In this document: piece by piece, positions 1 to 37,002 of the stretch
How the letters are laid out: each line of letters starts with the position of its first letter
Position numbering within the stretch: position 1 is the stretch's first letter
From: a virus
Reading direction: 5' to 3' (one strand)
IMG/VR virus record: IMGVR_UViG_3300008050_007803
Span: 1 to 37,002 of that record
DNA length: 37,002 nt
Program-made: the position numbers and the translations under genes
The notes under the pieces: generated by a model
Database searches by the model: none
Told to the model about the DNA's origin: nothing
The model's input: only the letters and a program-made list of their open reading frames with translations

Positions 1-1
1 A

Positions 2-649
2 GACAGTGTTAGTTCAGATATGGGTACAAAAGCGCGCGCAATGAAGACATTAATGCAAACTTGTACAAATTTAGGGTCAGTTACACAAACCACTATCCTA
101 TGTACTAATCATGTCTATGATGACCCAACAGCTCTGTTTCCTTCTATTGAAAAAAATATGCCAGGTGGTAAATCATGCATTTATCTTCCATCAGTAACAG
201 TTCAACTAGCACGCAAGCCAATGAAATCAGATGGCGGTAAGACTGTTGATGGGGAATTGGCAGTTGGTCAGAAAAAATACGCTGGAATTATTATTAGAGC
301 CCTTACGCGTAAAAATAGATTTATTAAACAGTACCTTGAAGGTGAAATATACCTTTCATTTGCTTCTGGACTTGATCGCTACTATGGATTAGTTGATCTG
401 GCCGTTGGTGTTGGTGCAGTAGTTCAAACTGGAGCAACTTATCAGCTTGAAGATGGTACTAAGCTAGGCTATTATAAGAATTGGAGGAAGGATGTTAAAC
501 TTTGGGAAGAGACTATTCTTCCAAAACTTGAAGAACGAATTAAAGATGAGTGGTCTTATAGTAATAAAGAAGAAGAGCCACCTGATGAATTAGGTTTAGA
601 TGGTTTAGATGATTTAATTAATGAAAAAGAAACTAGTACTGACTCTTAG
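2..649 (+). CDS. uvsX: UvsX/RecA-like recombinase, 3' part
   Basis: This is the C-terminal part of a T4 UvsX-type recombinase, which forms ATP-dependent filaments on single-stranded DNA for strand exchange and recombination-dependent replication. The frame is open through the left edge. It begins with the end of a Walker B-like strand (DSVSSDMGTKARAMK), so the internal ATG at 20 is not the true start. Seen motifs are the loop TILCTNHVYDD, then PGGKSCIYLPSVTVQLARKP, matching the UvsX core after Walker B. The C-terminus is acidic (EEEPPDELGLDGLDDL), as is common in phage recombinases and a likely contact region for mediator or gp32-type partners. Walker A lies outside the window. Its end overlaps queC by 29 nt, so the two are probably cotranscribed. 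Confidence 0.88.
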   Translation, partial: DSVSSDMGTKARAMKTLMQTCTNLGSVTQTTILCTNHVYDDPTALFPSIEKNMPGGKSCIYLPSVTVQLARKPMKSDGGKTVDGELAVGQKKYAGIIIRALTRKNRFIKQYLEGEIYLSFASGLDRYYGLVDLAVGVGAVVQTGATYQLEDGTKLGYYKNWRKDVKLWEETILPKLEERIKDEWSYSNKEEEPPDELGLDGLDDLINEKETSTDS

Positions 650-1379
650 TGGGGGAATGGACTCATCTGTGCTGTTGTATATGGCACAAGATAGAGGCTA
701 TGATCATATACATACCATAACCTTTGACTATGGTCAAAGGCATAAACAAGAACTCGCTTGTGTTAAAAAACAAATTAATAATTTTAATAACATGTTTAGC
801 GGGTGGTTTAATTTAAAGATTACTAATAAGGTCTTAGATGTAAAGTATATTAAAGACATTGCGCCTACCTCATCTTTAACTAATAAAGATATTGATAATC
901 CTAATATTAGCGAGATGGCAGGTGATGCACAGCCTGTCTCATACGTACCGTTTCGGAATTTAATGTTTCTATCTATTTGCTCGTCATATGCTGAAAGTGT
1001 AGGTGCAGATACAGTATGGTATGGTGCTGCACAGGTTGATTCACTAGCTGGGTATTGGGACGGTAGTGAAGAGTTTGTTAATGTAGTTAATGAAGTAACA
1101 GATCTTAATAGAGAGAACAGAATTAACATTGAAGCACCGCTTCTTGACATGTCGAAGGCTGCAATTGTTAAAGAAGGAATTAGACTAGGAGTTACATATG
1201 GTGATACATGGACATGCTATTCGAATAGAGAAGATGGGCTAGCTGATGCCACAACTCCGTCAAGTAGTATGCGAATAACGGGGTTTATTGATGCTGGGTA
1301 TGAAGACCCTATTCAATATGTCCAACAGGAAAAGTTGGATGACCTATACAAAGAAAATAACTGCAAGGAGTGTGCTTAG
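621..1379 (+). CDS. queC: QueC-like 7-cyano-7-deazaguanine (preQ0) synthase with altered zinc site
   Basis: This is an ExsB/QueC-family PP-loop ATPase. The family converts 7-carboxy-7-deazaguanine to preQ0 using ATP and ammonia. Phages use preQ0 pathways to make 7-deazaguanine bases that shield their DNA from restriction. Visible motifs are the PP-loop SGGMDSS (residues 10-16), TFDYGQRH (34-41), VPFRNLMFLS (109-118), the GYWDG segment (144-148), ENRINIEAPLLDMSKA (165-180) and DTWTCY (195-200). Canonical QueC has three more zinc cysteines just after the TWxCY cysteine. Here residues 201-247 contain none, and Cys returns only at 248 and 251 at the extreme C-terminus (NCKECA). Length, 252 aa, is slightly above the usual 220-240. 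The start overlaps uvsX, and the stop overlaps the convergent minus-strand gene by 4 nt. No QueD, QueE, FolE or DpdA gene is in the window. Confidence 0.85.
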   Translation: MKKKLVLTLSGGMDSSVLLYMAQDRGYDHIHTITFDYGQRHKQELACVKKQINNFNNMFSGWFNLKITNKVLDVKYIKDIAPTSSLTNKDIDNPNISEMAGDAQPVSYVPFRNLMFLSICSSYAESVGADTVWYGAAQVDSLAGYWDGSEEFVNVVNEVTDLNRENRINIEAPLLDMSKAAIVKEGIRLGVTYGDTWTCYSNREDGLADATTPSSSMRITGFIDAGYEDPIQYVQQEKLDDLYKENNCKECA

Positions 1380-2791
1380 AGACCGTAGCGTCTAAGCTCT
1401 TCTAGCTGCCAGTGTGTCTTAGGCTTGTATTTTTCCTTAAATGACTGACTTTTAACTTCAGTCAGTTTATTACGTTTGTCAGAAGCTACTTGCTCGTTAA
1501 TATAACGGGAAGTATCGGTTTGATGTGAGTCGAGCATTGGACTGTAACTAAAGTCCTCTTCTAGTGTCTCTTCATTCTCTCCATTTAATTTCTTTTTTGC
1601 ATGCTCTCTTTTATCATCATCGACAAGAGCATCTAAAACATCTTCGTAATCGGTTGAAGGGATATAATCCTCCGGCTGCTCTTTAGTTAAGAAATGATCA
1701 AGCTCTAAGCCACCAAATTCATCATCCTCTTCATCACTGACATTTGCTCTAAACTGACATCTTTTTTTAGCTAACTTTGATGGAGGCGATGCACAATACT
1801 GACTCATTGACTCACCAGCTGCTTTTGCGGCTCTAGTTAAAGCGCCTTCTGTCCCCTTCTTCTTCATACCCTTAACTGCACCCTGAATCCAATCTTCATT
1901 ATCTTCTGGTGTAGTAAGACCACCTCCCTCTTCACCCATTGAATACTCATCAGGCATACCCTCCGGTTCGTCTATTCCATAACCCACTTGCTCATCTTCG
2001 TCTGGAGCCATAACAACAACTACACTATCACTAATTTTATCAACGTCTCTCTTTAGCGCTGCTTCAATCTTATCAATACCGTGTGCTATAACTGCTTTAG
2101 CAAGCGGCGTTCCAGGGTCAACTGAAAACTGTACAGTATCATTACTAATATCTAAACCATCCTCATTAGCATACTTAGAAACGATATTACCGACATCTTC
2201 AACACGCTCAGCATCTCTAATTTTAATCTCAATAAAGGTAGTTGGATCTGCTTTTGAATCTTCTAAGCTTTGCGCTAATTCTTGTTCTGCGTCATCCAAC
2301 TGACCAACTGTATCTTCAACCGCGTCCCCTACATCTGCACCTGCTTTAATATCCTTTGCGAGCTCTATAGCAGCTTTTTGCGCCGCGTATTTTTCTTCTC
2401 TTCCTCTATTAGTAGTAGCTCTATTAATATACGTCGCGAGACCGTCTTTTATTGCATCAGCAATCTCATCTTTACTTTTTTCAATTTCTCTTTCCTTAGA
2501 ATCTAATAAAGCTAATAAGTTATTCTTTTTAGCAGAAAACCCTGTACCCCTTTTCGCAGCATTCAATTCTTCATCACTAATTACCTCGAGATCATATAAT
2601 ACCGTTCTAATAAAGTTAATTGTATCTAATGGTGCAGAACTAAACCCCGCAGATCTTAGCTCTCTTGTAACAGGACCGAAAGAAGGGTGATATTTTTCAT
2701 AAGGAGATTTTTTAGCTTCCTCGAGAAACTCTGACCTGTTGAATAAATCATTAAAGCCACTAAAATTGTCGGTGTAGTTAAAGGAACTCAT
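1376..2791 (-). CDS. hypothetical acidic protein, probably late/virion-associated
   Basis: This 471-residue protein is not recognised. It is strongly charged and acidic. It has predicted helical stretches (about residues 85-185, rich in Ala, Glu and Lys), a more structured middle (about 180-270, with TFIEIKIRDAERVEDVG and SVVVVMAPDEDEQ), and a low-complexity Asp/Glu/Gly segment (about 270-300). There is one Cys pair region (QYCASPPSKLAKKRC) and a basic C-terminus ending in LEELRRYGL. It lies antisense inside the plus-strand replication cluster. A perfect TATAAATA motif begins 7 nt upstream of its ATG, which suggests late expression like the structural genes on the same strand. No Shine-Dalgarno is seen. 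A head or tail accessory protein is possible, but that is only an inference from its promoter and strand. Confidence 0.75.
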   Translation of the reverse strand: MSSFNYTDNFSGFNDLFNRSEFLEEAKKSPYEKYHPSFGPVTRELRSAGFSSAPLDTINFIRTVLYDLEVISDEELNAAKRGTGFSAKKNNLLALLDSKEREIEKSKDEIADAIKDGLATYINRATTNRGREEKYAAQKAAIELAKDIKAGADVGDAVEDTVGQLDDAEQELAQSLEDSKADPTTFIEIKIRDAERVEDVGNIVSKYANEDGLDISNDTVQFSVDPGTPLAKAVIAHGIDKIEAALKRDVDKISDSVVVVMAPDEDEQVGYGIDEPEGMPDEYSMGEEGGGLTTPEDNEDWIQGAVKGMKKKGTEGALTRAAKAAGESMSQYCASPPSKLAKKRCQFRANVSDEEDDEFGGLELDHFLTKEQPEDYIPSTDYEDVLDALVDDDKREHAKKKLNGENEETLEEDFSYSPMLDSHQTDTSRYINEQVASDKRNKLTEVKSQSFKEKYKPKTHWQLEELRRYGL

Positions 2792-2797
2792 TTAATA

Positions 2798-2805
2798 TAT
2801 TTATA
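2798..2805 (-). promoter_or_regulatory. T4-late-type promoter TATAAATA
   Basis: A perfect minus-strand TATAAATA lies 6 nt from the ATG at 2791. In T4 this octamer is the late -10 element read by gp55 sigma with gp33 and the gp45 clamp. The predicted start would fall at or next to the ATG. Confidence 0.65.
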
Positions 2806-2808
2806 TCT

Positions 2809-3261
2809 ATGAAGCTGAATTATAAGGATTTTAACAAAATGACTGAAAAAGAGCTGTGTAAACTACCAGGAGTAGGAAGAACCACAGCTAGACGTATTGT
2901 TGGATTTAGACCTTTTCGTCATAATGACGATTTATTTAAAGTAAAGGGACTAGGGAAAAAGACACTTAAAAATTTGGGAATTCAAAAAACCAAAAAGAAA
3001 AAGAAAAAATGGTATACCATCGATGGTGTCGATTACCCAGATTGTGCACTGGCTAGAGATACGAGATACGGTCACATTGATCTGTTTTGGAGAGTACCTA
3101 AAGAACACCGGGAAAGTATAGGTCCCCCATCCCCGTGGATACTCAGAAATCGTCGTATAGATGAAAAGACAAGGGCAGAAGGGCCTGATGGGCTTATGAG
3201 TAGGTACGTCGACAACTCTTTTATGTGGGAACCAGGGTTTAAATTTCCATGGGAAGATTGA
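2809..3261 (+). CDS. helix-hairpin-helix DNA-binding protein
   Basis: This 150-residue protein begins with a tandem helix-hairpin-helix unit, a non-sequence-specific DNA-binding fold. The first hairpin is LCKLPGVGRTTARRIVGF (about residues 16-33). The second is LFKVKGLGKKTLKNLGI (about 44-60). The layout resembles the ComEA/UvrC/PolX HhH pair. A lysine-rich linker (residues 61-68) follows, then an unrecognised domain of about 80 residues rich in aromatic and charged residues (TIDGVDYPDC, WILRNRRIDEKTR, FMWEPGFKFPWED). No nuclease or polymerase motif can be confirmed. It sits between the divergent late-type gene at 1376-2791 and the amidotransferase gene. No Shine-Dalgarno precedes the ATG. 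A DNA-repair or DNA-modification accessory role is possible but not shown. Confidence 0.75.
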   Translation: MKLNYKDFNKMTEKELCKLPGVGRTTARRIVGFRPFRHNDDLFKVKGLGKKTLKNLGIQKTKKKKKKWYTIDGVDYPDCALARDTRYGHIDLFWRVPKEHRESIGPPSPWILRNRRIDEKTRAEGPDGLMSRYVDNSFMWEPGFKFPWED

Positions 3262-3290
3262 TTACCTCGTAAAATATATTAACATATGTT

Positions 3291-3953
3291 ATGTGCGCTA
3301 TTTTTGGATCGTTCGACAAAACAATGTTAGAGATTTTATACCAAGCTAATAAGGAGCGTGGTAATTTTGCTAGCAGCGTTGTATGCATATCAGATGATGA
3401 TCAATATATCTCTAAACATGAAGGTGATATAAATTTTGATAAGTTTAATTATGCTGGTAGGGAAAATATAGAATATCTTCTTGGGCATGTACAGGCACCT
3501 ACTTCCGCTAAAAGAACCTGGAACTACAACACATCTCACCCATTCGAATCTCTGACATGGCTGGTTAGTCATAATGGTGTTTTAACAAATGAGAAAAAAC
3601 TAAGAAGAAAACATACAAGATTTTTAGAAAATCCCGTTGATACAGCGGTAATAGTTGAACTATTAGAAAAATTTACTCAGGTAAATAAAAACCCAGTTAA
3701 TACCATAAAGCAAGTATTATCAATGTTAGAGGGGTCGTATGCTTTAAGTATGGTGCATTCTAATACTAACGATATCTATATAGCGAGAGTAGGGTCACTT
3801 CTTCACTATAATAATAAGGGCAACTACTCTACAATGATGGGATCCGGTTATAAAATATTACCTGAAGGAATTATAATGAAGTTAAATAAAAAAACAAAAC
3901 GATGGAATAAAGTAGGCACTTTTGAATCCAAGTCACCGTTTACATTTGTATGA
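3291..3953 (+). CDS. stand-alone class II glutamine amidotransferase
   Basis: This is an N-terminal-nucleophile (class II, GlmS/PurF-type) glutaminase domain, which releases ammonia from glutamine for a partner synthase. The start is MCAIFGSF, so Cys2 becomes the nucleophile after Met removal. Other family features are GHVQAPTS (65-72), SHNGVLTN (93-100, oxyanion Asn/Gly), VDTAVIVELL (116-125, Asp117 for the glutamine amino group) and LEGSYALSMV. The whole protein is only this domain of 220 aa, with no sugar-isomerase, phosphoribosyltransferase or synthetase domain, so the ammonia acceptor must be another protein. The Arg that binds the glutamine carboxylate in GlmS/PurF (GHxR) is Gln68 here. 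Its stop overlaps the next gene's start (ATGA), implying translational coupling to the glycosyltransferase. QueC, another ammonia user, is 1.9 kb upstream. Confidence 0.82.
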   Translation: MCAIFGSFDKTMLEILYQANKERGNFASSVVCISDDDQYISKHEGDINFDKFNYAGRENIEYLLGHVQAPTSAKRTWNYNTSHPFESLTWLVSHNGVLTNEKKLRRKHTRFLENPVDTAVIVELLEKFTQVNKNPVNTIKQVLSMLEGSYALSMVHSNTNDIYIARVGSLLHYNNKGNYSTMMGSGYKILPEGIIMKLNKKTKRWNKVGTFESKSPFTFV

Positions 3954-4609
3954 GTAAAACATTTATATTTTCTGCTACAGCAGGTAAAAAAGAAGACTCA
4001 ATGCTTTACAATACGTGTAAAGATGAAAATATCGACATCTTTATAAAAGAGTATAATAAAGAGTCTATACAAAAAACCTACAACAAGGCGATTGATTTTT
4101 CAATTAGGGAAGGAGTTAAAAACTTAGTATTAGTTCATGACGATGTAATACTCGAAGCTTTTTCTGAAAGAAGAATTGAAAGAAATTTTAAAAATTTTGA
4201 TCTAATTGGTGTAGCTGGCTGCAATCAGGTCAAGCTCGAAAAGCCAGTTCTCTGGCATTTAATGGGCGGTGGCTTCGACTCCGGTAATTTAGTAGGCGCA
4301 GTTGCCCACGGTACTGAAAATCAAAAAAATATGGGAGGGTTTGGATTTTATCCAAATAGAGCTATTTTAGTAGACGGAGTTTTTCTCGTAATTAAAAGAA
4401 AAGTATTTAAAAAAATTAGATTTGATGAAACCTGTCCTTCTAAATGGCATTTTTATGATCTTGATTACTCTATGCAGTGTCATAAAGCCGGCTTTAAAGT
4501 TGGAGTCGGCGACTTTATTGTAACTCATAAATCCCCCGGTCTTACTTCTTTTACTGAAGAATTTCAGAAGGGCGAAGATTGGTTTTTAGATAAGTGGAAA
4601 ACCGAATAA
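3950..4609 (+). CDS. glycosyltransferase, StrF-like GT-A domain
   Basis: This 219-residue protein looks like the single-domain glycosyltransferases of the StrF type (GT-A fold). Signature pieces are a strand followed by LVLVHDDVILE (about 60-69), where the acidic pair can act as the metal/nucleotide-sugar motif, then DLIGVAGCNQ, a Gly-rich middle (HLMGGGFDSGNLVG), and the C-terminal acceptor-side segment WHFYDLDYSMQCHKAGFKV with THKSPG. No membrane segment or signal peptide is visible, so it should act in the cytoplasm. The acceptor is unknown: modified DNA bases, a virion protein or a nucleotide sugar are all open. It starts within the amidotransferase stop codon (ATGA). This couples the two genes and suggests a shared pathway such as an amino-sugar or a modified nucleotide. 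Confidence 0.72.
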   Translation: MSKTFIFSATAGKKEDSMLYNTCKDENIDIFIKEYNKESIQKTYNKAIDFSIREGVKNLVLVHDDVILEAFSERRIERNFKNFDLIGVAGCNQVKLEKPVLWHLMGGGFDSGNLVGAVAHGTENQKNMGGFGFYPNRAILVDGVFLVIKRKVFKKIRFDETCPSKWHFYDLDYSMQCHKAGFKVGVGDFIVTHKSPGLTSFTEEFQKGEDWFLDKWKTE

Positions 4610-4611
4610 CA

Positions 4612-4617
4612 TATAAT
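4612..4617 (+). promoter_or_regulatory. possible sigma70-like -10 (TATAAT) before gp41
   Basis: A TATAAT hexamer ends 10 nt before the GTG of the helicase gene. No good -35 is seen at the usual distance, so this is only a candidate. If active, the leader would be about 3-5 nt. Confidence 0.3.
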
Positions 4618-4627
4618 ACCATAAGGC

Positions 4628-5935
4628 GTGAGTAAGTTAGACTTAGACTATTTTGAAAATGTTCTTATATATAAGTCCCTTACAGATAGTGGGTATTTGG
4701 CTTCTATTGCTGATTTTGTAAAGCCTGAATATTTTAAAGATAAAGCGATCGCTAGTATCTTTAATATTATTAAAGACTTTACAGAAAAAAGAAATAAGCT
4801 TCCAACAACGACAGAGATTAAGTCTTACTTAGTATCAGATGAACAAAAGAACTCTTTTAAAGAGCTCGTTAAGACGTTTAGTGATATTGATAAGACTCTA
4901 GATAAAGAAGAACTATATGATAATACGGAACAGTTTCTTAAAGAGAAGGCCGTATATCATACAATGCTTAATGTAGCAGAAGATGTATCAAAAGGTAAAG
5001 TTGATACATCAGTCGTTTTAGATAAATTTGAAAAATCATGCAACATTAATTTAGTAACTGATTTAGGACTAGAACTGTATGGTGATGTTGATAAGCTTAT
5101 TGATGATCTTAACTGTGTTGAAAGATATGTTCCAAGTAAATGGGAGTGGTTAGACAATTGTCTCGGAGGCGGTTTTTTAGAAGCTGGAAAAGCTTTATAT
5201 GTGTTTGCTGGTGAGACAAATATTGGTAAGTCAATATTTTTGGGTAATATTGCCAGTAATATGGCTGAAGATGGTAAAAACGTTTTGTTAGTTACTTTAG
5301 AAATGTCTGAGCTGTTATATGCTAGACGAATTTGTAGTAACGTTACAAAAATTCCAATGAAGCAGTTAGCTGAAAATGCACCTAGTATTAAACAGGCTAT
5401 GAATGATCAAGGTGGTAAAATTTTTATTAAAGAGTTTCCACCTGCCACTATTACGGCTAATCAATTAAAAGCGTTTGTTAAGAAGTTTCAAGAACAAGGC
5501 ATTAAGCTAGATGCTATTGTATTAGATTACCTAAACTTGATGCACTCACCTGTAGGTAATAACTCTTATGAGCGCATTAAACATGTAACTGAACAGGTAC
5601 GTGCAATGAGCTATTTGTTTAACTGTCCTATTATTTCAGCCACACAGTTAAACCGAGCTGGGTTTGATACAGATAACCCTGATCTAGCAACAATTTCTGA
5701 ATCTATCGGGTTGGCGGCCACTGCTGATGCTATTATATCTATCTTTCAAAATGAAGAAGATAGAGGAATTGGAGTCATACGCTTAGGTATGATGAAAAAC
5801 CGGTATGGTCCGCGTGGTATTACACAAGCTATGAGAATCGATTATAATACGCTAACAATCGAACAAGCTGATGATATCGAAATAGATGAAGATATGGATA
5901 ATACTCTTAATGTATTAGCTGGGCTTGCATCATAA
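4628..5935 (+). CDS. 41: replicative DNA helicase, DnaB family, T4 gp41-like
   Basis: This is the hexameric 5'-3' replicative helicase that unwinds the fork and carries the gp61 primase. The 435-aa length is close to T4 gp41 (about 475). The N-terminal helical domain (about 1-140) leads to the RecA-like core. Core motifs are Walker A GETNIGKS (195-202), LVTLEMSELLYARR (221-234) with the catalytic Glu225, Walker B AIVLDYLNLM (296-305), the sensor SATQLNR (337-343), and a late basic finger-like MMKNRYGPRG (388-397). The start is GTG at 4628, chosen because the protein begins there with a plausible helix and the preceding gene has just ended. AAGG lies directly before it but too close for a standard Shine-Dalgarno. 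It is followed by the DHH phosphoesterase and gp32, consistent with a replication operon. Confidence 0.93.
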   Translation: MSKLDLDYFENVLIYKSLTDSGYLASIADFVKPEYFKDKAIASIFNIIKDFTEKRNKLPTTTEIKSYLVSDEQKNSFKELVKTFSDIDKTLDKEELYDNTEQFLKEKAVYHTMLNVAEDVSKGKVDTSVVLDKFEKSCNINLVTDLGLELYGDVDKLIDDLNCVERYVPSKWEWLDNCLGGGFLEAGKALYVFAGETNIGKSIFLGNIASNMAEDGKNVLLVTLEMSELLYARRICSNVTKIPMKQLAENAPSIKQAMNDQGGKIFIKEFPPATITANQLKAFVKKFQEQGIKLDAIVLDYLNLMHSPVGNNSYERIKHVTEQVRAMSYLFNCPIISATQLNRAGFDTDNPDLATISESIGLAATADAIISIFQNEEDRGIGVIRLGMMKNRYGPRGITQAMRIDYNTLTIEQADDIEIDEDMDNTLNVLAGLAS

Positions 5936-5959
5936 GGAACCTTTAGTAAATAATCAAAA

Positions 5960-6835
5960 GTGAATATCCAAATATGGACAGATACTGATTTACATGGAGC
6001 TGGTTCTGCTCTTGTTTTAAAGTGGTTATATAAAGATGCTAAAACATTTAGTATTAATGATGTTTCAGAATATACTTTTTCTGGTAGATTTAAGGGATCG
6101 CTACAAGCATTAGATCATTATGATAGAGTCTACATTGTTGATTTGGATTTATCACCAGAACAAATTCAATTAGCTGATAGAGATAATGTTGTTGTTATTG
6201 ATACACATAAAGGACATGTCAGCCATAAGCATTTATACAAAAAAGCTAAAACCATATTAGACAGCAGTCAGTATGCTTGTTTAGATCTAATTTTTAATAA
6301 ATTTAAAAGTCACCTAACACATTTAACTGACAAGCAACTACAATTAATCAAATACATCAGCAAGTACGATTGGTATAATACACAGCACAAAGAGTCCTTA
6401 AAATTAAACGCTATATATTACAATTTAAATTCTCCAAAAACAGAAAAGTTTATTTCGGCATTTTCAGACGGGTTTAGAGATTTTACAATTCATGAAAAAA
6501 ATGCTATTAAGCTGTATTTTAAAAAATTTAAAGATCAGATAGATAGTGGGCAGGTATTTACAGGGATGATAAAAGACTATAGTGTTGTAGCGACGTTCGC
6601 GAACTATGCTGTAAATGAGCTAACTCATTTTTTAATTAAAAAATATAATACTGATATTGGTATGGTTATTAATACTGGAGCTAAGACTGTATCATTTAGA
6701 CGATCTAGACAAAGTGATGTTGACTTAAGCATATTAGCTACAAAACTTTGTGATGGTGGCGGTCACGCAGCATCCGCCGGCGGTAAATTAACTGAACAAT
6801 TCGCGAATTTAACCAAAACATTTGTACCGTGTTAA
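5960..6835 (+). CDS. DHH/DHHA1-family phosphoesterase
   Basis: This resembles the RecJ/NrnA-like DHH superfamily, metal-dependent phosphoesterases acting on single-stranded DNA, nano-RNA or cyclic dinucleotides. Motif I is DTDLHGAGSALV (8-19). A second acidic strand is VYIVDLDL (57-64). The motif that gives the family its name appears as DTHKGH (81-86), so the middle His of Asp-His-His is Thr. The C-terminal DHHA1 substrate motif is CDGGGHAASAGG (264-275). At 291 aa it has the compact NrnA-like length and lacks the extra RecJ OB domain. The start is GTG. AAGGAA lies about 20 nt upstream, too far for normal initiation, while TAAATAAT lies close to the start. It overlaps the next small ORF by 7 nt. 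Recycling of oligonucleotides or processing of recombination ends are plausible roles. Confidence 0.8.
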   Translation: MNIQIWTDTDLHGAGSALVLKWLYKDAKTFSINDVSEYTFSGRFKGSLQALDHYDRVYIVDLDLSPEQIQLADRDNVVVIDTHKGHVSHKHLYKKAKTILDSSQYACLDLIFNKFKSHLTHLTDKQLQLIKYISKYDWYNTQHKESLKLNAIYYNLNSPKTEKFISAFSDGFRDFTIHEKNAIKLYFKKFKDQIDSGQVFTGMIKDYSVVATFANYAVNELTHFLIKKYNTDIGMVINTGAKTVSFRRSRQSDVDLSILATKLCDGGGHAASAGGKLTEQFANLTKTFVPC

Positions 6836-7128
6836 CAACCAGTAATATATCTCCAAACCCCTCAAAGACTTTAATACATGATGAAACAGAACATCTGTTA
6901 CTTTGCTTTTGTACGTTCTGCTCCCTACTAAAAGGTAAAAAACTTTCACTACAAAATATTTTTATATTAGTTTTACAGGAGGAGAGATTGAGAAATATAT
7001 TAAAGGACCTTCTAACAATCGAAACTAATTTTGATATAGTAAAGTTATTCATAGATTTTGAGCCGGCAATAACAAAGTCAAAATATATCACCAAGTTCCT
7101 TAATTCGAACTCTAAAATACAGTTATAA
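6829..7128 (+). CDS. small hypothetical protein upstream of gp32
   Basis: This 99-residue ORF starts with GTG and overlaps the DHH gene by 7 nt. It fills the space before the gp32 promoter, which argues for a real coupled gene. The middle is hydrophobic and Cys-containing (LLLCFCTFCSLLKG, then LQNIFILVL). The second half looks helical and charged (EERLRNILKDLLTIE, FDIVKLFIDFEPAITKS). No family is recognised. In T4 the genes just before 32 encode the late co-activator gp33 and helicase loader gp59. The position therefore invites comparison, but I see no convincing sequence match and do not assign either. Confidence 0.5.
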   Translation: MLTTSNISPNPSKTLIHDETEHLLLCFCTFCSLLKGKKLSLQNIFILVLQEERLRNILKDLLTIETNFDIVKLFIDFEPAITKSKYITKFLNSNSKIQL

Positions 7129-7135
7129 AAACCGG

Positions 7136-7163
7136 TTGAAGTTTTGCTTTTTGTGGTTATAAT
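7136..7163 (+). promoter_or_regulatory. sigma70-like promoter of gp32
   Basis: TTGAAG (7136-7141), a 16-nt spacer and a perfect TATAAT (7158-7163) precede the gp32 ATG at 7170. The predicted transcription start falls on or next to the ATG, so the message may be leaderless. No Shine-Dalgarno is present. This is the best host-type promoter in the window, as expected for an abundant early/middle protein. Confidence 0.65.
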
Positions 7164-7169
7164 TATGGC

Positions 7170-8000
7170 ATGAGTACTTTTAATACTTCAATGTTCCAAT
7201 CAATTAAAGACGCGTTAGCAAGCTCCGAAAGTAAGGGGTCCGCTACATTTAACGAAATTATGCCTACTAAAGTAGGTAATACGTATACGGTAAGACTTTT
7301 ACCTTATGCTAAAGATCCTAGTAAAACATTTTTCCATTATTATAACCATGGATGGAATTCTTTTGCTACCGGCCAGTATGTTCAGACATTAAGTCCGCAA
7401 ACATTTGGTGAGCGAGATCCTATTGCAGAAGAACGCTTTAAGGTCCTTAGAACTGGCAGTGAGGAAGAAAAAGAAAAGATGCTAGCAGTCCGCCGTCTCG
7501 AAAAGTGGCTGGTTAATATTTACGTTGTTGATGATCCTGCAAATCCGGATAATAACGGCAAAGTAAAAATTCTTCGATATGGTAAACAACTTCAAAAAAT
7601 TATTACTGAAGCTATTGAAGGTGAAGATGCAGAAGAGTTCGGACCTCGTATTTTTGATCTTGGTGATGATGGTGTAAACTTTAAGATTAAGGTTGAACAG
7701 CAAGGTGATTATCCAACATATGTCTCTTCGAGATTTACAACTGCTGGTAAAATTAATCTTTCCGAAGATAAACAAAAAGATGTTTATGAAGGGTGTTTTG
7801 ATCTTGGTGAAGTGTTTACACAAAAGACATATGATGAACTTAAGGATATGTTAAGAGAGCATTATTATTGCAGGGCTGATGAGCCTGAGGCTCCAACATC
7901 AGCACCAGAACCGGATACTACTCCAGCCGAGCCGGAACCAGTCGCTGCTGGAAAAGATACGGTTGAAGAGGACATTGATGATTTGTTAAAAGATCTCTAA
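7170..8000 (+). CDS. 32: single-stranded DNA-binding protein, T4 gp32-like
   Basis: This protein coats single-stranded DNA at the fork and during recombination and organises helicase, primase, UvsX and polymerase. The 276-aa length is near T4 gp32 (301). A basic, flexible N-terminus (about 1-25) for cooperative binding leads to the OB-type core, with TVRLLPYAKDPSKTFFHYY, NHGW (59-62), LSPQTFGERDPIAE (74-87), WLVNIYVVDDPANPDNNGKV (113-132) and VNFKIKVEQQGDYP. The tail is Pro/Glu-rich and ends in the acidic EEDIDDLLKDL used for protein contacts. T4 gp32 binds zinc through a His and three Cys in the segment equivalent to 59-90. The His in NHG is kept, but there is no Cys between 1 and 208. A strong promoter abuts its start, and the clamp gene follows. 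Confidence 0.9.
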   Translation: MSTFNTSMFQSIKDALASSESKGSATFNEIMPTKVGNTYTVRLLPYAKDPSKTFFHYYNHGWNSFATGQYVQTLSPQTFGERDPIAEERFKVLRTGSEEEKEKMLAVRRLEKWLVNIYVVDDPANPDNNGKVKILRYGKQLQKIITEAIEGEDAEEFGPRIFDLGDDGVNFKIKVEQQGDYPTYVSSRFTTAGKINLSEDKQKDVYEGCFDLGEVFTQKTYDELKDMLREHYYCRADEPEAPTSAPEPDTTPAEPEPVAAGKDTVEEDIDDLLKDL

Positions 8001-8004
8001 TAAA

Positions 8005-8496
8005 ATGAGCCAAGGAATCACTCCAGAAGAAAAGGCGGCAGTTATGCAGTTGATGGGGCAGACCTACGGCCAGGTAAACCAACAAGATCAAATGATTGTT
8101 GGTCAATCTGGTAATCTCCGCCCGGATGCCCATAAAATGAAACAGGCATTTGAACAAACTGCACATATGCCGACTGTCGATGCTAATCCACAGCATGCAC
8201 AACAACCACCGCCACCAGAGCGACCTCAGCAAGTTGCACCAGTAACTCCGGAGCAAGCTGCACAGGAGCTAGCTGAATCAGCTTCACCACCAACACCGGT
8301 CCCAGTACCAGTTTTTGATGATGAGGACCGTGTGCAAGAAGATAAAAATACTAACCAAATGGAGTTAGATTTATCCGAGCCTAAGTTTGCTGATAAGTTG
8401 CTTGATTTAATGAAAGAGCAAAATTTGATATTAAAAGAAATTAGCTTAAAATTAGATAATGGAAAAAAGACAACTAGAGGTCGCAAACAAGGGTGA
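8005..8496 (+). CDS. hypothetical Pro/Gln-rich linker protein between gp32 and gp45
   Basis: This 163-residue protein is not recognised. The N-terminus is helical (EEKAAVMQLMGQTYGQV). The middle (about 55-105) is low-complexity and rich in Pro, Gln and Ala (HAQQPPPPERPQQ, PPTPVPVPV). The C-terminal 50 residues form a probable amphipathic helix (FADKLLDLMKEQNLILKEI) and finish in a basic tail (KKTTRGRKQG). The design suggests two small interaction modules joined by a flexible linker, perhaps an adaptor for the replication or late-transcription machinery, though this is inference. It starts 4 nt after gp32 with no Shine-Dalgarno, and its last 38 nt overlap the clamp gene in another frame, so expression of all three should be linked. 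Confidence 0.7.
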   Translation: MSQGITPEEKAAVMQLMGQTYGQVNQQDQMIVGQSGNLRPDAHKMKQAFEQTAHMPTVDANPQHAQQPPPPERPQQVAPVTPEQAAQELAESASPPTPVPVPVFDDEDRVQEDKNTNQMELDLSEPKFADKLLDLMKEQNLILKEISLKLDNGKKTTRGRKQG

Positions 8497-9184
8497 ATTT
8501 TTAAGATTATTAGACGCTATATCAAAAATAAATGACAGTGGCGTTATTCTTGATCTTAAAAAAGATAAAGTATCAAGCTTAGTTTCTAGTATAGATAGCA
8601 CCTTAATACTACATTCAGAGTATAAAACTAACTCAGAGTTTGAGAATACATTAAACATCCCGGATGTAAAAAAATTAAGGAATGTATTAGACACAATTGA
8701 AGATAAAAATATATCTTTAGAAATAAATTCTAACAATATTCAATATAACGGTAATGGTGTTAAATTTAAGTACCATCTCTTTGAAGAAGGCTTTATAACT
8801 AGACCAAATATTAATTTAGATAAAATTAATAAATTTACCTTTGATGTTGAATTTACTCTCGACAAGCCCACTTTGCAAAGATTGTTTAAAGGAAGTACCT
8901 TTGCGTCAGAAACAAATAAAATTTATTTTTATACTGAAAATAATAATTTAATGGCTGAGCTTACAGATAGGTCTCGTCATAATACTGATAACTTTACTTT
9001 AAATTTAGGAAAAGCTGACTTTAGTCTTAATCCAATTCCAGTGAATTTAGATAATATTAGATTACTCTCTATTATTAATAACGAATTTAATGTAAAAGTA
9101 AATACTGAGTATGGTGTTGTTGTATTTGATATTGAAGATAAAGATATTAAATTAAAGTATATAATTTCAGCTTTAACTCAATGA
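8459..9184 (+). CDS. 45: sliding clamp, T4 gp45-like
   Basis: This is a DNA polymerase processivity clamp of the T4 gp45 type, a trimeric ring of two-domain subunits that in T4 also acts as the mobile activator of late promoters. The 241 aa fit the family (T4: 228). The pattern is two repeats of the clamp fold. The first runs from FLRLLDAISKINDSGVIL through LNIPDVKKLRNVLDTIEDK. The second runs from FTFDVEFTLDKPTLQRLFKG through YFYTENNNLMAELTDRS and FTLNLG. The identification rests on fold-like pattern, length and position after gp32, because sequence conservation in this family is low. It starts inside the preceding gene and ends with an ATGA overlap to the next. Clamp-loader genes 44/62 are not in the window. 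Confidence 0.75.
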   Translation: MEKRQLEVANKGEFLRLLDAISKINDSGVILDLKKDKVSSLVSSIDSTLILHSEYKTNSEFENTLNIPDVKKLRNVLDTIEDKNISLEINSNNIQYNGNGVKFKYHLFEEGFITRPNINLDKINKFTFDVEFTLDKPTLQRLFKGSTFASETNKIYFYTENNNLMAELTDRSRHNTDNFTLNLGKADFSLNPIPVNLDNIRLLSIINNEFNVKVNTEYGVVVFDIEDKDIKLKYIISALTQ

Positions 9185-9519
9185 CATCACAACATAAAAA
9201 GAACAAATTAAGAACCCCGGGATACTTTATAAAGAGATTAAAAGATAATAATTTTGTAACATTGCGAATGTTTCATAAGTATAGTCCAACTGATCCTCGG
9301 AGATGGACAGTGTTAGTCGATCCGGGTGGATCCTCTGTATTTGTTACATGCTTCGAGAATACGCCGTTTGTAGGGGAATATTTGTTTAGTTTTAATGACG
9401 GTAATCAAAATTTTAATAATAACTTTAGCTTAAAAACTGACTCGATCGAGGTTGTTGTTAGTAAACTGCTAAAAACCGGAGTGCGACAAAATGATAAGAG
9501 CGATTTTTTAGATAAATAA
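9181..9519 (+). CDS. conserved-type hypothetical protein after the clamp
   Basis: This is a 112-residue basic protein of unknown function, coupled to gp45 by an ATGA overlap. Visible features are a basic N-terminus (MTSQHKKNKLRT), GYFIKRLKDNNFVTLRMF, DPRRWTVLVDPGGSSVFVTC and FSFNDGNQNFNNNFSLKTDS. This pattern reminds me of a small conserved protein found near gene 45 in marine T4-like phages, although I cannot confirm this without a search. The alternating strands suggest a small alpha/beta domain. There are no catalytic motifs. Confidence 0.7.
   Translation: MTSQHKKNKLRTPGYFIKRLKDNNFVTLRMFHKYSPTDPRRWTVLVDPGGSSVFVTCFENTPFVGEYLFSFNDGNQNFNNNFSLKTDSIEVVVSKLLKTGVRQNDKSDFLDK
9512..9518 (+). promoter_or_regulatory. 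ATAAATA late-type motif before 9524
   Basis: ATAAATA lies 5 nt before the ATG at 9524, the same geometry as on the late strand. It also encodes the end and stop codon of the previous gene (Asp-Lys-stop), so it may be partly coincidental. Confidence 0.35.
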
Positions 9520-9523
9520 TAAT

Positions 9524-9859
9524 ATGAGCGACGAAGTTAACCAAAACTCTGAAAATTTCGATAATGATGAAGAGTTAAGAGAAATGGTTGAAAAGGCTCT
9601 AAAGCAAAGTCTTGTTGAGAGGAAGACATTTAAAAGAAGACAAGACTTAGCGCTAAGATTGAGTAATATTATTAGTGAATATTTAGATTGTTATATTTTA
9701 TTGGGTTATGACTTTCAAGGAAGACATCTAGATATAAAATCGTCCAAAACACCACAACAAACTGAAGCGCTACATTCATTCCTATTAAAATATTTTGCCT
9801 CTGAAATGCATCATATAAAAGGGTTAGATCATGGCATGGGTCCAGATGAAATACTGTAA
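9524..9859 (+). CDS. small hypothetical acidic/helical protein
   Basis: This 111-residue protein is unrecognised. It has an acidic N-terminus (NSENFDNDEELREMVEKALKQ, largely helical), a basic patch (ERKTFKRRQDLALRL), then SEYLDCYILLGYDFQGRHLDIKSS and a helical end. It belongs to a run of three small genes between the clamp and the RNase H gene, all on the same strand with tight or overlapping junctions. The next gene begins 29 nt before this one ends. A regulatory or accessory replication role is possible from context alone. Confidence 0.68.
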   Translation: MSDEVNQNSENFDNDEELREMVEKALKQSLVERKTFKRRQDLALRLSNIISEYLDCYILLGYDFQGRHLDIKSSKTPQQTEALHSFLLKYFASEMHHIKGLDHGMGPDEIL

Positions 9860-10160
9860 AAGAGATATATATGCTGTTGAAACAGGCGACTACGTAGGGC
9901 AGATGTTTGCTATAGTCGACCTTAAAGATGATACTATCGGCTGTCTTTCGCTTCCACGAATGGAAAATATTGATGTTCCAAAAGAATCATTTGATACCGG
10001 AAGGAACGGTGATATAATTAAATTTGTAGAGAAGCTTCCAGAAGACGTTTTTTCGGTTGTAGAGGCACAATATATAAAGAATGAAAACTCTAATAATAGA
10101 CGGGAACAACTTAATACACCGAACGTTTTATACGGCGAAAGCACAGTCAAAAAAGACTGA
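9831..10160 (+). CDS. small hypothetical protein overlapping RNase H gene
   Basis: This 109-residue protein has no recognised family. The body reads like a small beta-rich domain: CKRDIYAVETGDYVGQMFAIVD, TIGCLSLPRMENIDVPKESF, GDIIKFVEKLPEDVFSVVEAQY. Its hydrophilic C-terminus is encoded in the region that also encodes the start of the RNase H gene in another frame (80-nt overlap). AGGG lies 7 nt before the ATG, one of the few Shine-Dalgarno-like signals in this strand's small genes. It may be a conserved T4-like small protein. No function is proposed. Confidence 0.68.
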   Translation: MAWVQMKYCKRDIYAVETGDYVGQMFAIVDLKDDTIGCLSLPRMENIDVPKESFDTGRNGDIIKFVEKLPEDVFSVVEAQYIKNENSNNRREQLNTPNVLYGESTVKKD

Positions 10161-10965
10161 AGCACACACAGATTATCAAGTAAGCAACTTTCATATATAC
10201 TTTACGCTTAACGCTGTGAGCTCCTACGTGAAGCAATTTGTTCCAGATACCACTATATTTGTGTGGGATGAAAAAAAAGACCATAAACCTAATATACGTA
10301 AGAGTATTTTAAAGGAATATAAGGGTAATAGGAGTAACGATCCATCACCACATGAAAATAACGAAGTAATTAAGTCTATACTGTATTCAATGGGGATTAA
10401 CTCTATTTTCCCAAGTCAGTTAGAAGCAGATGATATTGTAGCGTATATTTGTAGAGAGCATGAAGGTAGCAAGGTTATTGTTTCAGTAGATCAAGATTTT
10501 TTGCAGTTGGTTAGCTCTGAATGTACCTTATATGATCCGATCCGTAAAAAGTTTTTTGAAAAGGGTAACTTTGAAGAGCAAACCGGTTATGAGAATGTTG
10601 AACAATGGTATACAGCAAAATGCTTAACAGGTGACGCATCAGATAATGTACCCGGCATACCGCGATTTGGTAAAGCTTCAGTTAGAAAATATTTAGATGA
10701 CCCAGGTTATCTATTAGATGAAAAACAACAAAAAATATTTAGGCGTAACGCTGACATATTTTGTTTAGATAAGTATATACAATTACCGGAAGAAAGACAA
10801 TACTATAAGGACCAATTAGCAGTTAAACTGGATCCTTGTTATAAGACGTTTCTTGAGTATTGTAGAGAATACAACTTTAACCGTATTCTTGATAAAAAAG
10901 AAGATTGGCATAATTTGTTTTTTATGAAAAGTCTTTATAATAAATTAAATGATATCGCTTCCTGA
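10081..10965 (+). CDS. rnh: 5'-3' exonuclease / RNase H-like flap endonuclease
   Basis: This is a FEN-family nuclease, equivalent to T4 RNase H, that removes RNA primers and 5' flaps from lagging-strand fragments. The acidic active-site residues are in place: IIDGNNLIHR (Asp7), VWDEKKDH (Asp63), LEADDIVAYI (Glu115, Asp117, Asp118), VSVDQDFLQL (Asp137, Asp139) and TGDASDNVPGI (Asp185, Asp188), followed by the helix-hairpin segment IPRFGKASVRKYL. Length is 294 aa (T4: 305). The start at 10081 is required because Asp7 and the conserved N-terminal strand lie inside the 80-nt overlap with the previous gene. It overlaps the primase gene by 17 nt. Together with gp32, gp41 and gp61 it completes a lagging-strand set. 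Confidence 0.9.
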   Translation: MKTLIIDGNNLIHRTFYTAKAQSKKTEAHTDYQVSNFHIYFTLNAVSSYVKQFVPDTTIFVWDEKKDHKPNIRKSILKEYKGNRSNDPSPHENNEVIKSILYSMGINSIFPSQLEADDIVAYICREHEGSKVIVSVDQDFLQLVSSECTLYDPIRKKFFEKGNFEEQTGYENVEQWYTAKCLTGDASDNVPGIPRFGKASVRKYLDDPGYLLDEKQQKIFRRNADIFCLDKYIQLPEERQYYKDQLAVKLDPCYKTFLEYCREYNFNRILDKKEDWHNLFFMKSLYNKLNDIAS

Positions 10966-12010
10966 AGACTTTGTCATACTTAAGTTTTTTGAGCTAGGGT
11001 TCTATCCAAAGTATAATAAATTTAACAATGTATATCAATGCAGCTGTCCTATTTGTAGAGAAGGTAAGTCATTAGGTAAAAAACGTCGTTGTTATTATAT
11101 ACCAAAAAACGAAAACATATTTTGTCACAATTGTGGTTGGTCTGGAAAACCGTTAAGATGGATTAAGGAAGTTGCCGGCAATACTGATGAGGAAATTATT
11201 AAGGAATTAAAGGAATACATTCCTAATGCTGAAGACATAACTGAAAGAGATGAAAAACCTAAGTCAGATTTTAAAGTCGAGACCTTGCCTAAGGATAGTA
11301 TTAATTTGTCTGATAAGTTTCAACTTGACTATTATAGTAGCAACAATATTGTTACGGCTGTTAGATATCTTATTACTAAACGGAGATTAGATACTGCAGT
11401 TAATCGACCTGATAATTTATATGTTTCTTTAGTAGATAGAGTTCATAAGAATAGACTTGTTATACCTTTTATAAATGAAAATAAAGAGATTGAGTTTTAT
11501 CAAACTCGTACAGTTTTAAATAAAGACGGTAGGACTAAACCTAAGTATCTTGGTAAAGTTCAAGCTGAAAAAACGCTATTTAATATAGATAGAGTTAGTA
11601 ATGATCATGATAAAGTTTATATTTTTGAAGGACCATTAAATGCTTTCTTTACTAAAAATTCTATAGCAGTAGCTGGTATTACTGAAAGAGGTAGATCATT
11701 TACTCAAAGACAAGAACAACAGCTTAATAATACTCTAAAATGGTATGATAAGGTGTGGATACTTGATTCTCAGTGGGTTGATCAAGCTTCATTAGTAAAA
11801 TCAGAAGCATTACTAAAGCAAAAGGAGAAAGTTTTTATATGGCCAGAAAAATTTGGTAAAAGATTTAAAGATTTTAATGATATTGCAATAGCATGCAAAG
11901 TAGATGAGATTAAATGGGATTTTATAGAAAAAAATACCTTCGAAAGACTCGAAGGTATTGTGAGGTTATCTGAAATTAAAAAATATCGAAATCAGACGTA
12001 TTTAAATTGA
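10949..12010 (+). CDS. 61: DNA primase, T4 gp61-like
   Basis: This is the DnaG-type primase that lays down RNA primers while bound to the gp41 helicase. The N-terminal zinc-binding domain is intact, with CSCPIC (31-36) and CHNC (59-62). The central TOPRIM-type segment has YIFEGPLNAFF (224-234, conserved Glu227) and DKVWILDSQWVD (267-278, Asp273). The 353-aa length matches T4 gp61 (342). Zinc ligands are retained here, in contrast to gp32 and QueC in the same window. The last 19 nt overlap the convergent minus-strand gene at 11992, and a minus-strand terminator hairpin lies within its 3' coding region. Confidence 0.9.
   Translation: MISLPEDFVILKFFELGFYPKYNKFNNVYQCSCPICREGKSLGKKRRCYYIPKNENIFCHNCGWSGKPLRWIKEVAGNTDEEIIKELKEYIPNAEDITERDEKPKSDFKVETLPKDSINLSDKFQLDYYSSNNIVTAVRYLITKRRLDTAVNRPDNLYVSLVDRVHKNRLVIPFINENKEIEFYQTRTVLNKDGRTKPKYLGKVQAEKTLFNIDRVSNDHDKVYIFEGPLNAFFTKNSIAVAGITERGRSFTQRQEQQLNNTLKWYDKVWILDSQWVDQASLVKSEALLKQKEKVFIWPEKFGKRFKDFNDIAIACKVDEIKWDFIEKNTFERLEGIVRLSEIKKYRNQTYLN
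11926..11959 (-). terminator. rho-independent terminator for minus-strand gene, inside gp61
   Basis: A perfect 11-bp inverted repeat (AATACCTTCGA / TCGAAGGTATT, 11933-11943 and 11949-11959) has a 5-nt loop. On the minus strand the stem is followed by a seven-T run (11928-11934, two of them paired). This is the classic terminator form, placed about 35 nt past the stop codon of the 11992-12429 gene. The plus-strand side has no T tract. Confidence 0.75.
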
Positions 12011-12429
12011 GCATTACCAGTCTGTGCAATATAACCTTTAAACGACTCATTTAGAGCAGCAAGCTCTGTAGCGACTCTAGCAATTTTACGCTGTTCTGAA
12101 GCTTTCATTCGATCAAAGATTGTATCAGGCTCAGCACTAGCTAAAAGGGTTTGAATAGAATCAGCATCTTCACCATTTAGATAATGCAGAAACCCATCAA
12201 TTTCATCAATCCACCCTTTTAAAGTAGCTCTCATAGCTGCATTACGCTCTTCTACTGCTACAGCGGCCCTTACGTTAGGGTCATCTTCTACAACAGTCTC
12301 ATCAACTTCAACATCTACATCAAAATCCCCTGCACTAGTATCATCCTCTAATTCTGCCTCAAATGCTACTCTATCCTCGTCTGCTTGTTCATTGAGAGAT
12401 TTAAAAAAACGTCTTTCGAATTTGGTCAT
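11992..12429 (-). CDS. hypothetical acidic protein, late-type minus-strand island
   Basis: This 145-residue protein is unrecognised. The N-terminal part (about 15-55) is very acidic (FEAELEDD, FDVDVEVDETVVEDD). The rest is helical, with Ala- and Glu-rich segments (VRAAVAVEERNAAMRATL, QRKIARVATELAALNESF). It is the second minus-strand gene embedded in the plus-strand replication region. It has its own CTAAATA motif 5 nt before the ATG and its own hairpin terminator downstream, so it looks like a monocistronic unit. Like the 1376-2791 product it is acidic and probably late, so a virion or assembly role is possible but unproven. Confidence 0.72.
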   Translation of the reverse strand: MTKFERRFFKSLNEQADEDRVAFEAELEDDTSAGDFDVDVEVDETVVEDDPNVRAAVAVEERNAAMRATLKGWIDEIDGFLHYLNGEDADSIQTLLASAEPDTIFDRMKASEQRKIARVATELAALNESFKGYIAQTGNAQFKYV

Positions 12430-12434
12430 AAAAT

Positions 12435-12441
12435 TATTTAG
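12435..12441 (-). promoter_or_regulatory. late-type motif CTAAATA
   Basis: Minus-strand CTAAATA lies 5 nt before the ATG at 12429. It forms a divergent pair with the plus-strand ATAAATA at 12450-12456. Confidence 0.5.
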
Positions 12442-12449
12442 TCTCTAGC

Positions 12450-12456
12450 ATAAATA
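12450..12456 (+). promoter_or_regulatory. late-type motif CATAAATA
   Basis: Plus-strand ATAAATA lies 5 nt before the ATG at 12462. It is the only clear late-type motif on the plus strand in a true intergenic gap, suggesting the 12462-13246 pair is late. Confidence 0.55.
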
Positions 12457-12461
12457 ATTAC

Positions 12462-12788
12462 ATGGACGGACCGGAATTTCCTTATAGCGTAGGCCCAGAA
12501 GATAATCCTATTAATTTTCATATGAATGTACAAGATCAAATAGATATGTACAAGGATAACGAAAAACATCAAAAAGCCCCGCCAATTTTACCTTTTGAAC
12601 TAGAACAAATGAATGAACTCCTTGGTAATACGTTTGTCTCTTTAGCTGAACTAAGAAATATGCTTTCGAAAGCAAAAGCTAATGAAAATATTTCATCCGG
12701 AGCAATTAATCAAATAAATGATAAAATTGATAAAATTAACGAACTTATCCTTGATATTCCGGAAGATCTATCTAAAATAGCTATATGA
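12462..12788 (+). CDS. small hypothetical protein with helical C-terminus
   Basis: This 108-residue protein is unrecognised. The first 45 residues are polar and extended (GPEFPYSVGPEDNPINF, then QDQIDMYKDNEKHQKAPP). The rest is probably a helical hairpin or coiled coil (LPFELEQMNELLGNTFVSL, AINQINDKIDKINELI). It starts directly after an ATAAATA motif without a Shine-Dalgarno. Its stop overlaps the start of the membrane-protein gene that follows (ATGA), so the two are likely coupled partners. Confidence 0.7.
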   Translation: MDGPEFPYSVGPEDNPINFHMNVQDQIDMYKDNEKHQKAPPILPFELEQMNELLGNTFVSLAELRNMLSKAKANENISSGAINQINDKIDKINELILDIPEDLSKIAI

Positions 12789-13246
12789 CTATTTTTAGAT
12801 CGATACTAATTACATGTATCGTATCAGCTCTATTCGGTTTTGCACTTCGTAATGCATTTGGCTTTTGGGAAGCCGCTACTTTAGCATTTGTGCTTCAATT
12901 TATTACGGCTTTTGTTGTTTCCTCCTTTAAGTTAAATAAGGTAAGTAATCTTACCATGGAGTTTGAAGCCGAATTGCAGCAGTTATTAGATCTTAATGAA
13001 GCTCAAATTATATGCCCATGTAATAATAATACCTTTATGGAAAATATATTTATTAATATGGATAACACATATACATGTGAAAAATGTAACAACACATATA
13101 GGGTTGATGTTAATTTAGTTCCAACACTACTTACAGAGACAGTAAATGTAAACAAAACGTTTGCTGACCTAACAAAAGGAGTAAAAGAAATAGAAGATAA
13201 TAATATCAAAATAACATCAGAGTATACTCAAGGAACGGAACTATAA
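12785..13246 (+). CDS. membrane protein with zinc-ribbon-like cytoplasmic domain
   Basis: This 153-residue protein carries two predicted membrane helices (about 5-22, ILITCIVSALFGFAL, and about 29-47, EAATLAFVLQFITAFVVSS) joined by a short polar turn. An amphipathic stretch and then a four-cysteine knuckle follow: CPC (77-79) and CEKC (98-101), spaced like a zinc ribbon. The C-terminus is hydrophilic. Both termini are predicted on the same side. Possible roles are a holin- or lysis-related inner-membrane protein, a superinfection-exclusion factor or a membrane-anchored nucleic-acid binder. None can be chosen from sequence. It is translationally coupled to the helical protein upstream. Confidence 0.7.
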   Translation: MTIFRSILITCIVSALFGFALRNAFGFWEAATLAFVLQFITAFVVSSFKLNKVSNLTMEFEAELQQLLDLNEAQIICPCNNNTFMENIFINMDNTYTCEKCNNTYRVDVNLVPTLLTETVNVNKTFADLTKGVKEIEDNNIKITSEYTQGTEL

Positions 13247-13247
13247 T
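13242..13247 (+). promoter_or_regulatory. possible -10 (TATAAT) before 13258
   Basis: TATAAT lies 10 nt before the ATG at 13258, overlapping the end of the previous gene. There is no obvious -35, so this is a weak candidate. Confidence 0.28.
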
Positions 13248-13257
13248 ACAATAAAGT

Positions 13258-13491
13258 ATGGAAAAACATAAATTTAAATTAAAAGATGGTTCAACGAAAA
13301 CTATGGAATTTGATGAATTGGTTCGTTGGGCTTGCTTGGTAGAAGCACTGGAAGTAGTCGGGGGGAAGGAAGATATAGATATTGAAAGTAATAAATGGAT
13401 TAAACCATTAGCATTTCAAAAATATATTGATGAGCGATTCCACTCAATGAAGCACGATCTTAAAGTTGAAGCTACTCTAGGTAATTTATAA
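13258..13491 (+). CDS. small hypothetical protein
   Basis: This 77-residue protein is unrecognised. It starts with a basic strand pair (KHKFKLKDGSTKTMEF), followed by helical segments (ELVRWACLVEALEVVGG, FQKYIDERFHSMKHDLK). It is the last plus-strand gene in the window and meets the minus-strand block head-on, overlapping the glycosyltransferase gene's end by 6 nt. There is no Shine-Dalgarno, but a TATAAT lies 10 nt upstream. The size and pattern suit a small DNA- or protein-binding factor, but no function is claimed. Confidence 0.65.
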   Translation: MEKHKFKLKDGSTKTMEFDELVRWACLVEALEVVGGKEDIDIESNKWIKPLAFQKYIDERFHSMKHDLKVEATLGNL

Positions 13492-14313
13492 TCCTAGCTC
13501 TTCTTTCACAGTTTGGATATACTCACTTGACACTTTATCTTTAAACTTGTCAATAACTTCGGTGGTATCTTTTCCAATTTCTTGGAAACCAATCATATAA
13601 TTTCGGAACCGATCCTCTCTTGTTGGCTTAAACGGAGCTCCTAGTGGTCTTCCAAATCTATGTACCCATCTAAGAAACGGTAGGCATACTGATCGCCGAC
13701 CCGCGTTGCGGTATTTTTCATGAATATACCCTTCTTCACCCCCAAACCCTCTAAACTTTTTGTTAAAGCCTAACCAGCTATCTTTTCTACATGTAAAGAG
13801 TCCAAGACCTTGAGCTTGGATTTCAAATGGCTTCCCGTTAGGGTCATCACCCCTTTTATCTGATCCCCAGACGCCCCACATATCACTACCCCATTTATCT
13901 AGATCAAAATGAGTAGCTGTATTTTTCATATCGTCATATAGTAGAGGGCCTTGCAATAAATTACCTTTATCCTTTCCAGCATCATAATAATCTAAAAGCT
14001 TTTTTAAGCTCCCCGGGTCAATTAATACATGACAGTCCATTACTAATACGTATTCAGTATTCGCTAATCCAAATATTTTGTGTCTTAAAGAAGTTGCGGA
14101 AAATGCATCAAATTCAACATAAGTTAAAGGCTCTTTAATCCATTCAGCAAATTTACGTATCTCTCTTCCTTGTGGTGATTTTGGATTGTTATTAATAATA
14201 ACAAATTCTAGTCGATCTAAAATTTCTTTATGATACAATCTTAAAGACTGTATTGTAAAATAAAGTCCTTCATAGTCGTCATAAACACAGGTTCCAATAG
14301 TAAGTTTTCCCAC
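13486..14313 (-). CDS. GT2-family glycosyltransferase, polypeptide GalNAc-transferase-like
   Basis: This 275-residue GT-A glycosyltransferase has no membrane segment. The N-terminal nucleotide-sugar half shows TIGTCVYDDYEGLYFTIQSL (5-24) and VIINNNPK. The metal motif is DCH (93-95) in YVLVMDCHVLIDPGSLKKLL, a DxH as in eukaryotic polypeptide GalNAc-transferases rather than the usual bacterial DxD. The acceptor half has QAQGLGLFTCRKDSW (167-180) followed by FRGFGGEEGYIHEKYRNAG (188-205), matching the GalNAc-T pattern of GGLF, then a WGGEN-like acidic loop, then a basic and Gly turn. The start is GTG at 14313, because an ATG at 14315 is out of frame. It lies 11 nt downstream of the Pro/Thr-rich 1125-residue gene on the same strand, so the two are probably cotranscribed. 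Confidence 0.82.
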   Translation of the reverse strand: MGKLTIGTCVYDDYEGLYFTIQSLRLYHKEILDRLEFVIINNNPKSPQGREIRKFAEWIKEPLTYVEFDAFSATSLRHKIFGLANTEYVLVMDCHVLIDPGSLKKLLDYYDAGKDKGNLLQGPLLYDDMKNTATHFDLDKWGSDMWGVWGSDKRGDDPNGKPFEIQAQGLGLFTCRKDSWLGFNKKFRGFGGEEGYIHEKYRNAGRRSVCLPFLRWVHRFGRPLGAPFKPTREDRFRNYMIGFQEIGKDTTEVIDKFKDKVSSEYIQTVKEELGL

Positions 14314-14324
14314 ATTATTAATTA

Positions 14325-17300
14325 CTAAAATTGCAAATTATTGCAATCCGGATCTTCGGGACATATCGTTGTAGTTGTAGTCGTTGGAGCCGGGGTAGTA
14401 GTCGTCGTGGTAGTAGTCGTCGTCGTGGTCGTAGTTATTATTTGTTCTTCTATTAAGAAAGGTACCTGCAGCGGTAGGATCGGCGCCGGGTATATAAACA
14501 CCGGGTCCTCCGGTTCCGGTTCCGGTTGCGGCGGATCCGGCGGATCCGGCGGATCCGGCGGCTGCGGCAGTGGCGGTTCAACAATTATAGTCGGTGGCAC
14601 CCTGGTTGGAGGAACAGTACATGGGGGCGGTGGAGTTGTGTAGGGCGGCGTCGTATAAGGCGGCGTCGTATAAGGCGGCGTCGTATAAGGCGGAGTTGTG
14701 TACGGTGGTGGAGTTGTGTAAGGTGGTGGAGTTGTGTACGGTGGTGTTGTAGGATCATCGTATATTTTAAAATCACCAGACGGTCCACCGTTCGTATAAC
14801 CACCCGGCCAATTAGACCCGGGTAAATCATTAGTATTCTCTAGACCGCTGGGTGTATCAATGACCTCTTCACGCGTGCTGGGATCTGTGACATCATCGTC
14901 CTCCTCCTCTAAATACGGATCAACAAAGACGTCTTTTTTAAGAAGAGGGTCGAGTCCACCGGAGTCAATGTCAATGATGGGACCTTCTTTGGTTTGGGTT
15001 GTATCATCCGTTTCCTCGATCTTTGTGCGAGGATCAGTAGGATCGAGGCCACCAGGGTCAATGATGGGACCTTCACTTCCTTCCCCGGCATTTGGATCCC
15101 ATGGACCGGCCGCCGACATCCGCCAGCCAGATGGCAGCTCAAACGGGTCACTTCCTTCCCCGGCATTTGGATCATATGGGCCAGCCGCTGACATCACCCA
15201 ACCGGGTGGCAGAATAGGATCAGCAACCTGATCAGGTTGGTACGTTATTGGTTTTGAAGCTGATATTGCTTTATCAATATCAACTGTCTGCAAAACATAA
15301 CTAGGCGACCCGGCATTATGGCTAAGGCGCTCCATTGCCGCATTAATCTCATTTTGAGTATCGGGGTTCCCATAAAAAGGTCCACCGCCGGTGGTTGTAT
15401 GAGTCTCAACTAAAATAGGTGTGTTATTAGTGTATATAAATGACGGAGCACTACTATCACCCCTTTCCAATAATTCTTGGAAACTACTCTCTGGTATAGG
15501 TAGAGCAATGCTTACAGTTTCAGGATTTGCTCCGCGCTCTGACCGGCCACGGTCGAATGTCATTACTCTTGGAATTGATTTTCTTTCCGCATCAACTGTA
15601 ACAACATATGAATCCTGTAAAATATAATTATAATCCGTACGTGGTTCAGGAACGGGGTAAATAGCAGTGTTTTCAACCGGTGAATCAAAAATTCCGACAC
15701 TTATATCCAGACTGCGGTCGCCAATCTTGATTCTTTCAACAATATTTCTAGTTACTCTATTTCCATCTTTATCTATAAAATTTACAACGCCATCGGCACT
15801 ATCACCCGGATACCGTACGTCCCAATGCTTGGACATTACGAAGTGAATTGGAGACACCATGGTTATTGATTTTTCTGTCGCGGCTCTCCAATTATTCGGA
15901 TTAAAACCAACTCCACGTTCACTTATACCTGATATATCCAATTTACCGGCAATTGGTAAGTTAGATACTAATAACCTGTTTATGAGTTTTTTAGTTTCAG
16001 ACTCTGGTTCTGGACTTTCTCTTTGCTGTTGTACAGTTAAAGTGAATATCCGTGTTAGATATACTTGTATATCTTCCAATAACCACTCTGACAACATTCC
16101 GCTGGGGTCGTCCTCCACTCCACTGTTAATATCTGTAAGTCTTTGCTGATCAGCTTGTAGTCTTTGAGTGAGTTCCTCCAAACTTAAAGTTGGTAATATA
16201 CTGTCTCTGAAACTCCTCCTCGCCTCCAACCGTCTTTGGTTTGCAGCATTTAAAAGCTCTTGCCGAGTCGTTTCATTTTGCTCACTTTCAGCTTCCTGTC
16301 GTTCTCTTTCTATTCTAGCTTCTTCAGCTATAGCTGCCTTACTCGCGGCGACCGCAGCCGCCTCTTCCTGTAACTGCCTTAATCTAGCCTGTTCTAGCGA
16401 TTTTTGTTCAGCTTCATAAGCAGCCGCCTTCCTAGCTGCCACTTCAGCGTCACGTATTGCATCGGAAGTCGCTTCACCGGCTTTTGATAATCTACCGGCA
16501 GTGGTTGGCTTATCCGGTGTAGCCGCTGTATATAGCCTCCTACCTTGGGTGATCTGCTCCTCTGCTTTAGTTGCTTGCGCTGCTTGTGCAGTTGCTTCTG
16601 CATCTGCCTGCGAGCGTGCCGCTTCTGCTTCCGCTTTTGCTGCCTCAGCAGCCGCGAGCGCCTCTGCCGCGACCTCTGCCGCGGCCTGAGCTATGCTTTC
16701 CGCTTTTGCCTGTGCTGCTGCATTTGCTGCGGCTCGAGCCGCGGTCTGAGCCGCAGATTCCGCTGCTGTACGTTCCGCTTGCGCAGCCGCGGCATCTACC
16801 GCGGCCTGAGCTGCTAATTCTGCCGCTTCTGCTTCTGCCTGCGCAGATGCTTCCGCTTTTGCTGCAGCATCTGCTGCCCTCACCGCTTCCTCCTCCTGTT
16901 GTCGAAGTTGATCAACCTGTTCTTGCGAGATTCTAAATTCGTCTTGAGGGTTAGGTATATTTTGTGTTATCCTTTGTGATACAGGCTTACCTTCAACAAA
17001 TTGCTGTAACGAAATGGTAACATCCATACTACCGTCTTCAGCAACTTGATCTGCAATAAGTGTTAACCCATCAGCATTTATATTTACCCATGGGGTGGGT
17101 AACCCCCATACAGAAGCAGGTGTAGTACCACTAGCACCGTCCCAAAGCTCTTCTTTAGTTTGATAATCCTCAATAAAGATCTCAACCTCACCATCAAGCT
17201 CTCTAGATACTTGTACATAATCTACATTAACAGTACCTGTTGTGTTTTTAAAAGAGTTTGGAGCTCCACCACCGCCCAGTTGAGGGTAAGCGACAACAGT

Positions 17301-17702
17301 CACACCAACATCTATTAGTCCAACGTCCGGGCTGCCTAAATTTGAAGCCGCAGGCTCTACCGCGGTAGTTGGCTGATTAGGATCCGTATCCTCTGTGTCC
17401 GCGGTTGATGGTCCCGTAACGACCGGAACGACCGGATCAATTGGAGACACCGCACCTGGAGACACCGCACCTGGATTACAAAGCGCTGGGTCAGGTGGCA
17501 CCTCATATGGGCCAGCCGCTGACATCCGGATCTCAGGCTGCACCTTATATGGCCCGGCTGCTGACATCCGCCAGCCGGGTGGCAGCTCCGGTTCACTTCC
17601 TTCCCCGGCATATGGATCATATGGCCCGGCCGCTGACATCAGCCAGCCAGGTGGCAGCTCCGGGTCACCGCCATTCACGGAATATGGATCATCTATTGGC
17701 AT
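14325..17702 (-). CDS. multidomain virion-type protein: repeats, Ala-rich coiled coil, trypsin-like domain, Pro/Thr tail
   Basis: This is a 1125-residue mosaic. Residues 1-70 hold three copies of a PPGWxMSAAGPY motif. Residues 125-250 form a beta-rich domain. Residues 255-500 are an Ala/Glu/Gln-rich helical region, probably coiled coil. Residues 585-815 look like a chymotrypsin-fold serine peptidase, with SPIHFVMSKHW (His620), SLDISVGIFD (Asp666) and RGDSSAPSF (Ser750), spaced 46 and 84 residues apart much as in trypsin, plus the later THTTTGGGP. Two more MSAAGP repeats follow (837-868), then an acidic linker. Residues 985-1060 are PPYTT and PPD repeats. Residues 1090-1112 are 14 Thr, PAP and 6 Thr, and the protein ends with two Cys. 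No signal peptide or membrane helix is seen. The DNA is visibly GC-richer than its neighbours. It overlaps the upstream gene by 1 nt (TAATG). A tail-associated or exposed fibre-like role is inferred from position. Confidence 0.82.
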   Translation of the reverse strand: MPIDDPYSVNGGDPELPPGWLMSAAGPYDPYAGEGSEPELPPGWRMSAAGPYKVQPEIRMSAAGPYEVPPDPALCNPGAVSPGAVSPIDPVVPVVTGPSTADTEDTDPNQPTTAVEPAASNLGSPDVGLIDVGVTVVAYPQLGGGGAPNSFKNTTGTVNVDYVQVSRELDGEVEIFIEDYQTKEELWDGASGTTPASVWGLPTPWVNINADGLTLIADQVAEDGSMDVTISLQQFVEGKPVSQRITQNIPNPQDEFRISQEQVDQLRQQEEEAVRAADAAAKAEASAQAEAEAAELAAQAAVDAAAAQAERTAAESAAQTAARAAANAAAQAKAESIAQAAAEVAAEALAAAEAAKAEAEAARSQADAEATAQAAQATKAEEQITQGRRLYTAATPDKPTTAGRLSKAGEATSDAIRDAEVAARKAAAYEAEQKSLEQARLRQLQEEAAAVAASKAAIAEEARIERERQEAESEQNETTRQELLNAANQRRLEARRSFRDSILPTLSLEELTQRLQADQQRLTDINSGVEDDPSGMLSEWLLEDIQVYLTRIFTLTVQQQRESPEPESETKKLINRLLVSNLPIAGKLDISGISERGVGFNPNNWRAATEKSITMVSPIHFVMSKHWDVRYPGDSADGVVNFIDKDGNRVTRNIVERIKIGDRSLDISVGIFDSPVENTAIYPVPEPRTDYNYILQDSYVVTVDAERKSIPRVMTFDRGRSERGANPETVSIALPIPESSFQELLERGDSSAPSFIYTNNTPILVETHTTTGGGPFYGNPDTQNEINAAMERLSHNAGSPSYVLQTVDIDKAISASKPITYQPDQVADPILPPGWVMSAAGPYDPNAGEGSDPFELPSGWRMSAAGPWDPNAGEGSEGPIIDPGGLDPTDPRTKIEETDDTTQTKEGPIIDIDSGGLDPLLKKDVFVDPYLEEEDDDVTDPSTREEVIDTPSGLENTNDLPGSNWPGGYTNGGPSGDFKIYDDPTTPPYTTPPPYTTPPPYTTPPYTTPPYTTPPYTTPPYTTPPPPCTVPPTRVPPTIIVEPPLPQPPDPPDPPDPPQPEPEPEDPVFIYPAPILPLQVPFLIEEQIITTTTTTTTTTTTTTPAPTTTTTTICPEDPDCNNLQF
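14644..14757. repeat. 15-bp tandem repeat encoding PPYTT
   Basis: Three perfect copies of a 15-bp unit (GGCGGCGTCGTATAA; 14644-14658, 14659-14673, 14674-14688) are followed by diverged 15-18-bp copies (GGTGGTGGAGTTGTGTA type). On the minus strand they encode the (P)PPYTT repeats at residues 985-1025 of the large protein. A shorter 9-bp repeat (GGCGGATCC, three copies near 14530-14556) encodes the PPD repeats. Confidence 0.85.
15074..15218. repeat. 75-bp imperfect direct repeat (MSAAGP motif, C-terminal pair)
   Basis: Two copies start at 15074 and 15149 (shared start CACTTCCTTCCCCGGCAT). They encode the fourth and fifth GWxMSAAGPxDPNAGEGS motifs after the peptidase-like domain. The same unit recurs at the other end of the gene. 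Confidence 0.8.
17505..17670. repeat. MSAAGP-motif repeats at the gene's 5' end
   Basis: Three copies of the same coding motif occur here, one starting at 17594 with CACTTCCTTCCCCGGCAT as in the distal pair and two shorter ones. They lie about 2.4 kb from the copies at 15074-15218, so homologous recombination between them could delete the coiled coil and the peptidase-like domain. Confidence 0.75.
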
Positions 17703-18601
17703 TATGCTGTTATACTAGATACGGTAGTATATGGTTTATCTGGCAATGTGCATAAACTTGGAGTTAATACGGTTTCTGTGAGTACTTCACTTCCTTCATA
17801 ACCTTCAACGTGAAAATCTCTCAGAAAGAAGTCTTTCGCGCTTAGTGAATATCCACCTGCAGCTGCAGGTGTAGTTGAAGAAATTGGAGTGCTAAATGCA
17901 AATCCGCAATAGATATTATCTAAATTAGATAACGTACTATATCTAGACCCCATGTCAATTGCTGTTAGCAGAGTATACGTAGTGGTATTACTATCTCTTG
18001 AATCAATATATAGTGTTCTGCCCAAATTAACATATCTAAATCGTAATGTTCTATATGTATCAGTAGATATAGTACTAAAACTAGTAGATATAGAAGATAA
18101 ATGATTATAAGCCAATACATTATGTAAATAGTCACGAACTACAATTGACTCTCTTAATAGCTGATTCGGCTTTACACCTGGACGATCGTCTCTCCCAGTT
18201 AATGCATAACGCCCGGTTGAATCAAAACCAACCTTTACTAACATACCGCTTAATACAGCACCTTCTAGAAGAACTGTAGAATCGCCTTCAGTCTTTAATA
18301 CTTCTGGTGTTTCCGTTAATAACGCATGCGCAGATAATACAAATTCAGGGTCCTGATCACCGAGATATTGCCCAGGTAGAGTAGATATTGGTTGTACGAG
18401 ATTTGTTAAAAAGGTTGAAAATCCTAGTTCATAGTTATGAAATTGAGCTGTTGAGCCAAAACTTGTACTAGGTAATTTATACTGAAAGGACCACGTAATA
18501 TCATAATTCGAATTAAACGCTTTTTTAGACTCAACAAACGTATAATACCTTGCTAAAGAAGGTAATGATATATCAGACGGAAATCCTGCTAATGCTGCCA
18601 T
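17702..18601 (-). CDS. hypothetical beta-rich virion-type protein
   Basis: This 299-residue protein is unrecognised. It is rich in Ser, Thr, Tyr and Leu with alternating hydrophobic pattern, as in phage tail and fibre proteins: ARYYTFVESKKAFNSNYDIT, YELGFSTFLTNLVQ, TYRTLRFRYVNLGRTLYID, NIYCGFAFSTPISSTTPAAA. There are no enzymatic motifs. TTAAATA lies 5 nt before the ATG. Its stop overlaps the start of the 1125-residue gene (TAATG), so the two products are likely made together and may bind each other, for example as a fibre and its adaptor. Function remains open. Confidence 0.75.
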   Translation of the reverse strand: MAALAGFPSDISLPSLARYYTFVESKKAFNSNYDITWSFQYKLPSTSFGSTAQFHNYELGFSTFLTNLVQPISTLPGQYLGDQDPEFVLSAHALLTETPEVLKTEGDSTVLLEGAVLSGMLVKVGFDSTGRYALTGRDDRPGVKPNQLLRESIVVRDYLHNVLAYNHLSSISTSFSTISTDTYRTLRFRYVNLGRTLYIDSRDSNTTTYTLLTAIDMGSRYSTLSNLDNIYCGFAFSTPISSTTPAAAGGYSLSAKDFFLRDFHVEGYEGSEVLTETVLTPSLCTLPDKPYTTVSSITA

Positions 18602-18606
18602 ATATA

Positions 18607-18613
18607 TATTTAA
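18607..18613 (-). promoter_or_regulatory. late-type motif TTAAATA
   Basis: Minus-strand TTAAATA lies 5 nt before the ATG at 18601, in a 16-nt intergenic gap. It differs from the ATAAATA core at one base. Confidence 0.45.
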
Positions 18614-18617
18614 TTAC

Positions 18618-18830
18618 TCATTCCTTTATAAAAAGACAGGTTAGAGAATTTGTTTTCTTAATCTGCGTCTTGAATGCTAAATCATATCCAAGTTTCCCTA
18701 ATTCTATGTATAAAGTCTTAAAATGTTTAAAAGGGACATTAAGAAGAACACTATCCAACTCGCTATCATATATAACGTAGTCGGAAAACTCTTCACAGAG
18801 TGCACCAGCTCTGCAAAAACTTGCATTCAT
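18618..18830 (-). CDS. small hypothetical protein (70 aa)
   Basis: This 70-residue ORF starts MNASFCRAGALCEEF and continues with a plausible folded segment (YVIYDSELDSVLLNVPFKHF, LYIELGKLGYDLAFKTQ). It is not a shadow of another gene. It fills a gap on the late strand between two structural genes and has ATAAATA 5 nt before its ATG. No family is recognised. A small chaperone or assembly factor for the adjacent fibres would fit the location only. Confidence 0.6.
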   Translation of the reverse strand: MNASFCRAGALCEEFSDYVIYDSELDSVLLNVPFKHFKTLYIELGKLGYDLAFKTQIKKTNSLTCLFIKE

Positions 18831-18835
18831 ACAAG

Positions 18836-18842
18836 TATTTAT
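18836..18842 (-). promoter_or_regulatory. late-type motif ATAAATA
   Basis: Minus-strand GAATAAATA, with its ATAAATA core at 18836-18842, lies 5 nt before the ATG at 18830. It overlaps the stop codon of the upstream 55-aa gene. Confidence 0.5.
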
Positions 18843-19006
18843 TCATTATCGAATACTTGTATAATTTTATTAATTTTTTGAATTAAAATAGAATTATCTG
18901 CCAGTAGTTGTTCTTGTTGTGCTGTAAAAGACGTGCAGTTAGTTAATATCTGTTTTAATGAAACAAAATCTTCAAAATCTAGACCTTCAACTATAACCTC
19001 TTCCAT
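18839..19006 (-). CDS. small hypothetical protein (55 aa)
   Basis: This short ORF lies between the tail-collar fibre gene and the 70-aa gene, all on the same strand. The translation starts MEEVIVEGLDFEDF and continues as one probable long amphipathic helix (SLKQILTNCTSF, QEQLLADNSILIQKINKII), ending VFDNE. The composition is sensible for a real protein and the interval is otherwise empty. The upstream gap has no perfect late motif (TAATAATATAA is nearest). It could be a small coiled-coil assembly factor. Confidence 0.55.
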   Translation of the reverse strand: MEEVIVEGLDFEDFVSLKQILTNCTSFTAQQEQLLADNSILIQKINKIIQVFDNE

Positions 19007-19038
19007 ACTGTAGTTATATTATTAGTACTATAAAGCAA

Positions 19039-20697
19039 CTAGTTCCATTCAAACACTACAATTCCAGTGGTAGGTACAGGCCCGGATGGTTTTTTACTAT
19101 GTGATCCTTGACCACCGCCATATGCTGGACTGTTACCGTAAAAACCTGAACCACCCACTCCTTCTTCTTCGCCACTATCGTCTGTATCTACATGACCGAC
19201 GCCACCTACTAACGATATTGTTTCTGTTGGTAAATAAAGACTGTCAGCAATAACCGGTGTAGGTGCAGTAGTTGAATTGTACAAACCACCTTTAGCTCTA
19301 ACTAATGGCGCTGTCGGATATCCGCCGGGTTCGTATATATAACTAGACTTTCCACTAGTAAACCCTACCGGTGGAGCACCTACAACAACTGGGAATTGTG
19401 TACCTGGAGGTGCAGAGAGATAGCCAATTGCTGTTGATCCAGCATTACCACTTCTGCCTTTTCCAGGAGAGCCAGATCCAGTTACATAAAACTTAACGTA
19501 CGAAATGCCATTTGGCATTGTAAATGTATGTGTTACACCTTCTGCATTAAAAATTCGAATTCCGGGCTGAGGTCTTGTTATTTGTATTGTACCGCTAAGT
19601 GGGTTAAAAGAAGCATCAGTTTTATTTTCCGTTACACCTGATCCTGATGTAATAGTCGCAGATAGGTTTTTCCCGACAGTTAATGTAGGGCTAGTTACAC
19701 CTCCAAAGGCTTTAATAATAAACGACATTCCTATAGCAGAAACACCAGGGCTGCTTGAATGAGCTGTTGTTACCCCTACTAATGTACTGTTAGCAGGCGA
19801 TGATCCCTCCATCCATCCATATAATGCAGTACTACTCAGATTTGGAAGAGTAAATGTATTGGCAGAAAAATCTCTTCCATATTTGCCGCCTGTTGCAGTA
19901 AGAAGTTCTGAATACGTTACAGCATCAACAGCCTGCCCATTACAATTTAACCAACCATACGGCGCAGCTGATATCGGACACGCATACGGCATAATAGTTC
20001 CAATTGGAACCAAAGCCGCTGTAGTTGGAGCTACCGGTGAATATACTATTTGAGGTACTTGCCAAGCAAGTTGAGCCTGCCCTGCGCCATCCGTTGAACT
20101 GTAACCTAGGAATGTTTTAGCTTGCGGTGATGTTGCTGGAAAAGTATAATCGATTGAGTTAACTTTTAACTTTGATGGTAACGAAAGATAACTGGTAAGA
20201 CCTGAGTCCCTTTGAATTATACCGTCTATGCTAATTCTAGAACTTAATGCTACCTTATTAGACCCATCAAGAGTTAATGAGCTTCCTAATGCATTAGTAG
20301 ATATATTTCCTGCGGATAATGTACCAACAGTAATTTGATTAGCCGCGTTAATACTAATTGTTGTATCTCCGGCGCTTATTAAATTCGATACTGTTACCCA
20401 GTCTGAAGCTGCAGCTCCTGTACCGGTAACACATACTTTTATTTCATGGTTATCTGAATCATAACCATAGTCTCCAGTTAATACAGGTGCTAAAGTAGTT
20501 AAATTAGCTGCTCGCCCGGCCCACTTGTTTCCAACAATTACCCCACCTTTTGTTGTACCATCACCGACAAATAATCTCACCGTATCAGTCGTCATCCCAA
20601 GCTCACCAGTCTCGAGGGTAATTTGTTGTCGATCATAATTAGTCCCTCTCCTAACAAGGAGCTTTAACAAGGTATTTTCTAAAATTTCTATGGCCAT
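19039..20697 (-). CDS. tail fibre protein with phage tail-collar domain (paralogue 1)
   Basis: This 552-residue virion protein has three visible parts. The N-terminus (1-60) carries LLVRRGTNYDRQQITLETGELG and TVRLFVGDGTTKGG, a small attachment-type module frequent at the start of phage fibres. The middle contains a tail-collar domain (231-290): VPIGTIMPYACPISAAPYGW, LNCNGQAV, then FTLPNLSS. The C-terminus is Gly- and Ser-rich and may hold the tip (GGVGHVDTDDSGEEEGVGGSG, YGGGQGSHSKKPSG). It is a paralogue of the next upstream gene (20710-22257), sharing the N-terminal and collar modules while the rest differs. CTAAATA lies 9 nt before the ATG. Its role is likely host attachment. Confidence 0.82.
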   Translation of the reverse strand: MAIEILENTLLKLLVRRGTNYDRQQITLETGELGMTTDTVRLFVGDGTTKGGVIVGNKWAGRAANLTTLAPVLTGDYGYDSDNHEIKVCVTGTGAAASDWVTVSNLISAGDTTISINAANQITVGTLSAGNISTNALGSSLTLDGSNKVALSSRISIDGIIQRDSGLTSYLSLPSKLKVNSIDYTFPATSPQAKTFLGYSSTDGAGQAQLAWQVPQIVYSPVAPTTAALVPIGTIMPYACPISAAPYGWLNCNGQAVDAVTYSELLTATGGKYGRDFSANTFTLPNLSSTALYGWMEGSSPANSTLVGVTTAHSSSPGVSAIGMSFIIKAFGGVTSPTLTVGKNLSATITSGSGVTENKTDASFNPLSGTIQITRPQPGIRIFNAEGVTHTFTMPNGISYVKFYVTGSGSPGKGRSGNAGSTAIGYLSAPPGTQFPVVVGAPPVGFTSGKSSYIYEPGGYPTAPLVRAKGGLYNSTTAPTPVIADSLYLPTETISLVGGVGHVDTDDSGEEEGVGGSGFYGNSPAYGGGQGSHSKKPSGPVPTTGIVVFEWN

Positions 20698-20706
20698 ATG
20701 TTTTAA

Positions 20707-20713
20707 TATTTAG
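20707..20713 (-). promoter_or_regulatory. late-type motif CTAAATA
   Basis: Minus-strand CTAAATA lies 9 nt before the ATG at 20697, overlapping the stop codon of the upstream fibre gene. Confidence 0.4.
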
Positions 20714-22257
20714 TAGCTAAAAACAGGTATTGCAAATCTATCAAACGTTTCAGTACTCTCTTCACTTCGTACGTCGCCGGATAACGCCATTGTAATAAAT
20801 CCTGCAGAACTTAATTTAATATTATTTCCGGCTGAAGTTAGTCCTTCACATATTTGCTGTGAATATTTACCACCGAAATTATTTTCAACCTGGTTAGGAG
20901 CTCCATTAAAGATATTTAAAACAGGATCTTCAGCGTATTTTATAATAAAGTTAACACCTGAAGCACTTAAAGTTGTGCCTGGTGTTGGACCAGATAGACT
21001 ACCATCAGTAGCACTTAAATATAAGGTTTGTGTACCGGTTGTAATAGCGCCGTTAGCACCATATAATAAAACATCACCACCGGTGAGGTTTGGTACTTTA
21101 AAGTCGGTCATATTTGCACCGCCGTAAGTAGTTCCGATCTTATCAAATAATTGTCTATATTCCGGTCGAGCTGTTGCGTTAAGACTGTGTCCGTTGCATA
21201 ATAAATACCCAGCTGGGGGGAGTGTAAACGCTTGTGCATGTGGTAGTATCGAACCGATCGGAACACCGTCACCCGCTCCACTACCTGAAAGACCGGTAGC
21301 AGTAATGACATCAAATACAGAGCTTTTAATTTCAGTAATTAATCCTTTGTTCGTGTCTAAGAAAGGCATCTCCATAAAGGCAGATGTAGCTCCATTTAAT
21401 GTTACTGTACCGTTGTCATTTGTAATAAGTGCACCATCAACTGACTGTAATACAGCTTCTAATTTATTTGTTGCTGTGTTTACTTGTAATCCGCCGCCTA
21501 ACCTACCATCTGTTGTTGAGGTACCATCTCCAGGTCCGGCCCATGATGAAATACTAACATTCATCGCCCCAACATCTTTGAGCTCTAATTTATTATTAGT
21601 ATCAAATTTAAATTGCTGCTCATTAATACTTAAAGCTAATTCTTCACCATCCCCACCCTTTAATCCGCTAGATGCTGGAAATAAGGCCTTTATCTCTCTT
21701 TTAGTTATAGAGTTTTGCTTTGGTGTTAATCTCCCGTCTTTACCAGGCGCGCTAGATAACTGTAAATAATCAGTGTTAAATGCAACATTTACATTACCAT
21801 TAACAGCAGATAATAGAGCATCCCCAAAAAACGTTCCACCTAAATATTCTGCATCAATTGCGTTTTTTGATAGCGTAAGCTTATTATTGGTATCAAATTC
21901 GAGGAATGCACCATCTGGAACTGATCCTATATAACTCCACCCTGATAAAGTGTTTGTATATGCCCTCCCGGTTGCCGATGCGCCGGAGAGTATATATAGC
22001 TTGTTTTTCGCGTAACCAATATCACCAACCTGTAAATATGGTGACTCACTAACCGCTGGGCCTAAACTAGCATCAGCAGCAAAAGGACCCACATTTACGT
22101 TACCAGCTACCTTACCACCGTAAGTAGCCCCATCACCGACAAATAGTCTTTTTGAATCTAGGGTATAACCTACTTCACCTTGATCCAATACGATCTCCTT
22201 TCGTTGGTCATCAGTACCTCTCCTAACTTTTAATTTTACTATAGTAATATTTGCCAT
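20710..22257 (-). CDS. tail fibre protein with phage tail-collar domain (paralogue 2)
   Basis: This 515-residue protein has the same architecture as the 19039-20697 product. The N-terminal module is KLKVRRGTDDQRKEIVLDQG with KRLFVGDGATYGGKVAGN. A beta-repeat shaft follows with recurring FDTNNKLxL segments (about 120-130 and 218-227). The collar domain is at 333-390 (VPIGSILPHAQAF, GYLLCNGHSLN, DFKVPNLTGG). The C-terminus (about 425-515) is different from the paralogue and ends ETFDRFAIPVFSY. It starts 4 nt after the upstream gene, with a degenerate ATAAAAT next to the ATG. Duplication followed by tip divergence is the likely history. Confidence 0.82.
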   Translation of the reverse strand: MANITIVKLKVRRGTDDQRKEIVLDQGEVGYTLDSKRLFVGDGATYGGKVAGNVNVGPFAADASLGPAVSESPYLQVGDIGYAKNKLYILSGASATGRAYTNTLSGWSYIGSVPDGAFLEFDTNNKLTLSKNAIDAEYLGGTFFGDALLSAVNGNVNVAFNTDYLQLSSAPGKDGRLTPKQNSITKREIKALFPASSGLKGGDGEELALSINEQQFKFDTNNKLELKDVGAMNVSISSWAGPGDGTSTTDGRLGGGLQVNTATNKLEAVLQSVDGALITNDNGTVTLNGATSAFMEMPFLDTNKGLITEIKSSVFDVITATGLSGSGAGDGVPIGSILPHAQAFTLPPAGYLLCNGHSLNATARPEYRQLFDKIGTTYGGANMTDFKVPNLTGGDVLLYGANGAITTGTQTLYLSATDGSLSGPTPGTTLSASGVNFIIKYAEDPVLNIFNGAPNQVENNFGGKYSQQICEGLTSAGNNIKLSSAGFITMALSGDVRSEESTETFDRFAIPVFSY

Positions 22258-22261
22258 AATT

Positions 22262-23344
22262 TTATGCTATTCGTCGCCATACGTACGCACCATACGACGG
22301 CGGAATGTTATTGTGTTTTGTTCCATCACCTACAGCTGTAGACGGCTTAATATTAGATGCTCCTTCATTTACAACTACTTGTTCATCTCCTTTTGTTACC
22401 ACTGTTGCTGAACTTTCATTAGTAGCTAATTCCCCAGCTGTAGCCTGGCCTAAATCAACAGCACCTAACTCCCTACAAAATGTATATGCATCAAAATCCC
22501 ATTGCGCTCCAGCCCCTCCAGGAAATTCACTTGCCACAAACCGTGTTTCACCGTTCCATAATCCAATCATTTCCTTATAACCATAATCCGGATTTTCTAG
22601 GTACGCGGCCCTTTGAATTGCAGAATAAGTAGCAGCAGATCCTAGTAAGAAATTAAGATCTAATGTTCTTCTTATAACATCCTGTGGGTCGCTAGGGTTA
22701 TTTGTTCTGTTTCCAAAATCGTTATTCCAATTCCATCCACTAGCAGCTCCAAGTTGATTTCTTCGCCTCTGCTGCTGTGCCCATGCTTGTGTTGAATTTG
22801 TTGTACCAGCGCCAGTAGCAACAAAAACTTGCCCGTTACCTACATTAGAACCGGTCGCGACAAAAACATCATCAGCTCCAACATTAGTGTCGTGCCTATG
22901 CGGCGGTAAGTTTGCAATAGTAAGTTCTGTCATATACTCACCAGCTAGATTTCCAGATTCTTCTGTGTTTTCGTAATCAGTACAAAATTTTCTAAAATCG
23001 TTATTTTTATCCGTAAAATCTCCAACACCTACTAAAAATCTACCCTGTGCAATTTGCTCCCAAGTAGTCCCTGCTATTCTTGTTTGTGGGTTAACGTTAT
23101 CTAGAGTTAATTGTATACACCCGACAGGAAAAAATGCTGTTAACCATTCTGTAGGGTTTTCAGCAAACCCTTCCGGGTATATGTAATTATTAATTACTAC
23201 TCTATTACCACTTAATTGTAACCCGGTAGAATTACCAGCTCCATCAAACACTTGATTTAACGAGTCTCCTAGCTCTGACCCACTTAAATGGAGCAAAGAA
23301 GTATAAAAATCAGATATAAATTGATTTGTTAAACTCTCCGGCAT
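22262..23344 (-). CDS. short tail fibre / fibre-tip protein
   Basis: This 360-residue protein is related to the N-terminal 420 residues of the next gene upstream (23377-26214). Shared features are an N-terminal helix with FISDFYTSLLHLSGSEL, then QVFDGAGNSTGLQLS, RVVINNYIYPEGF, FFPVGCIQLT, IAGTTWEQIAQGRFLVGVG, the histidine motif LPPHRHDT (147-153), and a C-terminal KHNNIPPSYGAYVWRRI. The HxH motif after a Leu-Pro is typical of metal-binding collar/receptor-binding domains such as those in T4 gp12-like short fibres. The IPPxxxxYxWRR ending is also typical of such tips. ATAAATA lies 8 nt before the ATG. Confidence 0.8.
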   Translation of the reverse strand: MPESLTNQFISDFYTSLLHLSGSELGDSLNQVFDGAGNSTGLQLSGNRVVINNYIYPEGFAENPTEWLTAFFPVGCIQLTLDNVNPQTRIAGTTWEQIAQGRFLVGVGDFTDKNNDFRKFCTDYENTEESGNLAGEYMTELTIANLPPHRHDTNVGADDVFVATGSNVGNGQVFVATGAGTTNSTQAWAQQQRRRNQLGAASGWNWNNDFGNRTNNPSDPQDVIRRTLDLNFLLGSAATYSAIQRAAYLENPDYGYKEMIGLWNGETRFVASEFPGGAGAQWDFDAYTFCRELGAVDLGQATAGELATNESSATVVTKGDEQVVVNEGASNIKPSTAVGDGTKHNNIPPSYGAYVWRRIA

Positions 23345-23352
23345 ATTACTAT

Positions 23353-23359
23353 TATTTAT
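23353..23359 (-). promoter_or_regulatory. late-type motif CATAAATA
   Basis: Minus-strand ATAAATA lies 8 nt before the ATG at 23344, in a 32-nt intergenic gap. Confidence 0.6.
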
Positions 23360-23376
23360 GTCACAATTTGAAAATA

Positions 23377-26214
23377 CTATCCAATGTTGACATTTCCTTC
23401 CGTTTGACCGTATATTATACCACCAACAATTCTAACACCACTACCGCCTCTAACTCTTATTGAATAACCGCCTTTGCCGCCTTTATAAGTATCCCCGGAT
23501 TGCGTTGTAGACCCGCCTGGCGCGCCCCAACCGCCGCCACCTGCACTAAATCTATTATACCAGCGACGGTTTGCGATTGAAGGGTAGCCCGATCCAGACC
23601 TATTTGTTGTTTGTACAGGGTATTTTTGAAAAACACCAGGTAGGCTTCCAGATCCACCTCTAACGAGTCCAGATCTATGATTATAGCCATCCCATCCCGT
23701 GGGTGATACATATGAAATGCCGTTATATATTAAATCGCTTCCACCACCCGGTTTATTAATTCGAGCGGCGACATAAGGTAAACCTGGCGCGCCACCTACT
23801 ATGCCGTTTGCTCTCCAGTGAGGCCCTACATGAAACCGCGGCCCGCGGCCGAAGAAATTGCCATATTTTCTATTTGACGTTAGCGTATACCCAGAGAGCC
23901 ACCCGTAGTATGGCTCACTACGATTATAAGCTGTAATATATGTTTCAATACAACGTCTACTCAGGCGTCTTCCAGTACATGCTATATCTACCGATCCATT
24001 TTCACCTGGAGGTATATTACTCCACGCCGGCCCGCTTTCACGACCTTCTTTTAAATTACCACTTAAATCTAGTGCACCAAATTCAGCACCAAAAATACCG
24101 CCTGTCCCTCCACCATATGCTGTAGGTGTTAGTATGCGACCCCCACCGCCTCCAGTGCCTTGAGGATTTACCCCTCTCCACTCCCTACCACCAGCTCCGG
24201 AGCCACCAGCTTCACCACCAATTCCAGGTAATAGTACGTAAAGTGGTCCCCACCCAACAGTAACAATATCACCAGCTCGTTTAAATTGTTGTAAAGAATG
24301 CGCACTAACAACTGGGCTAAAGAAACGACCAGCGCCGCCGGGTTCACCCGGAGCGCCGCCTGCGCCACCGCCGGCCGTAGTTGGTGCATTGACCTCTTTC
24401 CATCTATCAACAACACCTAAATGCCCATCACCATCGTTAGTATAAAGAGATCGACCTATACCGTGGATTGGGCTAGTACCGCCCCAGCCTCCACCGGCCC
24501 CTCCTCCTCCACCAGACTTATCTCCATCATATGCGCTTGCTCCGCCTCCTCCACCACCACTTATACCACCTTGTGTGTTGTCAATTATAATTTCAGAATT
24601 ACCAGTAACCAGTATAGCATCTCCACCATCTTGTCCAGATCGATTAATACTCCAATAGCTACCTCCATTACCACCTCTACCCATAATGAACCCTTTATTT
24701 ATTAACTCTAAACCACCAGGAAAATGATCTACGATCATTGCTGGTACCTTATCGTCACTTGGGTCGTCTGAATATATATAAACACCATTATCGATAATTA
24801 CTCTACATTTAGACTGCCCATCCCACCCGTTATCTGTAGCCCACTTATTTAAATTAAATACCTTATTTTTAGTAGATATTTTGTTACTAGAAATAGTTAA
24901 CTGATATGGTAGATTATCACCCGGTCTTTGGTCTGGTGATAAATTATCATGATAATTAAGAGGTACACGTTTCCAAAAGTAAACCGGGAAATTAGGTGGT
25001 ATATTATTATGTCTTACAGATTGACCAGTAGTTGTCGATTGTACAACTTTTGAACTAGGTACTAAACCGTAATATAAATTCTCACCGGCTACTGCTTGCC
25101 CTACCGTGGCGTTTAACTCTTTTAATCGGTTAACCCCATCAAGAGCTTTAGCTGCCTCATCCAGTCCTAATATATCGATAATAAAATCACGCGCTTTAAT
25201 TAATTCTCTATCCGGAAACCTACCTGGATGGACTCTATCTGAGGATCTTGGGTCATAAAAAGACCGGTCTATGTAGTATTCTACGCCATTGTATTCCCAT
25301 TTTACACCAACCGGTCTAGGACTAGATCCAATAAATTTACCAGACACATTTAAAATACCACCCCACCCTGGGCCTCCAGCGGCCGGTGGAGCCCATCCTG
25401 CTAAAGTTTGATTTCCAAACCTAGGATTAAAATCAGCATCAGTATATACTTTACCGGTTTTATGATTTTCTCTAATTATAAAATCTCTGTAGTGTTCAGT
25501 ATCACCGTATGCAGTATTGTATTGAAACGCTTCAATTACATTACTATCTAAGTACCGCTGGTCATCTGTTACTAGCTGCTGCGGGTTTAAAGTGTCACCA
25601 AAATAAAATATAAATGCTACATTCGTTCCTTCGCCCTGACTTTGCTCTGGTACTGCCTCTGTTTTAATATCAGTTGTGTGAGTATGCGTAGGTAGGTCTT
25701 CAGCATCAACACCAGCTCTAAATTCACCAGCTAGATCTCCGTTTTCTAATCCTGCACCTGTTCTTTCTTTATTACCAGCAGTAAAAGTAAAACTATTATT
25801 ATTTTTATCAGTACCGGTTCCTACACCAACAGGAAATAACCCTTGTGACTCTAAAACCCACTTTGTTCCTGCTATTTTAATTCCAGGGTTTTTAAAATCA
25901 GTAGTTAGGATTATACTATTAATTGGAAAAAAAGCATCTAACCACTCTTTTTGATATGACCAACCTTCAGGTTTGATATAGTTATTCACTACAACCCTAT
26001 CACCGAGAGAGCTTAAAGATAGACCAGTTGTGCCCCCGGCGCCATCATATATTTGAGCTACACCAGGCTCTGGTGTAAACACATTATAAGGACCTGCTGT
26101 GGACCATAGCTCTGTTACAGTATTAGTTAACCAAGAAGCAATACTACCACCACTTACATGTAAAAGTGATGTGTATTGATCTGCTATACGTTGTTGTGAA
26201 AGACTGTCCGACAT
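23377..26214 (-). CDS. large fibre-tip protein fused to a glycine-rich adhesin-like domain
   Basis: This 945-residue protein has two parts. Residues 1-420 repeat the whole plan of the 22262-23344 product: AQIYDGAGGTTGLSLS, RVVVNNYIKPEGW, IAGTKWVLESQGLFPVG, LPTHTHTT (174-181) and the tip ending HNNIPPNFPVYFWKRV. Instead of stopping there, it continues with a connecting domain (about 420-510) and a very Gly-rich C-terminal domain (about 515-945) with many short runs such as MGRGGNGGSYW, GGAGGGWGG and GGKGGYSIRV. Glycine-rich repeat blocks of this sort form the polyglycine-II receptor-binding domain of T2/S16 gp38-type adhesins, so this is a candidate receptor-binding protein. ATAAATA lies 7 nt before the ATG. 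Confidence 0.82.
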   Translation of the reverse strand: MSDSLSQQRIADQYTSLLHVSGGSIASWLTNTVTELWSTAGPYNVFTPEPGVAQIYDGAGGTTGLSLSSLGDRVVVNNYIKPEGWSYQKEWLDAFFPINSIILTTDFKNPGIKIAGTKWVLESQGLFPVGVGTGTDKNNNSFTFTAGNKERTGAGLENGDLAGEFRAGVDAEDLPTHTHTTDIKTEAVPEQSQGEGTNVAFIFYFGDTLNPQQLVTDDQRYLDSNVIEAFQYNTAYGDTEHYRDFIIRENHKTGKVYTDADFNPRFGNQTLAGWAPPAAGGPGWGGILNVSGKFIGSSPRPVGVKWEYNGVEYYIDRSFYDPRSSDRVHPGRFPDRELIKARDFIIDILGLDEAAKALDGVNRLKELNATVGQAVAGENLYYGLVPSSKVVQSTTTGQSVRHNNIPPNFPVYFWKRVPLNYHDNLSPDQRPGDNLPYQLTISSNKISTKNKVFNLNKWATDNGWDGQSKCRVIIDNGVYIYSDDPSDDKVPAMIVDHFPGGLELINKGFIMGRGGNGGSYWSINRSGQDGGDAILVTGNSEIIIDNTQGGISGGGGGGASAYDGDKSGGGGGAGGGWGGTSPIHGIGRSLYTNDGDGHLGVVDRWKEVNAPTTAGGGAGGAPGEPGGAGRFFSPVVSAHSLQQFKRAGDIVTVGWGPLYVLLPGIGGEAGGSGAGGREWRGVNPQGTGGGGGRILTPTAYGGGTGGIFGAEFGALDLSGNLKEGRESGPAWSNIPPGENGSVDIACTGRRLSRRCIETYITAYNRSEPYYGWLSGYTLTSNRKYGNFFGRGPRFHVGPHWRANGIVGGAPGLPYVAARINKPGGGSDLIYNGISYVSPTGWDGYNHRSGLVRGGSGSLPGVFQKYPVQTTNRSGSGYPSIANRRWYNRFSAGGGGWGAPGGSTTQSGDTYKGGKGGYSIRVRGGSGVRIVGGIIYGQTEGNVNIG

Positions 26215-26221
26215 ACTTATA

Positions 26222-26228
26222 TATTTAT
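26222..26228 (-). promoter_or_regulatory. late-type motif AATAAATA
   Basis: Minus-strand ATAAATA lies 7 nt before the ATG at 26214, in the 15-nt gap after the upstream gene. Confidence 0.55.
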
Positions 26229-26229
26229 T

Positions 26230-28356
26230 TTAGTAATCCAGACCTCCACCGTCTGGGTTTAGTTCTTCAAATTCAGCGTCTCCTAAGACAATATTACCGA
26301 AAAAATCATCATCTGGTGAAGCTTCTAACTCATGTGATGTGTCTGTTATACTGTTTAAAACTTCTTGTTGTAAGTTAAATAACTGATCTATTACACGTGC
26401 TACAACGCTATAATCCACTGCTTCATTTTCATGAAACTCCATGTCTCTAAAATTAATATCTGTACCTTTATAAGTGGTGTAATCTCTTAATACAGGTATA
26501 CCATCAGAGACGGTTTCAGCAGGTATAACACTAAGATTTAAAAATATTTTTACTGTATCTTTAATAATATTTTGAATTTCACTATTTAAAGAGCTTCCTA
26601 AACTAGATTCACAACTAGTTATTTTTTCATATAAATTCTCAAGATCTAAGGGCACGAAGTTTTGATACAGTAAGTTACTTTCTTTAAACAAGTATATACG
26701 ACCAATAGTATGCAGTAAGAAAAATAAGTCTGTTTCATTCTTAGCAACGAGGTAATTTATATAATTAAAATAGTTAGATCTTAATGTATTTGAATTAAAC
26801 TTTTTCTGTATCAAATTAAATCTCTCACCTGTATTATCAAAATACATATCAGGTAAATAAAGCAAATTTTCAGGTGAAGCAAACCCAGCAACCTGCGTTG
26901 GATTTGATATAAATCTAGTCGAAATAAACCCCTTATCGTTTAATATAAACATATTAGAGTCGTTTTGCGAAAAATATACATCTATATCTTCTTCCCTCGC
27001 CGCAAAACCGTAGTTAGGCCTATACCGGCGGACGATTTTTGGCTTTAATTTAGGTCCTAAGTTAGTTATATTTTCTGCATTAATATGGTATAATAAAAAT
27101 ACATTAGAATTCCCATCCGAAACACTGTTAATCTTTTCTGGGTCATTATTAGCCAATCCACCGGCATTTGGATCTATATCTTGAACAGCCATCTCACCGG
27201 CTCCTGGTTCTGTTAAGATCAATATAGAATCATCCGTATCTCTTATATCAAATGCAATTATTTCCTCGTCAGCGTCTATCGTTGTTATAGTTTTAATTAA
27301 TTTATTCGAATATTTGTTTCTAATAGCAATATAAGATATGGTTTCAGTTTTATCTGATAAACTGTTAATTTCTTCTTCACTTAAAATATCTTCATCAAAA
27401 GTTCGAACACCACGAACAGGGGGCAGCTCTTCTATTTCAACACCAGGTCTTGGAGCCCCGAGAGGTATTATTTCATTATATCGATACCCTAATAAATCCT
27501 TACCTATCTTTACTACCTCGTCTATAATTTGCTCTTGTATTTCAATCCTGTCAACCAGTTTTAATTTTTTACAAGGATTAACAAAACTATTATCATATAA
27601 ATTAAGCTGTATTTCATTCGTACCAGCAGACAAGCTATAAAGTATATCGGTTGAATTATCGTATGTGAATCTAGTAGAACCTTTAAATAAACTTTCCCCG
27701 GTATCCTCATCCGGTGTAATAGGTATAAAATTACTATTTTTTACAAAACTTCCAGAGAACGTGTGAGCAGCTGTTGGTGTGGTAGTAAAATAAAAATATG
27801 TCTCATCGTCGTACACAAATAAAGTGCTATCAATTGTGTCATCCAATACATTAATACCGGGTACCTTATCGATAAAGCTAAAAGGATCTATTTGAATGGG
27901 AAATAGATTATCTTTAGCCATTTTTGTGTCATCATTTCGTATATCAAACTGACCACTAGATAGCCCTAAAAAATATGCATTTCCATCTGATGCAGAATTT
28001 TTGAAATTTAATAAATCCGTATTTGAGGTAATATTTAATGCATATAAATTTAAATTGTTTTGATTTAGTATGCCTAAGTTGGTTTCAATAAAAGACTGAT
28101 CGACAACACTTCTAGGTGAAACAACAGGCTTTGTTAGTATATTAGACTCAACAATTGGTGTTGCTGTTCTATCAAATTCTAACTTCTCTAGTACACAGTT
28201 AGCATAAAAAGTATCTGATGATTTTAAAATCTTTGAAGATGTTGAGAAAGTTTTACCGGTGTAAGCAACACCGTCTCTTACATTGACAAACCCAGAGTAG
28301 GGAATCCCGCTTAAAGTAAACGAACCAGTAGTGGTGTATTTAAAGTATTCAATCAT
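26230..28356 (-). CDS. large hypothetical virion structural protein
   Basis: This 708-residue protein has no recognised family. It starts with a beta-rich segment (YFKYTTTGSFTLSGIPYSGF). It goes on with many Asp/Asn/Ser-rich strands that look like a beta-propeller or repeated sandwich (TLFVYDDETYFYFTTTPT, FIPITPDEDTGESLFKG, NVFLLYHINAENITNLGPK). It ends in a helical part (about 600-670) and an acidic tail (ASPDDDFFGNIVLGDAEFEE). Its ATG overlaps the upstream stop by 4 nt with no late motif, so it is translationally coupled to the 28353-30725 gene. The pair probably forms one tail or baseplate substructure. Confidence 0.75.
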   Translation of the reverse strand: MIEYFKYTTTGSFTLSGIPYSGFVNVRDGVAYTGKTFSTSSKILKSSDTFYANCVLEKLEFDRTATPIVESNILTKPVVSPRSVVDQSFIETNLGILNQNNLNLYALNITSNTDLLNFKNSASDGNAYFLGLSSGQFDIRNDDTKMAKDNLFPIQIDPFSFIDKVPGINVLDDTIDSTLFVYDDETYFYFTTTPTAAHTFSGSFVKNSNFIPITPDEDTGESLFKGSTRFTYDNSTDILYSLSAGTNEIQLNLYDNSFVNPCKKLKLVDRIEIQEQIIDEVVKIGKDLLGYRYNEIIPLGAPRPGVEIEELPPVRGVRTFDEDILSEEEINSLSDKTETISYIAIRNKYSNKLIKTITTIDADEEIIAFDIRDTDDSILILTEPGAGEMAVQDIDPNAGGLANNDPEKINSVSDGNSNVFLLYHINAENITNLGPKLKPKIVRRYRPNYGFAAREEDIDVYFSQNDSNMFILNDKGFISTRFISNPTQVAGFASPENLLYLPDMYFDNTGERFNLIQKKFNSNTLRSNYFNYINYLVAKNETDLFFLLHTIGRIYLFKESNLLYQNFVPLDLENLYEKITSCESSLGSSLNSEIQNIIKDTVKIFLNLSVIPAETVSDGIPVLRDYTTYKGTDINFRDMEFHENEAVDYSVVARVIDQLFNLQQEVLNSITDTSHELEASPDDDFFGNIVLGDAEFEELNPDGGGLDY

Positions 28357-30725
28357 TTCTTGTAATCTATAAAATTGATATCGCTAATGTTTGCTGTCTT
28401 AGGTATTGAATTAGGTATATTAGATAAAATAATATTTCTAACCTCATCTCGGATACTTTCATTAGTTATATTTAAATTCTTAACGTTAATATCAACAACA
28501 TTACTCTTATGCTTTAGATTTGTGTTAATAGAGTTAACTAACGTTATAGTATCTGTTAAGTTTCTCATACCACATGGTAATGATATTGTAATGTCTTGCA
28601 CATTATTTAAATTAGAACTAAACAAAAATGCTAATTGTTCATTTTCACTTAAAGGCTCTAGAGCTAAATATAAATTATCAATAGCAACCGTATCCTCTTG
28701 ATCAAGAGCCGCATTTCGTAGTACTTCTATTTTTTGCTGCACATTGTCAGCGTCGATGTAATATACAAATATATCACCGAAAAGAAGTCTTTTAGTGTAC
28801 ATCTGATATGCGTTAATTTCAAATTCATAGAATTTAATTGAATTTAAATATACCTTACCAATTCCTTGGACAGCATCAAAAGATAAAAATACATTATTCT
28901 TTTCAAATAAATCGATTTCAAAATTGTACTCAAATGTTGTTTTAGCTATTCTTGCTGATAAGCTGAGACCCTCTGTGCTGCTATCAAAAAATCTATATAT
29001 AAATTTACATTTTTTTCCATTTTTTTCAAATCTAATGCCGCCATGAACAGCGTTATATTCTGACTCTATATGAAAATCATCAGTATCATTTTGTATAGTA
29101 AATCCTAATCCAAACCCACCATTTTTATTAATGGTTGAAAAGTAATTATTTATTTTCCTATTTATTGATGACGTATCACAAAAGTTTGTAGGTGATTTTG
29201 CCACAAAATCATCTTTTGATATTCTAACATACTTATACCTCTTTGAAGGTTCAAAAACTAAGTCACTCTTTTTATCAAAATAAAACTTTTTAGTTACAGA
29301 AGTCTTTAAACTCGAGTTAGTCATTATTAAATTCTCCACCGTACCATCATAGGTAACATTAAACGCTGGAACCCCGTTAAGAGCATTTTCCTTTGTAGTA
29401 ACATCCGGGTAAAAATATCTATCAACCCACGTTCCACGCTCACCTATGCCACCGGACAACCAAGTACAGAGATAAGTTACATTTTCACTCTTAACAGTGT
29501 TATCATCTAAGTTATATACCCTGTCCGCTAAATCCGGTGTTTTAAATGCAAATGACCCGCAATCTGCAAACTTAGTATCGTTAATGTTTATTTTATCAAA
29601 AGGTTGAAGTGATGAAGGTGTCGTAAAGTATGTAGTACCTGGTGTTATAACCAAATCGTAGTTATTGTATACATAGTTTAATGCTAGCGTTTCATTCTCT
29701 TCACTATCCACATCGGTAAAGATACTTGTATATGTTCTTAAATCTTGTGAAAAAATAGTTGTTTCAGATGTGGATAATAAATTATTTGAAGAGGTAAACG
29801 AATCTTGTGTATTAACTATATTCTTTAGATTGAGAAAATTAAACACTAGTGAATCACTATTACTTGAGCTGTAAAGCAGGTAATTTGATGGGAGGTTAAA
29901 ATCACTATTACTATCTTTTACTTTACCGGTATCATCATATGTAATATATGAAGCATTATATGGTGATGGTACAGATAAATTTAACTCTTGATCAATTTTT
30001 ATATTATATGAATTAATAAAAAATGCGTTGTATCTATTAGCTGGATCGAGATATGTTGCTACTACTTCTACACCGTTACTATTAATAGCATACTGATTTT
30101 TTGTAGCATCGACCTGTTTTGTGGAATACAGGTTGATGTAACTGGTATTCAGGTACTTTGATAAATTATAATTTAAATTAAACCCGGATAGGGGTAATTG
30201 ACTCTCAGCAACAAATAGTACGTTACGTGTCTCTGTAAACTCAGTACCGTCCTCTACTACAAGGTAATATTTAAAGTTATTTTTGCGAGTAGCTACCCTA
30301 CATGTAAAACTATCTATCAGTTCAATCTCGAAAACATCACCACTTATTGGACTAATGTCAGCTGTTCCATAATTTACAGCTTCATAAATTTTATTTTCAA
30401 GTTTAAAGGTACTTAAAGAAGCAGCTTTAAATTTACAAAATGCAGTGCCACTAAACCCAAAATTTAATGAAGTTGAATATTTACCTGGTTTTATGTTTGG
30501 TGAATTGTATGTAGTTACATCATCTAGAAGAAAACTATCCGTAAGATAAAAATTAGTATAGTTTAGATTTTTAAAACTTTGTGAACCAGATAGTGCTTGA
30601 ACAAAATTTATTTTAAACCCCCCGTTAAAAGTCCTAGGAAATTGATCTAATTCAATATTCATCGGGCAAAAGCTAGCCTCTGCTGAGCTAAGTGCACTTA
30701 GACTAGATTTTACTAAAGATCCCAT
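28353..30725 (-). CDS. large hypothetical virion structural protein
   Basis: This protein of about 790 residues is unrecognised. An in-frame TTG at 30731 would add two residues. I prefer the ATG at 30725 because it is a normal start (MGSLVKSSLSALSSAEASF) and lies 6 nt from the ATAAATA motif. The sequence is Asn-, Ser-, Tyr- and Phe-rich with alternating strands. A segment at roughly 545-680 (GGFGLGFTIQNDTDDFHIE, GIRFEKNGKKCKFIYRFF, FLSFDAVQGIGKVYLNSIKF) looks like a jelly-roll or lectin-type sandwich. The C-terminal 100 residues look like a helix-strand connector. It is coupled to the next gene by a 4-nt overlap. A baseplate- or fibre-associated role is inferred only from neighbours. Confidence 0.75.
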   Translation of the reverse strand: MGSLVKSSLSALSSAEASFCPMNIELDQFPRTFNGGFKINFVQALSGSQSFKNLNYTNFYLTDSFLLDDVTTYNSPNIKPGKYSTSLNFGFSGTAFCKFKAASLSTFKLENKIYEAVNYGTADISPISGDVFEIELIDSFTCRVATRKNNFKYYLVVEDGTEFTETRNVLFVAESQLPLSGFNLNYNLSKYLNTSYINLYSTKQVDATKNQYAINSNGVEVVATYLDPANRYNAFFINSYNIKIDQELNLSVPSPYNASYITYDDTGKVKDSNSDFNLPSNYLLYSSSNSDSLVFNFLNLKNIVNTQDSFTSSNNLLSTSETTIFSQDLRTYTSIFTDVDSEENETLALNYVYNNYDLVITPGTTYFTTPSSLQPFDKININDTKFADCGSFAFKTPDLADRVYNLDDNTVKSENVTYLCTWLSGGIGERGTWVDRYFYPDVTTKENALNGVPAFNVTYDGTVENLIMTNSSLKTSVTKKFYFDKKSDLVFEPSKRYKYVRISKDDFVAKSPTNFCDTSSINRKINNYFSTINKNGGFGLGFTIQNDTDDFHIESEYNAVHGGIRFEKNGKKCKFIYRFFDSSTEGLSLSARIAKTTFEYNFEIDLFEKNNVFLSFDAVQGIGKVYLNSIKFYEFEINAYQMYTKRLLFGDIFVYYIDADNVQQKIEVLRNAALDQEDTVAIDNLYLALEPLSENEQLAFLFSSNLNNVQDITISLPCGMRNLTDTITLVNSINTNLKHKSNVVDINVKNLNITNESIRDEVRNIILSNIPNSIPKTANISDINFIDYKK

Positions 30726-30731
30726 TAACAA

Positions 30732-30738
30732 TATTTAT
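30732..30738 (-). promoter_or_regulatory. late-type motif CATAAATA
   Basis: Minus-strand ATAAATA lies 6 nt before the ATG at 30725. Its position supports that ATG over the TTG at 30731. Confidence 0.6.
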
Positions 30739-30762
30739 GCTGTGTCTTCTTTATAAGATTTG

Positions 30763-31341
30763 TTATTGACCACCTCCGCTGTCCGAAGCTGCACCAGCCC
30801 CGCCACTTGCCGGGTCTTCTTTATATATTTTATTATCTAATTGTACGAGGAAGTCATCTTTTTTAGTAAGTAAGGTAAATCGCGAAGTATTATATTTATC
30901 ATTCAAAAGATCCACACCAACTAACTCCATATCCTCTACAGCTTGGTAATATCCTTCAGTTCGTATGTTCATCGGAGCGCTTAATGTTGTCGTTTCACCG
31001 GTAACATACCCAATGTTTATTTTTAACACAACATATTTTTTTAATGCATAACTAGAAGGTTCATATATATGATGGTAATTATCAGTTAGATATTTTGGTG
31101 CCACGCCTTTATTAATTTCAGGGTAAATAGAATCTTTTGTGTAATCACGAAAAACCGAAACATCTGGTTCTAACACTGCAGTACCATCACCCCAGTCGAT
31201 TGCTAGATAGTTAGGAAAGGTACCGGTATAGACATCTACCAAATTTAATGCAAACTTTGTTACATCAAAGAGATCAATCGCTTCATAAACCTTTGATGCT
31301 CCGGTAGTGGTAGTGGATATAGAAAAAGTATGAGTGTTCAT
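30763..31341 (-). CDS. virion-type protein with PKD-like domain
   Basis: This 192-residue protein has a PKD/Ig-like signature near its start: LAIDWGDGT (46-54), followed later by YHHIYEPSSYALKKYVVLKI (about 87-106), the usual WGDGT and H-Y pair of the PKD beta-sandwich. The rest is a small domain (MELVGVDLLNDKYNTSRFTL, DDFLVQLDNKIYKED). A low-complexity Gly/Ala/Ser tail (GGAGAASDSGGGQ) follows, which may be a flexible connector. In phage tails PKD-like domains are usually surface decorations that bind weakly to cell-surface polymers. It is coupled by an ATGA overlap to the 992-residue gene before it. Confidence 0.75.
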   Translation of the reverse strand: MNTHTFSISTTTTGASKVYEAIDLFDVTKFALNLVDVYTGTFPNYLAIDWGDGTAVLEPDVSVFRDYTKDSIYPEINKGVAPKYLTDNYHHIYEPSSYALKKYVVLKINIGYVTGETTTLSAPMNIRTEGYYQAVEDMELVGVDLLNDKYNTSRFTLLTKKDDFLVQLDNKIYKEDPASGGAGAASDSGGGQ

Positions 31342-34316
31342 AGTATTAAAGCCGCAGCAGATAGAGGTGATGGTGATACATACGTCGCCGTTAATGATGG
31401 TATGGCTGAAGATAAAACAAAGTTCAAATTATTCAGATTGCGTGTGTTAGAGGCAGATTCCGCAAAAGTAAATGTAAACCTACTGTTGTTACAGACATAA
31501 ACTTCAGAATTTAAAAATTTAATATCATCTACGTATTCAAATAGATAATTAAACAGCACCGGCCCTTTGTTTTGATCTTTTAGTATAACCCCCAAGTTAA
31601 ATTGCTCGTTATCGCTACTATACGTTAACAAGGGCTTGCTACACTCTATATAAGCAGCATCGCCCCCTGTTAGATTTAAAAATGCAGCAGAAGACACTGC
31701 TGGGTTACCTGTTGTAGGAAATATTTGTACACTCTTATCATCGATGTAACTATACTTGTAAATTTCTGGGTAAAATCTATCTCCCTTATATCCTAGCTGG
31801 TCTCTCGCCATCCTACAGTAAAACACATCATCCTCTACCTTTAACCTATTACTTACTTTATCAAAAAAGTTTGTATTTATAGTGAGAGAATTAGTAAACG
31901 TTCCTGGGCTAACAAACCTTTCGTCTTTATATGAAGTTCGCTCAACAACTAAATAACCACTGGTTTCAATAAACAACGTGCTATAAAAAATATCAAAATT
32001 AGTTACCGCGGAAGAAAGTTCGTTACAAACTGCGGTGTTGTATTTTGTAGAGAGATATGATAACCACTCTGTAAGCTCTTTTACAGCAGGGGTATTCCAC
32101 GCTGTATTTGTATTCTTTAAATAAATTTTGCCTAGGTGGTCTTGCTTATTAAAGAAGCTTTCTTTTGCTGATGTTACATTAGATATTGTAGTTTTAGAAT
32201 CTACATTTGCGTTATACTCAAAACTCTCTTCATTAGGCGTGTAGTTAAATACTATATTATCTGTGAACCGCATTCCGTCATAGTTTTTAACATCATTTCC
32301 GGAATTACCAGAGCCACCAGATAATCGTACATCATAAGTAAAATTACCTGTTAAATCATCTGTCCATGTATCTGTAGGATCACATAATGCTGTGAATAAA
32401 GTTTTGCCGGAGTCGGCATCAACATTAAAGAGACCTATTCCGGCTTCTACTAAATCTGAAAAATAAAACTGGTCACTACTAGTTGCGTAGGCACTTAACT
32501 GAGAAATGTTTAAGTCTCCAACTCGAGTGGCACTTACAGGGTCTGTAAGAAACTCCGAATCAGAAAATTTAAAATACGCCCCTTCTTTAATATCTGCATC
32601 TAGAGTCATAGACCCAGGCCGCCCATAATCTACTTCTAGGTAGTTTGAAGGTTTTTGTAAAGTTTGATAGGGGTTAAAATACCTAGCGAATATATTATAT
32701 GCAGAGGTGGGAAAGCTTAACCAAGTGCTTGGAGTATCAGGTAGTAAACCGGACGGGCCTCTACCGGTAAAACCATTAGTAAATGTTGATAGGCCCGATC
32801 TTATAGTTTCGGAATACGTTGTCGTATCAGTTGTTTTATAAACAAAATTATAGCCCTCGCCATACAGGTCATCAAAAAATTGATAACCGTTTAATAACAA
32901 GCTTTTTATTGTTTTCGGATTTTCTTGTACAATGTTACTTCTGTAATAATTGTAATCTTTTACTAAACCAAAGATATTTCCAAATAAATCCTTTTTACTA
33001 TCATTTATATATCCTTGATCAAAAAGATAAGATAAGTCGGTGTTTAAATTCCTATCTTGTCCAATTTCAGAATTATAACCTATAAAAGCAGTACTATCTC
33101 TATCAGTATTAGGTTGATTAACTGCAATTCCTTTACTAGCATTATTAATTGATCTAGAGGTATCAATAATAAAAGTTAATACGTTTTCTGTATTTGTAAA
33201 TAAATTTGGATCCGGAAATATATATAATTGGTTAGGCGGGTAGGTCTTTTTAGTAAAGAATTTTAACCGCCGGCCTTCAATAGTTACGATTGAAGAATTT
33301 TGTGGTCTAAAGAACCCTAAATCTCTCTCACTTACAACTTCACCAGAAAACACTGAAGCTGTAGAAGGGAAGTCTTGATTTAAAAAATTAGCATATGGTT
33401 TTTCTGCTTTAAATAAAATAGGAGGTAAATTATTTTCATCCAATTCTGGCTTTCCATTTTCATCTGTGGCTAGATAATAAAAATCAGCCCCCATAAATTT
33501 TTCTGTTAGCTTCCGCTTATTATTAAACAGAGAATCGTCTGTAACATTAAAATCTAAAGTCTTACGACCTTCTTTAAGTGTAATTAAATCCTCACCAACA
33601 TTAGCAAAAACCTGAGTAATTAATGACTCATCATCAGTTAAAAATATATTATCTTTTGGTAACCCAGCCGGATCATAGCTTTTAAAGGTTTTACCGTAGT
33701 CGCCTGCTTTTGGAGACCTGTTAAAGTACTGTGAAAAATTATCAAAATACTCTGTTAGTGAGATTGATAAATCTCTTTTAATCTTTCCTATATCATAGTC
33801 TTTTGCAGCTGTGCTACGATTTTCGAGAAAGTTAATAACAAGATCTATAGCAGCGCGCTCTGCACCTAATGAACTACCCTTTACTTTAGCTTTTGTAGTA
33901 GCATAATGAAGAGTTTGGCGCTTTTTCTTATAGTATGAAATAATGTCTCTTATTTTACTACTATAAAAGGACATTGCGATCTCCATATCATATGGATCGG
34001 TAAAATCTAACTGTGTAAGAAACGTTCTTTCTGCATTAGTAGAAAAATTTAAAGTAATGTCTTTTAAAAAATCACGATACCGTTCGATAATTATATCCTT
34101 ATTATCCTTAGCTTGATTATTCGTCTGAATATTCCACCTATTAAGATAGGTGTTATAAAAGTCTGTTAAAGTTTCTGGTTGGTAAGATTCACTTACCGTT
34201 TCAATAAACTGAACAAACGAAAATGGTGTAAATTTATCTAACGCATCATCATGTTTTACATTAGGATTAGTTATAGATAAATCTACTTCAGGAAAGCCTG
34301 TAACAATAGTATCCAT
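31338..34316 (-). CDS. very large hypothetical tail/baseplate structural protein
   Basis: This 992-residue protein has no recognised family. The first 200 residues are helical (FVQFIETVSESYQPETLTDF, IAMSFYSSKIRDIISYYKKK, AERAAIDLVINFLENRS) and could be a docking module. The rest is long, polar and beta-rich with many Asn, Asp, Ser, Thr and aromatic residues (LYIFPDPNLFTNTENVLTF, KIYLKNTNTAWNTPA, GDRFYPEIYKYSYIDDKS). No enzymatic motif is seen. ATAAATA is 6 nt before the ATG. It lies between two PKD-containing proteins, with an ATGA overlap to the smaller one. A baseplate- or tail-fibre-hub role fits the position next to the gp6-like gene. Confidence 0.76.
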   Translation of the reverse strand: MDTIVTGFPEVDLSITNPNVKHDDALDKFTPFSFVQFIETVSESYQPETLTDFYNTYLNRWNIQTNNQAKDNKDIIIERYRDFLKDITLNFSTNAERTFLTQLDFTDPYDMEIAMSFYSSKIRDIISYYKKKRQTLHYATTKAKVKGSSLGAERAAIDLVINFLENRSTAAKDYDIGKIKRDLSISLTEYFDNFSQYFNRSPKAGDYGKTFKSYDPAGLPKDNIFLTDDESLITQVFANVGEDLITLKEGRKTLDFNVTDDSLFNNKRKLTEKFMGADFYYLATDENGKPELDENNLPPILFKAEKPYANFLNQDFPSTASVFSGEVVSERDLGFFRPQNSSIVTIEGRRLKFFTKKTYPPNQLYIFPDPNLFTNTENVLTFIIDTSRSINNASKGIAVNQPNTDRDSTAFIGYNSEIGQDRNLNTDLSYLFDQGYINDSKKDLFGNIFGLVKDYNYYRSNIVQENPKTIKSLLLNGYQFFDDLYGEGYNFVYKTTDTTTYSETIRSGLSTFTNGFTGRGPSGLLPDTPSTWLSFPTSAYNIFARYFNPYQTLQKPSNYLEVDYGRPGSMTLDADIKEGAYFKFSDSEFLTDPVSATRVGDLNISQLSAYATSSDQFYFSDLVEAGIGLFNVDADSGKTLFTALCDPTDTWTDDLTGNFTYDVRLSGGSGNSGNDVKNYDGMRFTDNIVFNYTPNEESFEYNANVDSKTTISNVTSAKESFFNKQDHLGKIYLKNTNTAWNTPAVKELTEWLSYLSTKYNTAVCNELSSAVTNFDIFYSTLFIETSGYLVVERTSYKDERFVSPGTFTNSLTINTNFFDKVSNRLKVEDDVFYCRMARDQLGYKGDRFYPEIYKYSYIDDKSVQIFPTTGNPAVSSAAFLNLTGGDAAYIECSKPLLTYSSDNEQFNLGVILKDQNKGPVLFNYLFEYVDDIKFLNSEVYVCNNSRFTFTFAESASNTRNLNNLNFVLSSAIPSLTATYVSPSPLSAAALIL

Positions 34317-34322
34317 TAAACA

Positions 34323-34329
34323 TATTTAT
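34323..34329 (-). promoter_or_regulatory. late-type motif GATAAATA
   Basis: Minus-strand ATAAATA lies 6 nt before the ATG at 34316, filling the 15-nt gap to the upstream gene. Confidence 0.6.
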
Positions 34330-34331
34330 CT

Positions 34332-36581
34332 CTAGAACAGAGATAGACTACTAAATAAGGAGTTTCGAATCATAACATCAAATACGTTATTAGCTCCTTC
34401 GAGGGCGCTAAGCGGGGTATTATAATCTAATGTTGTTAATCCATTGGAATAGTCGATTAAACCACCCTCGATGGTGTTATCGTACGTTGCAGATAGACTA
34501 TAAAATTTGTAAAACTTATCTACATCTGTAATACTAGCATAAGTTGCTGGTAATACTAAAGGCCACCCCCAATATGGGCCACCGCTAGTTGCAGGTGTCG
34601 CTGTAGTATTAAAATTACTAAGCATATAAGTCTGGAAATTACCAGATTTAGAATATGAAGCTCCACTTAATGCAGATATTGGCTGATAAGTATTCAGTCT
34701 TGTATATGTGTCACTAAACTTTTCATACGCTACAATGTCTGTGCCGGCAGACACTTCGTAAGTTGATGTATCAAGTAATGCACTTAGATTTTTTCCATAA
34801 GTTGTTTTTGTTGTATGTCCTTTGGGGTTGTAGTTTTCATCAAATTTATTTTGTGTACCTCTAAATTTGTTATAATTCATACTGAGCACACTCATTAACC
34901 TATCCACTAATTCAGGTTGTTGAGCTAAAGATCGATCAAACACGATCCCTTCGTCATCGGTTAGATCAGCTAAATTAATAAGAGAATTAATATCACAATA
35001 ATCTATATCGCTAGTGTTTGATGTAAAGTTTTGAATTCTTTCCCAAATCTTCTTTCCTAAAACAGTATAACTACTACTAACGTTACCAAATATAGTTCCA
35101 ATAAAATCAGTAAATAAGATATCCTTATCTAATAAAATTTCCTGGAACCGTAAATCCTTTATTGTTTGTTCAAAATCAAATTCTTCATTTTGCTTATATG
35201 CTTCGTAATAGTTTTTTGGATAACAAGTAAAAGCTGTATAGCCGGTTACTGTATTAGTTGTAGAGGTCGCAGTATTTTCATACGGACATTTTGCACTAAG
35301 TGTTAAGTACGCAGGCTCAGCAGAAAGTGAAGCAAGAGTATTATCATTAAATGTTAAGAGACCTCTATACCAAAATGTTGTATCAAAAGAAGATAACGTA
35401 GCGCTTAAGCTTTGAATTGTATAATGTGATGCAGATACTTTAACACCACTTACACCCGGAATTATTTGTGGTGTTTTACCTGATAACAACGAAAAGGTTG
35501 GTGTTAAGTGACTAGACAAGGACTTCATTGTATAGTAATCCTGATTCTTTGGTGAAAGAATAAATGGTATACCCAATCCTTTGTACTGAACTGGAGATAC
35601 AGCAAAGGTAGCTACACTGTCACCTTCTCCTGGAATACCATTTGAGGTGATTGCTATACTACTAAGAGTTTGAGCAGAAGTTGCGCCAACTAAAGATGAT
35701 AGTGTAATAGTAAAGTTGTTGTTGTAGTTATTATTTTTATAACCAGTAGTGCTATTAGAGAATATATTATCTCTATCCTTAAAGAAAGATACGTTAATAG
35801 TGTTGTAAGGTGCTTTTTGTCCGTCAGTCTTAAAATATACTACTTGATCTCCCGAGCTTCCTACATTAATACTTGATATATGCGTGCTTAATGAGTTTAC
35901 TATTGCAAACGCACTCGGGCCTTTACCACTAGTGTAATTATTACCACTTAACCGCACATATATGTTTGCAGAAGAAAGAGAAATCTTGTCTATATCCTCA
36001 TACTCAAATCCAGATAGTGAAGGTATGTATTCTTTCTTATAAAATGAATTAAACTTTTTAAGATTATTAAACCTATTAGCATTTAAATTATAATAATTAG
36101 GTACATCACACCCAGACACCGAAAAATAAATATCTTGAAAATCTTGATAGAAGGGCGACTGTGAATTAATTGTTATAGCATTAGAAAATTCACCTGCTGA
36201 TAAATTTAATATATTTGTCTTTACAGGGCCAGCGGTAACTGTAAAGGTGTTAGTTATGTAATCAAATATTTCAACATCTGTGCTATACGACGCTAATATT
36301 GAATTATTATTACAATCACGTAACACCATTCTGACATTGTATACCCCGGGGTATTCGTAAACGTGGTTACTGGTTAATGTATTACCATAAGTACCGTCGC
36401 CAAAGTCGAAAGTAGCCTTTAAGGTATTATATTGGGTTGTTACCGCCACACCGCCGAGAGAGCTAGGTATACGAGCCTTAAAAGTTAGCGGGGTAAAGGG
36501 TAGATTATAAGAAGATAACTTAGCTTCTCGCTTATAATCTTCTACGTCAAATGTCGCATAGTCTACTTTTATATTACTCAT
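34332..36581 (-). CDS. large tail/baseplate protein with N-terminal PKD domain
   Basis: This 749-residue protein has an N-terminal PKD domain: ATFDFGDGTYG (56-66) and SNHVYEYPGVYNVRMVLRD (71-89). Several Ser/Thr-rich beta-sandwich segments follow, with recurring LSS/SLS strands (TITLSSLVGATSAQTLSSI, HYTIQSLSATLSSFDTTFW). The C-terminal third is more globular and helical (about 470-600: ILLDKDILFTDFIGTIFG, IDYCDINSLINLADLTDDEG, QPELVDRLMSVLSMNYNKF) and could dock it onto the baseplate. The start overlaps the gp6-like gene's end by 8 nt, so the two are coupled. A baseplate-periphery or fibre-adaptor role is likely. Confidence 0.78.
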   Translation of the reverse strand: MSNIKVDYATFDVEDYKREAKLSSYNLPFTPLTFKARIPSSLGGVAVTTQYNTLKATFDFGDGTYGNTLTSNHVYEYPGVYNVRMVLRDCNNNSILASYSTDVEIFDYITNTFTVTAGPVKTNILNLSAGEFSNAITINSQSPFYQDFQDIYFSVSGCDVPNYYNLNANRFNNLKKFNSFYKKEYIPSLSGFEYEDIDKISLSSANIYVRLSGNNYTSGKGPSAFAIVNSLSTHISSINVGSSGDQVVYFKTDGQKAPYNTINVSFFKDRDNIFSNSTTGYKNNNYNNNFTITLSSLVGATSAQTLSSIAITSNGIPGEGDSVATFAVSPVQYKGLGIPFILSPKNQDYYTMKSLSSHLTPTFSLLSGKTPQIIPGVSGVKVSASHYTIQSLSATLSSFDTTFWYRGLLTFNDNTLASLSAEPAYLTLSAKCPYENTATSTTNTVTGYTAFTCYPKNYYEAYKQNEEFDFEQTIKDLRFQEILLDKDILFTDFIGTIFGNVSSSYTVLGKKIWERIQNFTSNTSDIDYCDINSLINLADLTDDEGIVFDRSLAQQPELVDRLMSVLSMNYNKFRGTQNKFDENYNPKGHTTKTTYGKNLSALLDTSTYEVSAGTDIVAYEKFSDTYTRLNTYQPISALSGASYSKSGNFQTYMLSNFNTTATPATSGGPYWGWPLVLPATYASITDVDKFYKFYSLSATYDNTIEGGLIDYSNGLTTLDYNTPLSALEGANNVFDVMIRNSLFSSLSLF

Positions 36582-37002
36582 CTGTTATAACAATACGCTT
36601 AGCTACGGATAAGGGAGAGTATAGGTACGGAAATTTAAAAAACGGTAACGTTTTATCTTGATTTACTAACTCTATATCACTTTCAGGGTATTGAGGGTTA
36701 AATGATAAAAATGATACACCACCTGTGAATATTTCCCCAGTTAGCTCATTTCTAGTTTCTATTCGCTTTATACCTTCCAGTGAAAGAATATCATTAGCTA
36801 GATTTATTAACTTTAAATCTTGCCCAAGTGAGTTCATCTCTGGATCGAAAAACTTTTTAATTAAGCTAGCAATTCGTGATTTAAGGGTCGTTTTGTTAAT
36901 TTTATTATTAGTTTCCCTAACAGCATATAATTTAGTTTGGTCTAATATATCTAACGTTAAATCAGACGCGTCGCCTATTCCTAATCCAAATGCCATATAA
37001 AT
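36574..37002 (-). CDS. 6: baseplate wedge protein gp6-like, C-terminal part (5' end beyond window)
   Basis: The frame is open through the right edge. An ATG at 36996 exists, but the sequence (FGLGIGDASDLTLDILDQTK) reads like an internal strand of a longer protein, so I treat it as partial. The pattern (TTLKSRIASLIKKFFDPEMN, SLGQDLKLINLANDILSLEG, IKRIETRN) matches the C-terminal part of the gp6/COG3299-type baseplate wedge family. There a helix, an FF-x-P segment, LGQ and a final beta-unit (GVSFLSFNPQYPESDIE) recur. In T4, gp6 dimers form the continuous inner ring of the baseplate and rearrange on contraction. The family match is from memory of pattern, so a different small baseplate protein starting at 36996 remains possible. 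Confidence 0.55.
   Translation of the reverse strand: MYMAFGLGIGDASDLTLDILDQTKLYAVRETNNKINKTTLKSRIASLIKKFFDPEMNSLGQDLKLINLANDILSLEGIKRIETRNELTGEIFTGGVSFLSFNPQYPESDIELVNQDKTLPFFKFPYLYSPLSVAKRIVITDE

Follow-up and report, generated by a model that had tools for sequence, protein, structure and literature searches.

A zinc-site-altered QueC and a stand-alone glutaminase as a predicted two-subunit preQ0 synthase in uncultured marine T4-like phages

The locus raises the question of what a phage QueC that lacks most of its zinc ligands makes, and whether a class II glutaminase (GAT) encoded nearby works with it. The stretch analysed, referred to as the window, is an entire 37-kb record (37,002 nucleotides) from an uncultured marine T4-like phage. 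The first-pass annotation had noted separate QueC and glutaminase genes about 1.9 kb apart on the same strand and had read them as a possible split GAT-QueC with a role in archaeosine formation. The two genes are arranged as described, with a gap of 1,911 bp (Table 1). The pairing stood up to comparison, but the archaeosine role did not: the relatives of the window phage carry a complete pathway that most likely places a preQ1-type modified guanine, not archaeosine, in DNA.

Table 1. Features of the queC-GAT region (window coordinates)
Feature	Position	Strand	Evidence and remarks
UvsX recombinase, 3' part	2..649	+	phrog_97, 1.3e-24; overlaps queC start; syntenic anchor
QueC-family protein, 252 aa, PP-loop ATPase	621..1379	+	PF06508, E 1.5e-52; predicted preQ0 synthase subunit
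SGGMDS, ATP pyrophosphatase loop	648..665	+	motif table; residues 10-15
VPFRN motif	945..959	+	motif table; residues 109-113; includes Arg essential in E. coli QueC
YWDG replacing canonical YPDC	1053..1064	+	residues 145-148; essential Tyr and Asp kept, Cys lost
Former zinc site	1215..1265	+	alignments; Cys199 (TCY) retained, other three Cys are D209, T212, S215
C-terminal CKEC (CxxC)	1362..1373	+	in 35/51 zinc-less and 0/6 zinc-keeping members
Minus-strand ORF	1376-2791	-	between queC and GAT
HhH ORF	2809-3261		between queC and GAT
Stand-alone class II (Ntn) glutaminase, 220 aa	3291..3953	+	GATase_6, 2.5e-8; phrog_12378, 6e-10; predicted fold
Cys2	3294..3296	+	N-terminal nucleophile once Met is removed; invariant, 31 sequences
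Gln68	3492..3494	+	at glutamine-binding Arg position of other class II GATs; invariant Q, 31 sequences
HNG oxyanion-hole motif	3570..3578	+	residues 94-96; invariant, 31 sequences
Asp117	3639..3641	+	conserved glutamine-binding Asp of class II GATs; invariant, 31 sequences
Glycosyltransferase (GT)	3950-4609		adjacent to GAT
gp41, DnaB-type helicase	4628..5935	+	DnaB_C, 5.3e-28; downstream syntenic anchor

An altered QueC and a stand-alone glutaminase

The window QueC exceeds the NCBIfam TIGR00364 QueC equivalog cut-off (154.7 versus 150.3 bits, whole-protein score) and has the SGGxDS loop of canonical QueC (PF06508 cluster 1). The YxQxHxxE (as YGQRHKQE) and VPxRN motifs are kept with their essential Tyr and Arg residues (PMC13329287), and the catalytic residues are intact. 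The zinc motif and YPDC are regarded as hallmarks of QueC, and the first-pass annotation was right that both segments are changed. The equivalent of GYPDC is GYWDG in the window and GYWDGS in all 57 full-length family members. The canonical C(x)8CxxCxxC zinc site, in which three of the four Cys are replaced here, is absent from 51 of the 57. The loss of the zinc cysteines was a single derived event. The distribution of the C-terminal CxxC over the family correlates with this loss, which would be consistent with a relocated metal site. Like the canonical enzymes of E. coli and B. subtilis, the family has the PP-loop, the YxQxHxxE and VPxRN motifs and the essential Tyr residues; YWDG, the lost zinc motif and the GAT partner set it apart.

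The second gene encodes a protein on which no acceptor domain was found, again as first annotated. Its predicted structure (pLDDT 92.4) has the Ntn-glutaminase fold; GlmS, GFAT and PurF are the nearest PDB entries, and Foldseek matched the model to the GlmS glutaminase domain at 1.4e-11. Its PHROG, phrog_12378, is also that of the nt-1 and pf16 GATs. The N-terminal Cys (C2) and the HNG motif (H94-N95-G96) of class II GATs are present, whereas the window has HVQAPT in place of HVRYPT. The carboxylate-binding Arg of this motif (R73 of GlmS/PurF), which is found in GlmS, PurF, AsnB and the phage fused GAT-QueC, is a Gln throughout the split family, KVP40, nt-1 and pf16 included. Because the GAT lacks this Arg, its amide donor is uncertain. 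As dN/dS is about 0.11 for queC and 0.09 for GAT (window versus L043) and dozens of homologues exist, both are real genes rather than chance ORFs. A conserved phage family that is under strong purifying selection has lost the zinc cysteines.

Pairing of queC with the glutaminase gene

GAT is present in all 69 viral loci that hold queC and gp41. Both queC and GAT occur in all 28 gp41-selected loci that span uvsX-gp41, as well as in all three transglycosylase-selected contigs with a QueC match. Because none of the 69 or the 28 loci had QueC without GAT, or the reverse, dissociation of the two could not be used as evidence. The pair recurs in a different context, as a homologous stand-alone GAT lies immediately 3' of queC in Vibrio phages KVP40, nt-1, F86, D484 and VS1 and in Pseudomonas phage pf16. 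In the QueC and GAT trees, where fused GAT-QueC was represented by phage forms only, the split proteins form matching, supported clades, both apart from the fused forms. Synteny, recurrence in the KVP40, nt-1 and pf16 operons and matching trees thus make the pairing part of the split GAT-QueC idea well supported, and GAT is predicted to be the ammonia-supplying subunit for QueC. In the phylogeny against GAT-QueC that the first-pass annotation had proposed, the window-type clade is separate from the phage fused forms.

In the window lineage, queC and GAT are two ORFs apart, one of them on the minus strand, which counts against a two-subunit enzyme. Known QueC uses free ammonia and needs no GAT, and this weighs against GAT-dependence. 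A glycosyltransferase gene follows GAT in 64 of the 69 loci.

The Schizotequatrovirus-type cluster (KVP40, nt-1, F86, D484, VS1) and pf16 share with the window family a YWD-motif QueC, a homologous stand-alone GAT, which in them comes right after queC, and FolE among further pathway genes. KVP40, pf16 and F86 also have QueF, as do the window relatives. KVP40, nt-1 and pf16 keep the zinc Cys, whereas most members of the window family have lost it. The comparison also suggests that phages of the KVP40 group, known for dPreQ0/dPreQ1, have a GAT subunit that had gone unnoticed. Fused GAT-QueC (phages 9g, PaMx25 and PSTCR4; archaea) likewise combines a class II GAT with QueC, but differs by its single chain, AYPDN, full zinc motif and retained glutamine-binding Arg.

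Pathway genes in the same phage and its relatives

A 98.8-kb contig, G004, comes from the same phage as the window (99.85% identity across 37 kb). The first-pass annotation had called for a search for queD, queE and folE, and all three are present on G004. This contig ends before the region in which relatives' contigs carry QueF and the transglycosylase. Three large relatives (G001-G003; contigs of 155-197 kb) each encode FolE or FolE2, QueD, QueE, one QueC, one GAT, QueF and a TGT-fold protein, with no second preQ0 source. QueF is found in all relatives whose contigs reach its region, namely these three and G012. In G001-G003 it scores over the PF14489 cut-off and has an intact E-S-K-S-x-K-L-Y nitrile-reductase motif and catalytic Cys (ESKSIKLYFNSFNM, SNCRVTSQPDWGD). 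The zinc-less QueC is still the sole QueC of a complete pathway, and such proteins are therefore natural variants for testing what zinc contributes when the nitrile is formed. By analogy with these relatives, the window phage itself probably has QueF and the transglycosylase. The gp41 of the nearest isolates is only about 30% identical.

No transglycosylase was found among the window ORFs by Pfam and PHROGs scans, in agreement with the first-pass annotation; since the window is a whole 37-kb record, this absence is uninformative about the phage. The suggested search for dpdA yielded a TGT-fold protein in the relatives and no DpdA2. The gene for this short protein, phrog_19058, lies in the QueF region. 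The best 50 Foldseek matches of its model are all TGT, and the top row of VIA-align is DpdA 7ui4 (Z 16.8), tied with TGTs. At least 378 stretches match its gene, and QueF lies within 10 kb at 74 of the 80 loci of the TGT-fold family. It is a candidate DpdA-type transglycosylase, with gene context suggesting DNA rather than tRNA as its target. Dozens of marine viral contigs link QueF to this short gene, which predicts DNA modification in uncultured phages.

DpdA2 (phrog_10773), which KVP40, nt-1 and pf16 use, was detected in none of G001-G020, whereas the positive controls G021 and G022 were detected. The DpdA2-bearing marine loci L171 and L172 had no QueC or GAT within the stretch examined. 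A PHROG search for 9g-type DpdA, which had no working control, gave no match, nor did a profile-profile search with shallow DpdA/TGT profiles, whose positive control failed. A PF01702 (TGT) search of 20 contigs with zero matches was discarded, as PF01702 also misses known DpdA and DpdA2.

The candidate was found by comparison with Campylobacter phage CP20 (Firehammervirus), which is also T4-like and in which a homologous short TGT-fold protein adjoins a NadR-like kinase. CP20 differs in its canonical zinc-keeping QueC, in having no QueF match and in having no adjacent GAT annotated. Its TGT is presumably the 'DpdA3' of Cui et al. 2023, who reportedly described DpdA3, fdPreQ1 and DpdN.

Proposed pathway and alternative products

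We consider it probable that QueC and the stand-alone GAT form a two-subunit, amide-dependent preQ0 synthase whose product goes to QueF, so that a preQ1-type base can be placed in DNA. Phage-encoded FolE/FolE2, QueD and QueE would provide CDG. The N-terminal Cys of GAT would cleave an amide donor, presumably L-glutamine, and the ammonia would be handed within a physical complex to QueC, which would adenylate CDG and convert it by way of ADG (7-amido-7-deazaguanine) to preQ0 (7-cyano-7-deazaguanine) in ATP-dependent steps. Phage QueF would then reduce preQ0 to preQ1, and the short TGT-fold transglycosylase would exchange guanine in phage DNA for preQ1, giving dPreQ1 or, where a formyltransferase is present, perhaps its formylated form. 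The modified guanine would likely serve escape from host restriction. In Schizotequatrovirus 6E351A, a KVP40-group phage with QueC and QueF, 15% of dG is replaced, and the mass fits dPreQ1 (PMC12028318). DNA of nt-1, which has QueC and GAT but no QueF over cut-off, contains mainly dPreQ0, plus trace dG+ and some dADG (PMC6884629). The latter two bases count against a preQ0 synthase.

Trace dG+ would fit a split archaeosine synthase, in which QueC and GAT aminate preQ0 (or activated ADG) to the amidine G+, like the fused GAT-QueC of phage 9g and some archaea. The dG+ product has been shown for phage 9g, the domains are identical in kind, and the YPDC Cys is lost both in the 9g type (AYPDN) and in the window (YWDG). 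However, QueF needs preQ0, and the relatives that reach its locus have it while G001-G003 possess a single QueC; the related isolates contain dPreQ1 or mainly dPreQ0, and the split pair stands apart from the phage fused forms in the trees. Archaeosine formation is not supported, and we regard it as unlikely. The same single QueC, with its catalytic residues intact and QueF present, contradicts the earlier suggestion that this QueC acts on preQ0 instead of making it. It is improbable, too, that the pair halts at the amide, with the zinc-less YWDG QueC making ADG for insertion as dADG. Two conserved QueC features are altered, dADG has been reported in Campylobacter phages (cited in PMC6884629), and CP20 combines the TGT-fold homologue with no QueF match; yet QueF, which the relatives have, requires the nitrile preQ0, and CP20 QueC retains its zinc Cys, showing no correspondence between the alteration and dADG.

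GAT might instead serve another enzyme, for example in an amino-sugar step with the adjacent GT, its proximity to queC being synteny only. The nearest solved structures (GlmS/GFAT and PurF) and the frequency of the downstream GT speak for this, but GAT persists where no GT was detected (L060-L065, L077), and in KVP40, nt-1 and pf16 it follows queC in a 7-deazaguanine cluster with no annotated GT. In the tree, GAT falls outside GlmS/PurF/AsnB, although the basal split is weak. We give this role a small chance. Finally, QueC-family enzymes are capable of deazaguanylation, and a protein conjugation role like that of Cap9/QatC, rather than base synthesis, could be imagined. YxQxHxxE, VPxRN and the essential Tyr, which are absent in QatC and occur as variants in Cap9 (PMC13329287), are kept here, and the pathway for making the base is complete, with QueF and a TGT-fold protein among its members, making conjugation very improbable.

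Beyond the two-subunit preQ0 synthase itself, a broader and more speculative picture is that widespread uncultured marine phages have as their preQ0 synthase a QueC whose zinc is gone or has moved, and which has come to depend on a detachable Ntn amidohydrolase that has lost its glutamine-carboxylate Arg and maybe uses another amide donor. Their genomic guanines might largely be preQ1 or a formyl derivative, installed by a minimal TGT-fold enzyme.

A conserved pair of separate queC and glutaminase genes

The window is an entire IMG/VR virus record (37,002 bp) from a phage that is T4-like by UvsX, gp41 and gp32. The first-pass annotation proposed that it encodes a split GAT-QueC, and both the altered QueC and the stand-alone class II glutaminase (GAT) were confirmed, as was their conservation as a pair. 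Among about 100 viral loci gathered by searches with the QueC or GAT protein, GAT was present in all 69 that had both queC and gp41. Both genes occurred in 28/28 loci spanning uvsX to gp41 (picked by gp41 alone), and in a set picked by transglycosylase, GAT accompanied QueC in all three contigs with a QueC match. Because the sets are not disjoint and come from related phages, the counts illustrate a stable pair rather than independent events. Stronger evidence is that the pair recurs in different genomic surroundings: the ORF directly 3' of queC encodes a homologous stand-alone GAT in Pseudomonas phage pf16 and in the Vibrio phages KVP40, nt-1, F86, D484 and VS1. The window, nt-1 and pf16 GATs share one PHROG (phrog_12378), and purifying selection acts on the window's queC and GAT alike (dN/dS about 0.1).

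The QueC tree and the GAT tree agree on two sub-clades, one of pf16, KVP40 and nt-1 and the other of the marine family, although long branches make deeper placements uncertain. Both lie outside the fused GAT-QueC of phages 9g, PaMx25 and PSTCR4. The window pair is neither fused nor grouped with these GAT-QueC proteins.

The GAT that follows queC is labelled 'hypothetical protein' in those public records that annotate it, and the available text of two papers on these Vibrio phages contains no mention of it. In the window, a glycosyltransferase gene, kept in 64/69 loci, overlaps the GAT stop codon. Between queC and the HhH gene lies a 471-aa gene on the opposite strand that varies greatly among relatives, with identity often confined to a short conserved stretch; its position is constant in the close clade.

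Features of the window and of related records
Feature	Record	Position	Strand	Match or public label
QueC	window	621-1379	+	PF06508 1.5e-52
471-aa gene	window	1376-2791	-	
GAT	window	3291-3953	+	GATase_6 2.5e-8
Glycosyltransferase	window	3950-4609	+	Glyco_tranf_2_5
GAT (KVP40.0125)	KVP40 (L126)	9723-10331		hypothetical protein
GAT	nt-1 (L128)	25099-25707		hypothetical protein
GAT	F86 (L358)	4217-4825		hypothetical protein
QueF (KVP40.0123)	KVP40 (L126)	8043-8951		GTP cyclohydrolase
QueF (pf16_gp79)	pf16 (L127)	10283-11227		GTP cyclohydrolase
QueF	F86 (L358)	2531-3442		GTP cyclohydrolase
Sugar-type genes	G004 (L110-L115)	about 15.7-31.6 kb		
Asparagine-synthetase-like	G004	26500-27813		by eye
P-loop protein beside QueE	G004	31651-32409	-	AAA_28/NadR- or thymidylate-kinase-like
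P-loop protein beside QueF	G001	180910-181515	-	AAA_28/NadR- or thymidylate-kinase-like

Altered sites in QueC and GAT

Residue-by-residue alignment showed that the window QueC retains SGGMDS, YGQRHKQE, VPFRN and TCY, and counterparts of Y35, R99, Y131 and Y189, which E. coli QueC is reported to require (PMC13329287). It lacks two hallmarks of canonical QueC: D, T and S occupy the last three zinc-cysteine positions, and YWDG replaces YPDC. Zinc loss is a single derived event in the tree, with CGxCxxC kept in L066, L067, L068, L071 and L072 and lost in L077 and 16 further rows (support 99/94). The motif is absent from 51 of 57 full-length QueC-family proteins. A C-terminal CxxC occurs in 35/51 zinc-less and 0/6 zinc-keeping proteins. 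The metal site may have moved to this motif, but a single shared origin could also explain the correlation.

In GlmS, PurF and AsnB an Arg holds the glutamine carboxylate. Phage fused GAT-QueC keeps this residue, whereas split-family GAT, KVP40 included, has Gln68 there throughout; the amide donor therefore may or may not be glutamine.

Pathway genes and the likely product

Window positions 1-36999 match 53801-90799 of G004, a 98,842-bp contig of the same phage, at 99.85% identity. The search for folE, queD and queE suggested at first pass was successful, as G004 encodes FolE, QueD (PTPS) and a QueE-type radical SAM protein. In several contigs without FolE, FolE2 is encoded at the corresponding location (GCHY-1 2e-72 for the relative G002). 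The relatives G001 (197 kb), G002 (171 kb) and G003 (155 kb) each encode a single copy of QueC, GAT and QueF; as G001 and G002 are apparently collinear under circular permutation, a second QueC is unlikely. The relatives' QueF is bimodular, bearing ESKSIKLYFNSFNM and SNCRVTSQPDWGD. PF14489 was above the cut-off in these three contigs, the relative G012, KVP40 and pf16, and matched nt-1 below threshold only. As G004 stops short of the QueF region, we infer QueF in the window's own phage. In the public records of KVP40, pf16 and F86, bimodular QueF carries the label 'GTP cyclohydrolase' (see table).

QueF converts preQ0 to preQ1. As QueF uses preQ0 and QueC is single, this QueC must yield preQ0, unless the host supplies it; the first-pass annotation suggested that QueC may act on preQ0 in an archaeosine-type role. 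Two published reports bear on the product. In the KVP40-group phage 6E351A, with FolE-QueD-QueE-QueC-DpdA-QueF, 15% of dG is replaced by a nucleoside with the mass of dPreQ1 (PMC12028318), and in DNA of nt-1, which has QueC and GAT, dPreQ0 exceeds dADG and dG+ occurs at trace level (PMC6884629). GAT was found in F86 and D484 (deposited from seawater and oyster mix), which we take to be from the same collection as 6E351A. Together, QueF in relatives, dPreQ1 in 6E351A and mainly dPreQ0 in nt-1 favour amide-dependent preQ0 synthesis and make archaeosine formation by the pair unlikely. The pair is best described as a preQ0 synthase of the QueC family whose GAT is detached, serving a DNA-modification pathway of the preQ1 type. 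From the formyltransferase of the lineage (Formyl_trans_N 8e-9), we would guess at formylated preQ1 in part of it.

A candidate transglycosylase and neighbouring genes

The Pfam TGT profile misses even known phage DpdA proteins, so its failure to match is uninformative. Comparison with Campylobacter phage CP20 brought out a candidate, phrog_19058, a functionally unannotated 258-aa family that CP20 and the relatives have in common. In 80 loci fetched with it as query, a NadR-like kinase (77/80), QueF (74/80) and the formyltransferase (27/80) lie within 10 kb, often overlapping. The best 50 Foldseek matches of its AlphaFold model (pLDDT 84.9, pTM 0.82) were all tRNA-guanine transglycosylases. 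A second structural comparison placed DpdA (7ui4, DNA preQ0 insertase) at the top, tied with TGTs (Z 16.8, rmsd 3.1, 228 aligned). LDNS, VPDV, VVQG, LLG and VDTSNP are invariant across the family, and their order appears to be that expected of TGT-type active sites. This protein may correspond to DpdA3 (Cui et al. 2023).

The P-loop proteins beside QueE and QueF possibly handle the modified base or nucleotide. By eye, the long sugar-type stretch of G004 also includes GDP-mannose-dehydratase-like and fucose-synthase-like ORFs and glycosyltransferases. The ends of G001 (1-7.3 kb and 188.8-196.6 kb), which carry nrd genes and a fragment of a second transglycosylase copy, are homologous but just 77-84% identical, and perhaps represent a strain mixture or paralogues.

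Follow-up and report, generated by a model that had tools for sequence, protein, structure and literature searches.

Does a phage glycosylate one of its own exposed proteins? The question is raised by two adjacent genes on an IMG/VR virus fragment, the whole 37 kb of which was analysed and is referred to here as the window. The first gene encodes P0001, a protein ending in a run of Thr residues, and the second encodes P0002, a glycosyltransferase. The original prediction, made from the sequence alone, was that P0002 is a GalNAc-transferase-like enzyme and P0001 its acceptor, such that the phage would perform mucin-type O-glycosylation on its own protein. Glycosylation of the mucin type is generally regarded as eukaryotic. 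We find that the pairing is supported as an inference and is not proven: no glycoproteomic data are available, and a sugar other than GalNAc is possible.

The acceptor candidate P0001 and its gene setting

The window encodes a DnaB-like helicase matching T4-gp41-like proteins from named phages, QueC, and further genes that, read by eye, look like T4-like replication genes. The source is an uncultured T4-like phage, apparently marine, the marine origin being inferred from the kinds of phage that were matched. No relative was found among the named phages of INPHARED, which leaves no cultured example. A minus-strand cluster of tail genes ends with P0001 and then P0002, after which plus-strand genes follow (Table 1). 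As originally claimed, the enzyme gene starts 11 nt downstream of P0001 on the same strand.

Table 1. Positions of the genes, domains and motifs discussed (window coordinates).
Feature	Position	Strand	Remarks
Tail/receptor-binding gene cluster	19039..26214	-	Collar, Mtd_N, Gp10_C and Gp38-like domains; upstream of P0001/P0002, same strand
299-aa gene	17702..18601	-	Upstream of P0001; in L031 and L036, which lack the tract gene, relatives recognised by eye (size, place, C-terminus) lie directly upstream of the enzyme
P0001, acceptor candidate, 1125 aa	14325..17702	-	Repeats and a beta domain; Ala-rich region probably helical; C-terminus rich in Pro and Thr
N-terminal all-beta domain of P0001, residues 113-258	16929..17366	-	Ig-like sandwich; AF2 pLDDT 88.5
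(P)PPYTT repeat array, residues 987-1023	14634..14744	-	7 copies
YPAPILPL motif	14469..14492	-	Ahead of the Thr tract; conserved across the P0001 family (alignment)
Thr14-PAP-Thr6 tract, residues 1090-1112	14367..14435	-	Thr14 at 1090-1103, Thr6 at 1107-1112
C-terminal tag of P0001	14328..14363	-	CPEDPDCNNLQF-stop; fits C-x(2-9)-C-[N/K]-x-L-x-[F/Y/W]-stop
P0002, GT-A glycosyltransferase, 275 aa	13486..14313	-	GTG start; ppGalNAc-transferase-like; proposed protein O-glycosyltransferase
DxH motif, D93-C94-H95	14029..14037	-	D93 and H95 never vary in the alignments of 40 phage and 28 bacterial relatives; translation checked
FGGEE motif, residues 190-194	13732..13746	-	Inferred from motif to be the counterpart of WGGEN in GT27
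H218 in W-x-H-R-F	13660..13662	-	Unchanged throughout the 40 phage and 28 bacterial sequences; inferred counterpart of the GT27 C-terminal metal-binding His

The repeats and the Thr tract of P0001 were confirmed where they had originally been placed, and the features first named in P0001 and P0002 are also kept in their relatives. The Thr codons are mixed, with ACT, ACG and ACC in the 14-Thr run and ACA in the next, which rules out a microsatellite origin of the tract and indicates that the Thr run is maintained at the level of the protein. A structure search of the PDB with the N-terminal domain returned a generic beta sandwich (best E 1.7e-3) and no diagnostic match. Right-handed beta-helix domains, which tailspikes are known to carry, were detected in the P0001 relatives of three other loci (L020, L023 and L026, the first just under the curated cut-off). 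Together with the position of the gene in the tail cluster, these relatives make a virion or tail role for P0001 likely; this role is inferred, without virion proteomics.

Fold and motifs of the enzyme P0002

Glycos_transf_2 was the sole Pfam match of P0002 (E 2.8e-8), and the same family was matched by all 40 non-redundant phage relatives. Alignment of the phage enzymes showed that D93-x-H95, G189-F-G-G-x-E194 and W-x-H218-x-F are kept (G192 in at least 90%, the other named residues invariant), and bacterial relatives retain all three motifs. The original reading of DCH at 93-95 and of FGGEE was correct, that of 'GGLF' was correct in part (the actual letters are G-L-G-L-F, residues 169-173), and both the invariant H218, a third metal-ligand-like residue, and the C-terminal tag of P0001 had been overlooked. 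The correspondence between residues of P0002 and GT27 rests on motifs and not on superposition.

An AF2 model of P0002, built from the 40-sequence alignment, was predicted with high confidence (pLDDT 93.2, pTM 0.91). When this model was compared with the PDB using Foldseek, all 50 of the best listed matches were GT27 polypeptide GalNAc-transferases (best E 1.1e-13, query-normalised TM-score 0.63-0.74, 12-15% identity). Comparison with GT27 and other glycosyltransferase folds had been named beforehand as a check, and its outcome was favourable, with GT27 the best match; sequence profiles, however, do not place P0002 in that family. Profile searches of PDB chains with the P0002 family recovered no GT27 chain at E<=10, reaching TarP and chondroitin synthase instead, and a PDB search with the single P0002 sequence found nothing. 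This pattern agrees with a GT-A phylogeny in which chondroitin polymerases, GT7, GT27 and GT60 form one clade (PMC7185993). The same survey notes that two families of polypeptide O-glycosyltransferases, GT27 and GT60, have DxH in place of DxD.

Like the GT27 enzymes recovered (GALNT1, 2, 4, 7, 10 and 12, and Toxoplasma GalNAc-T3), P0002 combines a GT-A fold with a DxH motif, a GGE-type motif, a C-terminal His and a Thr/Pro-rich putative acceptor. It differs in its small size, its origin in a prokaryotic virus, its low identity and the absence of a detectable ricin-type C-terminal lectin domain (Pfam reported only Glycos_transf_2 across the 275 aa). Because this domain and a sequence-profile match are both lacking, we do not file P0002 under GT27. 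P0002 itself had no match in PHROG, and 5/40 and 2/40 family members matched two GtrB-like (LPS/O-antigen modification) families at E 6e-4 or weaker. The similarity of fold, as seen in the predicted model, and the conservation of the motifs are shown; catalysis is inferred. We consider it likely that P0002 works like a polypeptide O-glycosyltransferase, with its activity, sugar and linkage all remaining inferences.

Linkage of the enzyme to Thr/Pro tracts and a C-terminal tag

Phage relatives of the enzyme are 54-83% identical to P0002 (non-redundant set). Clustering the 80 viral loci analysed at 85% identity of the enzyme gave 40 clusters, 39 of them informative (locus L056 has no upstream sequence). 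The criterion for a tract was a minimum of 18 T/P/S, with no fewer than 9 T, in a window of 30 residues. With automatic ORF calling, 28/39 clusters had a tract gene as the enzyme's immediate upstream neighbour, a count that rose to 30/39 once ORF-calling errors at L047 and L071 were corrected. Within 1.5 kb on either side of the enzyme a tract was present in 33/39, usually immediately upstream. By comparison, tracts occurred in 3/317 genes lying more than three positions away and in 3/118 at the three downstream positions pooled (Fisher p for adjacency ~1e-29). Another, unrelated glycosyltransferase that these phages carry (window 3950-4609) served as a control, and no tract ORF was found anywhere in 50 fetched loci. 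The linkage holds down to 54% enzyme identity while the acceptor bodies change completely. On five contigs of 45-202 kb the only tract gene found in the part covered adjoins the enzyme (G005 and G013 in full; G006, G008 and G011 in part), and a sixth (G004) has three tract genes, the nearest ~4.4 kb from the enzyme.

Not all of this adjacency is independent. The phage enzymes form one clade (support 100/100), so the linkage is partly inherited, and since the clusters share ancestry the p-values overstate independence and should be read as description and not as a clean probability. No tract within 1.5 kb was found in six informative clusters (L028, L031, L036, L064, L073 and L078). In two of these, L031 and L036, the enzyme directly follows a gene resembling the 299-aa tail gene; the divergent enzyme of another, L073, used as a query against viral contigs, retrieved only itself and two near copies. 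Three contigs of 24-81 kb, possibly incomplete, had no detectable tract gene (G001-G003). It is possible that the enzymes of tract-less clusters have other acceptors or that their contigs are incomplete.

In the reverse direction, the enzyme was present in three of 80 viral loci picked solely for at least 12 consecutive Thr codons. This is still an enrichment because the enzyme is rare (at least 365 stretches in a scan of 2.9 million contigs). Thr tracts thus greatly outnumber the enzyme, and most of them must be explained by other proteins or by other enzymes. The neighbours of enzyme-less Thr tracts were mostly not glycosyltransferases (one such locus has a PF11397 GlcNAc-type neighbour), so the presence of a Thr tract is not in itself a guide to a glycosyltransferase nearby.

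A genome scan identified 94 bacterial relatives of the enzyme, of which 80 loci were retained (42-52% identical), in Proteobacteria, Desulfobacterota, Acidobacteria, Actinobacteria, Bacteroidota and others. These are mostly larger proteins, and some of those examined contain extra domains (Glyco_transf_25, HprK-related, PqqD, TPR, sulfotransferase-like). A tract ORF lay within 1.5 kb of the enzyme at 37/80 bacterial loci, and the density of tract ORFs close to the enzyme was 4.7 times that at greater distance (41 in 309 kb versus 17 in ~599 kb; p ~1e-8). Rhodococcus erythropolis NBRC 15567 (L155) is a cultured bacterium that has the pair. An RR (Tat-like) motif preceded the tract in 32 of the 35 bacterial neighbour proteins examined, many sharing the form LPxKWxKPVVxxVxxPAHAxxS. 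Tat exports folded proteins, which makes cytoplasmic glycosylation before export plausible in these bacteria. Of all the evidence that Thr/Pro-rich proteins are the substrates of the enzyme family, we give most weight to this second context with its unrelated acceptors; such action is likely, the activity itself being inferred.

Co-occurrence in relatives, the other computable check named in advance, also came out favourably, with a Thr-rich neighbour at these frequencies in phages and bacteria against ~1% of distant genes and none of the control loci. The original prediction held that it would be refuted if homologous enzymes regularly occurred without such a neighbour; the homologues mostly keep one, and the six phage clusters above are among those that do not.

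The tract proteins adjoining the phage enzyme end in a common C-terminal tag, though their bodies differ. Across 35 distinct tags the Leu at -3 is invariant, the Cys at -6 is present in 34, and the last residue is F in 26, Y in eight and W in one. The tag was found in 29/33 tract-linked phage clusters versus 0/60 complete tract ORFs from enzyme-less Thr loci, and in only one of the ~2,000 remaining ORFs in the enzyme loci, which sits between two tract genes. Where tract genes are in tandem each has its own tag (L040, L044, L047, L052, L054, L059 and L063); the smallest acceptors (104-135 aa, with 104 aa at L047 and 135 aa at L053) are hardly more than tract and tag; and at L308-L310 the tag is retained without any tract window above threshold. 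This distribution indicates that the tag follows the enzyme more than it follows the tract. The use of synonymous codons and a Cys-Cys spacing that varies in whole codons rule out a DNA element and indicate conservation at the level of the protein. On the enzyme tree the tag maps to a single phage subclade (29/35 rows, support 99/96), with several losses, and a basal phage clade is without it. A DNA scan for Thr codons plus tag gave six chance matches and was uninformative, the pattern being too narrow (TAA and TTT fixed). The recurrent linkage and the tag are shown. That the tract is the acceptor is inferred, as is any role of the tag, which may be an enzyme docking signal or a virion anchor, two readings that cannot be separated here.

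Proposed pathway, rival explanations and known systems

In the pathway that we propose, the phage enzyme P0002 works in the cytoplasm in the manner of a ppGalNAc-transferase and would start the glycan by placing a sugar on Thr residues, perhaps also on Ser, within the Thr/Pro tract of the tail-associated P0001. Glycosylation would precede virion assembly and yield a mucin-like stalk or brush, and the CxnC[N/K]xLx[FYW] tag would label the acceptor, for docking or for anchoring. In related phages, glycosyltransferases encoded just downstream of the enzyme may lengthen the glycan. Genes at this position match Glyco_transf_6 (L016, E 3e-22), a Glyco_transf_29 sialyltransferase (L025, E 1e-9), Glycos_transf_2 (L013 and L019, the latter under the curated cut-off), a polysialyltransferase-like family (L024, under cut-off) and both glycosyltransferase and methyltransferase domains (L021). 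Such GT6-, GT29- and GT2-type genes would fit O-glycan extension, though they could also act on other glycans. In bacteria, relatives of the enzyme would modify Tat-exported Thr/Pro-rich proteins in the cytoplasm before export.

Action of P0002 on the neighbouring Thr tract is likely in our view, in the absence of biochemical evidence; the order of events and the location in the virion are inferences. We are less sure that the sugar is GalNAc, and less sure again of any particular role for the tag. The recurrence of the pairing in many phages, and in bacteria with unrelated exported proteins, suggests that mucin-like glycoproteins are probably produced by these phages and bacteria themselves. 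A bolder reading, towards which the balance tips only slightly, is that a mucin-type O-glycosylation system, so far unrecognised, exists across prokaryotes. One enzyme family would serve both bacteria, which would glycosylate Thr/Pro-rich proteins in the cytoplasm and export them by Tat, and aquatic phages, in which the tag would mark mini-mucins or tail proteins as acceptors and phage-encoded GT6/GT29-type enzymes would extend the glycans. If true, a compact enzyme of the same fold tied to Thr/Pro-rich acceptors would bear on the origin of mucin-type O-glycosylation, would offer a small cytoplasmic enzyme for producing mucin-like proteins in bacteria, and would give a concrete role to some aquatic phage glycosyltransferases often attributed to LPS. 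The tag would make the acceptor predictable from its sequence.

The alternative that survives best is a variant that does not exclude this pathway, in which the enzyme is a protein O-glycosyltransferase using GlcNAc or another hexose, as in GT60, instead of GalNAc. In its favour, the DxH motif is common to GT60 (PMC7185993), several of the best P0002 structure matches in BFVD are phage proteins named 'Glycosyltransferase, GlcNAc', and the PF11397 neighbour noted above is of GlcNAc type. Against it, every listed PDB match was GT27, although the presence of GT60 in the structure library was not verified. We lean modestly away from this variant. P0002 resembles the GT60 polypeptide alpha-GlcNAc transferases in its DxH motif, in these structural neighbours among phage proteins and, by inference, in polypeptide Ser/Thr O-glycosylation; unlike them, neither P0002 nor its 40 relatives matched PF11397.

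A second rival holds that P0002 is an LPS or O-antigen transferase altering the host envelope, lying near tail genes since both belong to a host-recognition region. Pelagimyophages, which are T4-like aquatic phages, carry glycosyltransferases beside tail-fibre genes in such a region, and these have been attributed to LPS modification (PMC7029224); the enzyme family has weak profile matches to polysaccharide enzymes; and the downstream glycosyltransferases of relatives could act on LPS too. However, the pelagimyophage enzymes are mainly GT8 and are not linked there to a Thr-rich acceptor. This rival also leaves unexplained the tract neighbour in most clusters, the common tag and the Tat-exported bacterial neighbours, and it sits poorly with polypeptide transferases being the closest solved folds and with the other window glycosyltransferase lacking any tract linkage. 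We consider it unlikely. Least tenable, and very unlikely, is physical linkage alone, with the tracts as flexible linkers of tail proteins, a common feature of aquatic phages, and the enzyme an inherited neighbour that does not act on them: Thr tracts are indeed widespread in phages without the enzyme, the phage enzymes are one clade and six clusters lack the tract, but the linkage outlasts complete change of the acceptor bodies, recurs on bacterial chromosomes with unrelated acceptors, and the enzyme-less tract proteins lack the tag.

A limited search of the open-access literature found no description of the enzyme/Thr-tract pairing and no earlier description of the tag. Glycosylated virion proteins are known from mycobacteriophages, with glycans at the C-termini of structural proteins (Freeman et al. 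2023, cited in PMC12619734). The acceptors there are capsid and tail-tube subunits, and the relevant text mentions no Thr/Pro tract with a C-terminal tag. A final likeness is confined to bacteria, where HprK-related or PqqD domains occur in the enzyme or the acceptor of some relatives, resembling the HPr-rel-A/PqqD cassettes (TIGR04352, TIGR04353); the NCBIfam scores were under the curated cut-offs, and the phage proteins have no such domains.

Repeats and spacer of the proposed acceptor–enzyme pair

Segments of the PPGWxMSAAGPY type occur in the N-terminal region of P0001, the candidate acceptor, and again ahead of its Pro-rich C-terminal part; P0001 relatives lack them. In most phages a TAATTA-like spacer separates the acceptor stop codon from the start of the enzyme (P0002 in the window), and it is possible that this spacer is a regulatory or recombination element.

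Other genes of the window

The window encodes a second glycosyltransferase (Glyco_tranf_2_5), which served as a control for P0002, and no Thr tract was observed near this type of gene at any of 50 loci. There is also a gene for QueC, matched in Pfam at E 1.5e-52, and another whose product has a class-II glutamine amidotransferase domain; with these two genes, deazaguanine DNA modification is a possibility in this phage. For the PKD-domain protein of the tail cluster, tblastn searches of named phages returned 0 matches.

Coordinates of the features discussed
Feature	Sequence	Position	Strand	Remark
QueC	window	621-1379	+	
Class-II glutamine amidotransferase domain protein	window	3291-3953	+	
Glyco_tranf_2_5 glycosyltransferase	window	3950-4609	+	precedes DnaB-like helicase gene
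TAATTA-like spacer	window	about 14314-14327		
P0001, candidate acceptor	window	14325-17702	-	
Large tail-cluster protein, PKD domains	window	34332-36581	-	
Tract gene	G006 (phage contig, enzyme locus L057)	14963-15445	opposite to enzyme	convergent

Tracts in other phages and in bacteria

The G006 tract protein has the C-terminus PLNF, conceivably a degenerate form of the tag that ends phage acceptors. Phage proteins with runs of at least 12 Thr (loci L163-L242) are common where the P0002-type enzyme is absent, and a GT60-type (PF11397) glycosyltransferase was one neighbour among those scanned at these loci. The bacterial enzyme (L083-L161) adjoins Tat-type exported proteins, in which a common LPxKWxKPVVxxVxxPAHAxxS sequence is followed by Thr/Pro tracts.

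Follow-up and report, generated by a model that had tools for sequence, protein, structure and literature searches.

A chymotrypsin-fold serine peptidase domain predicted as an exchangeable cassette in a tail-type protein of an uncultivated marine T4-like phage

Phage tails carry enzymes that cut sugars and peptidoglycan. The right-handed β-helix depolymerases of tailspikes and tail fibres resemble the system described here in that, in related carrier proteins, a Beta_helix domain lies between these N- and C-terminal modules, but the cassette of our phage has a peptidase fold and its carrier is only a putative tailspike. Peptidases of the chymotrypsin fold are known from the S1 family of clan PA (trypsin, chymotrypsin, factor Xa) and from V8 of Staphylococcus aureus and Esp of Staphylococcus epidermidis; the latter two are secreted free enzymes, unlike the phage domain, which is internal to a large protein. 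A trypsin fold within a surface-acting particle occurs in the Streptomyces umbrella toxins, where the trypsin-like domain of UmbA has an incomplete triad, is inactive and serves as a binding hub (PMC11062931). A trypsin-like serine protease is also mentioned, with no further detail, among the proteins common to a cluster of alphaproteobacterial phages (PMC10783043). When 50,697 phage records were searched by tblastn with bovine trypsin, one match was obtained, the serine protease gene 109 of Rhodococcus phage Shagrat, a gene of 257 codons that stands on its own next to hydrolase and HNH genes and does not lie within a tail-type protein. The open-licence literature searched yielded no account of a phage tail-type protein that contains a trypsin-fold domain. 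The chymotrypsin fold is known; the exchangeable, modular tail-type setting in which it occurs here appears new.

The window, that is, the whole stretch of DNA analysed, is an IMG/VR virus record of 37,002 bases from an uncultivated, marine, T4-like phage. It contains T4-type replication genes encoding UvsX, a DnaB-like helicase, a T4-type single-strand binding protein, a primase and an exonuclease, and, on the opposite strand, tail genes with Collar, Mtd_N and Gp10_C domains. The helicase is ∼30% identical to helicases of isolated phages, its matches being distant T4-like phages only. No tRNA genes were found in the window. The replication region also holds a QueC-like queuosine biosynthesis gene (621–1379, plus strand) and a glutamine amidotransferase-like gene (3291–3953, plus strand); both may have to do with modified bases in DNA or tRNA.

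The carrier gene (14325–17702, minus strand) encodes a modular tail-type protein of 1125 residues that holds the peptidase domain and has no match in Pfam or PHROGs. It is preceded directly by a conserved gene of 299 codons (17702–18601, minus) and followed directly by a glycosyltransferase family 2 (GT2) gene (13486–14313, minus; PF00535, E = 2.8e-8), which is also found downstream of related carriers; this gene order is kept across the IMG/VR loci compared. Further upstream (19039–26214, minus) lie the tail genes, assigned by domain matches, two encoding proteins with Mtd_N and phage Collar domains and two with Gp10_C. The Mtd_N and Collar proteins (19039–22257, minus) are two paralogues, and Mtd_N gave two matches in each of nine related records tested. 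The carrier gene thus stands among tail genes, and from these neighbours only, its product may be placed in the virion.

The sequence-only reading had proposed a chymotrypsin-type double-barrel peptidase in this repeat-rich, tail-type protein at 15261–15951 (about residues 584–814). Its double β-barrel fold had been named beforehand as a point on which the proposal could fail, and AlphaFold2, Foldseek and VIA all bear it out. An AlphaFold2 model of residues 567–830 (15213–16004), computed from 20 phage sequences without templates, reached a pLDDT of 79.6 and a pTM of 0.83. A Foldseek search with this model matched 876 PDB chains (E ≤ 0.001). V8 protease scored best (7.6e-7); factor Xa, plasmin, urokinase and chymotrypsin came next. 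VIA aligned 998 chains, all with Z ≥ 8; the best were Esp (Z = 16.1) and V8 (Z = 15.9), tied with others, and these two match about 185 residues at 3.1–3.2 Å. The aligned part of the model, its residues 15–241, corresponds to residues 581–807 of the carrier (15282–15962, minus), which is close to the span proposed earlier. A previous AlphaFold model from nine close sequences was poor (pLDDT 46.8), and its Foldseek matches were mostly S1 peptidases, none of them significant. Among viral predicted structures, the best match was A0A6J7XEP5, an uncharacterised protein of 452 residues from an uncultured Caudovirales phage (E = 3.6e-11, 19% identity).

The likeness to clan PA thus lies in the predicted double β-barrel, with its high structural scores, and in the equivalent places of the active-site residues, whereas identity to S1 peptidases is only 10–15%. 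Scans of the domain and its relatives against Pfam, PHROGs and NCBIfam gave no usable match. The best Pfam match, to DUF316 (nematode trypsin-6-like, E = 0.013), fell in a relative and not in the window domain, for which neither PF00089 nor its kin scored significantly; sequence profile searches of the PDB returned chance matches only. Since no curated family matches, the domain is filed as S1-like by fold rather than as a member of Pfam S1.

A full-length hhalign alignment to an S1 profile (bovine trypsin with plasmid and phage serine proteases) spanned 186 columns (P = 1.5e-4) and paired all three triad positions: His626 (15825–15827) with His57, Asp666 (15705–15707) with Asp102 and Ser750 (15453–15455) with Ser195, all on the minus strand. 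The motifs on which the earlier proposal was built, SPIHFVMSKHW (617–627), LDISVGIFD (665–673), RGDSSAPSF (747–755) and THTTTGGGP (767–775), are all present at the places given for them, as are His620, Asp666 and Ser750, which it had named as the triad. Asp666 and Ser750 keep this role. His620 (15843–15845, minus) was rejected as the catalytic histidine because hhalign pairs it with Trp51 of trypsin, and the spacings of the triad accordingly change from 46 and 84 to 40 and 84. The model shows a strand up to residue 623 and then a short helix from His626 onwards; in chymotrypsin, His57 likewise follows a strand end and opens a short helix. Both this and the hhalign pairing led us to correct the assignment. 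Local hhalign covers the Ser region only, and alignment over the full length was obtained by lowering the confidence masking; the motif, the secondary structure of the model and the divergent relatives are therefore further grounds for the His assignment. Taken together, the catalytic histidine is most likely His626, in the SKHW motif. The THTTTGGGP strand, in agreement with its proposed role, falls in the alignment where the strand after the catalytic serine lies. The Ser motif GDSSAP, which had been set against the classical GDSGGP, is indeed the form present in the window but is one variant only: relatives carry GDSSGP, GDSSSP, NDSGSP and HDSSSP. Where S1 peptidases have GDSGGP, the phage domain has GDSS[AGS]P.

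A His, Asp, Ser pattern by itself proves nothing and is expected by chance. A loosely spaced triad was found in 99.7% of shuffled copies of the carrier protein, and one with GDS at the serine in 4%. The triad observation alone being weak, the case was made from relatives. Close relatives were found in 13 IMG/VR loci. Leaving aside four copies of one and the same phage, their identity is 37–50%, and all 13 have kept the triad residues. Two viral scans with these relatives as queries yielded no new sequences. A scan with the upstream 299-residue protein led to 40 loci, several of which encode a divergent domain at the corresponding position among the genes, and one further scan added more divergent relatives; a scan with GT2 gained context but no new cassette type. 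The motifs of the divergent members, for example HGTAVTPRHVLISAHY, DFAIVLLD and GDSSSPLF of L057, look closer to those of classical trypsins, and a profile built from divergent cassettes only finds the window domain at E = 2e-9. No relatives were found in isolated phages, nor in prokaryotes when one genome per species was searched (about 85,000 species).

The resulting alignment contains 20 rows, with identity down to about 17%, over 264 positions of the window protein. Only 14 of these positions are invariant: Ile574, Gly592, His620, His626, Phe642, Arg652, Asp666, Pro687, Asp749, Ser750, Pro753, Leu764, Gly778 and Asn787. All three residues of the corrected triad are thus conserved over great sequence distance, as is Asp749, the equivalent of Asp194. 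The equivalent of Gly193 in the oxyanion loop is Asn, His or Tyr in some divergent members. The presence of the active-site residues among the 14 invariant positions, together with the predicted peptidase fold, raises the triad above chance, and the active site of the domain is apparently intact.

At position 189, found by counting back from Ser750, the window has Leu and the close relatives have residues other than Asp. Members of this subfamily are therefore not expected to cleave after Arg or Lys in the manner of trypsin. Glutamyl endopeptidases, V8 and Esp among them, keep a His at position 213, a specificity position. In the hhalign alignment, His768 of the phage domain (ETHTTT; 15399–15401, minus) falls at this place. 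This His is invariant in the window's own subfamily (9/9 rows) and absent from the divergent type, and the equivalent of position 190 is Leu745, whereas the V8-type glutamyl endopeptidase pattern has Ser or Thr there. His768 as a specificity residue is a weak lead.

The carrier protein has a modular architecture. An N-terminal module (residues 126–240; 16983–17327, minus) is present in 24 of 28 carriers, both with and without the peptidase, and a C-terminal module (residues 1065–1125; 14328–14510, minus), consisting of PAPILPL, a poly-Thr tract and the C-terminal tag CPEDPDCNNLQF, in 18 of 28; of the carriers in which a module was not recognised, some are truncated at the edge of a contig and others have a variant tail. 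Between the peptidase and the C-terminal module lie PYTTPP repeats (residues 985–1030; 14613–14750, minus), seen in the translation. Their copy number varies among relatives, and the tract is possibly variable by slippage. MSAAGP repeats, within [LI]PPGWxMSAAGPYDPNAGEGS-like units, occur in three copies near the N-terminus (17508–17639, minus) and in two directly after the peptidase domain (15102–15194, minus). A second carrier type of 1900–2400 residues was observed at L007 (3246–10232), L006 (4119–10304) and L008 (4152–9917), in which repeated WYW..CCP cysteine modules are joined by TSTSTS tracts; the peptidase of these carriers is of the same type as that of the window.

Among carriers sharing the N-terminal module, the C-terminal module or both, the peptidase is present, absent, replaced by a right-handed β-helix or found beside one. 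L046, with the peptidase, and L042, without it, match on both flanks, 46% in the aligned start and 64% in the aligned end, and the same on/off pattern is seen for L062 and L063 versus L060 and for L047 versus L045. L042, L045, L050 and L051 have the same N- and C-terminal modules without the peptidase. Beta_helix scores over the Pfam cut-off in the related carriers L054, L064, L066 and L067 and just below it in L069, and L068 has β-helix and peptidase together. Peptidase types are also exchanged. L083 and L019 have GT2 neighbours that are 88% identical and similar carriers, but their peptidase types differ; in L084, a GT2 that is 82% identical to that of the window accompanies the divergent cassette; and two divergent cassette types are each found in two carrier types, a distribution that conflicts with how the adjoining gene is related. 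The domain is therefore gained, lost and exchanged between carriers as a unit. Such exchange and loss fit a tool of host contact and not an obligatory maturation protease. They speak for an activity that would be optional and directed outwards, probably at host surface protein, rather than for obligatory self-processing.

We consider it reasonably probable that the carrier is a tail-associated protein whose exchangeable cassette, a chymotrypsin-fold peptidase with the triad His626-Asp666-Ser750, is active, displayed on the virion and cuts host-surface proteins. The cassette is flanked by a fixed N-terminal module that includes a coiled-coil-like stretch and by a fixed, Pro/Thr-rich C-terminal module, and it occupies the place in the carrier that other phages of the group fill with a β-helix domain. 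Displayed there and catalytically active, it would cut proteins on the host cell or in its immediate surroundings during adsorption.

A protease of this kind might instead serve self-processing, cutting the carrier itself or an adjacent tail protein as a maturation step during assembly. The domain is internal to a large protein whose long, flexible Pro/Thr tracts would be open to cutting, and the five MSAAGP repeats flank it on both sides, all of which would suit such a role. We nevertheless regard self-processing as unlikely, since four carriers keep both terminal modules without the domain and others hold a β-helix in its stead, so that processing by the domain is not needed for carrier function. 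Quite unlikely, too, is a trypsin fold that has no catalytic activity and serves as a scaffold or adhesin. The precedent is UmbA, whose trypsin-like domains, without a full triad or activity, form binding hubs in the umbrella toxin particles (PMC11062931), and Umb1 chains are among the structural matches of the phage model in Foldseek. In contrast to UmbA, the phage triad is complete in 20/20 rows; with identity falling to about 17%, some lineages of a dead scaffold should have lost His, Asp or Ser. An activity directed at rival phage particles, or at dissolved or extracellular-matrix proteins, rather than at the host's own surface would fit an exposed, exchangeable enzyme, and the tests run do not separate it from host-surface cleavage; placement beside tail collar and tropism-type genes points to host contact, however, making such a target improbable. 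That the motif arose by chance in a repeat-rich protein without a peptidase fold is scarcely credible, for although chance readily yields loose triads and the domain has no match in the family libraries, structure prediction, fold searches, profile alignment and conservation all contradict it.

Proteolysis at the host surface, the reading we prefer, concerns one cassette; the gene that follows the carrier points to a wider system. GT2 is much more widely spread than the peptidase, being found in 262 viral stretches, of which 80 were kept, while no homologue was found in isolated phages. At 37 loci examined, the ORF just before GT2 ends in a tag, Cys-x-Cys-[NK]-x-L-x-[FYW] (also written C-x(2-10)-C-[NK]-x-L-x-[FYW]), generally after Thr-rich tracts with a Thr content of up to about 40%. 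Of 2340 ORFs, only nine others have this tag, and all nine are Thr-rich. GT2 and tag were observed together in the window (13486–14313 and 14328–14400, both minus) and at loci L105–L177. Judged from these sequence patterns, GT2 looks like a glycosyltransferase dedicated to the Thr-rich tagged protein as substrate, which is possibly a mucin-like virion protein with the Cys tag as recognition signal. The carrier belongs to a larger and apparently undescribed set of Thr-rich proteins that have a C-terminal Cys tag and stand beside a putatively dedicated glycosyltransferase.

The peptidase family is absent from Pfam and PHROGs and is consequently missed by annotation pipelines. If the peptidase is active, this would suggest that protein layers such as S-layers and outer membrane proteins bar the way of some marine phages, or act as their receptors, and are cleared by proteolysis. 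As a tentative and somewhat doubtful generalisation, marine T4-like phages of an uncultivated group may carry a modular, probably glycosylated, Thr-rich surface protein, together with its GT2 and Cys tag, in which trypsin-fold protease and β-helix cassettes come, go and are exchanged as host-range tools. If this is true, these phages would carry proteases to set host range, as other phages carry polysaccharide depolymerases.
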